A stretch of 55,550 nucleotides of DNA from an uncultured Verrucomicrobiota bacterium (lineage in GTDB: Bacteria > Verrucomicrobiota > Verrucomicrobiia > Opitutales > Intestinicryptomonadaceae): positions 1-55,550 of the forward strand of contig CASEFZ010000071.1 of the NCBI GenBank assembly GCA_949287395.1, written 5' to 3'. The position numbers were made by a program, and so were the translations under genes. Position 1 is the first letter of the stretch, and each line of letters begins with the position of its first letter. A model generated the notes under the pieces. That model did no database searches, was not told where the DNA came from, and saw only the letters and a program-made list of their open reading frames with translations. Shown piece by piece: positions 1-55,550 of this stretch.

Positions 1-196
1 AAATAAGACGGAGCTTTTGGCCGACGACTTTACGGCAAATATTTTCTCGAATGAAAGCGGGGACTACAAGGCCCTGTTTACCGTGAATGACGACGGCTTG
101 TATGTCAAGTATGTGGTTGTTCCCGAGCCGTCGACTGTGGCGTTTTGTCTTGGCGCTTTGGCTTTGGCGGCGGCTTTCTTCAGAAGGCGCAAATAG
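1..196 (+). CDS. PEP-CTERM sorting-domain protein, 3' end only
   Basis: The open frame enters from the left edge (codons begin at base 2) and stops with TAG at 194-196. The last residues carry a PEP-CTERM signal: a VPEPST motif, then a hydrophobic Ala/Leu/Phe stretch, then the basic end RRRK. Proteins of this class are exported by Sec, recognised at Pro-Glu-Pro by an exosortase, cleaved, and anchored or released at the cell surface. A matching exosortase and EpsI-like protein lie at 22117-23896 on the minus strand. Nothing in the visible part shows what the mature protein does. A terminator-like hairpin follows the stop. Confidence 0.85.
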   Translation, partial: NKTELLADDFTANIFSNESGDYKALFTVNDDGLYVKYVVVPEPSTVAFCLGALALAAAFFRRRK

Positions 197-242
197 TTGT
201 TTGCGTTGCCGCTTTGCATATTTGCGGCGTGTTTAGGTTGTT

Positions 243-276
243 GGCGCGGCGCCTGTGAGTTGGCGCGGCGCCTTTT
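243..276 (+). terminator. Rho-independent terminator after the PEP-CTERM gene
   Basis: Two copies of GGCGCGGCGCC separated by the 8-base loop tgtgagtt pair over 11 bp with one central mismatch, followed by TTTTACTTTT. It lies between the PEP-CTERM stop at 196 and the Sel1 start at 290. This argues against the longer TTG start at 197 for the Sel1 gene, which would run through the hairpin. Confidence 0.7.
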
Positions 277-289
277 ACTTTTAAGAAAT

Positions 290-1720
290 ATGAGATTTTT
301 AAACATAGGCAGGGTTTTAATTTCGGCATCTCTTTTGGTTGCGGGGTATTGCGTATTAGGTGCCGCGAAAAGCGGCAGTATTGAAGATGTCGCCAAGCTT
401 GCCTGCGCCTATTTGGATTTTGATAGGACAGGTGCTTTGGAGATAACTACCGAAGACTTTGCAGCCTATATTCAGAAGGCGGAGAAGTCCGATACAAACG
501 CCCAGTTTATTTGCGGTGTGAGTTATTTTTTTGGCAAGGGGGTTGCGCCAGACTTGCAAAAAGCGGCGTATATGTTTTCTAAATCGGCTTTTTCCGGCAA
601 TAAATATGCGGAGTATGCGCTTGGAGTTTGCCTATTGGAGGCAAAGGGGTTGTCCAGGGACGCGAAATCGGCGGCTGCGATGTTTGAAAAGGCGCATAAG
701 AAAGGCTTGGCTGCTGCCACAAATATGTTGGGTGTTTGTTTTTATTCGGGAGAGGGCGTGGAAAAAGACGTTCGCAAAGGCGTGGAATTGTTCGAGGCGG
801 CGAGAAAGAACGGGAACTTGAGGGCGAATGTTTCGCTTGGAAGGGCGTGTCTGGACGGCGCAATAGAGGGAAAGGGCAAGAAAGAGGCGTTCGAATATTT
901 CCAGGCCGCGGCGGAGGGAAATGCGGTGGCCCAGAACCACATGGGGGTGTATTATTCTAAAGGCCTCGGCGGAGTTCCGGACGAATACAAGGCGATAAAA
1001 TGGTTTGAGAAGTCGGCGCAGAATGGGTATTTGCCTGCACAGGCATCGCTTGGAATGGCCTATTTGCAGGGTTTGGGCGTTGTGGCGGATTTGTCAAAAG
1101 GGGTAAAGTGGCTCACGAGCGCGGCGGTCGGAGGGAATGCCGAGGCGCAGAACAATCTTGCGGTTTGTTTGATGAACGGCTGGGGAATTGAGAAAAATCC
1201 GTCGGCGGCGGTTGGCTGGTACTTGAAGTCGGCCGAGAGCGGCTATGCGATAGCGCAGAATAACCTTGGCGATTGTTATTTGAACGGCTACGGGTGCGCG
1301 GAGAATCCGGCTGAGGCCGCGAAGTGGTTTGGGCATGCGGCACGGGCGGGAAATTTGGAGGCGCAAAGTTCGCTTGGATATTGCTATTTGACTGGCACGG
1401 GAATTGAGAAGAATCCGCCGGCGGCCCTAAAGTGGCTAAAATTGGCGGCTGACGGCGGCGATGTGCATGCGCAAAGCAATCTTGGAAGGTGCCTAATAAA
1501 CGGGGAGGGCGTTCCCCAGGATATTCCAGAGGCAATCAAGTATTTAAAGCTCGCCGCCGACAAGGGCGACGCCCAGGCGCAGGCAAATCTTGGAGCGTGT
1601 TATTACAACGGGGTGGGGGTGCAAAAAAACACTCTGAAAGGTACGGAACTGTTGAGGCAGGCGGCAAAACAGGGACACGAAGAGGCCAAAAAAGCTTTGG
1701 CGAGGATACGCGCGTATTAA
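290..1720 (+). CDS. Exported Sel1-like (tetratricopeptide-type) repeat protein
   Basis: Encodes 476 aa from the ATG at 290, which begins a signal peptide (MRFLNIGRVLISASLLVAGY, Ala-rich cleavage region near residue 28). After a short linker there are about 11 Sel1 repeats of roughly 36 residues, recognisable by units such as AQNNLGDCYLNGYG followed by AAKWFGHAA. They fill the protein from about residue 75 to the end. Sel1 repeats form alpha-alpha superhelical scaffolds for protein-protein contacts; the family gives no enzymatic activity and the partner is unknown. The product is probably periplasmic. A TTG at 197 would extend the frame, but it precedes a terminator hairpin and hides the signal peptide, so it was not used. 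A second Sel1 protein is at 20628-21740. Confidence 0.85.
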   Translation: MRFLNIGRVLISASLLVAGYCVLGAAKSGSIEDVAKLACAYLDFDRTGALEITTEDFAAYIQKAEKSDTNAQFICGVSYFFGKGVAPDLQKAAYMFSKSAFSGNKYAEYALGVCLLEAKGLSRDAKSAAAMFEKAHKKGLAAATNMLGVCFYSGEGVEKDVRKGVELFEAARKNGNLRANVSLGRACLDGAIEGKGKKEAFEYFQAAAEGNAVAQNHMGVYYSKGLGGVPDEYKAIKWFEKSAQNGYLPAQASLGMAYLQGLGVVADLSKGVKWLTSAAVGGNAEAQNNLAVCLMNGWGIEKNPSAAVGWYLKSAESGYAIAQNNLGDCYLNGYGCAENPAEAAKWFGHAARAGNLEAQSSLGYCYLTGTGIEKNPPAALKWLKLAADGGDVHAQSNLGRCLINGEGVPQDIPEAIKYLKLAADKGDAQAQANLGACYYNGVGVQKNTLKGTELLRQAAKQGHEEAKKALARIRAY

Positions 1721-2062
1721 ATAGCATTAAAAATGCCTTTGGGAATGTTTCCCATGTTGTACAGCTTCGGCAGATGTCCGAATTTTGTGCGGGGCAGGGT
1801 TTTTTGGCAGGCTTGCTGAGCTTTGTTGCTCGGGAGAATTTCTCGGGCAGTTCCGATCTTATATTGGTGGGCCTTTCCCCGGTCAACGCGGGCGTTTTTT
1901 GCCGAATATAAAAATCTCCAGGGCAGATTAAGCGCCCAATAGTGGCGCTTGGGCTTTCGTATGGCTTTCGCGAATAGGGGTGTCCTTAAATGCCGCCGGC
2001 TGAAGCGCACGCCGCCGGCCTTGGCCGGAATTGCTAGAAATTTTTAAAAAAAAGTTGACAAA
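1721..2062. other. Intergenic region between the Sel1 gene and tetR
   Basis: About 340 bases without a convincing gene. GC-rich palindromic pieces occur near 2010-2030 (CCGGCC/GGCCGG with a two-base loop) but no T-run follows. The last bases carry the TTGACA element at 2055-2060 described with the tetR operator. Frames on either strand show no protein-like composition. Confidence 0.6.
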
Positions 2063-2085
2063 ACCAAAAGGTTAAACCATTTGGT
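2055..2085 (+). promoter_or_regulatory. tetR promoter -35 box and palindromic operator
   Basis: A consensus TTGACA at 2055-2060 is followed directly by a 23-bp near-perfect palindrome at 2063-2085. Its outer half-sites are ACCAAA/TTTGGT and its inner half-sites GGTT/AACC, centred on 2074, with only positions 7, 12 and 17 breaking symmetry. It ends about 10 bases before the tetR ATG. An operator of this size between the -35 box and the gene is the usual arrangement for TetR autoregulation, so the regulator probably represses itself and the RND genes behind it. The -10 box is not clear. Confidence 0.65.
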
Positions 2086-2095
2086 TAATTTTTAT

Positions 2096-2767
2096 ATGGC
2101 AGAGGAGAACCAAATAGGACTATTGATGTCCGGCGCAAAGCCGTCGGGGGCGAAAGCCAGAATAGTGAGTGCGGCTCTCGAGGAATTTGGGCTTAATTCG
2201 CTTGGGGCGGCCCGGACGCGTAAGATAGCGGAGCGCGCGGGGGTCAACCATGCGGCAATAAACTACTACTTTGGCGGCAAGGAGGAACTTTACGCTGAGG
2301 TTGCGCGGCAGATAATAGATTTTATAGCCATATACGACAGGGAACATTATGAGCGCTTTGAGGAAGTCAGGAAGAGCCGTTCGGCGAAAGACGCCAAGGA
2401 GTTGATAAGGCATATATTGGAATCCCGCATGTGCTGTGAGGACAGTGCCAGCGATATTTTGAGAAATATAATAATGATAATAACCCGCGAGGAGTTCAAC
2501 AACGGGCAGATATTCGACCTATTTTTTGAGAAAGCATTCAAGCCGATAAACGAGATGATGAGCCAACTTATTACAATAGCAAGCGGAGGCCGGTATGCCG
2601 GTGAGAATGCCTATATTATGGCGAAGATGCTTCTTGGGCAGGTGCACATGTTCAACAACGCCCGCACGGGGGTTAAGCGATCGATGGGTTGGGATAAATT
2701 TGACGCGGAGGCCGCCGACAAAGTGAAGGCGATAAGCGCAGAACTTTTAGATAAAATTTTTAAGTAA
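2096..2767 (+). CDS. TetR/AcrR-family transcriptional repressor, CecR-like
   Basis: Encodes 223 aa from the ATG at 2096; the ATG at 2126 (MSGAKPSGAKARIVS) is an alternative and neither has a strong Shine-Dalgarno. Residues about 17-65 form the TetR helix-turn-helix, including the recognition segment RKIAERAGVNHAAINYYFGG and KEELY. The C-terminal half resembles the DUF1956/CecR ligand-binding domain (ILESRM, IMIITREEFNNGQIF). A 23-bp palindrome lies immediately upstream, and the efflux genes start 4 bases after the stop. It is therefore likely the local repressor of the tripartite pump, relieved by a pump substrate. The ligand is unknown. Isoleucine codons here are 18 ATA, 4 ATT and no ATC. 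Confidence 0.9.
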   Translation: MAEENQIGLLMSGAKPSGAKARIVSAALEEFGLNSLGAARTRKIAERAGVNHAAINYYFGGKEELYAEVARQIIDFIAIYDREHYERFEEVRKSRSAKDAKELIRHILESRMCCEDSASDILRNIIMIITREEFNNGQIFDLFFEKAFKPINEMMSQLITIASGGRYAGENAYIMAKMLLGQVHMFNNARTGVKRSMGWDKFDAEAADKVKAISAELLDKIFK

Positions 2768-2771
2768 TTAT

Positions 2772-4028
2772 ATGATAGAGAAATATATAACAACAATAGC
2801 GGTGGCTGTATTGGCGGCCAGCATGTTTTCCAGTTGCAGCAAGAAAGAGGACAACGCATCGGCGTTGTCGGTGATGTCGGAGGTGAAGTACATACATCCG
2901 CAGAAGAGGGCGGTGGACATTTGGGACGAATACACGGCAAGGATAGAATCTATAGCGTCGGTAGAGTTGCGTGCACGGGTAAACGGGTATTTGCAGAAGA
3001 TAAACTTTAAGGACGGCGAATACGTGAAGGAGGGCGACCTTCTTTTTGTGATAGATCCGCGTCCGTACGAGGCTTCGGCGGCGGCGGCGCGCGCGGCTCT
3101 CAAAGAGGTTGAGGCGCGTCTGATATTAGCCAAGAGCAATATGACGCGCGCCAAGGAGCTTTACGCTGCAAACGCCATTTCCAAGGAAATATTGGAGACC
3201 AGAAACAGCGAGCTGCTTTCTGCCGAGGCCGCCCTCATGAACGCGCAGGCAGTTTTGCGCGAGGCTGAATTGAATTTGGAATACACCCATATCCGCGCGC
3301 CGATGTCCGGGCGCGTCAGCGAAACTTTTGTGGATATAGGCAACTTGATAACCGCCAATTCCACGCTTTTGACCACGATTATCAAGAACGATATCGTTCA
3401 GGTGTATTTTGAGATAAGCGAGCGCGACTATTTAAATTACGTCAAGAACGGTGTATTGGAGCAGATAGACATGGTCAAGAAGACCGGCCCGGAGGTGGAG
3501 TTCCGCCTGACCCTCGAGGGCGGCAAGGTTTTCAAGGGAATATTGAACTACTATGACAACAGGATAGGCCAGGAAACTTCCAGCCTTACGCTGCGTGCGG
3601 ATTTTGATAATAAGGACGGCCGCCTTTTGCCGGGAATGTTCGGGAAGGTCAGAATGAGGGCCTCTGCTTCGGCCGAAGCCATCATCATTCCCGAGCAAAT
3701 TATAGGAACCGACTTGGTAAACCGCTATGTGGTGGTTATAGACGAAAACAATGTTGCCAGGTATAGAGCCGTAAAGGTTGGAAGGCTTTACGGCAAGTAC
3801 AGAATAATAGAGGAGGGGCTCTCTCCGTCGGACAGGGTTGTGGCGCAGGGTTTGCACAGGGCGAATCCGGGCAGCAAGGTGATACCTTCCGAACTTAAGG
3901 AGGGCGAACCCGTCGGAGACGATGCGGAAAAACCGGCTGCTTCGGGGCAGGGGCAGTCTGCGGCGAAGGAAGCCGCACAGGCAAAGCCTGAGAAACAGGC
4001 GGGGCAGTCGAATGCGTCGGCCAAGTAG
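2772..4028 (+). CDS. RND efflux periplasmic adaptor lipoprotein (AcrA/MexA type)
   Basis: Encodes 418 aa. The N-terminus is a lipoprotein-type signal ending FSSC with lipidated Cys22 (Phe at -3 is unusual). It is followed by the barrel-sandwich (lipoyl-like) half ELRARVNGYLQKINFKDG, a coiled-coil hairpin (about residues 100-160), the second lipoyl half (HIRAPMSGRVSETFVDIGN) and the beta-barrel/membrane-proximal domains. The last ~35 residues are an Ala/Lys/Gln-rich tail. It is a membrane-fusion protein linking the inner-membrane pump to the outer-membrane channel. The gene starts 4 bases after tetR and is followed after 32 bases by the pump gene, giving the order regulator-adaptor-pump-channel. 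The substrate cannot be read from the sequence. Confidence 0.95.
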   Translation: MIEKYITTIAVAVLAASMFSSCSKKEDNASALSVMSEVKYIHPQKRAVDIWDEYTARIESIASVELRARVNGYLQKINFKDGEYVKEGDLLFVIDPRPYEASAAAARAALKEVEARLILAKSNMTRAKELYAANAISKEILETRNSELLSAEAALMNAQAVLREAELNLEYTHIRAPMSGRVSETFVDIGNLITANSTLLTTIIKNDIVQVYFEISERDYLNYVKNGVLEQIDMVKKTGPEVEFRLTLEGGKVFKGILNYYDNRIGQETSSLTLRADFDNKDGRLLPGMFGKVRMRASASAEAIIIPEQIIGTDLVNRYVVVIDENNVARYRAVKVGRLYGKYRIIEEGLSPSDRVVAQGLHRANPGSKVIPSELKEGEPVGDDAEKPAASGQGQSAAKEAAQAKPEKQAGQSNASAK

Positions 4029-4060
4029 GGGGCGTTTGCTGTAGAATTGGGGAAAAAACG

Positions 4061-7000
4061 ATGAAATTCTCTCACTTTTTCATAGACCGGCCGATTTTTG
4101 CGGCGGTTGTGTCCATCATAATAACGATGTTGGGCATTGTGGGGTATGTAAGATTGCCCGTCACGCAATATCCGGACATAGTTCCGCCGACAATTGCGGT
4201 GATAGTCAACTATCCCGGGGCGTCTCCTGAGATATTGATGAATACGGCCATAGCGCCGCTGGAGCAGGAGATAAACGGCGTTGAGAACATGATGTACATG
4301 TCCAGCCAGTGCAACGCCGACGGAAGCGCAACCATAAATGTCACCTTCGAGCTTGGCACAAACATAGACATAGCCCAGGTGCAGGTGCAAAACCGCGTTT
4401 CCATGGCGGAGCCGCGCTTGCCCGAAGAGGTGCGCAGCATAGGCGTTGTTGTTAAAAAGCGTTCCCCCGACATGCTTGTGGCGGTGAACTTGGTGTCGCC
4501 GGACGGAAGCAGGGACAAGGTGTACATGACAAACTACGCCATAACGCAGATGAACGACAGACTTGCCCGAATTTACGGAGTTAGCGATATTACGGTGTTC
4601 GGATCCCGCGAGTACAGCATGCGCATATGGTTGAACCCGGATAGGCTTTCGCACTTCAATATGACGGCGTCCCAGGTGGTTGCGGCTTTGCGCGAACAGA
4701 ACAAGCAGGTTGCAGCCGGAAAAATAAACCAGCCGCCGATAACAAACCCCGACGCGGCCCACGAGCTTATTATAGACACGCAGGGAAGGCTTTCATCTCC
4801 GGAGGAGTTTGAGAAAATCATAATAAAGTACACGCCCGACGGCAAGATTGTGCAGTTGAAGGACGTTGCGCGCATAGAGTTGGGCGCGTACACTTACAGC
4901 GACGAGTCTTACATGAACAGGTCTCCGGCTGTGACGATGGCGCTCTACCAGCTGCCGGGGACAAACGCGCTTCACACAGTGGAGGTCATTCGCGCAACCC
5001 TCGACGAAATGAAGGAGGATTTCCCCGAAGGCATGGACTACTACATAGCAGTCGATAACACCGCATACATACGCTCGTCTGTAAACGCCGTTTACCACAC
5101 GATTTTTGAGGCGGTATTGTTGGTGGTGGTTGTTATGATGGTGTTTCTCCAAGACTGGAGGGCTTCGATTATCCCGCTTTTTGCGATACCCGTTTCTTTG
5201 GTGGGCACGTTCTTTTTCATGTCGCTGTTCGGGTTCTCGATAAATAACTTAAGCTTGTTCGGCCTGGTTTTGGCCATAGGCATAGTTGTCGACGACGCCA
5301 TAGTTGTTGTGGAGAATGTCGACAGAAACATGCGCGACGGCCTGTCCGTGAAAGAGGCTACAAAGAAGGCTATGACCCAGGTGCAGGGCGCGCTGATAGC
5401 GATAGTTTTGGTGTTGAGCAGCGTGTTTATTCCGACGGCGTTTATAGAGGGCATATCGGGGCAGTTTTACCGCCAGTTTGCGCTGACCATAGCGGTGTCG
5501 ACGATACTTTCTGGGGTGGTGTCTCTGACACTTTCCCCGGCGCTCTGCGCGGTAATGATGGGGTATCAAGAGCGCCCCGATTTGTTTACGCGGATGTGGA
5601 ATTTGGCGTTTGGCTGGTTCTTCAGGGGCTTTAACGCGGTGTTCAACTGGGTTGCCGACATATACAAGAGCGTGGTGAAATTTTCCATAAAGCTTTGGGC
5701 GCCGATCTTGTTGCTTTATGTCGTGTTGTTGGGCCTTACGATTCATCTGTTTGAAATAACGCCCAAGGGCTTCATTCCCAAGCAGGATACCGGATATGTA
5801 TTTTGCACGGTGCAGCTGCCCGACGGCGTGGCATTCGACCATACCGACAAAACCGTAAAGAAGATAATAAACATAATAAGGAGTTTTCCGGACGTGGATA
5901 CCGTAATGTCGGTTGTGGGCCTCAACGGCGCAACCTTCGGAAAGGCGTCGAACGCGGCGGCATTGTTTATGAAGCTTCACGACAAGGACGAGCGCCTCAA
6001 GAAGGGCCTCCATCTCGACACATTTATAAAGAGTTTGTCGTATGCGCTCATGAAGCAGGTGCCCGAGGCTTCAACCTTCGTGTTGACGCCGCCCGCAGTG
6101 CAGGGCATAGGTTCCGGGGGAGACTTTAAGGCGATGGTCCAAGACAAGACCGGCAGGGGCATAAACGACGTGGAAAAATACACGAGAATGCTGGCTATGG
6201 AGTCTATGAAAGACCCGGCGGTGTCGCTTGGCTTTACCACGTTCCGCGTTTCGTCGCCGAAGTTGTATGTGGACATAGACCGCGAGCGCGCCCAGAAGTT
6301 GAACGTTCCGATTTCGTCGATATTTGAAACCATGCAGTTCAATTTGGGCTCGGTGTACGTAAACGACTTCAATATTTTGAACCGCGTTTACAGGGTTATG
6401 GCGCAGGCTGAAGGCGGCAACAGAAGCGACATATCCGACATATACAACCTGAAAGTTCCGAATGTGCGCGGCGTAAATGTTCCGCTGGGTTCGGTTGCCA
6501 CCGTGGAGCGCACGATAGGCCCCGAGCGCGTGGGCAGATACAATTTGTATCCGGCCGCCGAGATGATGGGCAACTGCGGAATAGGATACAGTACGGGTGA
6601 ATCAATGGCTGCCATAGAGCGCATAGCCAAACAGATATTCCCGGACGGCATGGACCTTGAGTGGACAGACTTGGCCTTCCAGGAAAAGCGGGTTGGGAAC
6701 ACGTCGATATACATATTCGGCATGTGCGTGTTGTTTGTGTTCCTGTTGCTGGCGGCGCTGTACGAAAGCTGGAAATTGCCGCTTTCGGTTATATTGGTGG
6801 TGCCGTTGGTGCTATTGTTCGCGGTGGCGGGCGTTCTGCTTAGGGGGCTTGACAACAACATCATGACGCAAATAGGCTTTGTTGTGCTGATAGGGCTTGC
6901 CTGCAAGAACGCGATACTTATAGTGGAGTTCGCAAAACAGAGGCAGGAAAAGGGCGAAGAAATTGTCAGCGCGGTAAGCAACGCCGCCAGGAACAGGCTG

Positions 7001-7207
7001 AGGCCCATTTTGATGACGTCGTTTGCGTTCATTTTGGGTGTTGTTCCATTGGCGTTCGGGACGGGTTCGGGTTCCGAGTTGCGCCAGGCTTTGGGAACGT
7101 CGGTGTTCTTTGGAATGTTGGGCGTGACAATATTGGGCTTGATTTTTACGCCTATATTCTTCTATGTGATAAGGCGCAATTACAAAGCGCCTAAAATGGA
7201 GGGCTGA
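4061..7207 (+). CDS. RND multidrug efflux transporter (AcrB/MexB, HAE1 family)
   Basis: Encodes 1048 aa, the normal length of HAE1 pumps. It begins MKFSHFFIDRPIFAAVVSII, the typical first membrane helix, and has the two-fold repeat of large periplasmic loops and 12 transmembrane segments. The proton-relay residues are in place: Asp411-Asp412 in IGIVVDDAIVVVEN (AcrB D407/D408) and Lys949 in IGLACKNAILIVEFAKQ (AcrB K940). It couples proton influx to drug or lipid export through the adaptor and the outer-membrane lipoprotein encoded on either side. Operon spacing is 32 bases upstream and 12 bases downstream. Family and completeness are certain; substrate range is not. Confidence 0.97.
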   Translation: MKFSHFFIDRPIFAAVVSIIITMLGIVGYVRLPVTQYPDIVPPTIAVIVNYPGASPEILMNTAIAPLEQEINGVENMMYMSSQCNADGSATINVTFELGTNIDIAQVQVQNRVSMAEPRLPEEVRSIGVVVKKRSPDMLVAVNLVSPDGSRDKVYMTNYAITQMNDRLARIYGVSDITVFGSREYSMRIWLNPDRLSHFNMTASQVVAALREQNKQVAAGKINQPPITNPDAAHELIIDTQGRLSSPEEFEKIIIKYTPDGKIVQLKDVARIELGAYTYSDESYMNRSPAVTMALYQLPGTNALHTVEVIRATLDEMKEDFPEGMDYYIAVDNTAYIRSSVNAVYHTIFEAVLLVVVVMMVFLQDWRASIIPLFAIPVSLVGTFFFMSLFGFSINNLSLFGLVLAIGIVVDDAIVVVENVDRNMRDGLSVKEATKKAMTQVQGALIAIVLVLSSVFIPTAFIEGISGQFYRQFALTIAVSTILSGVVSLTLSPALCAVMMGYQERPDLFTRMWNLAFGWFFRGFNAVFNWVADIYKSVVKFSIKLWAPILLLYVVLLGLTIHLFEITPKGFIPKQDTGYVFCTVQLPDGVAFDHTDKTVKKIINIIRSFPDVDTVMSVVGLNGATFGKASNAAALFMKLHDKDERLKKGLHLDTFIKSLSYALMKQVPEASTFVLTPPAVQGIGSGGDFKAMVQDKTGRGINDVEKYTRMLAMESMKDPAVSLGFTTFRVSSPKLYVDIDRERAQKLNVPISSIFETMQFNLGSVYVNDFNILNRVYRVMAQAEGGNRSDISDIYNLKVPNVRGVNVPLGSVATVERTIGPERVGRYNLYPAAEMMGNCGIGYSTGESMAAIERIAKQIFPDGMDLEWTDLAFQEKRVGNTSIYIFGMCVLFVFLLLAALYESWKLPLSVILVVPLVLLFAVAGVLLRGLDNNIMTQIGFVVLIGLACKNAILIVEFAKQRQEKGEEIVSAVSNAARNRLRPILMTSFAFILGVVPLAFGTGSGSELRQALGTSVFFGMLGVTILGLIFTPIFFYVIRRNYKAPKMEG

Positions 7208-7219
7208 TTTGGGGGAAAT

Positions 7220-8710
7220 ATGAGATCTATCGCAAAAATATTGTTGATGGGAACTGCCGCGGGGGTTTTGAGCTCCTGCATGGTGGGCCCGGATTATGAG
7301 AATCCGGACTCCGAGGTTGCCAAGTGGGATCTTAAGGCCGAGCACTTTTCGCGGGACGACGGTCTTTGGAAGAGCGCGGTGCCTTCCGACGGATTGCCGA
7401 AGGGCGAGTGGTGGTGCATATTCGGCGACAAAGAGCTCGACAGGCTAATAACGATATGCAACCAGAAAAATCCGGACTTGGCTACGGCTTTTTACACGGT
7501 TGAGCAGGCAAGGCAAAACGCCCGCATGAATGAATCGGAGCTGTATCCGTGGATTTCCGGCGATGCGTCCTACGCCAGGACGGGATCTTCCAAAAATTAC
7601 GACCAGACCGCCACCAGCGGCACCTACGACAAATGGGCAATAGGCTTGGGCCTGACGTGGGATTTGGACTTGTTTGGGCGCGTGCAGAGCATGGTTGTGT
7701 CGGCCGAAGGCCAGGCGCAGGCGGCCTTGGACGACTATTACAATGTCATGCTTGTGCTGCACACAAACGTGGCCACGATGTATTTTACCATAAGGCAGTA
7801 CGCCTCTGAGAAGGAGTTGCTTGAGCGCACCTTACAAGTTCGCAAAGAGCAGACCGACTTCATAAGGCGCAGGGTGAAATTTAACTACGCCAACGACTTG
7901 GATTTGCACAGGGCAATTCTCCAGGAAAACGAGGCCGCTGCCCAGCTGGCGGCGGTGGAAAGGTCGATGGCGGTTTCGGTGACTCAGCTTGCCATTCTTG
8001 TGGGCGAGGCGCCGTCGCAGTTTAAATTTGTGCCGCATCCGCTTCAGGAAAAGCTCCCGAAGCTTCCGAAGGCTGTTCCTTCGCAGTTGCTTGAGCGTCG
8101 CCCCGACGTGGCGGCCGCCGAGCGCAGGGTGTTTGCGGCAAATGCGGAAATAGGCGTTGCGCAGGCGGGGTTTTTCCCGACGGTTTCGATAACGGGCAAC
8201 ATGGGCTATGCCGCGTCAGATTTTGAAAAGCTTGTAAACGCAAGCAGTTTTGCGTGGGGCGTTAGCCCGCAGGTGTATATCCCGATTTTCCAGGCGGGGC
8301 GCATTTACGCGCAAAAGCAGGTGGCGCTTGCCGCGCATAAGCTGGCGCTTGAAAAATACAAGGCGACGGTCTTGTCCGCAATAGGAGATGTGGAGGGCGC
8401 GCTGACATCGATAAACTACTTAAATGTGGAATATGTGCGCAGGTGCGATGTAACCAAGTCTTCGTTGAAGGTGCAGGAGCTGACGCAAAAGCAGTACGAC
8501 CTTGGCGCCGAAGACTATTTTGCCGTCAGCGACGCGCAGAGGATAGCCCTTGAAAACGAGCGCTTGCAGTTGTCCACATTGGGTGACAAGTACAGGGCGT
8601 GCGTGAACTTAATAGGCGCGCTTGGCGGCGGTTGGACGCATTCGGCCAGTCCATCTCCTGAGGATATGAAGGCCGATATGTATTCGCCAATCCGCCAGTT
8701 CGACAAGTAG
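7220..8710 (+). CDS. Outer-membrane efflux lipoprotein (NodT/OprM family)
   Basis: Encodes 496 aa with a lipoprotein signal ending VLSSC (Cys20), then MVGPDYENP, the characteristic start of mature OprM/NodT-type proteins. The body is a duplicated long-helix TolC-type fold, with LLERRPDVAAAERRVFAANA marking the second repeat. It forms the trimeric outer-membrane channel for the preceding RND pump. It starts 12 bases after the pump gene and is the last gene of the operon: a strong terminator lies at 8736-8770. All three components of the tripartite system are present and intact. Confidence 0.95.
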   Translation: MRSIAKILLMGTAAGVLSSCMVGPDYENPDSEVAKWDLKAEHFSRDDGLWKSAVPSDGLPKGEWWCIFGDKELDRLITICNQKNPDLATAFYTVEQARQNARMNESELYPWISGDASYARTGSSKNYDQTATSGTYDKWAIGLGLTWDLDLFGRVQSMVVSAEGQAQAALDDYYNVMLVLHTNVATMYFTIRQYASEKELLERTLQVRKEQTDFIRRRVKFNYANDLDLHRAILQENEAAAQLAAVERSMAVSVTQLAILVGEAPSQFKFVPHPLQEKLPKLPKAVPSQLLERRPDVAAAERRVFAANAEIGVAQAGFFPTVSITGNMGYAASDFEKLVNASSFAWGVSPQVYIPIFQAGRIYAQKQVALAAHKLALEKYKATVLSAIGDVEGALTSINYLNVEYVRRCDVTKSSLKVQELTQKQYDLGAEDYFAVSDAQRIALENERLQLSTLGDKYRACVNLIGALGGGWTHSASPSPEDMKADMYSPIRQFDK

Positions 8711-8735
8711 GTTTGGAAATGTTTTTTTTGGGAGT

Positions 8736-8770
8736 GCGGTTCGCCCCTTTGGGCGGGCCGCGTTTTTTTT
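8736..8770 (+). terminator. Rho-independent terminator of the efflux operon
   Basis: GCGGTTCGCCC pairs with GGGCGGGCCGC over 11 bp (two G-U wobbles in RNA) around the loop CTTT, followed by G and eight Ts. It sits 25 bases after the outer-membrane lipoprotein stop. Confidence 0.85.
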
Positions 8771-8986
8771 GCACGCGGCTGCGCGTTTTTGCGTCGGGCC
8801 GGGAAGTTGGGGCAGGAAGTGTTATTTCATTTGGGCGGATTGGAGAGGGAATCTGAAACACAAGCTCCAGGAAGGAGTTGTTTTTTGGGTAAGTTGATTT
8901 CGGTTTTTAAAACAGTGTGCAAAAAAGCGATTTGTGGCGGATAAAAAATTTGCAAAGCAGAAGGGGATTTGTTTGAATGAGGCGAT

Positions 8987-9565
8987 ATGAAGAAAATATG
9001 GGCATGTGTGGCATTGGCGACATGGTGCGTTGCGGCGTCCGTGGCGCACTCTCAGGAGTCCGCGGCGCCGACGCGTTCGGATGTCGTGTTTTTAAAGGAC
9101 AAGATTGCCAAGCTTGAAAGCCAGGTGGAGAGTTTGAAGAACAAGCTGTCGGAGACCAGGGATGCTGACTCCAAGCTGATATCCGAGCTCAGGCGCGAGA
9201 ACAAATCTCTCAAGCTGCGCATAAAGGGGCTTATGCGCGCGCGCCAGGCGCGCGCTGCTGAGATTGCGGAAACGGAGTATGGCTCGGAATCAAGGGAGAA
9301 GTTCGCGCTTGCCCGCGCCCGCGCGGAGGCCAAATTGGGCGTAGATGCAAATTCCTCCGAGGACGATACGGCGGCGCGTTCCGAGGCGGCGGTTCGATCT
9401 GCGCGCGAGGCCTCTGCCGAAACTGTGCGGACTGCTGCGGAAGTGAAAAGCGCTGGGGCTAAAGCCGTTCCGGCAAAGGAGGCGGCAGTTGAGCCCATAA
9501 GGCAGGAAGACAAGCCCAAAAGCGAGAAATCGGGCTCTGTTTGGGACAATATGTTCCCGTTTTAG
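8987..9565 (+). CDS. Exported coiled-coil protein of unknown function
   Basis: Encodes 192 aa. A signal peptide (MKKIWACVALATWCVAASVA, cleavage after AHS) precedes a heptad-rich coiled coil at about residues 32-85 (LKDKIAKLESQVESLKNKLS). A long Ala/Glu/Lys/Arg-rich, probably helical or disordered stretch follows, and the protein ends abruptly in the hydrophobic sequence SVWDNMFPF. I do not recognise a named family. The C-terminal aromatic tail after a flexible linker could be a docking peptide, but that is speculation. A GAGGCG sequence lies about 5 bases before the ATG. The gene precedes ileS by 56 bases and may share its transcript. Confidence 0.75.
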   Translation: MKKIWACVALATWCVAASVAHSQESAAPTRSDVVFLKDKIAKLESQVESLKNKLSETRDADSKLISELRRENKSLKLRIKGLMRARQARAAEIAETEYGSESREKFALARARAEAKLGVDANSSEDDTAARSEAAVRSAREASAETVRTAAEVKSAGAKAVPAKEAAVEPIRQEDKPKSEKSGSVWDNMFPF

Positions 9566-9621
9566 GTAGTTTGCTTTTGAGTAAAGTTTGCGGTTGGTAG
9601 AACGCTTTTTGGAATATTGAG

Positions 9622-12405
9622 ATGTCGGAAAAAGACTTCAAAGACACGTTGAATCTTCCCAAGACAAACTTCCCCATGAGGGGGGATCTTGTCAGGCGCG
9701 AACCCGGTAGGATAGCGCATTGGGAAAAGAACGGGCTGTACGCCAAAATACAAGAAAAGAATGCCGGCGGGCCGAAATTTATCCTGCACGACGGTCCTCC
9801 GTTCACCAACGGAGACGTGCACATAGGCACGGCCCTGAACAAGATTTTGAAGGACGTTATATTGCGCTATAAGTCGATGCGCGGGTATTCCACCCCCTAT
9901 GTTCCGGGGTGGGATTGCCACGGCCTTCCAATAGAGCACAAGGTGACCAAAATTTTGCGCGAGCAGAAGCGCAATTTGTCCGTTGCGCAATTGCGCCAGG
10001 AGTGCGCAAATTTCTCGCGGGAATTTATGGACAAGCAGCGCAGCCAGTTTGTAAGGCTTGGAATTCTGGCGGACTGGGAGCGCGAATACAAGACGATGAA
10101 TCCGGGCTACGAGGCCGACATTTTGCGCACGTTTGCGGCCTTCATAGACAAGGGGCTGGTGTACAGGAGCAAGAAGCCGGTGTATTGGTCCATCCCGTGC
10201 GCGACCGCATTGGCCGAGGCTGAAATAGAGTACAAAGACCACGTCAGCTCGTCGATATGGGTTCCGTTCAAGCTTGATGAAGACTCGAATGCAAAGTTGG
10301 GCTTAAGCGGGGCGGAGATAGTGATATGGACCACAACTCCGTGGACTATACCGTCGAATTTGGCGATGGCGGTAAATCCCGACATAATGTACGCGGCGGT
10401 GTCGGCGGGCGGCAGGACGTTTATAGTTGCCGAGGCCCTCGCGGATGCTTTTGTAAAGTCGGTTGGGCTTGAAGGCGCGCAGATAAAGGCCCTTTGCAAG
10501 GGTTGCGACCTTGAAGGCATAAGGGGCAAGCACCCGATAGCCGACAGGTGGAGTACGGTTTTTTGCGCGCGCTATGTGACGGTAGACAGCGGAACTGGCG
10601 TTGTGCACATTGCGCCTGGGCACGGCCTGGAAGACTATCAGGTTGGCCTTGAGCACGGGCTGGAGATATATTCGCCCATAGACGACGCGGGCTGTTATGT
10701 TGACGACGGCAGGATACACAAAGACCTTGTTGGCCTGAGCGTTCTTGAGGACGAGCGCGGCAGAAGCGCGGCAACGGGAAAAGTTCTCGAGCTTTTGGAC
10801 GCGGCGGGGGCGCTTTTGAAGATAGAAAAGATATCGCACCAGTATCCGCATTGCTGGCGCTCGAAGACGCCGGTGATATTTAGGGCGATGGACCAGTGGT
10901 TTGTGTCGATGGACAAGGGCGGTTTCCGCAAGGCGGCGCTGGAGGCCATATCCGGGGTGGAGTGGATTCCCGAGAGGGGAGAAAACCGCATACGCGGGGC
11001 GGTGGAATCGCGCCCCGACTGGTGCATATCGCGCCAGCGTTCGTGGGGAGTTCCGATACCGGCGTTTTACCGCGCCGACGGGGAGGCGCTTTTGGATGCG
11101 CGGGTGGTCAGGGCGATAGCCGACAAGGTGGAAAAGCTCGGCACAAACATGTGGTATTCGCAGGATGTGTCGGAGATACTTGGCGGGATAGACGTGCCTT
11201 CGGAATGGGGCGATGTAAGCAGCCTTAAGAAGGGGCAGGACACTTTGGACGTATGGATAGATTCCGGTTCCAGCCACATGGCCGTCTTAAACAGGCTTGA
11301 TGATCTCTCGTGGCCGGCCGATCTTTATTTTGAGGGTTCCGACCAGCACAGAGGGTGGTTCCAAAGTTCGCTTTTGACGGCGGTTGCGGTGAAGGGCGGC
11401 GCGCCTTATAAGAAGGTTATAACGCACGGCTTCATAGTTGACGAGCAGCGCAGGAAAATATCCAAGAGCGACGGCAAACCGCAAACGGCCGACATGTACG
11501 TGAAAAAATGGGGCGCGGACATAGTCAGAATGTGGATAAGCTCGGTAGACTATCAGAGCGACATGCCAATTTCAGACGGCATAATGACCCATGTGGCCAA
11601 CGCCTATCGCGGGGTCAGAAATACGCTGATGTACCAGTTGGGCAATCTTTCGGATTTCGACAAATCGAAGGCTGTCGAGGTGTCTAAGCTTACGGCGATA
11701 GACAAATGGGCGCTGCACAAGGCTGCGCTGTTTGTCGAGGAGGCTCAAAAAGCATATGACGCGTATGAATTCCACAAAGTGTACAAATTGATAGACAATT
11801 TTTGCGGAGTGGCGCTTTCGCGCATATACCACGATATCCTTAAGGACAGGCTTTACACGCTTGCAGCGGACTCGTTTGAGCGCAGGTCGTCCCAGACTGC
11901 AATGGACATAATAAGCGACATGCTCATAAGGGTATGCGCCCCCATACTGACATTTACCGCGGATGAGGCTTATAGTTTCAAGCGTGGCGCCGAATATATA
12001 GAAGACTCTGTCCATTTTCAGAGTTGGCCGGTTGTCCTTCCCGAATATAAGGATGCCGCCGTGTTTGCGAAGGTTGAGCGCGTTCTTGAAATTCGAGACA
12101 CCGTAAACGAGGAGCTTGAGCGCCTTCGCCAGAGCAAAGCCATAGGGAAGAGCCTGGAGGCATCTGTCGAGGTGGTGGTGCCGCGCGGCGGCGACGACGC
12201 GCTTTTATTGAAAGAATTTGAGGAAAGTTTGCCGGAAATTTTCATAGTTTCGGCCGCGAATATAGTGGAGGCCGATGTGGAGGACTTGGCTGTAAAGGCG
12301 TCTCCGGCCAAGGGCGAGCGCTGTGTCAGATGTTGGAGAATATTGCCCGATCTTGGCCCAGACGGACTTTGCGAGCGTTGCGGCAAGGCTGTTAAAAATA
12401 TTTGA
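9622..12405 (+). CDS. ileS: Isoleucyl-tRNA synthetase (bacterial type, zinc-containing)
   Basis: Encodes 927 aa, the usual length for bacterial IleRS. Class Ia signatures are in place: HIGT at residues 67-70 in PPFTNGDVHIGTALNK, the KMSKS loop as KISKS at 612-616, the editing-domain stretch (IWTTTPWTIPSNLAMAVNP) and the family motif WDCHGLPIEHKV. The C-terminus has the two zinc knuckles of the eubacterial form (Cys901/Cys904 and Cys917/Cys920). It charges tRNA-Ile in the cytoplasm and hydrolyses misactivated Val. The ATG at 9622 gives the standard N-terminus. The stop at 12403-12405 is nearly contiguous with the DksA-like gene, forming ileS-dksA-like-lspA. Confidence 0.98.
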   Translation: MSEKDFKDTLNLPKTNFPMRGDLVRREPGRIAHWEKNGLYAKIQEKNAGGPKFILHDGPPFTNGDVHIGTALNKILKDVILRYKSMRGYSTPYVPGWDCHGLPIEHKVTKILREQKRNLSVAQLRQECANFSREFMDKQRSQFVRLGILADWEREYKTMNPGYEADILRTFAAFIDKGLVYRSKKPVYWSIPCATALAEAEIEYKDHVSSSIWVPFKLDEDSNAKLGLSGAEIVIWTTTPWTIPSNLAMAVNPDIMYAAVSAGGRTFIVAEALADAFVKSVGLEGAQIKALCKGCDLEGIRGKHPIADRWSTVFCARYVTVDSGTGVVHIAPGHGLEDYQVGLEHGLEIYSPIDDAGCYVDDGRIHKDLVGLSVLEDERGRSAATGKVLELLDAAGALLKIEKISHQYPHCWRSKTPVIFRAMDQWFVSMDKGGFRKAALEAISGVEWIPERGENRIRGAVESRPDWCISRQRSWGVPIPAFYRADGEALLDARVVRAIADKVEKLGTNMWYSQDVSEILGGIDVPSEWGDVSSLKKGQDTLDVWIDSGSSHMAVLNRLDDLSWPADLYFEGSDQHRGWFQSSLLTAVAVKGGAPYKKVITHGFIVDEQRRKISKSDGKPQTADMYVKKWGADIVRMWISSVDYQSDMPISDGIMTHVANAYRGVRNTLMYQLGNLSDFDKSKAVEVSKLTAIDKWALHKAALFVEEAQKAYDAYEFHKVYKLIDNFCGVALSRIYHDILKDRLYTLAADSFERRSSQTAMDIISDMLIRVCAPILTFTADEAYSFKRGAEYIEDSVHFQSWPVVLPEYKDAAVFAKVERVLEIRDTVNEELERLRQSKAIGKSLEASVEVVVPRGGDDALLLKEFEESLPEIFIVSAANIVEADVEDLAVKASPAKGERCVRCWRILPDLGPDGLCERCGKAVKNI

Positions 12406-12413
12406 TTGCTATT

Positions 12414-13787
12414 ATGAGTTCTAAGACTGTCAAAAAGCAAAAGGCATCGGCGGCGAAAGCGCCGGCAAAGGCGCCGGCTAAGGGTTCTTGCAAGGCGGAA
12501 AAACCGGCGGCGGGGGTGAAAGCGGTTCCGGCAAAGTCGGCACAGAAGTGCGTTGTTAAGCCCGCAGCGAAAGCTCCGAAGCCAAAGCCTACAGTGGGCG
12601 CAAAGCAAAAAGCTTCCGGGACAAAGGCGGTTTTAAAAAACAGTTCTTCTGGGAAAAGTGTGCCGGTTAAAGTTGCTTCGTCGAAACCGGCGGCGGCGAA
12701 GTCTGCGCCGAAAAATGTTTCAAAGGCGAAAGATTCTTCTGGGCGCAGGGTGCTGTCGAATTCTTCGGCAGGTTCAAAACAGGCGAAGGGTTCGGCTTCA
12801 AAGGGAACCGGCGGCGGGGTTGTGAAGGTGTCGGTAGGAAGAGCTGACGGGGCAAAGGGCGAACCTGCTAAGCCAAAGCTTTCGGTAAAGGTGAAGGGGG
12901 CATCCGGGGAAAAGAGCGCGGGTGTTTCAAAGAAATCAGATTCGCCAAAAAAAGTAGAAGTTAAGAGGCAGGATTCCAAAAAGGCGGAACAAAAAAAGCA
13001 GTCGCAACAGGCGGAGGCTCCGCTGAGCGGATTGAAGCTGGACGAGCCCGAAATGAAAAAAAAGGGCAAAAATCGCGGCAGGGTGCGCCATTCGGAATCC
13101 ATCTATTTCACCCTTGAGGACCTCGACGCGTATTTTAAAGACAAAGCTGCGGGGCTTCCCGTTGGAGAACAGGCGCGCAAAGAGACCGGAAAATCGGAAA
13201 AGAAATCGGTGGGAGCGTCGAAAGTTCCAAAGGCGAAAAAAGTTGTACAGAGTTTTGATGCGGCAAGCATAGCGGATATTTTGGGCTTTAACCCCGTTGA
13301 GGTGCCCACCCGCGAGAAGCATATTGAGAAGGAAATTCCGCGCAAGTGGAAAAAGTATTACAGCATGCTTGTCCAGCTGCGCAAGAAGCATTCCGAGGGC
13401 GTTTCCGAACGTTCGGAAGAGGTCTTAAAGCGCTCTGCGAAGGAGGATTCGGGAGATTTGTCCTCTTACGGGCAGCACCTTGCGGATGCCGGGTCGGAAA
13501 GTTTCGACAGAGATATGGCCTTCAGCTTGCTTTCATCAGAGCACGAGATTATCCACGAGATAGACGCGGCCATAGAGAGAATGAAAAAGGGCGTTTATGG
13601 GATATGCGAATACACCGGTGCGCCCATACCGGCCGAACGCCTTGAGTCTATACCTTTCACCCGCTACACTAAGGAGGGTCAGGAGCGCAAAGAGCTTGAG
13701 CTTAAGCGCGCCAAGAGCATGCAGTGGTCAGGCTTTGGGGACATGGGCGCCGACGGCAGCGGCGGCGAAGAAGAGCATGAGTCTTGA
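12414..13787 (+). CDS. DksA/TraR-like protein with histone-H1-like Lys/Ala-rich N-terminal tail
   Basis: Encodes 457 aa from the ATG at 12414. The first ~205 residues are low-complexity, dominated by Lys, Ala, Ser, Pro and Gly (AKAPAKAPAKGSCKAEKP and similar), like histone H1 C-terminal tails and bacterial H1-like proteins. After a linker (about 205-330) comes a DksA/TraR module: a coiled coil, then GVYGICEYTGAPIPAERLES and IPFTRYTKEGQE. Only the first zinc-finger cysteine (Cys398) remains; the positions of the other three are Thr, Phe/Thr and Lys-type residues, so a classical zinc site is not possible. DksA proteins bind RNA polymerase through the secondary channel. The tail would give DNA or RNA binding in addition (inference). 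It starts 8 bases after ileS and is followed by lspA. Confidence 0.85.
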   Translation: MSSKTVKKQKASAAKAPAKAPAKGSCKAEKPAAGVKAVPAKSAQKCVVKPAAKAPKPKPTVGAKQKASGTKAVLKNSSSGKSVPVKVASSKPAAAKSAPKNVSKAKDSSGRRVLSNSSAGSKQAKGSASKGTGGGVVKVSVGRADGAKGEPAKPKLSVKVKGASGEKSAGVSKKSDSPKKVEVKRQDSKKAEQKKQSQQAEAPLSGLKLDEPEMKKKGKNRGRVRHSESIYFTLEDLDAYFKDKAAGLPVGEQARKETGKSEKKSVGASKVPKAKKVVQSFDAASIADILGFNPVEVPTREKHIEKEIPRKWKKYYSMLVQLRKKHSEGVSERSEEVLKRSAKEDSGDLSSYGQHLADAGSESFDRDMAFSLLSSEHEIIHEIDAAIERMKKGVYGICEYTGAPIPAERLESIPFTRYTKEGQERKELELKRAKSMQWSGFGDMGADGSGGEEEHES

Positions 13788-13837
13788 GGAAGTTCCCGGG
13801 GCGATTGCTTAAATCAGAGTCTGAGACGGGTTGTGTT

Positions 13838-14392
13838 ATGCCGGCGGGTTTCTTTCATAAGGTGAAGGGGTCGATGCTCTTTGTGGTGTCGGCGCTTTTG
13901 TTGTGGACCGCCGACAGACTGACAAAGTTGGCGGTTATTGAAAATATCCCCTGGGAGGCCGGCTCGCCGACTTACCATTTTGGTTCGGGGAAAGAGCCGA
14001 TTCCCGTATTGGACGGGTATGTCTATTTGGTTCACATAACAAACGAGGGCGCGGCGTGGGGCCTGTTTTCCGGCAGGACTTATTTTCTCTCGTCGGTGGC
14101 CATACTTGCGCTTGCGGCGATGTGGTTTTTCCGCAAAGAGTTGGAATTGGACAATCCGGCGGGAAAATTGTGCGCAGGGCTGTTTGCTGGAGGCGTGCTG
14201 GGGAATCTTGCCGACAGGATTCTCTACGGGCATGTTATAGATTTCATAGACGTGCATATTCCCATTTTGGGGTACAGGTGGCCGGCGTTTAATGTGGCCG
14301 ACTGCGGAATATGCGTGGGCGTGTGCGTGTATATAGCGTTTGCGTTGGCGTGGGACTGGCGGCGCAAAAAAAAGGCGCAACAGCAACGCTGA
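13838..14392 (+). CDS. lspA: Lipoprotein signal peptidase (signal peptidase II)
   Basis: Encodes 184 aa from the ATG at 13838; an upstream in-frame TTG at 13784 overlaps the previous stop and adds no family sequence. Four hydrophobic segments carry the LspA boxes: TADRLTKL (usually DQxTK), HITNEGAAWGLFSG, GNLADRILYGHVIDFIDV and FNVADCGI. The catalytic aspartate dyad is Asp126 (NLADR) and Asp155 (NVADC). It cleaves the signal peptide of diacylglyceryl-modified prolipoproteins in the inner membrane. Lipoprotein substrates in this window include the RND adaptor and channel. It is the last gene of the ileS-dksA-like-lspA cluster. Confidence 0.95.
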   Translation: MPAGFFHKVKGSMLFVVSALLLWTADRLTKLAVIENIPWEAGSPTYHFGSGKEPIPVLDGYVYLVHITNEGAAWGLFSGRTYFLSSVAILALAAMWFFRKELELDNPAGKLCAGLFAGGVLGNLADRILYGHVIDFIDVHIPILGYRWPAFNVADCGICVGVCVYIAFALAWDWRRKKKAQQQR

Positions 14393-14542
14393 AGCGGCAT
14401 TTGGCGGCGGATTTTTTTGTGAAATAAAGGCGCCGTAGCGGCTTGCCCTAAGTGTGCGTCCGGTGGCGGCGGAAACTGCATGCTCCGCCTGGGCGGCGCT
14501 CGGAATGCCGGGAAGGGCGCGCGGGGAAAAATTTGGATTCGT
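14393..14542. other. Gap between lspA and a small minus-strand ORF (part of 14393-14994)
   Basis: The 600 bases between lspA and the GH78 gene contain one plausible small ORF on the minus strand (14543-14773), its putative promoter and the GH78 promoter region. In 14393-14542 itself I see no gene or clear terminator. Confidence 0.5.
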
Positions 14543-14773
14543 TTAAAGTTCGTCGCGCTGGATATTTTTGCGGGTGCGGTTTTGGGGCTGGCTTTTCTTG
14601 GAACGGCTTGTTCCAGAAAGGCTTTTAGAGGGCGGTTCGCATTTTTTTGCGGGTTCAACGGAACACTTTTGGGCCTTTTGATCGGGTGTGCTACCCGGTT
14701 TTAATGGCGCGTTTTCAGCCTGCGCGCAAAATGCGGCAAGCGAGGCTGCGGCAAAAATTAGAACGGTTTTCAT
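14543..14773 (-). CDS. Small secreted protein of unknown function
   Basis: Encodes 76 aa on the minus strand. The first 20 residues form a good signal peptide (MKTVLIFAAASLAAFCAQAE, cleavage after AQA). The mature part is short, basic, and rich in Lys, Ser and Pro with two cysteines (QKCSVEPAKKC), resembling no family I know. Support comes from a possible minus-strand promoter, TTGTCT (14820-14825) and TCTAAA (14797-14802) with a 17-base spacer, about 24 bases before the start. No Shine-Dalgarno is visible. The opposite strand also has a 74-codon frame, but its composition looks like a shadow. The two neighbours run in the other direction, so it would be a single-gene unit. Confidence 0.4.
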   Translation of the reverse strand: MKTVLIFAAASLAAFCAQAENAPLKPGSTPDQKAQKCSVEPAKKCEPPSKSLSGTSRSKKSQPQNRTRKNIQRDEL

Positions 14774-14796
14774 AGGGCAAAGTTGTTGAATGTTTT

Positions 14797-14825
14797 TTTA
14801 GAGTTTCCGGCGGAAACAAAGACAA
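14797..14825 (-). promoter_or_regulatory. Possible promoter for the small secreted ORF
   Basis: Read on the minus strand: -35 TTGTCT, 17-base spacer, -10 TCTAAA, then 23 bases to the ATG at 14773. Each box matches the sigma-70 consensus at four of six positions. Confidence 0.3.
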
Positions 14826-14875
14826 GCAAGATTTGCATTTTGTTCCGCGGCTGTCTGAAGGGATCCACAAAAAAC

Positions 14876-14903
14876 TTGACTTGGGCGTTTACGGGCAAAG
14901 AAT
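14876..14903 (+). promoter_or_regulatory. Candidate promoter upstream of the GH78 gene
   Basis: TTGACT (14876-14881), 16-base spacer, AAGAAT (14898-14903). A second possible -10, TAGAAT at 14983-14988, lies six bases before the ATG with no recognisable -35. If used, it would give a leaderless mRNA. Confidence 0.3.
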
Positions 14904-14994
14904 CCAAACAACGGGTATGGCGCTGCGCGCGGTTCGGCGCGCAATTCCGCCAGCGCGCGAAACCGTGCGGGATTGTGTCCGATAGAATATTATT

Positions 14995-17754
14995 ATGAAA
15001 TGTAAAAGACTTAGTTTGTTGGCGTCCGTCTTGCTGGCGCCGGCGGTGGTTTTCTCGGCCGAAAATGAAATTAGGCCGCAGTCTCCGGTTGTATGCGAAA
15101 ACTTTTCAAATCCGCTGGGATACGACATAAGCACGCTGACTTTTTCATGGAAGCTGCCAAACGACAGAAAAGGGCTGAAGCAGACGGCGTATAGGATAGT
15201 TACGGCCGCAACAAAAGAGGGCCTTGAAGACAAGCATCTGTGGGACACCGGAAGGGTGACTTCGGCGCAGAACAGGAATATTGCGTACACGGGGGATATG
15301 GTAAAGTCTCGGGAGAGAATATGGTGGAAGGTTCTATTTTGGGACGAAAACGGCATAGCATCGGAGTGGTCGGAGCCCCAATGGTTTGAGGCGGGTTTGC
15401 AGACCACGTTGGAGTGGAGCGCAAAATGGATTTCTTCGGCGGACAAACCGGTAGAGGTTGTAAAGAAATTCTCTTACGGAAAGAACAAGGGAGAGATAAA
15501 GAGGCAGTTTGTTGCCCCCGCGTATTTGAGGAAAGTATTTCAGTTGCAGGCAAAGCCCATAAAATCGGCGCGCCTGTATGTGGCCTCCCACGGGTGGTAC
15601 CAGGCCTACATAAACGGCGCAAAGGTTGGTGACGACTACCTTGGAACCGGCTGGACGGTTTATCCGAAGCATACCCAGAGCCAAACCTATGACGTCACCG
15701 CAATGTTGAACGAGGGCGCGAATGCAATAGGTGCCACCATAACCGACGGCTGGTATTCCGGTTATATGGGGTGGTCGAAGGGCTATCCCTACGGGGTTAA
15801 GCCTGAGATATTGATGCAGCTTGAAGTTGCCTATGAGGACGGCAGCACGCAGGTTGTCGCAAGCGATTTGACGTGGAAGTATTCCAAGGGGCCTGTGCTG
15901 TTTGCGGATATCTACGACGGCGAGACTTACGACGCCCGCCTTGCCATGCCGGGCTGGAATGAAGCGGATTTCGACGACGCTTCGTGGAGGCTGGTGGACG
16001 CAAGGGACATATCAAAAAGCGAAAAGGTTCTGCCTAGGCGCGACAGGCCCGTCAGAAAAATGATGACGCTAAAGCCCCTCGATGTAAAGGAGAGGGCGCC
16101 CGGGGTGTTTCAGTTTGACGTAGGGCAAAATATAGTGGGCTGGGTTAAGATTAGAGTGCCGTCGTCTCCGGGCAGGAAGATAACAATAAACTTTGCGGAG
16201 ATGCTAAATAAGGACGGAACGCTGTACAACGAGAATTATCGAAGCGCGAAGTCGGAAGACTCATTTACGGGCTCGTCCTTCGGGGTGGAGGAATGGGAGC
16301 CGAATTTCACTTTCCACGGGTTTCGTTATGTTGAGCTGAGCGGATTTCCCCCTAACACAAAACCCTCGGTGGATATGGTTGAGGCGGTGGTGCTGCACAC
16401 CGATATGGACATGGCTGGAACTTTCCTTTGCTCCCACCCGAAGGTGAACACCTTGCAGAGCAACATACAATGGGGGCAGCGCGGAAACTTTTTGAGCATA
16501 CCAACCGACTGCCCTCAACGCGACGAGCGCCTTGGCTGGACCGGCGATGCCCAGATATTTTGCCTGACGGCGGCCTTCAATATGGACGTGTCGGCCTTCT
16601 TCTCGAAATGGCTGCTCGACGTGAGAAATTCGCAGACAGCCGAGGGCCTTGTGCCGGACGTTGTGCCGTGCTTCGAGAAGCACAAATGGCTTGAAAACGC
16701 GCACGCCGCGTGGGGCGACGCTGCGGTGATAGTGCCGTGGCGCATGTGGCAGGCCTACGGGGATAAGAAATTCCTTACGGAATCCTACGATTCAATGAAA
16801 AGGTATTTGGATTTTACCGACAGGAATTTCGAGACAAGCTATTCCAAGGTTGGCTATGCCGACTGGCTTTGCCCAAATTGGGAAAATACCGACCAGTCTG
16901 TGATAGCGACTTCCTATATGGTTTTGTGCTCCGACATACTGGCTAAAACGGCGAAAGAACTCGGCGACTCCGAGGGCGAAAGGAAATATGCCGGCATGGG
17001 GCAAAAATACAGAAAGATGTTTGCAGAACGCTACCTGTCGGCCGACGGAACTGTGAAGGGCGACACCCAAACGGCCTACCTGTGCGCATTGGCGTTCGAC
17101 GTTTTAGATGTGCAGGCCAGGGGGAAGTCTTTTGAAAAGCTTTTGAAGGCGATAGAAAGAAGCGACTACCACCTCAGGACGGGCTTTGTGGGAACTCCGC
17201 TCTTGCTGGAGACGCTTTCCAGATTCGGGCGCGACGACGTCGCGGAGAAAATATTTTTTAAGCAGACATATCCGTCGTGGCTATACTCGGTAAATCAGGG
17301 CGCGACAACCATGTGGGAGAGGTGGAACAGCTATTCGCACGACGGCGGATTCGGAGACGTGGGAATGAACTCTTTCAACCACTATGCCTACGGTGCGGTT
17401 GGAAAGTGGATGTATGCAAAACTTGCCGGCTTGGCCATGGACGAGTCGGCACCGGGGTGGCGGAAAATAATATTTGCGCCGTCGATGTCCGGAGAATTGA
17501 CATTTGCTTCGGCCACGCACGAAACGCCAAACGGCCTGGCGAAGTCGGCCTGGCGCCTGTCGGACGGGGTGGTTGAGTGGAACTTGGAAATACCGCCAAA
17601 TTCCTCGGGGAAGGTTGTGGTTCCAACTTCGAATTTAAGGTCTATCAGGCTGGACGGAAACACGGTTGACAAGTCGAGATTCAAGATGGAGGGAAAGTAT
17701 CCAAGCATCGAGCTTGGGTCGGGTAAGTACAACATTTTGTTCCGTAAAAAATAG
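14995..17754 (+). CDS. Secreted alpha-L-rhamnosidase, GH78
   Basis: Encodes 919 aa, typical of GH78. A signal peptide (MKCKRLSLLASVLLAPAVVF, cleavage after FSA) precedes an N-terminal fibronectin-like domain (FSWKLPNDRKGLKQTAYRI), two beta-sandwich domains, the catalytic (alpha/alpha)6 barrel and a C-terminal beta domain (MWERWNSYSHDG near the barrel end). The family hallmark PTDCPQRDERLGWTGDAQ is at residues 503-520 and supplies the acidic catalytic residues. It inverts terminal alpha-L-rhamnosyl linkages of plant or bacterial glycans, probably in the periplasm or outside. The ApbE-like gene follows after 10 bases. No transporter or regulator for rhamnose is adjacent. Confidence 0.93.
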   Translation: MKCKRLSLLASVLLAPAVVFSAENEIRPQSPVVCENFSNPLGYDISTLTFSWKLPNDRKGLKQTAYRIVTAATKEGLEDKHLWDTGRVTSAQNRNIAYTGDMVKSRERIWWKVLFWDENGIASEWSEPQWFEAGLQTTLEWSAKWISSADKPVEVVKKFSYGKNKGEIKRQFVAPAYLRKVFQLQAKPIKSARLYVASHGWYQAYINGAKVGDDYLGTGWTVYPKHTQSQTYDVTAMLNEGANAIGATITDGWYSGYMGWSKGYPYGVKPEILMQLEVAYEDGSTQVVASDLTWKYSKGPVLFADIYDGETYDARLAMPGWNEADFDDASWRLVDARDISKSEKVLPRRDRPVRKMMTLKPLDVKERAPGVFQFDVGQNIVGWVKIRVPSSPGRKITINFAEMLNKDGTLYNENYRSAKSEDSFTGSSFGVEEWEPNFTFHGFRYVELSGFPPNTKPSVDMVEAVVLHTDMDMAGTFLCSHPKVNTLQSNIQWGQRGNFLSIPTDCPQRDERLGWTGDAQIFCLTAAFNMDVSAFFSKWLLDVRNSQTAEGLVPDVVPCFEKHKWLENAHAAWGDAAVIVPWRMWQAYGDKKFLTESYDSMKRYLDFTDRNFETSYSKVGYADWLCPNWENTDQSVIATSYMVLCSDILAKTAKELGDSEGERKYAGMGQKYRKMFAERYLSADGTVKGDTQTAYLCALAFDVLDVQARGKSFEKLLKAIERSDYHLRTGFVGTPLLLETLSRFGRDDVAEKIFFKQTYPSWLYSVNQGATTMWERWNSYSHDGGFGDVGMNSFNHYAYGAVGKWMYAKLAGLAMDESAPGWRKIIFAPSMSGELTFASATHETPNGLAKSAWRLSDGVVEWNLEIPPNSSGKVVVPTSNLRSIRLDGNTVDKSRFKMEGKYPSIELGSGKYNILFRKK

Positions 17755-17764
17755 CATATATAAA

Positions 17765-18610
17765 ATGAAAGAAAAAAAATTGTTCGAGTTCGAGCACGAG
17801 GCCATGAACTCCAATTTGTTCATCAAAATTTACCATGAAGACGAAAGGTATGCCCGCAGTGCGGCTCTGGATTGTTTTGCAAGGCTTGATTACATAGAGA
17901 GCCTTTTGAGCATACACATCACCGACAGCGAGGCCGACATCATAAACAACATGCCCGTGGGCGGGGTGTTCAAATTGGCCTCGGAAACCGCCGACTGTAT
18001 TGTGCAGGCCTGCAATGCCGCGGCCATAACCGACGGCGCCGTTGATGTATGCATGGGGGATTATTTTTTGAAAAATAAAAAGACGCCGGGTTTCGGGCTG
18101 ATAGAAAATCCGTCGAGGCTGGAGTTGGAGGTGGACTACGAAAATCTTCTTGTGCGCAAGAATACGGCGGGGCGGTTGGACTTCGGCGCGGTGGGCAAAG
18201 GCTTCGGGGTTGACGAGATGGCTTTGCTGTTGAAGGATCCCTGGGAGATTGAAAACGCGTTTCTGGGATTTACGAGCACAGTTTACGCCTTGGGTTGCAA
18301 CGCGGACAAAAAATGGAGCGTGGATTTGGGCGACGGCTTTTTTGTGGATATAGAGCCGGACACCGCCGCGGCGTGCTCCGGAACGGCAGTACAAGGGGCG
18401 CATATATGCGACGGGCGCACGGGCAAGGCGGTTGAAAACCCGCCGTTTAGGGTTTGGGCGTTTGCGGCGTCGGCGGCGGAAAGCGACGCAATGTCTACGG
18501 CGTTTTCGATTCTCCCGCGCGGGCGCATAGAGCAAATATGCCGCGATTACGGCCTGCGCGCGGCCGTGCAGAGCACTCCGGACTCTAAAATAGAGTGGAT
18601 ATGGAAATAA
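17765..18610 (+). CDS. ApbE-like FAD:protein FMN transferase
   Basis: Encodes 281 aa from the ATG at 17765; upstream in-frame sequence overlaps the GH78 end and looks noncoding. Family features are DFGAVGKGFGVDEMA (nucleotide-binding core), a following Phe/Thr-rich strand region, CDGRTGKAVENPP, and AAESDAMSTAFSILP, which holds the metal-binding Asp and Thr. ApbE proteins move FMN from FAD to Thr/Ser of flavoproteins such as Nqr/Rnf subunits or fumarate reductases. Most are periplasmic lipoproteins, but this one starts MKEKKLFEFEHEAMN without a signal peptide, so it may act in the cytoplasm. It lies between GH78 and the arnA-like gene; no flavoprotein substrate is visible nearby. Confidence 0.8.
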   Translation: MKEKKLFEFEHEAMNSNLFIKIYHEDERYARSAALDCFARLDYIESLLSIHITDSEADIINNMPVGGVFKLASETADCIVQACNAAAITDGAVDVCMGDYFLKNKKTPGFGLIENPSRLELEVDYENLLVRKNTAGRLDFGAVGKGFGVDEMALLLKDPWEIENAFLGFTSTVYALGCNADKKWSVDLGDGFFVDIEPDTAAACSGTAVQGAHICDGRTGKAVENPPFRVWAFAASAAESDAMSTAFSILPRGRIEQICRDYGLRAAVQSTPDSKIEWIWK

Positions 18611-18677
18611 GGCAACGTGCCGCGCGCCCATTTTATGCTTGCCTGGCCGGCTCATCGGCGTATTGAATCTGACGGGT

Positions 18678-19736
18678 ATGAAGAGCGCGAAAAAGGTGTT
18701 GATATTGGGGGTAAACGGCTTCATAGGGTCGTCTCTGGCGTGGAGAATGCTTACCGACACAAATTGGGACGTGACGGGAATGGACGTTTCGTCTGGTAAA
18801 ATAAGCCACTGCCTCGAGTGCGAAAGGTTCCACTTCTTTAAGAAAGATGCGCTTGCCGACAACGATTGGATTGAATCGGCGGTGAGGGATTGCGACGTTG
18901 TGCTTCCGCTTGTGGCCATAGCAACGCCCGCACTTTATGTGAAGGATCCGCTGAGGGTTTACAGGCTTGACTACGAATCCAACATCAGGGTTGTGGAATG
19001 GTGCGCCAAGTATGGCAAGAGGATAGTGTTTCCTTCAACTTCCGAGGTTTACGGGATGTGTCCGGACGCGGCGTTTGACGAAGAGCAATCAAGCCTGGTG
19101 CTTGGCCCCATAGCGAAGGAGCGCTGGATATATTCCTGCATAAAGCAGATGTTGGACAGGGTGATTTGGGCGTATGGAAAGCACGAGGGGTTGAAATTTA
19201 CGCTGTTTAGGCCGTTTAATTTTATCGGGCCGAAGCAGGACGACATAAACTCCCCGAAAGAGGGGGCCTCGAGGGTTTTGACACAGTTTATTCACAACAT
19301 AATAAACGGGAAGCCCTTGAAGCTGGTTGACGGCGGCGCCCAAGAGCGCAGCTTTACATTTATAGACGACGGCATAGACTGCCTTATGAAAATTATAGAG
19401 AATAAGGACGGTTGCGCCGACGGGCAGATTTTTAACATAGGCAACCCCGAGATGAAGTTTTCGATACGCGGCCTTGCGGAGCTGCTGATAAGTTTGATAT
19501 CGAAATATCCCGGATACGCGGACGCTGCAGGCAAAACGGTTGTTGAGAATGTTTCCAGCAGGGAATATTACGGCGAGGGCTACCAAGATGTTCCCCGCAG
19601 GGTGCCGTCTATAAGGCGCGCCCGGGAGATTTTGGGCTGGAATCCGAAAACGACACTTGAGCAGGCGGTAAGGCTTACTCTCGATTACCACTTGTTGCAC
19701 AAAGATTACGAATTGGAGCGGAGTTTTGGCAGGTAG
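18678..19736 (+). CDS. UDP-glucuronate decarboxylase / UDP-4-keto-pentose synthase (ArnA C-terminal domain type)
   Basis: Encodes 352 aa from the ATG at 18678, giving the dinucleotide-binding start KKVLILGVNGFIGSSLAWRM. It is a short-chain dehydrogenase/epimerase: STSEVYG provides the Ser-Glu seen in ArnA, and Tyr152-x3-Lys156 in RWIYSCIKQMLDRVIWAYG is almost identical to the E. coli ArnA dehydrogenase domain. It would oxidise and decarboxylate UDP-glucuronate to UDP-4-keto-pentose, a step towards 4-amino-4-deoxy-L-arabinose. The ArnA formyltransferase domain is absent. The next gene, one base after its stop, encodes an ArnD homologue, supporting an aminoarabinose role over plain UDP-xylose synthesis. 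Confidence 0.88.
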   Translation: MKSAKKVLILGVNGFIGSSLAWRMLTDTNWDVTGMDVSSGKISHCLECERFHFFKKDALADNDWIESAVRDCDVVLPLVAIATPALYVKDPLRVYRLDYESNIRVVEWCAKYGKRIVFPSTSEVYGMCPDAAFDEEQSSLVLGPIAKERWIYSCIKQMLDRVIWAYGKHEGLKFTLFRPFNFIGPKQDDINSPKEGASRVLTQFIHNIINGKPLKLVDGGAQERSFTFIDDGIDCLMKIIENKDGCADGQIFNIGNPEMKFSIRGLAELLISLISKYPGYADAAGKTVVENVSSREYYGEGYQDVPRRVPSIRRAREILGWNPKTTLEQAVRLTLDYHLLHKDYELERSFGR

Positions 19737-19737
19737 C

Positions 19738-20625
19738 ATGAAATTGGCGATAAAAGTAGATGTGGACACATACAGGGGCACCGATGTCGGCGTTCCGAAG
19801 TTGGCGGAAATATTAAAGAGGCGTTCCGTGCCTGCCACATTTCTTTTTTCGTTCGGCCCGGACAATACGGGGAAGGCTCTCAGGCGGATATTCAGGAAGG
19901 GTTTTTTAAAAAAGTGCCTGCGCTCCAACGTGGCGGGAAACTACGGAATAAAGACGCTTCTTTACGGCACATTGTTAAAAGCCCCAAAAATAGCGAAGCT
20001 GTGCTCTGCAAAGATGAAGCAGGTTGACGCCGACGGGTTTGAATGCGGGATACACAGCTGGGACCACTTCAAATGGCAGGACTATCTTTGCTCTATGCGT
20101 TCCACGGAGGTTGACACCGAATTCACGCGGGCGCTGGCCGAGTTTGAAAAAGTGTTTTTCAGGCAGGCAAAGTGTTGCGGATCACCCGGGTGGCAGGTGG
20201 CGGAGGGCTCCTTTGAAGCCGAGGACAAGGCGGGCCTGCTATACGCCTCTGATACGCGCGGGCTTTATCCGTTTATTCCGGAATTCGGCGGGAGAAAATT
20301 TAAGACGCTTCAGATACCAACAACTCTCCCTACTCTCGACGAGGTGTTGGGCAGGGTGAAGCTTGCTGAGATGTCGGATATGCTCTTTGAGAAGATGGGT
20401 CGGCAGGAGAACCCGGTGCTGACCGTGCATGCGGAGCTTGAAGGAATGGCTTATGCGGGCTGGTTCGAAAAATTTTTGGACGAAGCGGCGGGGCGCGGTG
20501 TGGAGTTCTACAGCCTTGAAAGTCTGGCTTGCGAGCTTTTGCAGTCGGGGCGGATTCCGGTTTGCAGGGTTGAGATGGCCGAATTTGAGGGTAGAAGCGG
20601 GTTGCTTGCCCAACAGGTTATTTAG
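19738..20625 (+). CDS. ArnD-like polysaccharide deacetylase (formamido-arabinose-phosphoundecaprenol deformylase)
   Basis: Encodes 295 aa, the length of ArnD. It begins MKLAIKVDVDTYRGTDVGVP, matching the ArnD start with the metal-binding Asp of the NodB fold. Other matches are FSFGPDNTGKALRRI, LRSNVAGNYG, CGIHSWDHFKWQ (His/Asp metal ligands), TLPTLDEVLGR and VLTVHAELEGMAY. ArnD removes the formyl group from undecaprenyl-phosphate-4-formamido-L-arabinose at the inner membrane before transfer to lipid A. The start lies one base after the stop of the decarboxylase gene, so the two are certainly co-transcribed. Genes for ArnB, ArnC, ArnT and the formyltransferase are not in the window. Confidence 0.88.
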   Translation: MKLAIKVDVDTYRGTDVGVPKLAEILKRRSVPATFLFSFGPDNTGKALRRIFRKGFLKKCLRSNVAGNYGIKTLLYGTLLKAPKIAKLCSAKMKQVDADGFECGIHSWDHFKWQDYLCSMRSTEVDTEFTRALAEFEKVFFRQAKCCGSPGWQVAEGSFEAEDKAGLLYASDTRGLYPFIPEFGGRKFKTLQIPTTLPTLDEVLGRVKLAEMSDMLFEKMGRQENPVLTVHAELEGMAYAGWFEKFLDEAAGRGVEFYSLESLACELLQSGRIPVCRVEMAEFEGRSGLLAQQVI

Positions 20626-20627
20626 AT

Positions 20628-21740
20628 ATGGCTAAGAAATTCGCGTTGTGGTTTTGTGTTTTGGCTTTCGCGCCGTTTTGGGCGGCTGCGCAGGCCGGAG
20701 GCGGTTTACATGTTTCGGGTGTGTCAGCGGGCGCAAAAGTAAAGCAGGAAAATCCGAAGGAGATTTTTGAAAGGGCGAAATCCGGAGATGCGGGCGCCCA
20801 GTTGGCCATAGGCTCTTTTTATGCAAACGGCACAAACGGATTTCAGAAAAATCCCGAAGAGGCCGTCAAGTGGATGACAAAATCGGCGGAACAGGGCTTT
20901 CAGGCGGCCCAGCTGTACTTGGGCGTAATCTACGGCGGGGGAACGATTGTGCCGAGGGATTTTCAAAAGGCGCAATATTGGCGCGAACTGGCGGCAAAAA
21001 ACGGCTCGCCGCAGGAAAAGTGGTCGCTTGGGAATGCGTATTTCTTCGGGTATATGCTTCCGAAAAATTTGGACAAGGCGGTCTTTTGGATAGAGGCCGC
21101 GGCGAACGAGGGGCACCCGGACGCAGTCGTAAAAATGGTGCAAATATGCGAAAAACTTGGAGACGCGGAAAATTTGAGCAAGTGGCAAAACCGGCTTTCG
21201 GAGCTTGAGATAGCGTCGGCCGAGGGCGGCAATACGGCGGCCATGACATCCATAGCAAAAAAATACTTGCGCGGCAGGGGAGGCCTTCCAAGGAGCATTT
21301 CAAAAGGCGTATATTGGTACAAGAAGGCCGCCGATTTGGGCGACGACACCGCCTTGGAAACCGTAGCCAAAATGTATGCGCGTGGAAGGTATTTGCCAAA
21401 AAACCAGGATATGGCGCGGAAGTATTTTATGAAACTTGTCGACAAGAACCCGTCGCATGCGATGATAATATCAAACTTGTATCTGCAGGGTAAGGACGGT
21501 TTCCCGAAGGACGACGAGCAGTCTCTCTTTTGGCTGGAGCGCGCGGCCGAGCGCACAGACGATTCCGTGCGCCTATACATTGCATGGCGCTATTGGAGCG
21601 GTATAAACGCACCCAAAGACCCGCAGAGGGCCGTATATTGGTGCAAGCAGTGCAAGGGCAATCCGTCGGCAGAAAAGATGGCCTCCGACATAATGCAAAA
21701 CAAGGCAGCCCCGGAAAATTTTGCAGGATATTTAAAGTAG
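20628..21740 (+). CDS. Exported Sel1-like repeat protein
   Basis: Encodes 370 aa with a signal peptide (MAKKFALWFCVLAFAPFWAA, cleavage after AQA). About seven Sel1 repeats follow, for example GAQLAIGSFYANGTNG and AVKWMTKSAEQG near the start and SLFWLERAAER and AVYWCKQC near the end. It is a scaffold-type periplasmic protein with no catalytic motif. It begins two bases after the arnD-like stop, so it belongs to the same transcription unit as the arn-type pair and might help place or regulate them; that link is inference. It is shorter and more divergent in its repeats than the Sel1 protein at 290-1720. Confidence 0.85.
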   Translation: MAKKFALWFCVLAFAPFWAAAQAGGGLHVSGVSAGAKVKQENPKEIFERAKSGDAGAQLAIGSFYANGTNGFQKNPEEAVKWMTKSAEQGFQAAQLYLGVIYGGGTIVPRDFQKAQYWRELAAKNGSPQEKWSLGNAYFFGYMLPKNLDKAVFWIEAAANEGHPDAVVKMVQICEKLGDAENLSKWQNRLSELEIASAEGGNTAAMTSIAKKYLRGRGGLPRSISKGVYWYKKAADLGDDTALETVAKMYARGRYLPKNQDMARKYFMKLVDKNPSHAMIISNLYLQGKDGFPKDDEQSLFWLERAAERTDDSVRLYIAWRYWSGINAPKDPQRAVYWCKQCKGNPSAEKMASDIMQNKAAPENFAGYLK

Positions 21741-22116
21741 GCATTGCGTGCGGTAAAAGCCTGCCGGCGCGCTTGCGGCCGTTGTGGAAAGGGAGCGCTT
21801 GAATTTGCCTTCCCGGGGTGTACAAGCTTTTGTTTATTGCCGCAGCTTTTCTCTTTGCTTGGAGCGTTTTGAGGGAATAGGTTTCTTCCGGAAAATGGGA
21901 AGTTGAAAGGCGGGGGGCTGAAAACGATTTTTCGTTCGGGTTGAAGCGATATGTTTTTATGCGCGTTTGCCCGGATTTTCAGATGGAATTGCGGCGCTTT
22001 GAAACCGGGCCCGTGGGCGGGGGGCTTTATTAAAAATGGGAAACTTTCCGTAAAGAACGCCCCACGCATTCCCGGTGCGCCAAACCCTGGACTGGCTCCT
22101 TTTTTATAAAGCGAGG
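21741..22116. other. Convergent intergenic region
   Basis: This 376-base gap lies between the plus-strand Sel1 gene and the minus-strand exosortase gene. I see no protein-like frame, tRNA or RNA motif, and no hairpin with a T-run good enough to call a terminator, although both flanking genes should end here. Confidence 0.5.
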
Positions 22117-23109
22117 CTAATGTGTATTGGCGGCGCCGTTTTCCGGTTCCTCTTTGAAGCCCGGCGGCACGCGGCTAAACTGGAATATGGGCAAGAGGAC
22201 AAGAAGCCCAACGACGGTCATTCCAAGGACGAAATATCCCGCGGCGTCGTGGACAAACCCTGATATGGACTCGGGGCCGTTTTGGTAGGCCCAAAAAGAA
22301 AGAAACAGAGCCCGCAATATATTGTTAAAAAAGGCCAGGCACATCGAGACAAGCACAAGCAACACCTTCTTCCAAAATTTATCCAGAAACACCGCCGCCA
22401 AAAACGAGCCGGCAAACAGGCAGGCCGTCAGTGATCTTATTCCGCTGCATGCGTCCGCTACGCCAACCGAGCCGTTGGGAAAGGTCAAAGAGTTTCCGTT
22501 TAGCTCCACAACATAGCCCAGCCATGTCATTACGGCATACACTATTTTTGCGACCTTTGACAGCAGAAACAAGCTTATCAAATTTTCCACGGAGCTAAAA
22601 AGCGGCGCCGATATCAGCCAAGCGAAGGCAGGGAATATAAAGAGGCATACAAACCCCAACCTCTCTTTTATGGTTGACGGTTTGCGCGCCGCCGCAAAAT
22701 AGGCCATGGCGATGAAGCTAAAGGAAAAGCCAAAAGTTATGGGGAAGGCCAAGCTGCCAGACTCCTGCGCTGCTATCAGCATAAACGCGAACAGGAAAAA
22801 CACCGCCAGTCCGCACAGCAGCATGCTGCCGAAAAACGTGTCGGCAATCAGGTTGGCAAGCGAATACTTGGGCTTGGAAGTAAGTCCGACGTTGGAAAAG
22901 TACGCAAAAACTTTTTCCTTCCGGTCGAAAATCACATAGAGGGCAAATATCGGCATTAGGTAGCCGAATGAATAGTCCTGCCTGGTTGCCCACGTTTCGG
23001 AAAGAAAAAACGTCAAGATGCAACCCATCACAAGAACCGCAAACGCGCCCACCCACACTTCCTTGGGCATTTTATTGATCAGGTCTGGTTTGGGGTTTGA
23101 ATCTGGCAT
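22117..23109 (-). CDS. Exosortase (PEP-CTERM transpeptidase)
   Basis: Encodes 330 aa, a polytopic membrane protein with about eight hydrophobic helices. The exosortase catalytic triad is present: Cys221 in VADACSGIRSLTA, Arg266 in NNILRALFLSFWAY and His287 in FVHDAAGY. The upstream FPNGSVGVADAC is also typical. It recognises Pro-Glu-Pro-type C-terminal signals in exported proteins, cleaves them and transfers them to an unknown acceptor. One such substrate ends at the left edge of this window (2-196). The gene lies 13 bases downstream of an EpsI-like partner, a common pairing. The Asn/Pro-rich ends (MPDSNPKPD; EEPENGAANTH) are probably cytoplasmic tails. Confidence 0.93.
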   Translation of the reverse strand: MPDSNPKPDLINKMPKEVWVGAFAVLVMGCILTFFLSETWATRQDYSFGYLMPIFALYVIFDRKEKVFAYFSNVGLTSKPKYSLANLIADTFFGSMLLCGLAVFFLFAFMLIAAQESGSLAFPITFGFSFSFIAMAYFAAARKPSTIKERLGFVCLFIFPAFAWLISAPLFSSVENLISLFLLSKVAKIVYAVMTWLGYVVELNGNSLTFPNGSVGVADACSGIRSLTACLFAGSFLAAVFLDKFWKKVLLVLVSMCLAFFNNILRALFLSFWAYQNGPESISGFVHDAAGYFVLGMTVVGLLVLLPIFQFSRVPPGFKEEPENGAANTH

Positions 23110-23122
23110 GTTGCGGTAATTG

Positions 23123-23896
23123 TCAGTTTTGGTTGGACTTCGCGCCCGAGGCCGAATTTTCCTGTTTTGCAGGGCGCATGGCTGCGCCCTCGGAAAGAAT
23201 GTTTTCGCCCAAAGACTTCAATATTTTTCTAAAACCAGGGTTTTTGGCAAGCTCTTCAAAAGGGGTTTCGGAATCCAGCCTGACAAAATACAGATCCGGA
23301 GAACCTATAAAAGCGGATATAAACATATTCTTAAAATAGTCTATGGGGTTGCGCACGTAGGTATTGCCGTCGCCGTAGTCGTATCTTTTCCCGTCGGCAA
23401 TGAACCAAAACAGGACATTGCGCCTTATTCCCGCCCTGTCGAAAGTCATGTACCTATAGTAGGCGGGCATTATTTTTATTCCATCGATGTCGCCAAAGAG
23501 GTAGTCGCTTTTCTTCTTGTCCAGATGGTTTTTCCAGCCGTTTTCAACCCAACACCTGTCGGGAGTGTGGCTTGATGCGTTAGCGGTTCCGTCTTTACCC
23601 TTTTCCCAATAGGCGACGTACAGCCCGAAAGCCGAGGAGCCGTCGTCGGATTTGTACTCGCGGGATAAATAGTCTGAGGCCTGCAATATTTTTCGCGCCG
23701 CCCTTTCTACTTCGGGGGTGTCGCCAAGCGGAAGATCTTTGGAGGCCCAGCCTTCGACCTTTGCGGGAATTATTTTTGCCAAAGTTCCCTCGAGCATTCT
23801 GGATTCGGCCTTAGGCTTGCCGAAATATACATACGCAAAAAGCGCCGCTGTGCCCAGCAGCAGAAGCAATATTACGGCATTGGCAAATTTTAGCAT
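23123..23896 (-). CDS. EpsI-like exosortase-associated protein
   Basis: Encodes 257 aa: one N-terminal membrane anchor (MLKFANAVILLLLLGTAALF) and a periplasmic EpsI domain. The domain is recognised by HTPDRCWVENGWKNH (family HxPxxCxxxxGW), the nearby PAYYRYMTFDRAGI and LFWFIADG. EpsI domains accompany exosortases in exopolysaccharide/PEP-CTERM loci and are often fused to them; here they are separate genes in the order epsI-like then exosortase. Its biochemical role is not established. The last ~20 residues are Ala/Ser/Gln/Asn-rich. It is divergently oriented from the GH2 gene, with 176 bases between the starts. Confidence 0.85.
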   Translation of the reverse strand: MLKFANAVILLLLLGTAALFAYVYFGKPKAESRMLEGTLAKIIPAKVEGWASKDLPLGDTPEVERAARKILQASDYLSREYKSDDGSSAFGLYVAYWEKGKDGTANASSHTPDRCWVENGWKNHLDKKKSDYLFGDIDGIKIMPAYYRYMTFDRAGIRRNVLFWFIADGKRYDYGDGNTYVRNPIDYFKNMFISAFIGSPDLYFVRLDSETPFEELAKNPGFRKILKSLGENILSEGAAMRPAKQENSASGAKSNQN

Positions 23897-24072
23897 AGGA
23901 GTTTAGGAAACTGAAAAAGCGAACAATAGCGGTCCAGACAGTTAAGGAATAAAGCGGTTTTATCAAGCATAAAAACATTTCTTGGGCGAATGGATAGTAT
24001 AAAAATGTTGACGAATGTAAATGGAAAGGATAAGGATCTTCGAAACAGGGGGAAATCTGTTAGTTTGCTTTT

Positions 24073-27000
24073 ATGAAATACGCTTACAAAAAAACGATTA
24101 TGGGCGCTGGGTTGTTGCGCCTTCCGCTCGCGGTCTGCGCGCTGTTTTGCGCGTATGCGGCGAACGCACAAATAGATTCTGCGGTTGGGGACGACCCGAC
24201 TCCCAGAATGGACGTCACGTTTGCCGACAGCGGCACGGACGAAAAATCCCAGAGCAGCGAAACGCGCGAGGGCGCAGTTCCTGACTGGGAGAATGCGGAA
24301 ATATTCCGCATAAACAAAGAGGATCCGTCTGCTACGGCGTGCTATTATGAGTCGAGCAAGGCGGCTATGGAGGGCGGACCGTCAACTTTGGAGGTAAGCC
24401 TCAACGGGAAATGGAAGTTTAACTTTGTGGGCTCTCCCAAGCTCAGGCCCGTGGATTTTTACAAGGACGATTACGACACTTCAAAGTGGGCTGAAATAGA
24501 CGTTCCGTCCAGCTGGCAGATGAAGGGGTATGACAACCCCAACTACTGCAATGTGCATTGGGGCTTTGACGCGTCGAATCCGCCCTTTGTCATGACCACG
24601 CCCAAGAACAGGAACGCCACAAACTATCCCGAGGAAAACAGAAATCCCGTAGGTTCCTACAAGAGGGAGTTCACTATTCCTTCCGATTGGAAGAGCGGCA
24701 GCGTATTCATAGAATTCGGCGGGGTGGACAGCGCATTCTACCTTTGGATAAACGGCAAGAAGGTGGGCTATTCACAGGACAGCCGCACGCCGGCAACTTT
24801 CGACATATCGAAATATTTGCGCATGGGTAAAAATACCGTTTCGGTGGAGGTTTACCGCTATTCCGACGGTTCCTACATGGAGTGCCAAGACATGATGCGC
24901 CTATCCGGCATTTTCCGCGACGTCCGCCTGTTTTGGCAGCCGAATCCGCGCATAAAGGACATATATATAAAGCCCGACCTTGATAGCGAGTACAAGGACG
25001 GTTCTTTGGAGGTTGAAATATTGGTTTCCAACAATGCCAAGTCTTCGCGCAGCTTGCGCTTGACCGGCGCGCTTTACGACGACGAGGGCAAGGTTGTGGC
25101 GAAGGCGTCCACGCCGGAGGCCGTCGACGCCGGAAAATCGAAACTTTGCAAATGGGAGTTCAAGGATATTCCGAACGTGAAGAAATGGAGCGCCGAGTAC
25201 CCGAATTTGTACAAGTTGGTTGTGGAGCTTGACACTGGCGGCAACAAGATTTACGCGGCTTGGAATGTCGGTTTCAGAAAGCTTGAGATGAAGGGCGGCC
25301 AGTTCCTGGTGAACGGGCAGCCCGTGTTGTTCAAGGGTGTGAACCGCCACGAACACCACCACATAAACGGCCACTACATGACCAAGGAGGCAGATCTTCA
25401 GGACATTCTGGAGATGAAGAAGCTCAATATAAACACGATAAGGACCTCGCACTATCCGGGTTCTCCGAATTTTTACGATCTTTGCGACAAGTATGGCATG
25501 TATGTTATAGACGAGGCCAATCTTGAGTCCCATGCGTTGGGCTACAAGCCCGACAGCCACTTCCTAAACAAGATGTGGGGCGCGGCTATTTTTGACCGCA
25601 TCAGGAACATGATAGAGCGCGACAAGAACCATCCGTCGGTTGTCATTTGGTCGTACGGCAACGAGTGCAAGAGCGGGCCGCACTTCCATGTGGCCGACAA
25701 GTGGGCGCGCAAGCGCGACCCCGTGCGTCCGAAATTCTGGCTTGAGGGCGCCCTTTGCGATTTCACGTATTCGATGTATCCAAGCCCGCAGCGCAAATAC
25801 AACGCTTACAAGAATTGGGAAAATGCAATTAAGCACAATAGCCGCTACCAGATAAAGCCGCTTTTGATGGCGGAGTATGCCCACATGATGGGCAACAGCG
25901 GCGGCGTTATGGAGGATTTGTGGGAAGCCATACGCTCCAACAAGCACGACCAGGGCGGCTGCATTTGGGACTGGAAAGACCAGGGATTGCAGCGCAACGC
26001 CGAGCACGACGTTATAGTTAAGGACGTGGCCAATCCGCAGCGCCATGTGGCGGTATTCCCGTCGTCCACCACGAAGGAGGTAATGCGCTACGCGAGCGTT
26101 GTGGCGTATCCCGGGTTGTTTGAAAAGACCACAAATGGCTTTACGATAGCTTTGCAGATGAGCCCCGAAAAGGGGTTTGCCCCGAAGGTTCCGTATGACG
26201 AGGGGCTGGCTAAAATAAGCAAGTTCGGCAAGGCTTCTGGCCGCGGCAGCACGGAAATTCTTGCTGAGCAGAACGACTTGTTTAAGCTGGAGCTGCGCAA
26301 CAGGAGGAATTTGTCATTCTCGGTGTGGAATGGAAAAGAGTGGGAAAATGTTAGCGCGGATATCCGCATATCCGGCGACATAAATGTTGCCGCGAGCGCC
26401 GGCAATGGCGAAATGAAGATTTACAGCGACGGCGTTGAGGTTGCAAAAAAGCCTCTCTCCCGCAAGGAGTTCTTCTCTTCCAGCCAGCTTGTGATGGGTG
26501 ACAGAATGCCGATTTACAAGCAGGGGTTGGACGGGGCCCTCAAGCGTTTCCGCGCTTTTGACAAGGTTGTGGACAAGGATTTCTTCAATGTAAACCCGAA
26601 GGACAAGAACCTTGTAAGCGACATCAACTTCGAGAATTTCGAGCAGCGCCCCAACGGCAAGGTATACTTTGCCATAGGCGGCGACTACAACGACGCCCCG
26701 AATTCCGGATATTGGAGCACTAATGGTGTTATGCATGCAGATCTGACCCGCCATCCTCATGCCGAGGAGGTCAAGAAGGTTTACCAGAACATACGCACCA
26801 AGTTGTTGAAGTTTGAGAAGGGCAGTTCCGATGCTGTTGCGGAGCTTGAGATATTCAACGAGAACTTCTTCAAGCCCCTGAAAGACTACGAGGCCCAGTG
26901 GGAACTTTCCGAGGACGGCGTGAAAGTCGAGAGCGGAGATCTCCCGATAAAGTTCCTTGCGCCGCAGGCCAAGATGAAGGCGACGGTGTCGTTCCCGTCG

Positions 27001-28056
27001 AGTCTGATAAAGAACGGCAAGGAATATTTCCTCAGGATAAGTTTTAAGGACGACGACAACTTGGCTGGCCGCATAAAGGGTCAGGAGTCCTCTTGGGACC
27101 AGTTTAAGCTGTGCGGCGAATACGTTGCCTCTTCGGTAGACAGCGATTCGGATCTTGATCCGCTAAAATGCGAAGATTCCAAGGATTCCGTCACCATACG
27201 CGGCGAGAAATTCATGGTTGTATTCGACAAGCGCAGCGGCTGGCTGAAGTACTACTCCTACGACGGCAATAGGCTTATTACATCGCCGATGCGCCTCAAT
27301 TTCTGGCGTCCGATAACCAACAACGATATAGGCGCAAGAATAATGAACAATGAGTCCATCTGGATCTCCGCCGGCGAGCGCGCAAAGCTTGAGAAATTTG
27401 ACTTGCGCACTGTGGGAGGTGGCCAGAGCGTGGTGGTGACCACAAAGTATTCTATTCCCGCCCGCGAGTCGAAGGCGGAGTTCTCCTACCAGATATTCCG
27501 CGACTCCACGATAAAGGTGGACGGAACGTTTACTGCCGACAAGGAATTGCCGCCCATTGTGAGGGTGGGCATGCAGTTTATGACGCCGAAAACCCTGGAC
27601 GTGCGCGAATGGTACGGCAAGGGGCCCTATGAGAATTATTGCGACCGCCGCATGGCCGCGTGGGTCGGCAGATTCAAGGCGAAGTCGAGGGACATGTTCT
27701 TCAACTACCTCTATCCGCAGGAGAGTTCCAACGTGGCGCAGGTTCGCTGGACAAGACTCTGCGGAAAGGCTGCGAACTTGTTTATAGATTCCCAAAACGG
27801 CAAGTACTTTGACGTTACGGTGTATCCGGCCTTGGCCAAGGATATAGAGCAGTCTTCCAACTGGACGCAGATTCCCAACCGCGATTTCAATTTGGTGACG
27901 GTTGCTGCGGCCCACACGGGCGTTGGCGGAATTGTATCATGGGCTCCGCCCGGACGCGCTGAGGAACAGTATCAGAACCCGAGCGGCAAAGACTACCAGA
28001 TTCAGTTTACGCTGCGCGGGGAGAAGAATTCTCTCATAGACAGGATACTCAATTAA
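24073..28056 (+). CDS. Secreted GH2 beta-galactosidase (LacZ type) with an inserted domain
   Basis: Encodes 1327 aa, about 300 longer than E. coli LacZ. A signal peptide ends near AANAQ. Then come the sugar-binding jelly roll (LNGKWKFNFVGSP, VPSSWQMKGYDNP), immunoglobulin-like domains, the TIM barrel with acid/base Glu531 (SYGNECKSG) and nucleophile Glu601 (LLMAEYAHMMGNSGG), and the C-terminal LacZ small-chain domain (MRLNFWRPITNNDIGAR). Between CIWDWKDQGL (about 630-639) and FAIGGDYNDAP (about 866-876), adjacent in LacZ, there is an insert of roughly 220 residues. It resembles a LamG/concanavalin sandwich (LFKLELRNRRNLSFSVWNG, ALKRFRAFDKVV). The enzyme should cleave beta-galactosides outside the cytoplasm. 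nth follows after 19 bases. Confidence 0.92.
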   Translation: MKYAYKKTIMGAGLLRLPLAVCALFCAYAANAQIDSAVGDDPTPRMDVTFADSGTDEKSQSSETREGAVPDWENAEIFRINKEDPSATACYYESSKAAMEGGPSTLEVSLNGKWKFNFVGSPKLRPVDFYKDDYDTSKWAEIDVPSSWQMKGYDNPNYCNVHWGFDASNPPFVMTTPKNRNATNYPEENRNPVGSYKREFTIPSDWKSGSVFIEFGGVDSAFYLWINGKKVGYSQDSRTPATFDISKYLRMGKNTVSVEVYRYSDGSYMECQDMMRLSGIFRDVRLFWQPNPRIKDIYIKPDLDSEYKDGSLEVEILVSNNAKSSRSLRLTGALYDDEGKVVAKASTPEAVDAGKSKLCKWEFKDIPNVKKWSAEYPNLYKLVVELDTGGNKIYAAWNVGFRKLEMKGGQFLVNGQPVLFKGVNRHEHHHINGHYMTKEADLQDILEMKKLNINTIRTSHYPGSPNFYDLCDKYGMYVIDEANLESHALGYKPDSHFLNKMWGAAIFDRIRNMIERDKNHPSVVIWSYGNECKSGPHFHVADKWARKRDPVRPKFWLEGALCDFTYSMYPSPQRKYNAYKNWENAIKHNSRYQIKPLLMAEYAHMMGNSGGVMEDLWEAIRSNKHDQGGCIWDWKDQGLQRNAEHDVIVKDVANPQRHVAVFPSSTTKEVMRYASVVAYPGLFEKTTNGFTIALQMSPEKGFAPKVPYDEGLAKISKFGKASGRGSTEILAEQNDLFKLELRNRRNLSFSVWNGKEWENVSADIRISGDINVAASAGNGEMKIYSDGVEVAKKPLSRKEFFSSSQLVMGDRMPIYKQGLDGALKRFRAFDKVVDKDFFNVNPKDKNLVSDINFENFEQRPNGKVYFAIGGDYNDAPNSGYWSTNGVMHADLTRHPHAEEVKKVYQNIRTKLLKFEKGSSDAVAELEIFNENFFKPLKDYEAQWELSEDGVKVESGDLPIKFLAPQAKMKATVSFPSSLIKNGKEYFLRISFKDDDNLAGRIKGQESSWDQFKLCGEYVASSVDSDSDLDPLKCEDSKDSVTIRGEKFMVVFDKRSGWLKYYSYDGNRLITSPMRLNFWRPITNNDIGARIMNNESIWISAGERAKLEKFDLRTVGGGQSVVVTTKYSIPARESKAEFSYQIFRDSTIKVDGTFTADKELPPIVRVGMQFMTPKTLDVREWYGKGPYENYCDRRMAAWVGRFKAKSRDMFFNYLYPQESSNVAQVRWTRLCGKAANLFIDSQNGKYFDVTVYPALAKDIEQSSNWTQIPNRDFNLVTVAAAHTGVGGIVSWAPPGRAEEQYQNPSGKDYQIQFTLRGEKNSLIDRILN

Positions 28057-28075
28057 GCGTTGTGCGCATCGTTTG

Positions 28076-28711
28076 ATGACGAAAAAGCGCAGGGCGGAAA
28101 TTGTCGCGGGGGAGCTTGACAGGCTTTACCCCGCGCCTTGTATTCCGCTGAAGGCTCCGGATGCGTTTACGTTTCTTGTGGCTGTGGTTTTGTCGGCACA
28201 GTGCACTGACAAGCGCGTAAACGATGTCACTCCGGAGCTTTTTGCGTTGGCCGACACTCCGCTTAAAATGTCCCGGCTTGAGGTTGAACAGATAAGGGGC
28301 ATAATAAGGCCGTGCGGATTGTCGGAGGCGAAGGCCAGAAATATAAAGTCTCTTTCTACGGAGATAGTTTCAAAATTTGGCGGGCGCGTCCCGGACAATT
28401 TTAAGGATTTGGAGAGTCTTGCGGGCGTTGGGCACAAGACGGCTTCGGTGATAATGCAGCAGGTTTACGGAATTCCCGCGTTTCCGGTGGATACGCACAT
28501 ACACAGGCTTGCAAAGCGTTGGGGGCTAAGTTCCGGCAAGAGTGTTGGGCAGACGGAAGCCGACTTGAAAAAACTCTATCCTCCGCAAGATTGGGGAAAG
28601 TTGCACTTGCAGTTTATATATTACGGCAGGGAGCATTGCAAGGCGCATACGTGCAAGCGCCCGGACAATCTCTGCCGCATATGCAGGCTTGTTCGCGGAT
28701 GCGAAAAGTGA
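28076..28711 (+). CDS. nth: Endonuclease III (DNA glycosylase/AP lyase)
   Basis: Encodes 211 aa from the ATG at 28076. The helix-hairpin-helix with the catalytic Lys is LAGVGHKTASVI, and the catalytic Asp is in PVDTHIHRLAKRWG. The [4Fe-4S] loop at the C-terminus has the exact spacing C-x6-C-x2-C-x5-C (CKRPDNLCRICRLVRGC). It removes oxidised pyrimidines and nicks the abasic site in base-excision repair. It starts 19 bases after the GH2 gene and overlaps miaA by 13 bases, so these genes are probably co-transcribed even though the functions differ. Confidence 0.96.
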   Translation: MTKKRRAEIVAGELDRLYPAPCIPLKAPDAFTFLVAVVLSAQCTDKRVNDVTPELFALADTPLKMSRLEVEQIRGIIRPCGLSEAKARNIKSLSTEIVSKFGGRVPDNFKDLESLAGVGHKTASVIMQQVYGIPAFPVDTHIHRLAKRWGLSSGKSVGQTEADLKKLYPPQDWGKLHLQFIYYGREHCKAHTCKRPDNLCRICRLVRGCEK

Positions 28712-29562
28712 CGATAATAACGGGGCCGACATGTTCGGGAAAAACGGCGCGCAGTATAGAGTTCGCCGAGCGTTTCGGAGCGGAGATAATTTCCTGCGAC
28801 AGCGTCCAGGTATACCGGGGGGCCGATATAGGCTCCGCAAAAGTTTCGCTTGCCGAACGCAAAAGGGTGAGGCACCACTTGATTGACGTTGTTGAACCTG
28901 ACGGGTACTTCAATGTTTCCGACTACATAGAGCGCGCAAAGGCCGCCATTGACGATATTTTCTCAAGGGGGAAAAAAGTTGCCGTAGTTGGCGGAAGCGG
29001 GTTTTATCTGAAGGCGTGGTTTGGCGCCGTGGTTGATTCAATTCAGATACCGCCGCCGGTTGAAAGCTTTGTTGAGGGCATTGCCGCTGGCGGCGCGCAG
29101 GCGCTTGCAGCAGAGCTGCTTAAGGCGGATGCCTCGGCCTCAAAGTTTTTGGATATTAACAATCCAAGGCGCACAAAAAATGCGCTTAAGCGCGTTTTGG
29201 CAAGTGGCCTTTCCGTGGAAGAGCTTGCGGAGAGGTTTCGCAGCATGCCGTCTCCGTTTGGGGAACTTGAGAGGGACGTCATTTTTTTGAATCCGGAGGA
29301 TTCCGATATCCGCCCAAAAATAGAGCTTAGAACTGACGCCATGCTGGCGGGCGGCCTTGTAAAAGAGGTTGAGACTCTTTTGGAAAAATATGCAAAATTA
29401 AATCCGTCGCTTGAATCGGCCATAGGATACAGGGAAACGATAGACTTTATACGGGGGAAGATCGCAACGCTTGGGGAGCTTCGTGCGGCGATTTGCAGGG
29501 ACACCCGATTGTTGGTAAAAAAACAGCGCAGCTTTTTTAAATCGCAGCTTGGGCTGGTTTAG
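28699..29562 (+). CDS. miaA: tRNA dimethylallyltransferase
   Basis: Encodes 287 aa from the ATG at 28699, giving MRKVTIITGPTCSGKTARS with the P-loop GPTCSGKT. Other family motifs are ISCDSVQVYRGADIGSAK, HHLIDVVEPDGYFNVSDY, GGSGFYLKAWF, RRTKNALKRVL and AIGYRETIDF. It adds a dimethylallyl group to A37 of tRNAs reading UNN codons. The protein is slightly shorter than E. coli MiaA (about 316 aa), mainly at the C-terminus, which is common. The start lies inside the end of nth (13-base overlap). An upstream in-frame ATG at 28681 adds six residues and cannot be excluded. Confidence 0.95.
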   Translation: MRKVTIITGPTCSGKTARSIEFAERFGAEIISCDSVQVYRGADIGSAKVSLAERKRVRHHLIDVVEPDGYFNVSDYIERAKAAIDDIFSRGKKVAVVGGSGFYLKAWFGAVVDSIQIPPPVESFVEGIAAGGAQALAAELLKADASASKFLDINNPRRTKNALKRVLASGLSVEELAERFRSMPSPFGELERDVIFLNPEDSDIRPKIELRTDAMLAGGLVKEVETLLEKYAKLNPSLESAIGYRETIDFIRGKIATLGELRAAICRDTRLLVKKQRSFFKSQLGLV

Positions 29563-30012
29563 TGTTTTGCTTTCCTGTGCGCGAGGCGGCGTGGGGCTTT
29601 GTCTTCGCGTACATATTGCGGCTAAAAAGTTTTTTAATTTTGGGGCAAATTTTTGCGCTTTTTTTATTTTACGGACTTAAGAGATCTTTCCGACCGCACC
29701 GGGGCTATTTTGCGAAATTTCTGCCGCATGACGGCTTGGCGCCCGGCTTGCGTTTGTGCGAGGGGTCCTTGCGGAGTGGACATTCAAATTGGCGCGTATT
29801 TTTTCTGTTTAAATAGGAAAGTTGACAGGGAAAACTGGCGGATCAATCCGGAGAATTATTCGTGGCTAAAAAAAATTTCCGGCAGAGGGCAAAAGTTTTG
29901 ATATTGAAATTATGCGCTTTTTTCCTGCCGCCCTGCAGCCGGCCGAATGCGGCAGAAAAAGCGCCGCGCGTTGCCGCGCGGCGCAGTGTGTTTGCAAAAT
30001 AATTTAAGCTTA
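29563..30012. other. Convergent intergenic region between miaA and gdhA
   Basis: This 450-base gap has no convincing gene. Near the gdhA side is the minus-strand terminator (29956-29984). A second imperfect structure, CTGCCGC/GCGGCAG with flanking T and A runs, spans about 29921-29960. No clear plus-strand terminator for miaA was found. Confidence 0.5.
29956..29984 (-). terminator. Rho-independent terminator of gdhA
   Basis: GCGCCGCGCG and CGCGCGGCGC pair perfectly (10 bp) around the loop ttgc. On the minus strand the stem is followed by five Ts. It lies about 30 bases beyond the gdhA stop. Confidence 0.75.
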
Positions 30013-31356
30013 TTAGAAGCCCTGGGCAATCATCGCCGCGGCAACCTTCTTGAAGCCCGCAATGTTGGCGCCGTTTACGTAGTTTCCGGGAGTTCCGAAT
30101 TCCGCAGCCGCATCGAGGGCGTTCTTGTGAATGCTCTTCATTATGTTGTGGAGCTTTTCGTCAACCTCTTCGCGAGTCCAGCTTAAGCGGATTGCATTCT
30201 GGGACATTTCCAAGCCTGAAGTTGCAACACCGCCCGCATTAGAGGCCTTGCCGGGAGCATAGAGAATTCCTGCCTTCTGGTAAACCTCGATAGCTTCGGG
30301 TGTGGAGGGCATGTTGGCGCCTTCGGAAACCATCTTGCAGCCGTTTTCAATGAGCGCTTTTGCGGCGTCGCCGTCAATTTCGTTTTGGGTGGCCGACGGA
30401 AGGGCGGCGTCCGCCTTCACAAGGCCCCACGGCTTTTTGCCTTCGTAGTACTTTGCGGTGGGGAATTTCTTTACGTATTCAGCCATTCTGCCGCGCTTGT
30501 TGTTCTTCAAGTCCATTACGAAAGCAAGCTTTTCAGTGTCGAAGCCGTCGGCATCGATAACCGTGCCGTTGGAATCGGACATTGAAACGGGCTTTGCGCC
30601 AAGCGCTATCAGCTTTTCAACTGTGTACTGGGCAACGTTTCCGGAACCCGAGACCAAAACCGTCTTTCCTTCAAAAGATTCTCCCTTTGTTGCGAGCATT
30701 TCCTGGGCAAAATACACATTGCCGTAGCCCGTCGCTTCGGGACGAATCAAGCTGCCGCCCCATTCGAGAGCCTTGCCCGTCAACACGCTGTCGTAGGAAT
30801 TCTTGCAGCGCTTGTACTGGCCGAACAAATAGCCTATTTCACGGCCGCCAACGCCTATGTCGCCCGCGGGAACGTCGGTATTGGGCCCTATGTGGCGGAA
30901 CAATTCGCGCATAAAAGAGTTGCAGAAGTTGCGCACTTCGTTGTCGCTCTTGCCCTTGGGGTCGAAATTGGAACCGCCCTTGCCGCCGCCCATGGGGAGA
31001 GTTGTAAGCGAGTTCTTGAACACCTGTTCAAAACCGAGGAACTTAAGTATGCTCAAATTCACCGACGGGTGGAAGCGCAAACCGCCCTTGTAGGGGCCAA
31101 TGGCGCTGTTGAACTGTACGCGATAACCCTGGTTTACCTGAATCTCGCCCTTGTCGTCAGCCCACGGAACCTGGAACATTATAATGCGTTCCGGGACAAC
31201 CATTCTTTCAAGTATCTTGTTCTTTTCGTATTCCGGGTTGGAATCAAGAACCGCCGACAGCGAGGAAAGCACTTCTTCAACCGCCTGGAGGAATTCTTTC
31301 TCCCAAGGCTGCTTCGCGCGCAGGTCTTCCATTATTTTTGCGACATATTTGTTCAT
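30013..31356 (-). CDS. gdhA: NADP-type glutamate dehydrogenase
   Basis: Encodes 447 aa, the same length as the E. coli enzyme, and is collinear with the hexameric small GDH family. Key stretches are IGPYKGGLRFHPSVNLSILK and LTTLPMGGGKGGSNFDPKGK (substrate site with catalytic lysines), DVPAGDIGVGGREIGYLFG (catalytic Asp), and the Rossmann motif VLVSGSGNVAQYTVEK. It reductively aminates 2-oxoglutarate to glutamate (ammonium assimilation) in the cytoplasm. A good ribosome site (AAAGGA) lies about six bases before the ATG. The gene stands alone between a 382-base upstream region and its own terminator. The icd gene upstream supplies its 2-oxoglutarate substrate. Confidence 0.97.
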   Translation of the reverse strand: MNKYVAKIMEDLRAKQPWEKEFLQAVEEVLSSLSAVLDSNPEYEKNKILERMVVPERIIMFQVPWADDKGEIQVNQGYRVQFNSAIGPYKGGLRFHPSVNLSILKFLGFEQVFKNSLTTLPMGGGKGGSNFDPKGKSDNEVRNFCNSFMRELFRHIGPNTDVPAGDIGVGGREIGYLFGQYKRCKNSYDSVLTGKALEWGGSLIRPEATGYGNVYFAQEMLATKGESFEGKTVLVSGSGNVAQYTVEKLIALGAKPVSMSDSNGTVIDADGFDTEKLAFVMDLKNNKRGRMAEYVKKFPTAKYYEGKKPWGLVKADAALPSATQNEIDGDAAKALIENGCKMVSEGANMPSTPEAIEVYQKAGILYAPGKASNAGGVATSGLEMSQNAIRLSWTREEVDEKLHNIMKSIHKNALDAAAEFGTPGNYVNGANIAGFKKVAAAMIAQGF

Positions 31357-31738
31357 TGTTATCCTTTGCTTGTTTGGTTAATTAAAAATGCCACGAATTT
31401 CCTAAATAAGCCGATTGCGTCAAGTCATTTACTTTATTTCTTTAAAAAGTTACATTTTTGTACACATGGAACACCCTTTTTGAGAGTATCTTGCAAAAAA
31501 GACAATTTTGCAGCCGCTAAACTACTTTTTTGTAATTAAAAAATAAACCCCTCTGCGGCTGCGCTTTTTCGCTGGGGCAGGCGTAAAATTATTTTTCAAA
31601 AAAAGTAAGGCGGCATTCTGCCGGCGCCGCCAATATATGGTTAACCTCACCGGGGTAAATACCGCAAATGCGCACGGGCAGGGCGCCCCGCCGCCTTTTT
31701 TTATGGCTGTCTGCAACAGCGCATGCCTTTAATAGACC
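31357..31738. other. gdhA upstream region
   Basis: This 382-base gap carries the gdhA control region (minus strand). TTGACG at 31418-31423 is a -35-like box 62 bases before the start, but the spaced -10 (AAATTC) is weak. AAAGGA is the ribosome site. No proA terminator with a T-run is evident. A 64-codon minus-strand frame at 31522-31716 has no protein-like features. Confidence 0.5.
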
Positions 31739-33013
31739 CTAAATCTGGGCGGGTTCCCCGCGCGTCTGACCGTTCCCGAACACTTTATATTTGTAGGAAC
31801 ACATTTCTCTCAGGCCCATGGGCCCGCGCGCGTGAAGCTTGTCGGTGGAAATTCCTATTTCCGCGCCAAGCCCGAATTCAAAACCGTCGGTAAAGCGCGT
31901 GGAAGCGTTCCAATAGACGGTAGCGCTGTCGACGCCGTTTAAGAAAATTTCGGCGGCAGAGGCATCTTGGGTGACAATGAGGTCGGAATGTCCAGAGCCG
32001 TTGGTGTTTACAAAGGCCACGGCGTCTTCAAGAGAGTCTACAATATCAACCGATATTATCAAATCCACATACTCTTTTTGGAATTCGGCTTCGTCGGCCT
32101 CCGTGCAGGGAATGGAATGCTTTTTGAGAATTTCCATTGCGCGCTTTGAGGCCCTTATTTCAACGCCGCGTTTCGCAAGTTCACTTGCAACTTCAGGGAA
32201 AATCGTGTCGGAGATGTCTTTGTGCGCTATGAGGTTTTCCGCAGCATTGCACACCGACGGGCGCTGGCACTTGGCGTCTATTGAAAGAATTTTCGCCGCG
32301 CGCGCGTCTGCCGATTTGTCTATGTAAACCGTGCACACGCCCTTGTAATGCTTTATCACCGGTATGGTGGAATTGCCAACCACAAAGCGTATAAGCCCTT
32401 CGCCGCCGCGCGGAATTACGCAGTTTACAAAGTTGTCCAGCTTTAAGAGCTCTTCAAGGGCGGACCTGTCTGTGGTTGGTATCATCTGCACGCAGTCCGG
32501 ATCCAACCCGGCCGCCTCAAGGCAGTTTCCTATTATTTTTGCAAATGCGGAATTTGTCCGGAAAGCTTCGCTGCCGCCGCGCAATATGGCGGCGTTTCCG
32601 CTTTTTATGCACAGCGCGGCGCAGTCTATTGTGACGTTTGGCCGGCTTTCGTAAATGATGGCTATTACGCCCATCGGTACCCTAACCTTGCATATGCGAA
32701 GCCCGTTTGGGCGGGTTGTTTGCTCAATGACCTCTCCCACTGGATCGGGAAGTTCCGCAACCTGCCTTACGCCGGCCGCAATTTGCGACAGCTTCTTCTT
32801 GTCTATTGAAAGCCTTTCCAACATAGGCTTTGAAAGCCCAGCCTTTTCAGCCGCCGCCAAATCCTCGGCGTTGGCGGCAAATATTGCGCCGCTTTCCCTT
32901 TCCAAGGCGTCCGCCAAAATGCGGAGGGCGGCGTTCTTTTTCGCGGACGACTCCCCCGCAAGCTTTAACGCCGCTTTGCGCGCGCTCTTTGCTATGTCGA
33001 AAACGCTCTTCAT
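31739..33013 (-). CDS. proA: Gamma-glutamyl phosphate reductase
   Basis: Encodes 424 aa, an aldehyde-dehydrogenase-fold enzyme reducing gamma-glutamyl phosphate to glutamate semialdehyde in proline synthesis. The catalytic cysteine is Cys255 in KCQRPSVCNAAENLIAH. Also typical are PMGVIAIIYESRPNVTIDCA, LCIKSGNAAILRGGSEA and the C-terminal WNASTRFTDGFEFGLGAEIG. It is the last gene of a minus-strand operon: its start lies 6 bases downstream of the pfkB-family gene. proB (glutamate kinase), its usual partner, is not in the window. The C-terminus extends slightly with Gly/Arg residues (FGNGQTRGEPAQI). Confidence 0.96.
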   Translation of the reverse strand: MKSVFDIAKSARKAALKLAGESSAKKNAALRILADALERESGAIFAANAEDLAAAEKAGLSKPMLERLSIDKKKLSQIAAGVRQVAELPDPVGEVIEQTTRPNGLRICKVRVPMGVIAIIYESRPNVTIDCAALCIKSGNAAILRGGSEAFRTNSAFAKIIGNCLEAAGLDPDCVQMIPTTDRSALEELLKLDNFVNCVIPRGGEGLIRFVVGNSTIPVIKHYKGVCTVYIDKSADARAAKILSIDAKCQRPSVCNAAENLIAHKDISDTIFPEVASELAKRGVEIRASKRAMEILKKHSIPCTEADEAEFQKEYVDLIISVDIVDSLEDAVAFVNTNGSGHSDLIVTQDASAAEIFLNGVDSATVYWNASTRFTDGFEFGLGAEIGISTDKLHARGPMGLREMCSYKYKVFGNGQTRGEPAQI

Positions 33014-33019
33014 ATTAAA

Positions 33020-33946
33020 CTAAATTTTTGCTATCTTTTTTATGTATTCGGCGCGGGCGTTTATTTCGTCCAAGCCGGTTTCCTCAAGCTTGTAGCAGGA
33101 AAAAGACTCCACCGTTATCGACGCGGTTGCGGCGGCGTAGACCATTGCGTGCTTTATTGTTTCAAAGTCGGAGGCGTCCTGGTTGGCTATGTACCCGGAC
33201 AAGGCTCCGGCAAAACTGTCCCCCGCGCCGGTTGGATCGTGCAGCGCGCGCACGGGATAGGCCGGCACAGTGAAGAATCCATCGGGGTGGAAAAGCATTG
33301 CGCCGTATTCCCCCAACTTGACCACGGCGCACTTGGCACCCATTTCAACAAGCCTGTCGCCGGCCGTTATTACATTGCGGGAGTCGGTCAGAAGCTTGGC
33401 CTCGGAATCGTTTAAAATGAGCATGTCCACCCGCTTTATTAGCTCGCGCAAACTCTCGTTGCTGTTGCGTATCCATAGATCCATGGTGTCCAGAACAACG
33501 TAGGAGGGATCGTTTACCTGCTCCAACCCCGACGCTTGTATTTGCGTGGAAATATTGCCCAAAAGAACGTACTTGGCGCTTCTGGCGTCGTCGTTTAAGA
33601 CGAGGTCGGAATAATCCTCGTAGCAGTTCATGCGCACGTCGAGAGTCTCGCGGTTGGTGAAATCGTCAAAGTATCTTCCGCGCCAGAAGAAACTGGGCTT
33701 GTCTTGGAATACGCGCACGTTGTCAAGGCCTATGCCGTGGTTTCTAAGGCGCTCTATGTCGCTGCTTTTAAAATCGTTCCCCACCGCACCCGCAAGCTCC
33801 ACCGGCGCAAAGTAGGAGGCCGCAAGGCCGGCATAGCTTGCCGACCCGCCCAAGATGTAATCTTCGCTCGCCACGGGCGTTTCTATGCAGTCGTAGGCGA
33901 TTGAGCCAAAAACCAAAAGCTTGTTTGCTGAAGTTTTCTTGTTCAT
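33020..33946 (-). CDS. PfkB-family (ribokinase-like) carbohydrate or nucleoside kinase
   Basis: Encodes 308 aa. The N-terminal GSIAYDCIETP and LGGSASYAGLAASYFAPVEL form the substrate-binding glycine region. The second PfkB signature DPTGAGDSFAGALSG (about residues 237-251) provides the anion hole and catalytic Asp. VVKLGEYGAMLFHPDG precedes it, as usual. Proteins of this family phosphorylate sugars or nucleosides using ATP; the sequence does not fix the substrate. It sits between icd (9 bases upstream) and proA (6 bases downstream) in one operon, a combination with no obvious metabolic logic beyond co-expression. Confidence 0.85.
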   Translation of the reverse strand: MNKKTSANKLLVFGSIAYDCIETPVASEDYILGGSASYAGLAASYFAPVELAGAVGNDFKSSDIERLRNHGIGLDNVRVFQDKPSFFWRGRYFDDFTNRETLDVRMNCYEDYSDLVLNDDARSAKYVLLGNISTQIQASGLEQVNDPSYVVLDTMDLWIRNSNESLRELIKRVDMLILNDSEAKLLTDSRNVITAGDRLVEMGAKCAVVKLGEYGAMLFHPDGFFTVPAYPVRALHDPTGAGDSFAGALSGYIANQDASDFETIKHAMVYAAATASITVESFSCYKLEETGLDEINARAEYIKKIAKI

Positions 33947-33955
33947 GAAGTTCTT

Positions 33956-35179
33956 TTACATCTTGGATATTATTTCGTCGGCAAATTCGGAGCACTTTAT
34001 TTCCGAAGCGCCGTCGATGAGCCTTGCGAGGTCGTAAGTGACGCGCTTGGCCGATATGGCGGCCTCGAGGGCGCGGGTTATTTTGTCGGCGACCTCGTTC
34101 CAGCCGAGATACCTGAACATCATCTCTCCCGACAATATCACCGACCCAGGATTAACCTTGTCCAATCCGGCGTATTTCGGGGCCGTGCCATGCGTGGCCT
34201 CGAAAATTGCGTGGCCGGTGCGGTAATTGATATTGCCCCCGGGCGCTATGCCTATTCCGCCAACCTGCGCGGCCAATGCGTCGGAGATGTAGTCGCCGTT
34301 TAGGTTCAAGGTGGCCACAACGTCATATTCGGCGGGCCTGGTCAATATCTGCTGCAGAAAAGCGTCGGCGATGACGTCTTTTACAACTATCCCGTTAGGC
34401 AGCTTGCACCACGGCCCTCCGTCTATCGGGGCGGCGCCAAACTTTTCCTTGGCAACTTTGTAGCCCCAGTCCCTGAAGGCGCCCTCGGTGAACTTCATTA
34501 TGTTCCCTTTGTGCACAAGGGTGACGCTTTTGCGCCCCTGCTTTATGGCGTATTCTATGGCCGATTCAACAAGCCTTGATGTGCCTTCCTCGGAAACGGG
34601 CTTTATGCCTATGCCGCAGCTTTCAGGAAAGCGTATCTTTGCAAACCTTTTGGGAAATTCGCCCTTCAAGAAGGCCTTGAGCTTTTCAACGTCTTCGCTT
34701 CCGCGCTCAAATTCTATTCCCGCGTAAATGTCTTCGGTGTTCTCGCGGAAAATAACCATGTCAACGAGCTCGGGATGCTTTACGGGGCTTTCTATCCCGG
34801 AAAAATAGCGCACCGGACGCTGGCATACATACAGGTCAAGCTCCTGCCGCAGCGCCACATTCAGGGAACGTATGCCTCCGCCGATAGGCGTGGTAAGGGG
34901 GCCTTTAATCCCGACAAGATACTCCCTAAAAGCCTGAAGAGTGGCGTCGGGAAGCCAGTTTCCCGTCTGATTAAAAGCCTTTTCGCCGGCCAGAACCTCC
35001 AGCCATTCAATTTTGCGCGCGCCGCCATAGGCCTTTTCCACTGCGGCGTCGAACACGCGCACGGAGGCGCGCCAAATGTCGGGCCCTATGCCGTCGCCCT
35101 CTATAAAAGGTATCACCGGGTTTTGGGGAACGTCGAGTTTCCCGTTGCGAATGCTTATCTTGTTGCCTCTTGTGTCCAT
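33956..35179 (-). CDS. icd: Isocitrate dehydrogenase (NADP type, E. coli-like)
   Basis: Encodes 407 aa. The substrate loop [20 protein letters not shown] matches E. coli Icd, including Ser105 at the position phosphorylated by AceK in enterics. Other signatures are [46 protein letters not shown] (catalytic Lys), the metal site [20 protein letters not shown] and [11 protein letters not shown]. The last, followed by a Lys/Tyr-type adenosine pocket, suggests NADP specificity. It converts isocitrate to 2-oxoglutarate in the TCA cycle. It is the first gene of the minus-strand icd-pfkB-proA operon. The product feeds gdhA, encoded about 2.6 kb further downstream. Confidence 0.96.
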
Positions 35180-35709
35180 AACTTTTACGGGTCTATCCCT
35201 GTTTTACGTTAATCGATATTCGCCCCAGTAAAGACAAAACGCCGCGCATCTCAAGCATTTTCAAATCTGGGCCCGTTTACGGCATTTGCGACTTCCAGAC
35301 GGCGAGTTTTGCGCGGCGGATTTTTTTATGCCGGCATTCCGGCAGGCGTTGCGCCGAACCTTTTTTAAGGCAGGTTGGAACATTTTGCGGGGCAATATGC
35401 TTCAAATTGAAATATCCCGTTTATTTTATCCGGCGAAGGCTGAAAAATTGCGTCGTGGCTCTTGCGTTTTGTTTGAAAGGGGCGAATATTTGCCCATGGC
35501 AAGATGCGAAAGCTAAAACATAAAATTTTTGAAATTAATTAAAAAAACAGGGCCTTCGCTTTGCGCGGCGCGCCGTGGCAGCCATACATGCAAAAGACGC
35601 GCCCGCTCCAAAAGCGCATTGCGGTACAAAGTATTTTATGCCCGCGCGCTTGGTGGAAAGGCTACATAAAAGTGTTGCAACTTTTTGCGCTTTTTTAGTG
35701 AATGCGGGC
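35180..35709. other. Divergent intergenic region between icd and dapA
   Basis: This 530-base gap separates divergent genes, so it should hold both promoters. On the icd side (minus strand) TTGTCT is followed after 17 bases by GATTAA. On the dapA side I find no convincing box pair. A small perfect hairpin (TGCCGG-catt-CCGGCA, 35329-35344) has no T-run. Upstream in-frame sequence of dapA from 35575 is open but does not look like DapA. I recognise no riboswitch. Confidence 0.5.
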
Positions 35710-36597
35710 ATGCAGGAGAATTTTACGGGCGTTTTAACCGCGCTTGTGACACCCATGACAAGCAGGGGTGTCGATTACGGCGCTTTGAAAAAGTTGGTTG
35801 ACGCGCAGGCGCGCGGCGGGGTAAACGGAATAGTATCCGTGGGCACTACGGGCGAGTCGCCGACACTTTCGGCCGAGGAGCACATAGATGTTATACGCAA
35901 AACAATAGAGTATGCCGCCGGGCGCGTTCCGGTCTATGCCGGCACGGGCTCAAACTGCACCGCCGAGGCCGTGCATCTGACTATGGAGGCCGACGCCGCC
36001 GGCGCAGACGGCTTTCTTGTGGTGGCTCCGTATTACAATAAGCCGTCGCAAGAGGGCGTGTTTTTGCACATGTCGGAGGTTGCCAAGTGCACGCAAAAGC
36101 CAATAATACTTTATTCCATACCCGGCAGGTGCGGCATAGAAATATCCAACGCCACGGCGGTGCGCTTGCGCGAGGCCTTCCCTAATGTGTGCGTAATGAA
36201 GGAGGCCGGCGGAAAAGTTGAAAAGGTTGCCGATTTGCACAAGTCTGCGGGCGAGAGCATAACCATACTCAGCGGCGACGACGGCCTTACTCTCGACTTT
36301 ATCGAGGCGGGCGCAAAGGGTGTCATAAGCGTTGCGTCAAACGTCATACCAGAGGTTATGGTTGAGATGGTTCGGCTGGCATTGCAGGGGGATATGGCGG
36401 AGGCGCGTGTGATAGACTCCAAATATTCGGCCTTCTTTAAGGCGCTATTTGTAGAGCCCAATCCCGTTCCGGTAAAGACGCTGATGGCCCTTTGTGGAAT
36501 TATTCCGGACCCCATGGTAAGGCTTCCCCTGTGCGCGATGTCGGATAAAAACGCCGAATTTTTGAAGGAGCGCGCAAGAGAGGTTGGCTTGCTGTAA
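35710..36597 (+). CDS. dapA: 4-hydroxy-tetrahydrodipicolinate synthase
   Basis: Encodes 295 aa from the ATG at 35710, giving MQENFTGVLTALVTPMTSRG, the normal DapA start. The frame is open 135 bases further upstream, but that part has no homology-like features. Schiff-base Lys164 (NVCVMKEAGGK) and Tyr135 (IILYSIPGRCG) are present, with GTTGESPTLSAEEH and GDDGLTLDFIEAGAKG. It condenses pyruvate with aspartate semialdehyde, the first committed step to diaminopimelate and lysine. dapB follows 39 bases later, so the two form an operon supplying peptidoglycan precursor. Confidence 0.96.
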   Translation: MQENFTGVLTALVTPMTSRGVDYGALKKLVDAQARGGVNGIVSVGTTGESPTLSAEEHIDVIRKTIEYAAGRVPVYAGTGSNCTAEAVHLTMEADAAGADGFLVVAPYYNKPSQEGVFLHMSEVAKCTQKPIILYSIPGRCGIEISNATAVRLREAFPNVCVMKEAGGKVEKVADLHKSAGESITILSGDDGLTLDFIEAGAKGVISVASNVIPEVMVEMVRLALQGDMAEARVIDSKYSAFFKALFVEPNPVPVKTLMALCGIIPDPMVRLPLCAMSDKNAEFLKERAREVGLL

Positions 36598-36636
36598 GGT
36601 GGTTTAAGAGATACTGTTTGTGTTGGAGAGGCTAAG

Positions 36637-37374
36637 ATGGCTGTAAAAATTTTATTAAACGGTGCGAAGGGCAGAATGGGAAGGGCTATAATCGATGCCG
36701 CGGAGTCTTGCGGGTGCGAGGTATTTGCCGCCTGCGACATGGGCGATTCCCCCGAGAGCTTTATCGACGGCTGCGACGTTGTTGTAGACTTTTCTTTTCG
36801 CGATGCAACATTGCCGCTTGCGCGGCTGTGCGCAAAACATTCTAAACCGCTTGTCATAGGCACTACGGGGCACACTGAAGAGCAGCGCGCCGGAATACTG
36901 GAGGTTTCCAAGACGACGCCCGTTGTTTGGGCGGGAAATTATTCCCTTGGGGTAAACCTGTTAAACTACCTTGTAGGAATAGCGGCAAAAGTTTTGGACG
37001 ACGGCTACGATATTGAGATAGTTGAGATGCACCACCGCCTTAAAAAGGACGCCCCCAGCGGAACTGCCGAGAAGCTAAAGCAGATTGTCTGCGCCGCGCG
37101 TTCCGTGGGCGAGGACAAGGTTTGCTACGGGCGCAAGGGCCTGGTTGGAGAGCGCCCGCGCGGCGAGGTTGGCGTGCATTCCGTGCGCGGCGGCAGTGTT
37201 GTAGGCGACCACACGGTAATATTTGCGGCGGACGGGGAGCGCCTTGAACTTGCGCACAAAGCTTCCGACAGGAAAGTATTTTCAACCGGCGCGTTGCGCG
37301 CGGCGGCGTGGCTTGTCGGCAAAGCTCCGGGTCTATACGGAATGGAGGACGTGTTGGGTTTCAAGCGCGGCTGA
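36637..37374 (+). CDS. dapB: 4-hydroxy-tetrahydrodipicolinate reductase
   Basis: Encodes 245 aa. The nucleotide-binding start KILLNGAKGRMGRAII, the loop IGTTGHTEEQ and the catalytic block EMHHRLKKDAPSGTAEKLK (His132/His133 and Lys137; PSGTA at 140-144) identify DapB. The C-terminal GLYGMEDVLGF is typical. It reduces the DapA product with NAD(P)H. A clear ribosome site (GGAGAGG) is 5-6 bases before the ATG. It ends the dapAB operon, and a strong terminator begins 28 bases after the stop. Confidence 0.97.
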   Translation: MAVKILLNGAKGRMGRAIIDAAESCGCEVFAACDMGDSPESFIDGCDVVVDFSFRDATLPLARLCAKHSKPLVIGTTGHTEEQRAGILEVSKTTPVVWAGNYSLGVNLLNYLVGIAAKVLDDGYDIEIVEMHHRLKKDAPSGTAEKLKQIVCAARSVGEDKVCYGRKGLVGERPRGEVGVHSVRGGSVVGDHTVIFAADGERLELAHKASDRKVFSTGALRAAAWLVGKAPGLYGMEDVLGFKRG

Positions 37375-37402
37375 TAACCACCGGAGATTTACGGGCCTTT
37401 TC

Positions 37403-37436
37403 GCGCGCGCTGTTTCCAGCGTGCGCATTTTTTTTT
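37403..37436 (+). terminator. Rho-independent terminator of dapAB
   Basis: GCGCGCGCTG pairs with CAGCGTGCGC (10 bp, one G-U) around the loop tttc, followed by A and nine Ts. Confidence 0.85.
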
Positions 37437-37735
37437 GAGCGCGCATTTTTTGTCGAAGTTTGCAGTCTTGGGCGGAATTTCTTTGCGGATATTTTATTGT
37501 TGGAAATGCGCAACGGGCGGATGCCTTTTGCCGGCGGACAAGGCGGTTTTTGCTTAAAGAATCGTTCGGGAGTTTTTTATGGGGAAGCGTTTTTTTTGCG
37601 GTGTGTAAGTTGCGCGCGGAAGAAAAAAAATTTGCGCAATCGGTTTCTGATACGGGATAAATTGCAGCATTCCGCATGGCTGTGAAAGTTCGTTCTTTGC
37701 GCGCGGAGCAGGAAGCGTTTGTGGCGGATTATCAC
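37437..37735. other. Intergenic region before the MGH1-like glycosidase
   Basis: About 300 bases after the dapAB terminator. AT-rich runs alternate with GC-rich pieces. I see no gene, RNA or repeat in it. Confidence 0.5.
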
Positions 37736-37764
37736 TTGACCAAACTTTTCGGCGCGCTTATCTT
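37736..37764 (+). promoter_or_regulatory. Promoter giving a probable leaderless mRNA
   Basis: TTGACC (37736-37741), 17-base spacer, TATCTT (37759-37764), then cggggt and the ATG at 37771. Transcription should start seven bases after the -10, that is on or next to the A of the start codon, leaving no room for a 5' leader or ribosome site. Confidence 0.6.
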
Positions 37765-37770
37765 CGGGGT

Positions 37771-39492
37771 ATGACAGGAACTTTTCTTAGGATTGCTTTT
37801 GCTCCTTTTGCATTTTTGTTTATCCTGTGGGCGGTGCTGGGCGCCGAGGAAAAAACGTCCGTTGGAACGGCTCAAAAAGATGAAATGGCGCAGGACGGGG
37901 CGCATCAAAAAGTCGGCGCGGTTTTGGACGGTTCAGCCCTTTGCAAATATGTGGATATTTTTAACGCCGCCGACAATGAGATATACAAGAACGAATATCC
38001 CAACGCGCGCGCGAAAGAGTTTCTAATAAAAAATATTCCGCTGTTTGAATGTCCCGATAAAAACATTGAAAGCGTGTACTATTTCCGCTGGTGGACATAC
38101 CGCAAACATATCGCAAAGTCTCCGGAGGGCTGGATTGTGACCGAGTTTATGCCCCATGTTTCGTGGGGGGGCAAATACAATATAATCAGCTGTGCGGCAA
38201 ATTTTCATGTGGCCGAGGGCAGGTGGCTGAAAGACAAGTCTATAATATCCGACTACCTTAGAATTTGGCTGACGTCAAAAAATGCCAGGCCCCGCGCATA
38301 TACTTTTGCCGCCGCGCGCGCCGCCTACGACTACCACCTTGTTGCCTCCGATACAGATTTTTTAAGGGAAATATTCGGGCCCTTGAAGGAAAATTCCGCA
38401 GCATGGGAGAAAGAGCGCCGCCCTGACGAAAATTATCTTTTTTGGCAATTCGACACTTCGGACGGAATGGAATGTTCCATATCGGGCGCCCTGAGCAATG
38501 CGCAAACAATGCAGCAGTTTGAGCGCTTCGCCTTTGTAAAGGACGCGCGCGGATACAGGGTGAACACAAATTCCTACATGTTTGCGGATTTCGACGCATT
38601 GTCGAAAATAGCAAAACTTATTGGCGAACAGCCCGACGCAGAGCTTTACGGGCGCAAAGCAGATATTTTAAAAAAACTTATAAATGCGCATCTTTGGGAC
38701 GCCTCTGCCAAGTTTTATAAAACTCGTTCGGCATTTGGGAATCGCGATTTCGCCGACGTGAGGGAATTGAACGCCTATTCCCCCTGGATGTTTTCCATAC
38801 CTCCCGACGGGTACGCCGAGGCGTGGCTCCAGTTGACGGACACGCGCGGGTTTAAAGCGCCGTTTGGCCCAACCACCGCCGAGCAGCGGCACAAGCTTTT
38901 CCGCATAACGCGCAAGGGGCACGAATGCCAATGGAGCGGCGCAAGCTGGCCGTATTCAACGTCGGCTGCGCTGGTGGCGCTTGGCAACCTTTTGAACGAA
39001 TGTAAAAACCCGCCGCTCGACAAGGGCGACTTTTACGAAACCCTTTCCACATACGCGAGCTCGCACAGAATCCAGTGGGGCGACGGTTCGCAGTCTTATT
39101 GGATAGACGAGTCTTTGGATCCTTATACCGGAGAGTGGATTACGCGCTCCCAGCTTATGAATTGGGACGCGAAGGGCCCGTGGAACAACGGCAAGTGCAA
39201 CGGCCCCGAACGCGGAAAAGACTACAACCATTCGGAGTATTGCGACATAATAATCTCCGCTCTTGCCGGGTTCCGCCCTCTTGAGGAAAACGCCTTTGAG
39301 CTGAACCCGCTAATCCCTGAAGATTGGGGGTATTTCTGCCTGGACAACATATATTATAAGGCAAAAACCATAACGGTTCTTTACGATAAATCGGGAGAGC
39401 GGTACAATCTCGGCAAGGGCCTTGTTGTTTTGGTGGACGGAAAAAAGGTGTTTTCGGCGCCCGTTTTGAAGCGGGTAAAAATAGGGCTTTAA
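37771..39492 (+). CDS. Secreted (alpha/alpha)6-barrel glycosidase, MGH1/GH63-like
   Basis: Encodes 573 aa. A hydrophobic N-terminus (FAPFAFLFILWAVLG) acts as a signal peptide. The body resembles the mannosylglycerate hydrolase-like/GH63 barrel: FDTSDGMECSISGALSNA (compare the SGMDNSP-type acid loop), LNAYSPWMFSIPPDGYAEA, WSGASWPYSTSAALVALGN, and the conserved end WNNGKCNGPERGKDYNHSEY, followed by a beta-domain (YDKSGERYNLGKGLVVLVDG). It probably hydrolyses an alpha-linked glycoside in the periplasm; the substrate cannot be stated. The gene is alone, with its own promoter directly at the ATG. GH63, GH37 or an unclassified clan-G relative are possible assignments. Confidence 0.75.
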   Translation: MTGTFLRIAFAPFAFLFILWAVLGAEEKTSVGTAQKDEMAQDGAHQKVGAVLDGSALCKYVDIFNAADNEIYKNEYPNARAKEFLIKNIPLFECPDKNIESVYYFRWWTYRKHIAKSPEGWIVTEFMPHVSWGGKYNIISCAANFHVAEGRWLKDKSIISDYLRIWLTSKNARPRAYTFAAARAAYDYHLVASDTDFLREIFGPLKENSAAWEKERRPDENYLFWQFDTSDGMECSISGALSNAQTMQQFERFAFVKDARGYRVNTNSYMFADFDALSKIAKLIGEQPDAELYGRKADILKKLINAHLWDASAKFYKTRSAFGNRDFADVRELNAYSPWMFSIPPDGYAEAWLQLTDTRGFKAPFGPTTAEQRHKLFRITRKGHECQWSGASWPYSTSAALVALGNLLNECKNPPLDKGDFYETLSTYASSHRIQWGDGSQSYWIDESLDPYTGEWITRSQLMNWDAKGPWNNGKCNGPERGKDYNHSEYCDIIISALAGFRPLEENAFELNPLIPEDWGYFCLDNIYYKAKTITVLYDKSGERYNLGKGLVVLVDGKKVFSAPVLKRVKIGL

Positions 39493-40079
39493 AAATTTTG
39501 AGTTGATAAATTTGTTTTGCTGGATTTCCCTGAAGGTGCATGCCTTTTTTGCAAGTGAGGCCTCGGCGTTTAAGAGCGGAAGGCGCGCCTCTAAAATGGG
39601 TTGCCAACTTTCTTTGTTTAGGGAAGCGGACTTTCTGCCGAGGCTCTTTTTTTTTGGAGATTTTTTTATGGAAAAAACGGCGTATTTTGCTCTGGCCTGA
39701 AAAGAAATCTTACAAACTTTTCAGGAGGCTTTATCGGCGTGAACGTTTCCGCGTTCACCTTTTGCAGCGGGTCTAAAAAAAATTTGCAAAACCTGGAAGA
39801 TATTTTTTTTCGGAAATTTGCGCGGCGTTTGCGGCGTGCGCAAATGTGTTGGCATTTGCAAATTCAGGGGTGCAGTTGAAACTTCCGCCCAAGACTTTCG
39901 TGGGCAAAATTTTATTCCGCACAGCCTGCCTCAATTTTTTTTAGGCTGCGGCGGCACGGGAGGAATGTTTGTTCCGCCTATTTTGCGCTAACTGCTATTG
40001 TGGTTTCCGGGGCTTTTGCGGGGAGTGTTTCCTTGACTTATTTTCTCGTTTGTCGACAATAGCCGGCAAAGTTTTAGAC
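39493..40079. other. Long intergenic region before the squalene-hopene cyclase gene
   Basis: 587 bases. A hairpin GTGAACG/CGTTCAC with a 6-base loop (39739-39758) is followed by CCTTTTG, a weak terminator candidate. A tiny reading frame of ten codons (39669, preceded by GGAGA) and a 46-codon GTG frame (39739-39879, preceded by AGGAGG) exist but resemble nothing. TTGACT at 40033-40038 with GACAAT at 40055-40060 is a plausible promoter for the cyclase gene. Confidence 0.45.
40033..40060 (+). promoter_or_regulatory. Candidate promoter of the squalene-hopene cyclase gene
   Basis: TTGACT, 16-base spacer, GACAAT (four of six -10 matches). Transcription would begin about 13 bases before the ATG at 40080. 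Confidence 0.4.
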
Positions 40080-42125
40080 ATGCAAGAGCAACCCCAGAAC
40101 GCACTCAAGGAGAGGGAATTTCAGAAGACTCTCCGAAGCACCTTAAACAAAGCCATAGATTGGATCCGCATTCGCCAGGAAGACGACGGAATGTGGTGCG
40201 GTCCGCTGGAGACGAATTGCTGCATGGAGGCGCAGTGGCTGCTGGCGATGTATTTCATAGATTTTGACGATCCGAAGAAGGAGAGGGTAATACAATACAT
40301 ACTTGACCGCCAGAGGGAAGACGGCAGCTGGGACGTGTATTACGGTTCCGAGCACGGCGATATAAACACGACTTTTGAATGTTATTTTGCGTTGAGGCTG
40401 TGCGGTTTTGACCCCGACGACGAAGTTTTGTCGAAGGCGCGCAAGTGGCTGCTGAAAAACAAGTGGTTTGAGCGCATACGCGTATTTACCAAATATTGGA
40501 TGGCGCTTTTTGGGCAGTGGCCGTGGGCGCACACACCCGTTCTTCCCCCGGAGATAATGTTTTTGCCCAAGTGGTGCCCGTTCAATATCTACGACTTTGC
40601 CGCATGGGCGCGCGCCACTATGATGCCGATATCCATACTTACGGTTCGCCGCCCCATAAAGGAGCTGCCGGCGCACCTTCAGCTGGACGAGCTTTTCCCT
40701 GAAGGGCGCGATAAAGTGGACTATCGCATGCCGCGCAAGAACGACAATGTCATAAGCTGGGAAAACTTTTTCATGAAGTTGGACCACATGTTGCACGCCT
40801 ACAACAGGTCTCCCATAAAGCCTTTCCGCGAAAGCGCCATAAAGCTTGTCTTGCAGTGGATATTGGAGCATCAAGACGAGGACGGCGCGTGGGGCGGCAT
40901 ACAGCCTCCGTGGATATACGCAATAATTGTCATGCATGTGGAGGGCTTTGCCATAGACCAGATAAACATGTCGCGCGCCATAGACGCGTTCAATTTGCAC
41001 TGGCAGGTGCAGCGCGGCGAGGGCACCATGCTCCAGGCGAGCGAGAGCCCGATATGGGACACTTTTTTGACAATGATGGCGCTGATGGATGCCGGCGAGA
41101 CTCCCGGGACTTGCCCCGAGCTTTTGAAGGCTTTAGACTACACTCTTTCCAAGGAGAACAGGTATTACGGCGATTGGGCCGTGAAGGTTGGCAGGCATAT
41201 AGATCCTGGCGGTTGGGCTTTCCAGAGGGCGAACAACTATTATCCCGACCTCGACGACGCCGCCATAGCCATAGGCACGCTAAAGCGCATACAGAAGCTT
41301 CTTCCCAGAGAGAGCACGCGCGCCCGCCGGGTTGACAGCGCATTGCGCAGGGCGGTGAATTGGATACTTGAGATGCAGTGCAAGAACGGCGGTTGGGCGG
41401 CGTTCGACCGCGACAACACGCGTACCCTGATGACAAAAATACCCTTTGCGGACTTTGGGGAGGTTTTAGACCCCCCGAGCGCCGATTGCACGGCCCATAT
41501 AGTAGAGGCCTTTGCCATGTGCGGTTTTTCGAGGAACCACCCCGCGATGGCGCGCGCCTTGGAATTCTTGTATTCCGAGCAGGAGGACGACGGCAGTTGG
41601 TTTGGGCGCTGGGGTGTCAATTATATTTACGGCACAAGCGCGGTTGTTCCGGCGCTGATAGCCATGGGCGACACCAAAGAGGACGCCCATATAAGGCGTG
41701 CTTTAGAGTGGCTGGCTTCAAAGCAGAATTCCGACGGCGGTTGGGGCGAGAGCATAGCCTCTTACATGGAGCCGAAGTATTCGGGCACTGGGATACCGTC
41801 CACGGCTTCCCAGACGGCCTGGGCAATGATGGCCATGATCTCTGTGGGCGACAGAAATTACGATTCAAACATACGGCGCGCCGCCGAATTTTTATCAAAT
41901 TCGCAGCTGGACAGCGGCACTTGGGACGAGCCCTACTACACCGGCACGGGTTTCCCGGGGTACGGGCTTGGCGCGAAGGTTGACTTGCGAAACGGCGCGC
42001 CGCTTCCGCAGGGCAAAGAGCTTGCGCGCGGGTTTATGCTAAACTACAACTGGTACAGGCATTATTTCCCGATCATGGCGCTCGGGCGCGCGGAAAAGTA
42101 TCTGCGCGGGGCGGCTGAAGGGTAG
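40080..42125 (+). CDS. shc: Squalene-hopene cyclase
   Basis: Encodes 681 aa from the ATG at 40080 (MQEQPQNALKEREFQKTLR); the upstream in-frame Cys/Phe-rich sequence is not coding-like. The protonating DxDD motif is Asp390-Leu-Asp-Asp393 (YYPDLDDAAIAIG). Multiple QW repeats are visible: DGSWDVYYG, DEDGAWGGIQPPW, KNGGWAAFDRDNTR, EDDGSWFGRWGVNYIYG, NSDGGWGES and LDSGTWDEP. The C-terminus has the typical FMLNYNWYRHYFPIMALGR. It cyclises squalene to hopene/diplopterol at the membrane, the first step to hopanoids. No squalene synthase (HpnC/D/E) or hopanoid-modifying gene is adjacent, so the pathway must be dispersed. Length is close to characterised SHCs (about 630-720 aa). Confidence 0.95.
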   Translation: MQEQPQNALKEREFQKTLRSTLNKAIDWIRIRQEDDGMWCGPLETNCCMEAQWLLAMYFIDFDDPKKERVIQYILDRQREDGSWDVYYGSEHGDINTTFECYFALRLCGFDPDDEVLSKARKWLLKNKWFERIRVFTKYWMALFGQWPWAHTPVLPPEIMFLPKWCPFNIYDFAAWARATMMPISILTVRRPIKELPAHLQLDELFPEGRDKVDYRMPRKNDNVISWENFFMKLDHMLHAYNRSPIKPFRESAIKLVLQWILEHQDEDGAWGGIQPPWIYAIIVMHVEGFAIDQINMSRAIDAFNLHWQVQRGEGTMLQASESPIWDTFLTMMALMDAGETPGTCPELLKALDYTLSKENRYYGDWAVKVGRHIDPGGWAFQRANNYYPDLDDAAIAIGTLKRIQKLLPRESTRARRVDSALRRAVNWILEMQCKNGGWAAFDRDNTRTLMTKIPFADFGEVLDPPSADCTAHIVEAFAMCGFSRNHPAMARALEFLYSEQEDDGSWFGRWGVNYIYGTSAVVPALIAMGDTKEDAHIRRALEWLASKQNSDGGWGESIASYMEPKYSGTGIPSTASQTAWAMMAMISVGDRNYDSNIRRAAEFLSNSQLDSGTWDEPYYTGTGFPGYGLGAKVDLRNGAPLPQGKELARGFMLNYNWYRHYFPIMALGRAEKYLRGAAEG

Positions 42126-42242
42126 TTCTTTTGGCATTTTTCTTGCGCGCAATTTGCGCTGGTTTTGGCTTTTTTTGGCAGGGCGCGCCGCCTTTGGCGC
42201 GCGGGTTTTGGGAGGGTCCCATTTTTAACACGTTGGAAAGGT

Positions 42243-43628
42243 ATGGAGATGGTGAGAGGTTTGTGTTTTCTTGCGGCTTTTGCGCTGGCGTCGGCGCCGG
42301 TTTGGTCGGCGCCTTTAAAGGAGCAGTCGCCCAAGCTCTTTAAGGCGGGCGACGGCGTTTGTTTTATAGGCGACAGCATAACGCACGGGGCGTTTTATAC
42401 TGAGAATGTTTTGCTGTTTTACGCAACGCGCTATCCGGATTCCCCAATGAAAATATACAATGCAGGAATGAGCGGCGAGGGCGTAGGCGGCGTCTTGAAG
42501 CGCCTTGAGTGGGACGTATTCAATAACAAGCCCGACGTTTGCGTCATAATGATAGGCATGAACGATGTTCCCCGCAGCGCGTATTCCGAGAAGTGGCGCA
42601 AAGCGCCAAATTTCCCCGAGCGCGTTAAGGGTTTTCAGCAGCGCTACTCCCGCGATATGGAAAAGGCTGTCAAAGAGCTGACAAGCCGCACGAAAAAGGT
42701 TGTGGTGTTCACTCCGTCGATATTCGACCAGACAGTCCAAAGCGAGCGCGAGAATTTGCTTGGCTGCAACGACGCCCTTGGCTGGTGCGCCGAGATAGAC
42801 AAGCAGCTTGCTAAAAAATACGGCGCTGAAGTTGTCGACATTTGGACCTACATGACCGAGAAAAATGCCGAATACCAAAAGGAGGATCCAACCCGCAGCT
42901 TTATAGACAGAGACCGGGTTCATCCGCGCGATCTCGGCGGGTTTGTGATGATGACAAAGGTTGCCATAGATATGGACGAATCTCCTTATGTTTCCAAGAT
43001 GCGCGTTGATGTTGGCGCGCGTTCCGTAAAGGGAAGCGCGAATGTTCAGATAAGCAAGGCCGACTATAAAAACGGCGCGCTCACCTTTACAGCTCTTGAG
43101 AAGGCTCTGCCTTTCCCGATGACAAAGGAGAAGGAGGAGGCCGACAAGGTTTTGAATTTCACCGACACATACAACAAGCAGATTCTTCAGGTTGTTGGGT
43201 TGAAGGCCCCGAAGTACGAGCTTAAAATAGACGGGCAGAGTGTAGGAACGTACACTTCCCAAGAGCTTTCCGGGGGTGTGAATCTTGCAAGAAACAAGGA
43301 AACCCCGCAGTACAAGCAGGCCTTGGAGGTTGCAAAACTTTGCTCAAAATTCAAGGGCCAGACCCAGACGTGCCGCGCCATTACCGGGGCGGAAATTTGG
43401 CTTAACATAGGGCATTTAAAGACTGTCGAGGAGCGTTGCGCCTCGCTTGAAAAGCAGCTTGCCGAGGGGAAGATAAAGCCCGGCGGCGACACTGCCTGGG
43501 CGAAGGCCTATCCCAAAAACAAGCCCCGCGAGGCCGAGCTGCTTGAGGGTGTCCAGCAGACCATACGCGACGCCTATGCAGCAGCTGCCCCCAAGCCCCA
43601 CACTTTCGAGCTTGTCCCTGCGCGCTGA
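42243..43628 (+). CDS. Secreted SGNH/GDSL-like hydrolase (paralog 1)
   Basis: Encodes 461 aa from the ATG at 42243 (GGAAAGG directly upstream; the ATG at 42249 is equally possible). A signal peptide ends near VWSA. The N-terminal ~250 residues are an SGNH fold: GDSITHG with nucleophile Ser45, block II Gly in AGMSGEG, MIGMNDVP with Asn, and catalytic Asp224/His227 in DRVHPRDLGG. The C-terminal half (about 250-461) includes YELKIDGQSVGTYTSQELSG and a long helical part, shared with the protein encoded at 48874-50244. SGNH enzymes with this layout are usually carbohydrate esterases or lipases; acetylated polysaccharide is my guess. It follows shc after 117 bases. Confidence 0.85.
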   Translation: MEMVRGLCFLAAFALASAPVWSAPLKEQSPKLFKAGDGVCFIGDSITHGAFYTENVLLFYATRYPDSPMKIYNAGMSGEGVGGVLKRLEWDVFNNKPDVCVIMIGMNDVPRSAYSEKWRKAPNFPERVKGFQQRYSRDMEKAVKELTSRTKKVVVFTPSIFDQTVQSERENLLGCNDALGWCAEIDKQLAKKYGAEVVDIWTYMTEKNAEYQKEDPTRSFIDRDRVHPRDLGGFVMMTKVAIDMDESPYVSKMRVDVGARSVKGSANVQISKADYKNGALTFTALEKALPFPMTKEKEEADKVLNFTDTYNKQILQVVGLKAPKYELKIDGQSVGTYTSQELSGGVNLARNKETPQYKQALEVAKLCSKFKGQTQTCRAITGAEIWLNIGHLKTVEERCASLEKQLAEGKIKPGGDTAWAKAYPKNKPREAELLEGVQQTIRDAYAAAAPKPHTFELVPAR

Positions 43629-43673
43629 CGAAAATTTTTTCGGCGCGGGTTTGCCTTTGTAAGTTTTTTAATT

Positions 43674-43709
43674 TTGCGCGCGGTGTTGCGGCCCGCGCGC
43701 AATTTTTTT
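43674..43709 (+). terminator. Rho-independent terminator after SGNH paralog 1
   Basis: TTGCGCGCGG pairs perfectly with CCGCGCGCAA around a 9-base loop, followed by seven Ts. It lies between the convergent SGNH gene and the exonuclease gene. Confidence 0.8.
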
Positions 43710-43874
43710 GAGGGTATTGCGTCCTTTTTTTTGTTCGTCGGGCAATTTTTTTTGGATTTTTTATCTATGCGGGGCAGGGAAATTTTTTTGTTCGCCCGGT
43801 TTCTGATTGGCGCTTAAACGAGCATTGTTTGCGAAGCAGAGAGCTGCGGCTCTTATCCGCAAAACGGCTGCGCT

Positions 43875-44780
43875 TTAAATAAATTTTGCGAAGTCAGATT
43901 CCCTTATAAAAACTATATTTGGGAAGGACAGAGCCTCTTGGATTTTTCGCCCGTAATTTCCGTTGGCCCAGCCGTCGCTTGCAAGGCCGCCGACAATTAT
44001 ATAACTTGTTTTTGAATTTGCCGTGGATTGCAATTTTCCTCCGAGAGCCTTTATCTTATTTTCAACGTCTTTTCGGCTCAAGCTGACGAATTCCCCGGAA
44101 ACGACAAATTTTTTCGAGAAATCAATTGAATCGACTTTTCGGTAGGGCAGGTCGGCTTTTGTCTCAACGGCACAGTCAACGGGTTTAGGGTTTTCCCATA
44201 GATTGCAAATTGCCGCCTCCTCAATTTGTGAAATCTCTTTGTAAACGAGAATCCCAAATTCCGACGCAATCTTAAGTAAATCTCCCGAATTTGTCAGCGG
44301 CAACAGCTTGTGAAACAGTTTGCCGCACGCGCGGGCGTCGCAGAGGGAATTGTGCTTTTCGCAAATTTCAATCCCATATTTACCGCATAAATCGTCAAGA
44401 CTGGCTGAAGGTTCGCCCAACATTTCAGCAATGCGCCGTGTGCACAGGTATTTAAAATCCGGAAAAGACATTTTTCGTTCGTAAAGCCAGGCTGAGAGGC
44501 AATCCATGTCGAATTCGGCGTTATGCGCAACAACGTACGTTGAAAGGTTTTTTTTTACATTTGGATACAATTCGGCAAACGTGGGCGCGCTATCGACATC
44601 GGCGTAAGTTAAGCCGTGAACTTTTTGGTACAAGCGTTCGAATTTATATGGTTCGGGCTTTGCCAGGGAGTAAAAAGAGTCTATTTCAACGCCGTTTTCC
44701 CAAACGGAAATTCCCACCGAACAGATTGAAGAACGCTGCCTGTTGGCTATTTCAAAATCGATGCAGGTGACCTTGTTCAT
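43875..44780 (-). CDS. DnaQ-like 3'-5' exonuclease with C-terminal BRCT domain
   Basis: Encodes 301 aa from the ATG at 44780, giving MNKVTCIDFEIANRQRSSIC; the frame is open further upstream without coding character. Residues 1-165 are a DEDDh exonuclease: CIDFEIA (ExoI), VVAHNAEFDMDCLSAWL (ExoII), and KHNSLCDARACGKLFHKLL (ExoIII with His and Asp). Residues about 220-301 form a BRCT domain (FVVSGEFVSLSRKDVENKIK, SYIIVGG). Such fusions are annotated as DNA polymerase III epsilon-like or exonuclease-BRCT proteins acting in DNA processing. The gene is single and AT-richer than its neighbours. On the minus strand AATTAT lies six bases before the ATG, another possible leaderless start. Confidence 0.85.
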   Translation of the reverse strand: MNKVTCIDFEIANRQRSSICSVGISVWENGVEIDSFYSLAKPEPYKFERLYQKVHGLTYADVDSAPTFAELYPNVKKNLSTYVVAHNAEFDMDCLSAWLYERKMSFPDFKYLCTRRIAEMLGEPSASLDDLCGKYGIEICEKHNSLCDARACGKLFHKLLPLTNSGDLLKIASEFGILVYKEISQIEEAAICNLWENPKPVDCAVETKADLPYRKVDSIDFSKKFVVSGEFVSLSRKDVENKIKALGGKLQSTANSKTSYIIVGGLASDGWANGNYGRKIQEALSFPNIVFIRESDFAKFI

Positions 44781-45124
44781 AACACTATAATTTTTACGCG
44801 CAAAAAAATTCAGCAATTTCTTTAACAAAAAGCCTCCAATCCAAACGCTCCGCGCGCACCTTATGCAGTCTATGCGGAATATCGGGTTCAACAAGTAAAT
44901 TTTAATGTTGCCATGGCGCTTTGAAGAACGGTTGATAGAGGATTGCGCATTGTTTAAGGAATAATCTATGCGTAGAAAATTTGCGCGTCGGTGGGCTTGA
45001 TGTAATGCTTGGCGCGCGCTTTTTTCCGGGGCCTAAGTTAAACCCATTTGGGCGATGCCGGATAGGTTTTTAATATAGCTCCGCGCCGTCCTGCGCGTTC
45101 CAGGGCGGCAAGAAAACTTTTCAA
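44781..45124. other. Gap between the exonuclease-BRCT gene and gspK
   Basis: 344 bases between two minus-strand genes. It should hold the exonuclease promoter and the end of the gsp transcript. A 9-bp stem (GCCGTCCTG/CAGGGCGGC, 45085-45109, one wobble) follows gspK but has no T-run on the minus strand. Nothing else is recognisable. Confidence 0.45.
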
Positions 45125-46339
45125 TCAGCGCCCGCGCTCCCTAATCTCAAGTATTCTTGCCGAACCAGACGCCGCCTTCTTGGTGTCGGAACTTTGCGAG
45201 CGCGCCTTTGTGCTTGATGACGCCCCCATGCCCACGCGCGACATGTCGGCCGTCTTTGAACCTCCGGACGAGGACGCGCTCTTTGTATTGGTAATCCTCT
45301 TGCTTCGGTCTGTATTTGCGCCGCCGGTGACGGAGTTTTTTGACTCTGCCCCGTAGTATGCGCAGAGGTAATATTCGGCTATGCCCCGTTTTACGGTTAT
45401 TTCAATCTTTAACAGGCTTGCTGTGAACGTTCTCCACTTTGAGTCCGGCATATCGGGGGCGCCCCTTGAGATTGCCTCCGAGGCGCTCTTCACCCAAAGA
45501 ATTCCCTTGTCGATGGTGCCTATCTCTCCGCGTATGGCGCGGTATATGTTGGAGTCGTAGTCGCGGCCGCATATTTCCATGAGCATTTCCAAGACTTCCT
45601 CGCTTGCGGAATTCATATTCACCTTGTCGAAATTCTCCACCGAAACAATGTTTGCGAAACGAAAATAAAGCTCGTTGGGGGAACCGTCCTTGTCAAAAAA
45701 TACGTCCCTAAATTTCATTATATGGCGCAGCTCCATCAGGGATTTTAACGCGCGGTTTGGGGGTTTGGGCTCCTCGTCTTCGTAGTCGTCGGTTTCGGCT
45801 CCGTTTATGCGTTTGGCTCCGTCGGCGTCGGTCCAGTCAAGAAGGCAGTCGGCAAGCTCCTGGGCCTCGGTGGTGGATATGTCCATTTCCTCAAAAATGG
45901 CAATAAGGTCGGCGGTGTTAAGAAGGGCAAGGGGAATTTTTCCAGTTTCGTCGGTTATGCGCACATCCGCCTCAAAATTGTCGAAAGTTACCCTGCCGTC
46001 TTTGAGCGGTTCTCCCCAGCCCTGGACTGCGGAGTACAAATTGCCGTCGAGCGACCTGTATTCCTCCAACACCGCTATTGCCGCCGAAAGCGCGCTGTAG
46101 GCGTCTATGCGCAACTCGTTCTCATACTGTGATGCCGCCCTGTCCTTAAGCTCCATTGAAGCGTAATCGGCCAGCGACAGCATGAGTATCGACGCCGCGA
46201 AAATCAGGCACAAGACAAAAAGCGCCGCCCCTCCGCGCCGCGGCTTTCCCCCCGAAAGGGGCACGCGCATGTGCGCCGCGCCCGCCGCGCGTGCGGCGCG
46301 GTGAACATCCTTAAAAGAATTGCCGAAGGCGCGCTTCAT
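45125..46339 (-). CDS. gspK: Type II secretion minor pseudopilin GspK-like
   Basis: Encodes 404 aa. A long basic leader of about 37 residues precedes the hydrophobic prepilin helix (GGAALFVLCLIFAASILMLS). The periplasmic part has the GspK pattern: ITDETGKIPLALLNTADLIA, LADCLLDWTDADGAKRINGA and ETDDYED, followed by an ELRHI stretch and a helix-hairpin-like segment (KVNMNSASEEVLEMLM). The last ~75 residues are a Ser/Lys/Thr-rich, low-complexity basic tail not typical of the family. GspK caps the pseudopilus tip. Its ATG overlaps the gspJ stop (ATGA), showing translational coupling at the end of the operon. Confidence 0.88.
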   Translation of the reverse strand: MKRAFGNSFKDVHRAARAAGAAHMRVPLSGGKPRRGGAALFVLCLIFAASILMLSLADYASMELKDRAASQYENELRIDAYSALSAAIAVLEEYRSLDGNLYSAVQGWGEPLKDGRVTFDNFEADVRITDETGKIPLALLNTADLIAIFEEMDISTTEAQELADCLLDWTDADGAKRINGAETDDYEDEEPKPPNRALKSLMELRHIMKFRDVFFDKDGSPNELYFRFANIVSVENFDKVNMNSASEEVLEMLMEICGRDYDSNIYRAIRGEIGTIDKGILWVKSASEAISRGAPDMPDSKWRTFTASLLKIEITVKRGIAEYYLCAYYGAESKNSVTGGANTDRSKRITNTKSASSSGGSKTADMSRVGMGASSSTKARSQSSDTKKAASGSARILEIRERGR

Positions 46340-47034
46340 TGGGAAATTTGGAAATCAAGGTAGAGGTTTAAGGGTATTATGCGCTCGTAGGTTTCGCCGT
46401 TTTTGTCGAAATATATTTTTAAATATTTTGGCATTAGGTCAGAGTAGAGCATTGTGACAATTTCTTCCTCCTCCTTCCAAGTGTCGTTGTCGAAATACAA
46501 AAAGCCAAGCTTCTTCACCCATGGGGAGAGCAGGGCCTTGTATATGGCTGCGTCCTCCCCGACGCGCTCGGGCTCCACAAAGCGCCATACGACATACAGG
46601 CCTTCGTCGGAAAGCTCCAACAGGCAGAGCTTGTCTCCTGAAAAACCGAGCGGCGACGGATAGAACGGGTGTTCGGTGGCAACCCCGTAGCCAATGTAAT
46701 ATTTATCCTGGCTCTTTTCTTCAAAGTCTCTGGCAAGCCAAACAGTTTGTGCGGCATTGCTTGCCAGCCTTGATTCAAAAAGCTCGGGTTTGGCTATGTC
46801 AGAATCCATAACCGCCCCCCTCAAAAACTTTTCCACCCCGTCAACATGGGACTTAAACGGACTTCCCTTTTCAAAATAGTCCATCAGCCTAACCATGTCG
46901 AACATCAGCGCGGTGCACCCAAGCATTATCACGGACGATATCGCCAATGCCAACATTATTTCCACCAGCGTGAACGCCCCGCGAGCGTTTTCGCGCTCGG
47001 CCAGAAAATTAATCGCCTTTTGCTGGGGGATCAT
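46336..47034 (-). CDS. gspJ: Type II secretion minor pseudopilin GspJ-like
   Basis: Encodes 232 aa. The prepilin peptidase site is RGAFTLVEIMLALAISSVIM (cleavage after Gly, Phe at +1, Glu at +5). Position in the operon between I and K and a globular domain with GLYVVWRFVEPE and LKIYFDKNGETYERI fit GspJ, although the soluble part is divergent. It is a pseudopilus-tip component with GspI and GspK. Start and stop both overlap neighbours by ATGA, so translation is coupled. Confidence 0.75.
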   Translation of the reverse strand: MIPQQKAINFLAERENARGAFTLVEIMLALAISSVIMLGCTALMFDMVRLMDYFEKGSPFKSHVDGVEKFLRGAVMDSDIAKPELFESRLASNAAQTVWLARDFEEKSQDKYYIGYGVATEHPFYPSPLGFSGDKLCLLELSDEGLYVVWRFVEPERVGEDAAIYKALLSPWVKKLGFLYFDNDTWKEEEEIVTMLYSDLMPKYLKIYFDKNGETYERIIPLNLYLDFQISQ

Positions 47035-47522
47035 CTTTTGAAATCTTGTTTAAGGCGCAGCGTTTCAAGATAGTCGGTGCGGTCGCGCACAAGTTCGTCG
47101 CGGTCGTTGGTGTTTTCGTACCAGTCGGGCCTTATTACCCAGAGTGTCTTTGAAATGGTTTTTCCCTCTTTCTCAACGCGCATTTTAAGCTCGAACAAAT
47201 CTATGACCTGCGTTGGTTCGGCTTCGCCGTAAACGGTGCAAGTGTCGCCGTCGAGCGTCTCCACGTCGACGCCGTCATCCAGGGATTCCTCGTCGGAGAC
47301 GGATGTTATGGCCTCCACGGCCCTATCCATCAAATTTTCCAGCTCGACATCGCGTTCCTTCATGTCCAGCGGGAAAAGCAGATTGTAGCAGGTTGTGCTT
47401 ATGAAAAACGCCGCCATGACAAAAATGGCAAGGGCCAGAACGGTCTCCACAAGCGTAAATGCGCGCCTGCCGTGCGTGCGTGCAAAGGCGCGCTTTCCGC
47501 AGGCGCACGCGCGCATGCGCAT
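47031..47522 (-). CDS. gspI: Type II secretion minor pseudopilin GspI-like
   Basis: Encodes 163 aa from the ATG at 47522, giving a 19-20-residue basic leader before the prepilin site RRAFTLVETVLALAIFVMAA. The ATG at 47516 is an alternative, and the ATG at 47594 would overlap gspH by 40 bases with a longer leader. The soluble domain is short with acidic repeats (DEESLDDGVDVETLDGD). Order and length suggest GspI, which nucleates the tip complex. The gene is in the gspG-H-I-J-K operon, coupled to gspJ by an ATGA overlap. Confidence 0.72.
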   Translation of the reverse strand: MRMRACACGKRAFARTHGRRAFTLVETVLALAIFVMAAFFISTTCYNLLFPLDMKERDVELENLMDRAVEAITSVSDEESLDDGVDVETLDGDTCTVYGEAEPTQVIDLFELKMRVEKEGKTISKTLWVIRPDWYENTNDRDELVRDRTDYLETLRLKQDFKR

Positions 47523-47554
47523 CCCGGAATAAGGTTGTATTTGGCGGCGAAATG

Positions 47555-48271
47555 TCACAGTTGTTCCTCTTCCATGATTTTCGGAGGCGCGCAAAATATG
47601 TCGCTTTCAAACTCGGTTTCAGATTCCCCTATGCTCATTGTTATTTTCGCGTGGGTCATGCAGCCGTCGGGCGAAAAACGCAGAAACTTTATGGGAGCCT
47701 CGGGAAACTTGAGGGGAACCGTGTTTACAAGCTTGGGATAAATTTGGTGAAACTCGAATTTAGGCTTGGAGTCGTCCCAGAAATCCCCGTCGCCTTCGTC
47801 CGAAAACAAATCCATTGGGTCGTCGGAATCCTCGGAAAGGCTGGTGAAAAATTTTTCGGCAAAGGCCTTGGAATCAAATTCGTCAACAGCGCCATTCTTG
47901 CTTTTTTTGGAATGCTCGAGATATTTCTTGTTCTTTTCAGAATCTAAAAATACCCGCATCAAAGGCTTCGAGGTCTCTATGTCGAATATCAGGAAAAACC
48001 CGCGCTCGTCAAAAGACATTCCCGCGCTGCGCCCGCTGTCGCGCGCAATGTCCCTGGCGCGCTTTATGGCCGTTGCCAACACAACTTCGGGCGGGCGCTG
48101 TTGGAGAGCCTTTTCCGAAACCCCCATTGCGCCCGCTATTAGAGCCACCATTGCGGCAATCAAGGCTATTGCCAACAAAATCTCCGCCAGCGTGAAAGCC
48201 CCGCTCGAGCGGCAGCCCGCTTCGCGTACAAAATTCCGCCCGCGCACCCGCATGTGCGACAGCCCAAACAT
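47555..48271 (-). CDS. gspH: Type II secretion minor pseudopilin GspH-like
   Basis: Encodes 238 aa. A basic leader ends at SSGAFTLAEILLAIALIAAM (Phe at +1, Glu at +5), followed by VVLATAIKRARDIARDSGRS and GMSFDERGFFLIFD, the strand pattern of GspH/FimT pseudopilins. An unusual acidic Ser/Asp/Lys insert (about residues 115-165) makes it longer than most GspH proteins (about 170 aa). It links the tip complex to the major pseudopilin. It starts three bases after gspG. Confidence 0.78.
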   Translation of the reverse strand: MFGLSHMRVRGRNFVREAGCRSSGAFTLAEILLAIALIAAMVALIAGAMGVSEKALQQRPPEVVLATAIKRARDIARDSGRSAGMSFDERGFFLIFDIETSKPLMRVFLDSEKNKKYLEHSKKSKNGAVDEFDSKAFAEKFFTSLSEDSDDPMDLFSDEGDGDFWDDSKPKFEFHQIYPKLVNTVPLKFPEAPIKFLRFSPDGCMTHAKITMSIGESETEFESDIFCAPPKIMEEEQL

Positions 48272-48274
48272 TTG

Positions 48275-48712
48275 CTACCAGTTGCCTATGTCGTCGTCGG
48301 TTTCGCTTTGGCCGTCTGGCCCATTTGACCACAAGTCGTATCCTTCACTGCTCTTCTGCGCCGGAGAACGATACTGGTAGGGGTTCCCCCACGGGTCTTT
48401 CGGCACGGACGTATCGCGCAAATACGGTCCATTCCACCTGTCTTTTATCTCGTCCGGCGCGCGCAAAAGGGCTTCAAGCCCCTCCTCGGTTGTCGGATAA
48501 CGCCCAATCGCAAGCTTGTACGACATAAGCGGCGTCGACAGCGAACCCCTTACAAAAGTTTTAGCTATGCTGCTTTGGCCGCTGCTCATTGTCTTTTCTA
48601 TGTTCGTCACAAGCATGAACGCCAGCAGCGAAATCATGGCTATGGCAAGCAGTATCTCTATCAATGTAAACGCCGCGCGCGCGGAACGTTGCTTCAAAGA
48701 AGTCTTCGTCAT
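48275..48712 (-). CDS. gspG: Type II secretion major pseudopilin GspG
   Basis: Encodes 145 aa. The prepilin site RAAFTLIEILLAIAMISLLA is followed by the GspG fold hallmarks: YPTTEEGLEALLRAP, RWNGPYLRDTSVPKDPWGNP and the calcium-binding C-terminal loop YDLWSNGPDGQSETDDDIGN. It polymerises into the pseudopilus that pushes folded proteins through the outer-membrane secretin. It is first in the minus-strand operon with a good promoter and GGAGG ribosome site. The secretin, ATPase and inner-membrane genes (gspD, E, F) are not in the window. Confidence 0.95.
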   Translation of the reverse strand: MTKTSLKQRSARAAFTLIEILLAIAMISLLAFMLVTNIEKTMSSGQSSIAKTFVRGSLSTPLMSYKLAIGRYPTTEEGLEALLRAPDEIKDRWNGPYLRDTSVPKDPWGNPYQYRSPAQKSSEGYDLWSNGPDGQSETDDDIGNW

Positions 48713-48733
48713 AGGTTTTCCTCCGAACGTACT

Positions 48734-48761
48734 TATTTACAAGAAACGCTCCCCGTGTCAA
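48734..48761 (-). promoter_or_regulatory. Promoter of the gspGHIJK operon
   Basis: On the minus strand: consensus -35 TTGACA (48756-48761), 16-base spacer ending in TTG, -10 TAAATA (48734-48739). GGAGG then lies eight bases before the ATG at 48712. The leader is about 14-16 bases. Confidence 0.6.
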
Positions 48762-48802
48762 TTCGTTTCATCGTTTATGAAAGCTGCGGCTCAAAAATAT
48801 TG

Positions 48803-48831
48803 AAAAAAAGGCGCGCATGTAGATGCGCGCC
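48803..48831 (-). terminator. Rho-independent terminator after SGNH paralog 2
   Basis: GGCGCGCAT and ATGCGCGCC pair perfectly around the loop gtag. On the minus strand the stem is followed by seven Ts. It separates the SGNH gene from the gsp promoter. Confidence 0.8.
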
Positions 48832-48873
48832 AATTTAGCGTCTAAAAAAGGCAAAAAACGCCGCGCGCGCCGG

Positions 48874-50244
48874 CTACTTTACCGCGCGCAGATTGAACTG
48901 GTGCGGCTTCGTTTTGGCGGCGGCGTAAACATCCTTTACAATTGCCTGTACAGCGCGCCCCATCTCGCCCTGTTTGGGCTTTAAATCGGGATAGCGCTTT
49001 ATGAGGCCCAGCACATAGGGATTCTTTTCCTTCCCTTCGGTAAGGGCGCGTTTGGCTGCCTCAATGCGCTCTTCGTCAGTCTTATATTTGCGGAGCTTCG
49101 CAAAAAATTCGGTTGCCCTTATGCCGCGGTATTCCGAAGCCTTTAAGCGGAACTGGCGGCAGAGCTTTGCAACCTCCTGCGCCTGCTTGTATTGCGGCGT
49201 ATTCTTGTTCATGGCAAGGTTTATTCCCTCGGAAAGCTCTTCCGAAGTGTATTGGCCAATGTTTTTGCCGTCTATTGAAAGCTCGTACTTGCCGGGCTTT
49301 AAATTCTTTACGGAGAACATCTGCTTGTTGTATTCCGGGAGGAACCCCAACACGGCGTCCACGCCGTCTTTGTCGGCGCCCGTGGGATATGGCAGTGCAG
49401 CCTCAAGCGCGGTGAATGAAAGCCCTTCGGGCCCGAATTTTACATCGCTTACATCGGCGTTGAAAGCCTCCGAAAGTTTTGCGGCCTTGGCGTCGAACGC
49501 CATGCGGGAAACAAATTTCGGCTCTCCAAGGTCTATTATGAACTTTGAGGCCATCACAAAGCCGCCGACATCCTGCGGATGGACGCGGTCTGCGCCTATT
49601 ACAGACTTGGTCTTGTCGGTTTTGTGCAGGCGCTCGTTGGCCGTTTCCATGTAAGACCACATGTCGACAACCTTGGCGTCGTACTTTTCGGCAAGCTTGC
49701 GCCCTATTTGGCCGAAAACTTTGAGCTCGTCGTTGACGCCCTTTAGGTTCTCGGTTTTGTTTTCGGAAGTCTGGTCGTAAATGGAGGGCGTAAACATTAT
49801 GAGCTTGCGAGACCTCCCGGACAGGTGAGCCGCTATTTTGTCGAGGTTTTTCTCATAGCTTTCGCGCGTCTGCAAAACCTTCTTCTGGTGGTCGGGCTTT
49901 GTGCGCTCGCTGTCGGAGAATTTTCCCCTGCCGACGTCGTTCATGCCTATCATGAGGGTATAAACATTGGCCTTTACGGGGTCTATATCGTCGTCAAACC
50001 TGGAAATAATCCCCCAGCACGAGTCCCCGCTTATGCCGAGATTGTAGAAGCTCAGGGGAATGTCCGGAAAGCGCGTTGCGTAATATAACAGGAGGTTTTC
50101 CGTATAAAAACCCCCGTGCGTTATGCTGTCTCCCACAAGGCATATGTTGTCGTTTGCCTTGAATATAGACGGCTTCTGTTCCTGCTTGGCGGCGCAAAAC
50201 GACGCGGCCAAAAAAACGGTTAATATGCAAACAAACCTTTTCAT
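48874..50244 (-). CDS. Secreted SGNH/GDSL-like hydrolase (paralog 2)
   Basis: Encodes 456 aa with a signal peptide (MKRFVCILTVFLAASFCAA). Catalytic blocks match paralog 1: VGDSITHGGFYTENLLLYYA (Ser40), LGISGDSCWG, MIGMNDVGRG, MFTPSIYDQT and GADRVHPQDVGGF. Similarity continues through the C-terminal half (YELSIDGKNIGQYTSEELSE; NKNTPQYKQAQEVAKLC), so the two genes are full-length paralogs. The activity is probably that of a carbohydrate esterase, outside the cytoplasm. It is divergently placed from the first beta-helix gene with 164 bases between starts, so the two may be co-regulated. The distinctive C-terminal domain is not one I can name. Confidence 0.85.
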   Translation of the reverse strand: MKRFVCILTVFLAASFCAAKQEQKPSIFKANDNICLVGDSITHGGFYTENLLLYYATRFPDIPLSFYNLGISGDSCWGIISRFDDDIDPVKANVYTLMIGMNDVGRGKFSDSERTKPDHQKKVLQTRESYEKNLDKIAAHLSGRSRKLIMFTPSIYDQTSENKTENLKGVNDELKVFGQIGRKLAEKYDAKVVDMWSYMETANERLHKTDKTKSVIGADRVHPQDVGGFVMASKFIIDLGEPKFVSRMAFDAKAAKLSEAFNADVSDVKFGPEGLSFTALEAALPYPTGADKDGVDAVLGFLPEYNKQMFSVKNLKPGKYELSIDGKNIGQYTSEELSEGINLAMNKNTPQYKQAQEVAKLCRQFRLKASEYRGIRATEFFAKLRKYKTDEERIEAAKRALTEGKEKNPYVLGLIKRYPDLKPKQGEMGRAVQAIVKDVYAAAKTKPHQFNLRAVK

Positions 50245-50373
50245 TGCCGACGGAGGTTATTTAGGGCGCGCGGATTGTCAAGTTTTAAGCCCCCGGCCTT
50301 GTTTCCAAACAGTTTTGGAAGGCGCGCCCGACAGCCGGCGTGGGCGCGCGTTTGCGGCGCGCTTCGTTATAAC

Positions 50374-50401
50374 TTGACAGATGCCGCCATTGCTTTAGAA
50401 A
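50374..50401 (+). promoter_or_regulatory. Promoter of the first beta-helix gene, probably leaderless
   Basis: Consensus TTGACA (50374-50379), 16-base spacer, TAGAAA (50396-50401), then seven bases to the ATG at 50409. No ribosome site fits in the remaining leader. Confidence 0.55.
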
Positions 50402-50408
50402 ACCATTT

Positions 50409-52523
50409 ATGAACAAGTGGTCATTTATTGTGTTGTCGGGTTTGCTTTTGGCATGCGCGCTTCAGGCGGCTCCAAGCAGGATATTCATATCTCCAACAGG
50501 TTCAAATACAGGCGGTAACGGCTCGGAAAAAGCCCCTTATGCGACGCTTCAGCGCGCGAAGGCCGCAATCAAAAGCCTTCCGAGAGGCGAGGTTGAAATA
50601 GTCGTCTGCGAGGGCGAATACTTTGTGGGCGACGGCGTGGAGTTTACAAAGAACGACCTCAAAGATGTAAAGCTCACCATAACCGGGCGCCTTGGAGCCA
50701 AGGACAAAAAACCTGTTTTTATAGGGGGAAAGAAGGTTATGGCCTCCGAGTTGCAGGAGGTCACCGACAAGGCCATATTGGCCAAAATTCCGTCAGACGC
50801 CGAGGGCAAGCTGTTTTTCATAGATTTGAAAAAGTTCGGCATGACCGACTACGGCAAGATGCGCCAGCGCGGTTTCGGCAGCCCCACCTATCCCACCGAG
50901 ATGGAGGCATTTTACAATCACGAGCCCATGACATGCGCGCAGTATCCCAACGATACTTCCATAATGAAGATAGGCGAGGTTCTCGACGAGGGCCATGTAA
51001 GGGCCATTGCCTACGGGCAGGGCGCATACAAGCCAAAGCCTGACAAGCACATCCGCGGGGCTACATTCAAGTATATAGACCAGCGCACGGAACGCTGGGC
51101 CGACGCCCCCGAGGCTTTTATACGCGGCAATCTTTCGGTTGGCTGGGCTGACGACCAAATAAAAATAAAGAAGATAGACACCACCGCGAAGACCATTTTG
51201 CTAGATACTCCGCACGTTTACGGCGTCTGGAGCTGCGTGCCCGACAAGGACGGCAAAGTTAAAAGCGGCGACATAGCCGTGCGCGGATACCAGGTGTACA
51301 ATTTGTTGGAGGAGATAGACCGCAACGGGGAATACTATATTGACCGCCAAAACGGCATATTCTATGTGATGCTTCCGGAGAAGCCCTCCGCAGACAAATT
51401 CTTCAATTTTTCAATCATCAGCGAGCCTTTCATAAGGTTTAAAGATGTCGACGGCGTAACGTTGCAGGGCATAGATTTTACGGCCAACCGCGTCACGGCC
51501 ATAGAGATGAACAACTGCACCAACTCTCAAATAGACCGGTGCCAGGTTTACAACTGCGCCAGGGGCATACGCATGACGGGGATAAAAAATTCTCTGACGC
51601 GCTCGCGCGTTTACAACTGCGCCTACGGCGGCATTGAGGTTCGCGGCGGGAACAGGCGCACTCTTGAGCGCGGCAACAACGTTGTGAAAAATTGCGAATT
51701 TTTCAACAACGCGCGCCTGAAGATGAACTATTCCCCGGCCCTCCTTTTGGGCGGCGTAGGCAACACGATATCGAATTGCGACTTTCACGACCACCCGCAT
51801 GTGTGCATACAGTACGGCGGCAACGACATGCTCATAGAGCGCAACACGTTTATACGCTGCTGCAAAGGGTCCAGCGACATGGGAGTCACCTACACCGGGC
51901 GCAACCAGAGCGAGCAGGGCAATATAATCAGGCGCAACTTCTTCTCGAAGAACCTGCCGCCCGACCCCGGGGCAATGATGTGCGGGGTGTATGTTGACGA
52001 CGGCTCCGGCGGAACGCTGATTGAAAACAACATATTTTGCGACACGGGTTCGATAGGGCATTCGTCGAGTTTCGGCGCGGTGTACTACCACGGCGGATGC
52101 GACAACATAGCCAGGGAGAACGTGTTTATAGCTTGCGAGTCTGGGGTGGGGCAGCAAACCTGGACCAACGAGTGGTGGGCGGCGGCCATCAAGAGGGAGT
52201 CGCACCGTTTCTACAAAGAGGTTGACGTAAATAGCGACATCTACAAAAAGCGCTATCCCAAGCTTGCCAAGCTGTTTGACCCGCAGGCCCCAAGGGAAAA
52301 TTTTGTCGAGCGCAACAAGGTTTTCTGCACCCCTATGTCGCTTAACGGAAACATGATACTGAGGAATAATAAGCCCTTAAAGCCAAATAAAGGCTTTACT
52401 GCTGCGCAGGCCTTGGGTGTCGATTTCTGGACTTTGGAGCTTGTTGAGAAGTACTTCGGGGAAGACGCGCTTGTTAAGAAGAATCTTGAGGGTTCCATAG
52501 GCGTGGAGAAGGTTGAGCAGTAG
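50409..52523 (+). CDS. Secreted right-handed parallel beta-helix protein (tandem copy 1)
   Basis: Encodes 704 aa. A signal peptide (MNKWSFIVLSGLLLACALQA) is followed by a DUF1565-like cap (IFISPTGSNTGGNGSEKAPY) and the first helix turns. An inserted segment of about residues 120-310 contains YGKMRQRGFGSP, CAQYPND and KPKPDKHIRGATF. The main beta-helix is at about 330-620 (NSQIDRCQVYNCARGIRMTG, NTISNCDFHDHPHVCIQYGG, GSSDMGVTYTGRNQSEQGN). It has the build of extracellular polysaccharide lyases and glycosidases such as GH141-like proteins; I cannot assign the catalytic residues. Two paralogs follow in tandem, and an SGNH hydrolase diverges from it. Confidence 0.8.
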   Translation: MNKWSFIVLSGLLLACALQAAPSRIFISPTGSNTGGNGSEKAPYATLQRAKAAIKSLPRGEVEIVVCEGEYFVGDGVEFTKNDLKDVKLTITGRLGAKDKKPVFIGGKKVMASELQEVTDKAILAKIPSDAEGKLFFIDLKKFGMTDYGKMRQRGFGSPTYPTEMEAFYNHEPMTCAQYPNDTSIMKIGEVLDEGHVRAIAYGQGAYKPKPDKHIRGATFKYIDQRTERWADAPEAFIRGNLSVGWADDQIKIKKIDTTAKTILLDTPHVYGVWSCVPDKDGKVKSGDIAVRGYQVYNLLEEIDRNGEYYIDRQNGIFYVMLPEKPSADKFFNFSIISEPFIRFKDVDGVTLQGIDFTANRVTAIEMNNCTNSQIDRCQVYNCARGIRMTGIKNSLTRSRVYNCAYGGIEVRGGNRRTLERGNNVVKNCEFFNNARLKMNYSPALLLGGVGNTISNCDFHDHPHVCIQYGGNDMLIERNTFIRCCKGSSDMGVTYTGRNQSEQGNIIRRNFFSKNLPPDPGAMMCGVYVDDGSGGTLIENNIFCDTGSIGHSSSFGAVYYHGGCDNIARENVFIACESGVGQQTWTNEWWAAAIKRESHRFYKEVDVNSDIYKKRYPKLAKLFDPQAPRENFVERNKVFCTPMSLNGNMILRNNKPLKPNKGFTAAQALGVDFWTLELVEKYFGEDALVKKNLEGSIGVEKVEQ

Positions 52524-52557
52524 TTGGTCTTGGCGTTTTTTATCGGCTGCATTGTGG

Positions 52558-52585
52558 CGCGCCCGTTTGAGGGCGCGTTTTTTTT
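52558..52585 (+). terminator. Rho-independent terminator between beta-helix copies 1 and 2
   Basis: CGCGCCC and GGGCGCG pair around a six-base loop (gtttga), followed by eight Ts. Each beta-helix gene therefore appears to be its own transcription unit. Confidence 0.8.
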
Positions 52586-52604
52586 GGGTGTGGCGCATAG
52601 AGTC

Positions 52605-52633
52605 TTGACTATGGGTCTAAATTTAGATATGCG
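52605..52633 (+). promoter_or_regulatory. Candidate promoter of beta-helix copy 2
   Basis: TTGACT (52605-52610), 17-base spacer, TATGCG (weak -10, 52628-52633), eight bases before the ATG at 52642. Its position mirrors that in front of copy 1. Confidence 0.35.
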
Positions 52634-52641
52634 ACAGGCGT

Positions 52642-54768
52642 ATGAAAACGCTATCATTCTTGTTTATGATGGCCGCGTGGGGGAGCACGTTTGGCTTGAC
52701 GCAAATAAACATATCGCCGTCGGGGTCCGACACTGCCGGGGACGGCAGCAAGTCTCGGCCGTATAAGACGCTTGCCAAGGCAAGGGACGCCGTAGCAAAG
52801 GCGCAGGCGGGCGATTTTGAAATAGTGGTTGCGCCCGGGGAATACGAATTTTCCCAGGGGGTTGAGTTTTTTGGGGCGCCTTTCAAGGGCAAAAGCGTTT
52901 CCATAGTTGGGCAATCGTCGGACGGCAAGAAGCCTCGATTTGTGGGTGGGGTTAAAATTCCGTCTTCGGAGTTAAAGAAGGTGACCGACAAATCCGTGCT
53001 TGCGAAGGTTCCGTCCGAGAGGGATGGCGTGTTGTATTCCATAGACCTGAAGAAGCACGGGCTTACCAACTACGGCAAGATGCACCAGCGCGGGTTCGGC
53101 AGTCCCAGCAGGCCAACGCCCATGGAGGCCTTCTTGGACGGCAATCCGCTGACTTTGGCGCAGTATCCCAACGACGGGACCCGCATGGAGATAGGCAGGG
53201 TTTTGGATCCGGGCTTCAGGCGTTCCATCGCGGCCGGGCAGGGCGCATACAAGCCGAAGCCTGACAAGAATATCCGCGGTGCAACTTTTGAATGCGACAA
53301 TCCGCGCCTCGGGCGCTGGGCATCGGCTCCCGACGCCTATATAAGCGGTTTCCCTTCGGCGGGCTGGGCGTATGACGAAATTAAGATAAAGAAGATAGAC
53401 CCTTCGTCCAAAACCATCACGCTTGAGACTCCGCATTGCTACGGTGTTTACTCGAACAACACCAAGGGGTTGGACATGAAGGATCCCGCTTCGTGGGTGG
53501 CCGGCATGGACGTCTGCGTGCGAGGGTTTAAGGTGACGAACCTGATTGAGGAGCTCGACGCCGACGGCGAGTATTACATAGACAGGGACAACGGAATATT
53601 TTATGTGGTGTTGAAGAATCGCCCCGCGGGGGATGTGCCGTTCTATTTTTCGGTAATAGACAGTCCGTTTGTTAGCCTGAAAGACGTGGACAATTTCAAG
53701 ATAAAGAATTTGGACATGTCGGCTGCGCGCAACTACGCCATTAACGCCCGCAACTGTTCCGGGCTTTCGATAGAAGATTGCGACATCCACTCGGGCGGAA
53801 GGGGTATACAAATTACAGGGACGTCGCAGTCGAAGCGCAACAAGATATCGCGCTGCAAAATATACGACCTTGCATACTCCGGGGTTTCGATTAGCGGCGG
53901 AGACAGAAAAACTTTGGAGCCATCGGAAAGCAGCGTGGAGGATTGCGAATTTTTCGACAATGCGCGCATAATTCCGTGCTCAAATCCGGCGCTGTCGATT
54001 TCCGGCGTTGGCGTTGCCGTGCGCAACTGCGAGTTCCGCCGGCATCCGCACATAACTCTTTCCCACAGCGGAAACGAGCTTGTCATAGAGCGCAACATAT
54101 TTGAAAACTGCTGCATGGGCTCAAGCGACATGGGCGTGGTTTACACCGGGCGCAATCAAACCACGCAGGGCAACGTTATACGCCACAATTTCTTTACCGA
54201 CATACTTGCGCCGCATCCCGACGCGATAGTTTGCGGGGTGTATGTAGACGACGGATCGGCGGGACAACTCATAGAGAAAAATATTTTTTGCAGGGTCGGA
54301 AACATGGGGAGGGCCCCTGCGTTCGGGGCCATATACGTGCACGGCGGCGGCGACAACATAGGGAAGAGAAACGTGTTCATCGACTGCCAGTCTGGAATGA
54401 GCCAGGAGGAATGGACCGACGAGAAATACGGAAGCGCCCTCAAGCGCGAGTCCGCCAAATTTTACAAGGAAGTTGACGCCAATGGGGAACTTTACAAAAA
54501 GCGCTATCCCAAACTTCAACTGCAGCTGACGGCCGACTATCCCCGCGTAAACTACGTGGAGGACTGCCGCGTATGGAATACCTCGCTGACAATGAGCGGG
54601 AAGATACATCTCAAGCGCAACAGAATGCTCACGCCCAATAAAGGTGTGACGAAGCTTGACATCGCGAAGGTTGACTCTTGGACATTGGACGATGTCAAGA
54701 GGTGTTTCGGCGACGATCCCACCGTCAAAGAGGCCATGAAGGGCGGGTTCGGAGTCAGAAGGAAGTAG
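52642..54768 (+). CDS. Secreted right-handed parallel beta-helix protein (tandem copy 2)
   Basis: Encodes 708 aa, collinear with copy 1 throughout. It has a short signal peptide (MKTLSFLFMMAAWGSTFG), the cap INISPSGSDTAGDGSKSRPY, the inserted segment with YGKMHQRGFGSPSRP, AQYPND and KPKPDKNIRGATFE, and the long beta-helix (LSIEDCDIHSGGRGIQITG; MGSSDMGVVYTGRNQTTQGN; CGVYVDDGSAGQLIEKNIFC). The C-terminal region (FYKEVDANGELYKKRYPKLQ; NKGVTKLDIAKVDSWTLDD) is also shared, with copy 1 reading VDVNSDIYKKRYPKL. The role is presumably glycan binding or cleavage outside the cell; catalytic residues are unknown. Confidence 0.8.
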   Translation: MKTLSFLFMMAAWGSTFGLTQINISPSGSDTAGDGSKSRPYKTLAKARDAVAKAQAGDFEIVVAPGEYEFSQGVEFFGAPFKGKSVSIVGQSSDGKKPRFVGGVKIPSSELKKVTDKSVLAKVPSERDGVLYSIDLKKHGLTNYGKMHQRGFGSPSRPTPMEAFLDGNPLTLAQYPNDGTRMEIGRVLDPGFRRSIAAGQGAYKPKPDKNIRGATFECDNPRLGRWASAPDAYISGFPSAGWAYDEIKIKKIDPSSKTITLETPHCYGVYSNNTKGLDMKDPASWVAGMDVCVRGFKVTNLIEELDADGEYYIDRDNGIFYVVLKNRPAGDVPFYFSVIDSPFVSLKDVDNFKIKNLDMSAARNYAINARNCSGLSIEDCDIHSGGRGIQITGTSQSKRNKISRCKIYDLAYSGVSISGGDRKTLEPSESSVEDCEFFDNARIIPCSNPALSISGVGVAVRNCEFRRHPHITLSHSGNELVIERNIFENCCMGSSDMGVVYTGRNQTTQGNVIRHNFFTDILAPHPDAIVCGVYVDDGSAGQLIEKNIFCRVGNMGRAPAFGAIYVHGGGDNIGKRNVFIDCQSGMSQEEWTDEKYGSALKRESAKFYKEVDANGELYKKRYPKLQLQLTADYPRVNYVEDCRVWNTSLTMSGKIHLKRNRMLTPNKGVTKLDIAKVDSWTLDDVKRCFGDDPTVKEAMKGGFGVRRK

Positions 54769-54888
54769 GCCTTCTTTGGTGTTTTTTGGCTATTGTGTGT
54801 TTCGCATGGAGGCATTGTCGGATATTGCGGAACACACAATTTTTTATTTTTTGACTATAAATCTGTTTATTTGGAATGGTGGTATATA

Positions 54889-55550
54889 TGAAAAAATATT
54901 TGTTGCTGCTTCCCCTGATTTTTTTCGCGGAGCAAGTTGTCGCGGCGGAAAAAATATACGTCGGCGCCAAAGGCCGCGATACCGGAAACGGGACCATTGA
55001 GAATCCGTATGCGGCATTTGAAGACGCGGTGGAAAAATTTAAAAGGACAAAAGCCTCCGATGTGGAGATTGTGGTTTTGCCCGGAACCTATTACTTGGAC
55101 AGGGGCGTTTACATAAGCGGTGCGGACACCAAGGGCAGGAAACTTTCCATAGTTGGGGTGTCTGACAAAAACGGCAGGCGCCCGGTGCTTACGGGCGCGG
55201 CAAAAATTCCTTCGTCGGAGTTTAAGCCGGTGTCTGATAAGTCTGTGTTGGCTCTCATCCCGCAAGAGGCCGAGGGAAAATTGCACGTGGCAAACTTGAA
55301 GAAGCTTGGAATTACCGATTACGGCGAAGTTAAGCAGCGCGGTTTTGGCGGGAAAGATCCAGCCTTGGAAATGGAATTGTTTTTCAATCTAAAGCCAATG
55401 CGCCCCGCACAATACCCGAATGACTTGTCCCTTCTCCCTATAGGCGAAGTGTTGGACAGGGGGACAGTGTACAAAAACGCCTCCGGCATAATGGGCCCCA
55501 AACCCCCAAAGGACGACAATATCAGGGGGGCCACTTTCAAATACGACTAC
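54889..55550 (+). CDS. Secreted beta-helix protein (tandem copy 3), 5' part only
   Basis: The frame opens with the ATG at 54889 (GGTGG 5-6 bases upstream) and stays open to the window end, giving 220 codons. A signal peptide (MKKYLLLLPLIFFAEQVVAA) is followed by the family cap IYVGAKGRDTGNGTIENPYA, the segment KIPSSEFKPVSDKSVLALIP shared with copies 1-2, then YGEVKQRGFGGKD, AQYPND and DDNIRGATFKYDY. It is clearly a third paralog, more diverged than the first two are from each other. TTGACT at 54852-54857 may be its -35 box. Confidence 0.85.

Follow-up and report, generated by a model that had tools for sequence, protein, structure and literature searches.

BT4096 of Bacteroides thetaiotaomicron is a diltiazem deacetylase, and its structure resembles that of a carbohydrate acetylesterase (PMC11864876). 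The activities described for glycoside hydrolase family 141 (GH141) are those of an RG-II fucosidase, a xylanase, and endo-fucanases (PMC12786026); since one family spans all three, family membership alone leaves the substrate unfixed. The catalytic aspartates are D523 and D564 in BT1002, 41 residues apart, and D540 and D577 in Xyn141E, 37 residues apart (PMC5593877). A literature search found no paper joining GH141, an SGNH acetylesterase, and fucoidan, which does not prove that none exists.

Relatives of both kinds of enzyme are encoded near one end of the stretch of DNA analysed here. This window is the whole of contig C71, 55,550 nucleotides of a 1.93 Mb, 92%-complete draft genome of an uncultured bacterium of the order Opitutales (the host in what follows), and all gene coordinates below are positions in it. 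One of its two SGNH genes and its three beta-helix genes (BH1 to BH3) form a conserved unit, SGNH2-BH1-BH2-BH3, which stands at different sites in two species.

Genes of the window and extent of the array

SGNH1 (42243-43628, plus strand; Pfam GDSL lipase/acylhydrolase) and SGNH2 (48874-50244, minus strand; Pfam GDSL) encode full-length paralogs with 45% identity. BH1 (50409-52523), BH2 (52642-54768), and BH3 (54888-55550, cut by the contig end) follow one another on the plus strand, with BH1 diverging from SGNH2. BH1 and BH2 match Pfam Beta_helix, and the three proteins are 51% (BH1-BH2), 47% (BH1-BH3), and 47.5% (BH2-BH3) identical. Between the SGNH genes lie an exonuclease-BRCT gene (43875-44894) and the pseudopilin operon gspK-J-I-H-G (45125-48712), both on the minus strand. 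Apart from the exonuclease-BRCT gene, this layout is the one given in the first-pass annotation, whose gene starts also agree with ours except for that of BH3, placed there at 54889; a second in-frame ATG of BH3 is at 54876. As judged by eye, each of the five SGNH and beta-helix proteins opens with a hydrophobic, signal-like stretch, in keeping with the signal peptides predicted before. NCBIfam made no assignment for SGNH1 or SGNH2 and matched the beta-helix proteins weakly.

The exonuclease-BRCT gene was absent from the earlier gene list, as was a glycoside hydrolase gene at 37771-39492. The latter is two genes upstream of SGNH1, looks secreted, and stands alone between dapB and a hopene cyclase gene. 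Its product matches residues 624-1101 of 5mqr with E 2.6e-97; we take this region to be BT1020, a beta-L-arabinobiosidase, and hence call the gene BT1020-like. Elsewhere in the window, a gene at 24073-28056 encodes a GH2 beta-galactosidase of 1327 amino acids with a Laminin_G_3 domain, whose neighbours on the two sides encode an exosortase (22117-23109) and an IPP transferase.

The last 141 bases of the window are exactly the first 141 of contig C52. Across this overlap, the joined BH3 frame encodes 716 amino acids and stops at base 1629 of C52, beyond which come convergent hemA, a polyprenyl synthase gene, and other housekeeping genes, recognised from their sequences. Thus, if the overlap is the true join, extension of the contig to the right completes BH3 and the array stops at exactly three tandem copies. 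The genome as a whole holds ten BH copies: three in the window, three in tandem on contig C24 (L026, 6319-12667), and one each on C9, C102, C79, and C14, with identities to BH1 of 34-52%. The SGNH family is represented by only the two window copies.

The divergent intergenic region between SGNH2 and BH1 (50245-50408) has TTGACA-like boxes on both strands, which may be regarded as candidate promoters. A terminator-like hairpin on the plus strand follows BH1 (52556-52579), and a TTGACT box then precedes BH2, an arrangement that suggests separate transcripts for BH1 and BH2. When the upstream regions of all the BH genes were searched for a shared promoter element, only loose TTGAC boxes were found.

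Fold and family of the encoded proteins

The model of SGNH2 (pLDDT 93) matches BT4096 (7br2) over both domains, with a VIA Z of 42.9, 420 residues aligned, and an rmsd of 2.1. The phmmer match to 7br2 covers residues 20-425 (E 1.1e-42), and the C-terminal domain is common to the two proteins, residues 26-455 being aligned (27% identity over the whole length). The SGNH blocks G38-D-S-I-T, G73, G100-M-N102, and D219-R-V-H222 (motifs GDSIT, GMND, and DRVHP) are all present in both window copies and are invariant or nearly so across the alignment (A2). The first-pass annotation had pointed to deacetylation as the task of the SGNH proteins; given the full-length match to BT4096 and the catalytic blocks, we likewise consider both to be probable deacetylases of the BT4096 type, and SGNH2 to be probably secreted.

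For BH1, an AlphaFold2 model from a 22-sequence alignment has a mean pLDDT of 91. Its best structural match is BT_1002 (5mqp), the enzyme on which GH141 was founded, with a VIA Z of 34.8, 486 residues aligned, an rmsd of 2.6, and a Foldseek E of 1.5e-19. The BH sequence profile matches 9rx2 (E 1.2e-29), for which a literature search found no paper, and 5mqp (E 1.8e-14). D490 and D530 (BH1 numbering), 40 residues apart, are invariant in 22 of 22 sequences, and the pair is kept as well in BH3 and in the divergent copy on C79. Against 9rx2, the profile alignment pairs the two aspartates; its 5mqp counterpart lies outside this region. The beta-helix trio are therefore probably divergent GH141-like, glycan-cleaving glycosidases, as judged from the modelled fold and the conserved acidic pair. 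The comparison with GH141, PL, and CE families proposed in the first-pass annotation has accordingly pointed to GH141-like enzymes for the beta-helix proteins and to BT4096 and acetylxylan esterases for the SGNH proteins.

Gene order in the sister species and across the order

The nearest relative is the sister genome G006 (CALXMX01). On its contig C106, SGNH2 again diverges from an adjacent BH1, and part of BH2 lies at the end of the contig. BH2 and BH3 are at the end of contig C145, in a direction matching that of C106, the arrangement being read across the contig gap. The orthologs are 74% (BH1, C106), 76% (BH2, C145), and 67% (BH3, C145) identical to the window proteins. The tree pairs BH1, BH2, and BH3 one-to-one between the species, with SH-aLRT values of 100, 100, and 96, and pairs SGNH2 and SGNH1 in the same manner. 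Hence, the link between SGNH2 and the beta-helix array, one part of the island proposed earlier, is kept in the sister species, where the block is flanked by lspA/dksA-like genes on one side and a KDG-kinase/YhcH pair on the other. SGNH1 drops out of the island, its ortholog being on contig C142, beside a second, truncated copy. At locus L237 of the sister genome, the order is hopene cyclase-X-gspGHIJK-hemA, with no SGNH or BH gene (names beyond gspG by sequence), while in the host the interval from cyclase to hemA contains SGNH1, the gsp operon in inverted orientation, and the SGNH2-BH block. Since the block is intact and its surroundings have changed, the gsp operon and SGNH1 are neighbours by rearrangement. 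Sister-species synteny thus removed half of the proposed island, a reminder that adjacency in a single genome may be deceptive.

The KDG kinase and YhcH genes beside BH3 in the sister genome were considered as a clue to a uronate substrate and were rejected: the host copies are on contig C13 without BH genes, and G008 has the kinase and lacks both BH and SGNH. A separate observation in the sister genome is a protein with a Pfam match to the hydrazine synthase alpha middle domain (L200, 915-3362), two genes from a GH141-like copy.

The number of BH copies in the sister genome is about the same as in the host, around ten, and the remaining congeners have none to two. In four congeners, the single copy adjoins a Sua5-like gene and, in three of them, a PlsC-like gene too, both names being given by eye from the sequence. 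It follows from this shared position that the genus has had the family for a long time and that the multiplication took place in a single lineage of two species. Two adjacent copies of the C24 array have adjacent orthologs on contig C61 of the sister genome, so this array is also old.

Among 141 genomes of the order, the SGNH family occurs in 18, the BH family in 28, and both in 11 (Fisher P 4e-5, with no correction for phylogeny). In three of the 11, namely, the host, G050, and G069, which belong to three families of the order, the two are no more than 5 kb apart. Random placement would give 0.24 linked genomes (P about 8e-4 for the three observed); when the host is left out, two of ten are linked (P 0.005). 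The linkage expected in related genomes is thus above chance, but tight linkage is rare: most genomes with both types keep them apart, and near 80 distant BH loci the SGNH family is found only in the sister genome and at one Pedosphaera locus.

The G050 locus comprises SGNH, an SSF symporter, GH95, two GH141-like genes, and LacI, with GH29 nearby; the G069 locus comprises LacI, GH2, an MFS transporter, SGNH, and two BH genes. In the host, by contrast, the SGNH2-BH unit has no gene for a transporter, a regulator, or sugar catabolism beside it, which bears out the earlier remark that this is not a standard utilisation locus. A GH29 search of the host genome gave two partial matches, too slight for a substrate assignment. 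Other SGNH relatives are adjoined by sulfatases (G028, G124, and G143), GH31 and GH78 (G016, with neighbours in G014 that look alike by sequence), GH106 (G001), or GH10 (G010), and SASA is likewise among the SGNH neighbours.

A proposed role and its alternatives

We propose, as a reasonably likely reading, that SGNH2 and BH1-BH2-BH3 are a four-gene unit that serves, outside the cytoplasm, to degrade a complex polysaccharide bearing acetyl groups, the reaction, the class of substrate, and the cooperation of the enzymes being what we infer. To judge from its fold, catalytic residues, and family, SGNH2 would be a BT4096-type serine esterase that strips O-acetyl groups, and the BH proteins would then hydrolyse glycosidic bonds through their Asp/Asp pair (D490 and D530 of BH1). 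Action of an esterase and a glycosidase on one glycan is plausible. Of the earlier claim of joint action on one acetylated glycan, this much stands, given the LacI sugar loci in two other families; on the other side are the mostly unlinked state of the genes and the Mpl context described below. Because the three BH copies share only 47-51% identity and are matched one by one by orthologs in the sister species, they probably differ in linkage or position preference. In other families of the order, SGNH and GH141-like genes share LacI loci with transporters and other glycosidases, fucosidases being among them in one; the ancestral substrate may thus have been a glycan with fucose or galactose, often in sulfated form.

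A different possibility is that the target of the SGNH proteins is the envelope of the cell itself, where they might be, for example, peptidoglycan O-acetylesterases in wall recycling, unconnected with the beta-helix enzymes. In six congeners (G003, G004, G005, G009, G010, and G012; loci L087, L089, L091, L092, L101, and L103), SGNH is 2-90 bp upstream of a co-directional gene for an Mpl-like UDP-MurNAc-tripeptide ligase, an unexplained link between an esterase and peptidoglycan recycling, and the SGNH family therefore has another context as well. The ligase was examined with Pfam and NCBIfam in one of the six and recognised by sequence in the other five; the G009 copy matches NCBIfam mpl with E 3.2e-99, yet is under the model cut-off. 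Moreover, a conserved three-gene operon for exported proteins of no assigned function has a further SGNH copy as its last gene in G004, G005, and G009 (L088 5494-10947, L090 4117-9551, and L093 8184-13572), those of the L088 operon having no Pfam match. Nevertheless, the window SGNHs fall outside the Mpl-linked tree groups (moderate support), SGNH2 remains with the BH array in both species, the closest structures are BT4096 and acetylxylan esterases, and the outgroup copies adjoin sulfatases and glycosidases, so that we consider an envelope role unlikely for the window proteins. More doubtful still is the full model of the first-pass annotation, which unites both SGNH genes, all three BH genes, and the pseudopilin operon in a single island for export and cleavage. 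The genes are contiguous in the host, which has secretin and GspE genes on contig C60, but SGNH1 and the exonuclease gene interrupt, and the sister operon is between hopene cyclase and hemA. Although gspG is present in 17 of 19 genomes, it is near SGNH or BH in the host only, and otherwise lies either on a different contig or at a distance of over 20 kb from SGNH; G007 and G008 have gspG despite missing both families. The pseudopilin operon is a chance neighbour of the SGNH2-BH unit, and the single export island is very improbable.

The nature of the beta-helix proteins can also be read in other ways. Were they polysaccharide lyases or epimerases of the PL6, RbmB, or AlgE kind rather than hydrolases, the VIA Z of 28-30 that such folds reach against BH1 would be accounted for. 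These matches, however, cover about 300 residues against 486 for BT_1002, the sequence-profile ranking is led by 9rx2 and BT_1002, and the N-terminal region and invariant Asp pair fit GH141; we give this reading little chance. About equally improbable is a mainly non-enzymatic role, in which the copies would serve at the surface or in binding and would have multiplied to aid attachment. Some ten scattered copies, 34-52% identical to BH1 and mostly amid housekeeping genes without sugar genes, would be in line with it, but both aspartates are kept in every aligned copy, even the divergent one on C79, and no PEP-CTERM or other anchor was seen by eye in the products of 704-716 amino acids. GH141-like glycosidases thus remain our preferred assignment.

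Apart from these questions, the genome has two adjacent T2SSE ATPase genes at C94:18759-21607, a third, GspE-like one on C60, and another on C15, so that it may encode two or more machines of the type II/IV-pilus-like sort.

Neither type of enzyme is new in kind, and what the unit represents is ordinary but well-defined carbohydrate enzymology. Its four genes are a compact test of teamwork between a BT4096-type esterase and GH141-type enzymes, which, if true, would give a drug-deacetylating family a natural job. The characterised members of GH141 are few and differ widely in what they do, and about ten diverged copies are a good place for new specificities. Tentatively, and with more doubt than confidence, we suggest that O-deacetylation of glycans cut by GH141-type enzymes is one of the native roles of the BT4096 family, known mainly for its action on diltiazem, and that the ten-copy expansion includes GH141-related enzymes of new specificity.

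Among the closest known systems, BT4096 is the same two-domain SGNH protein over its whole length, with the same catalytic blocks, but SGNH2 is paired with GH141-like genes. Axe2-type acetylxylan esterases (e.g., 3w7v) have a similar SGNH domain (Z about 20) and lack the C-terminal domain, so that essentially only SGNH2 residues 26-247 align. Verrucomicrobial fucose/rhamnose utilisation loci (PMC8857213) bring GH141 together with sulfatases and further families of fucosidases, as do some outgroup loci, whereas the window unit is without transporter, sulfatase, or regulator. With the GH141 enzymes, namely, BT_1002 (an alpha-L-fucosidase on RG-II, 5mqp), the xylanase Xyn141E, and the Wf141 endo-fucanases, the BH proteins have in common a whole-length beta-helix and an N-terminal region, and their Asp pair is 40 residues apart, against 41 in BT1002 and 37 in Xyn141E. 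BH1 differs from BT_1002 in its structural identity of about 18%, and its family is a tandem and dispersed expansion.
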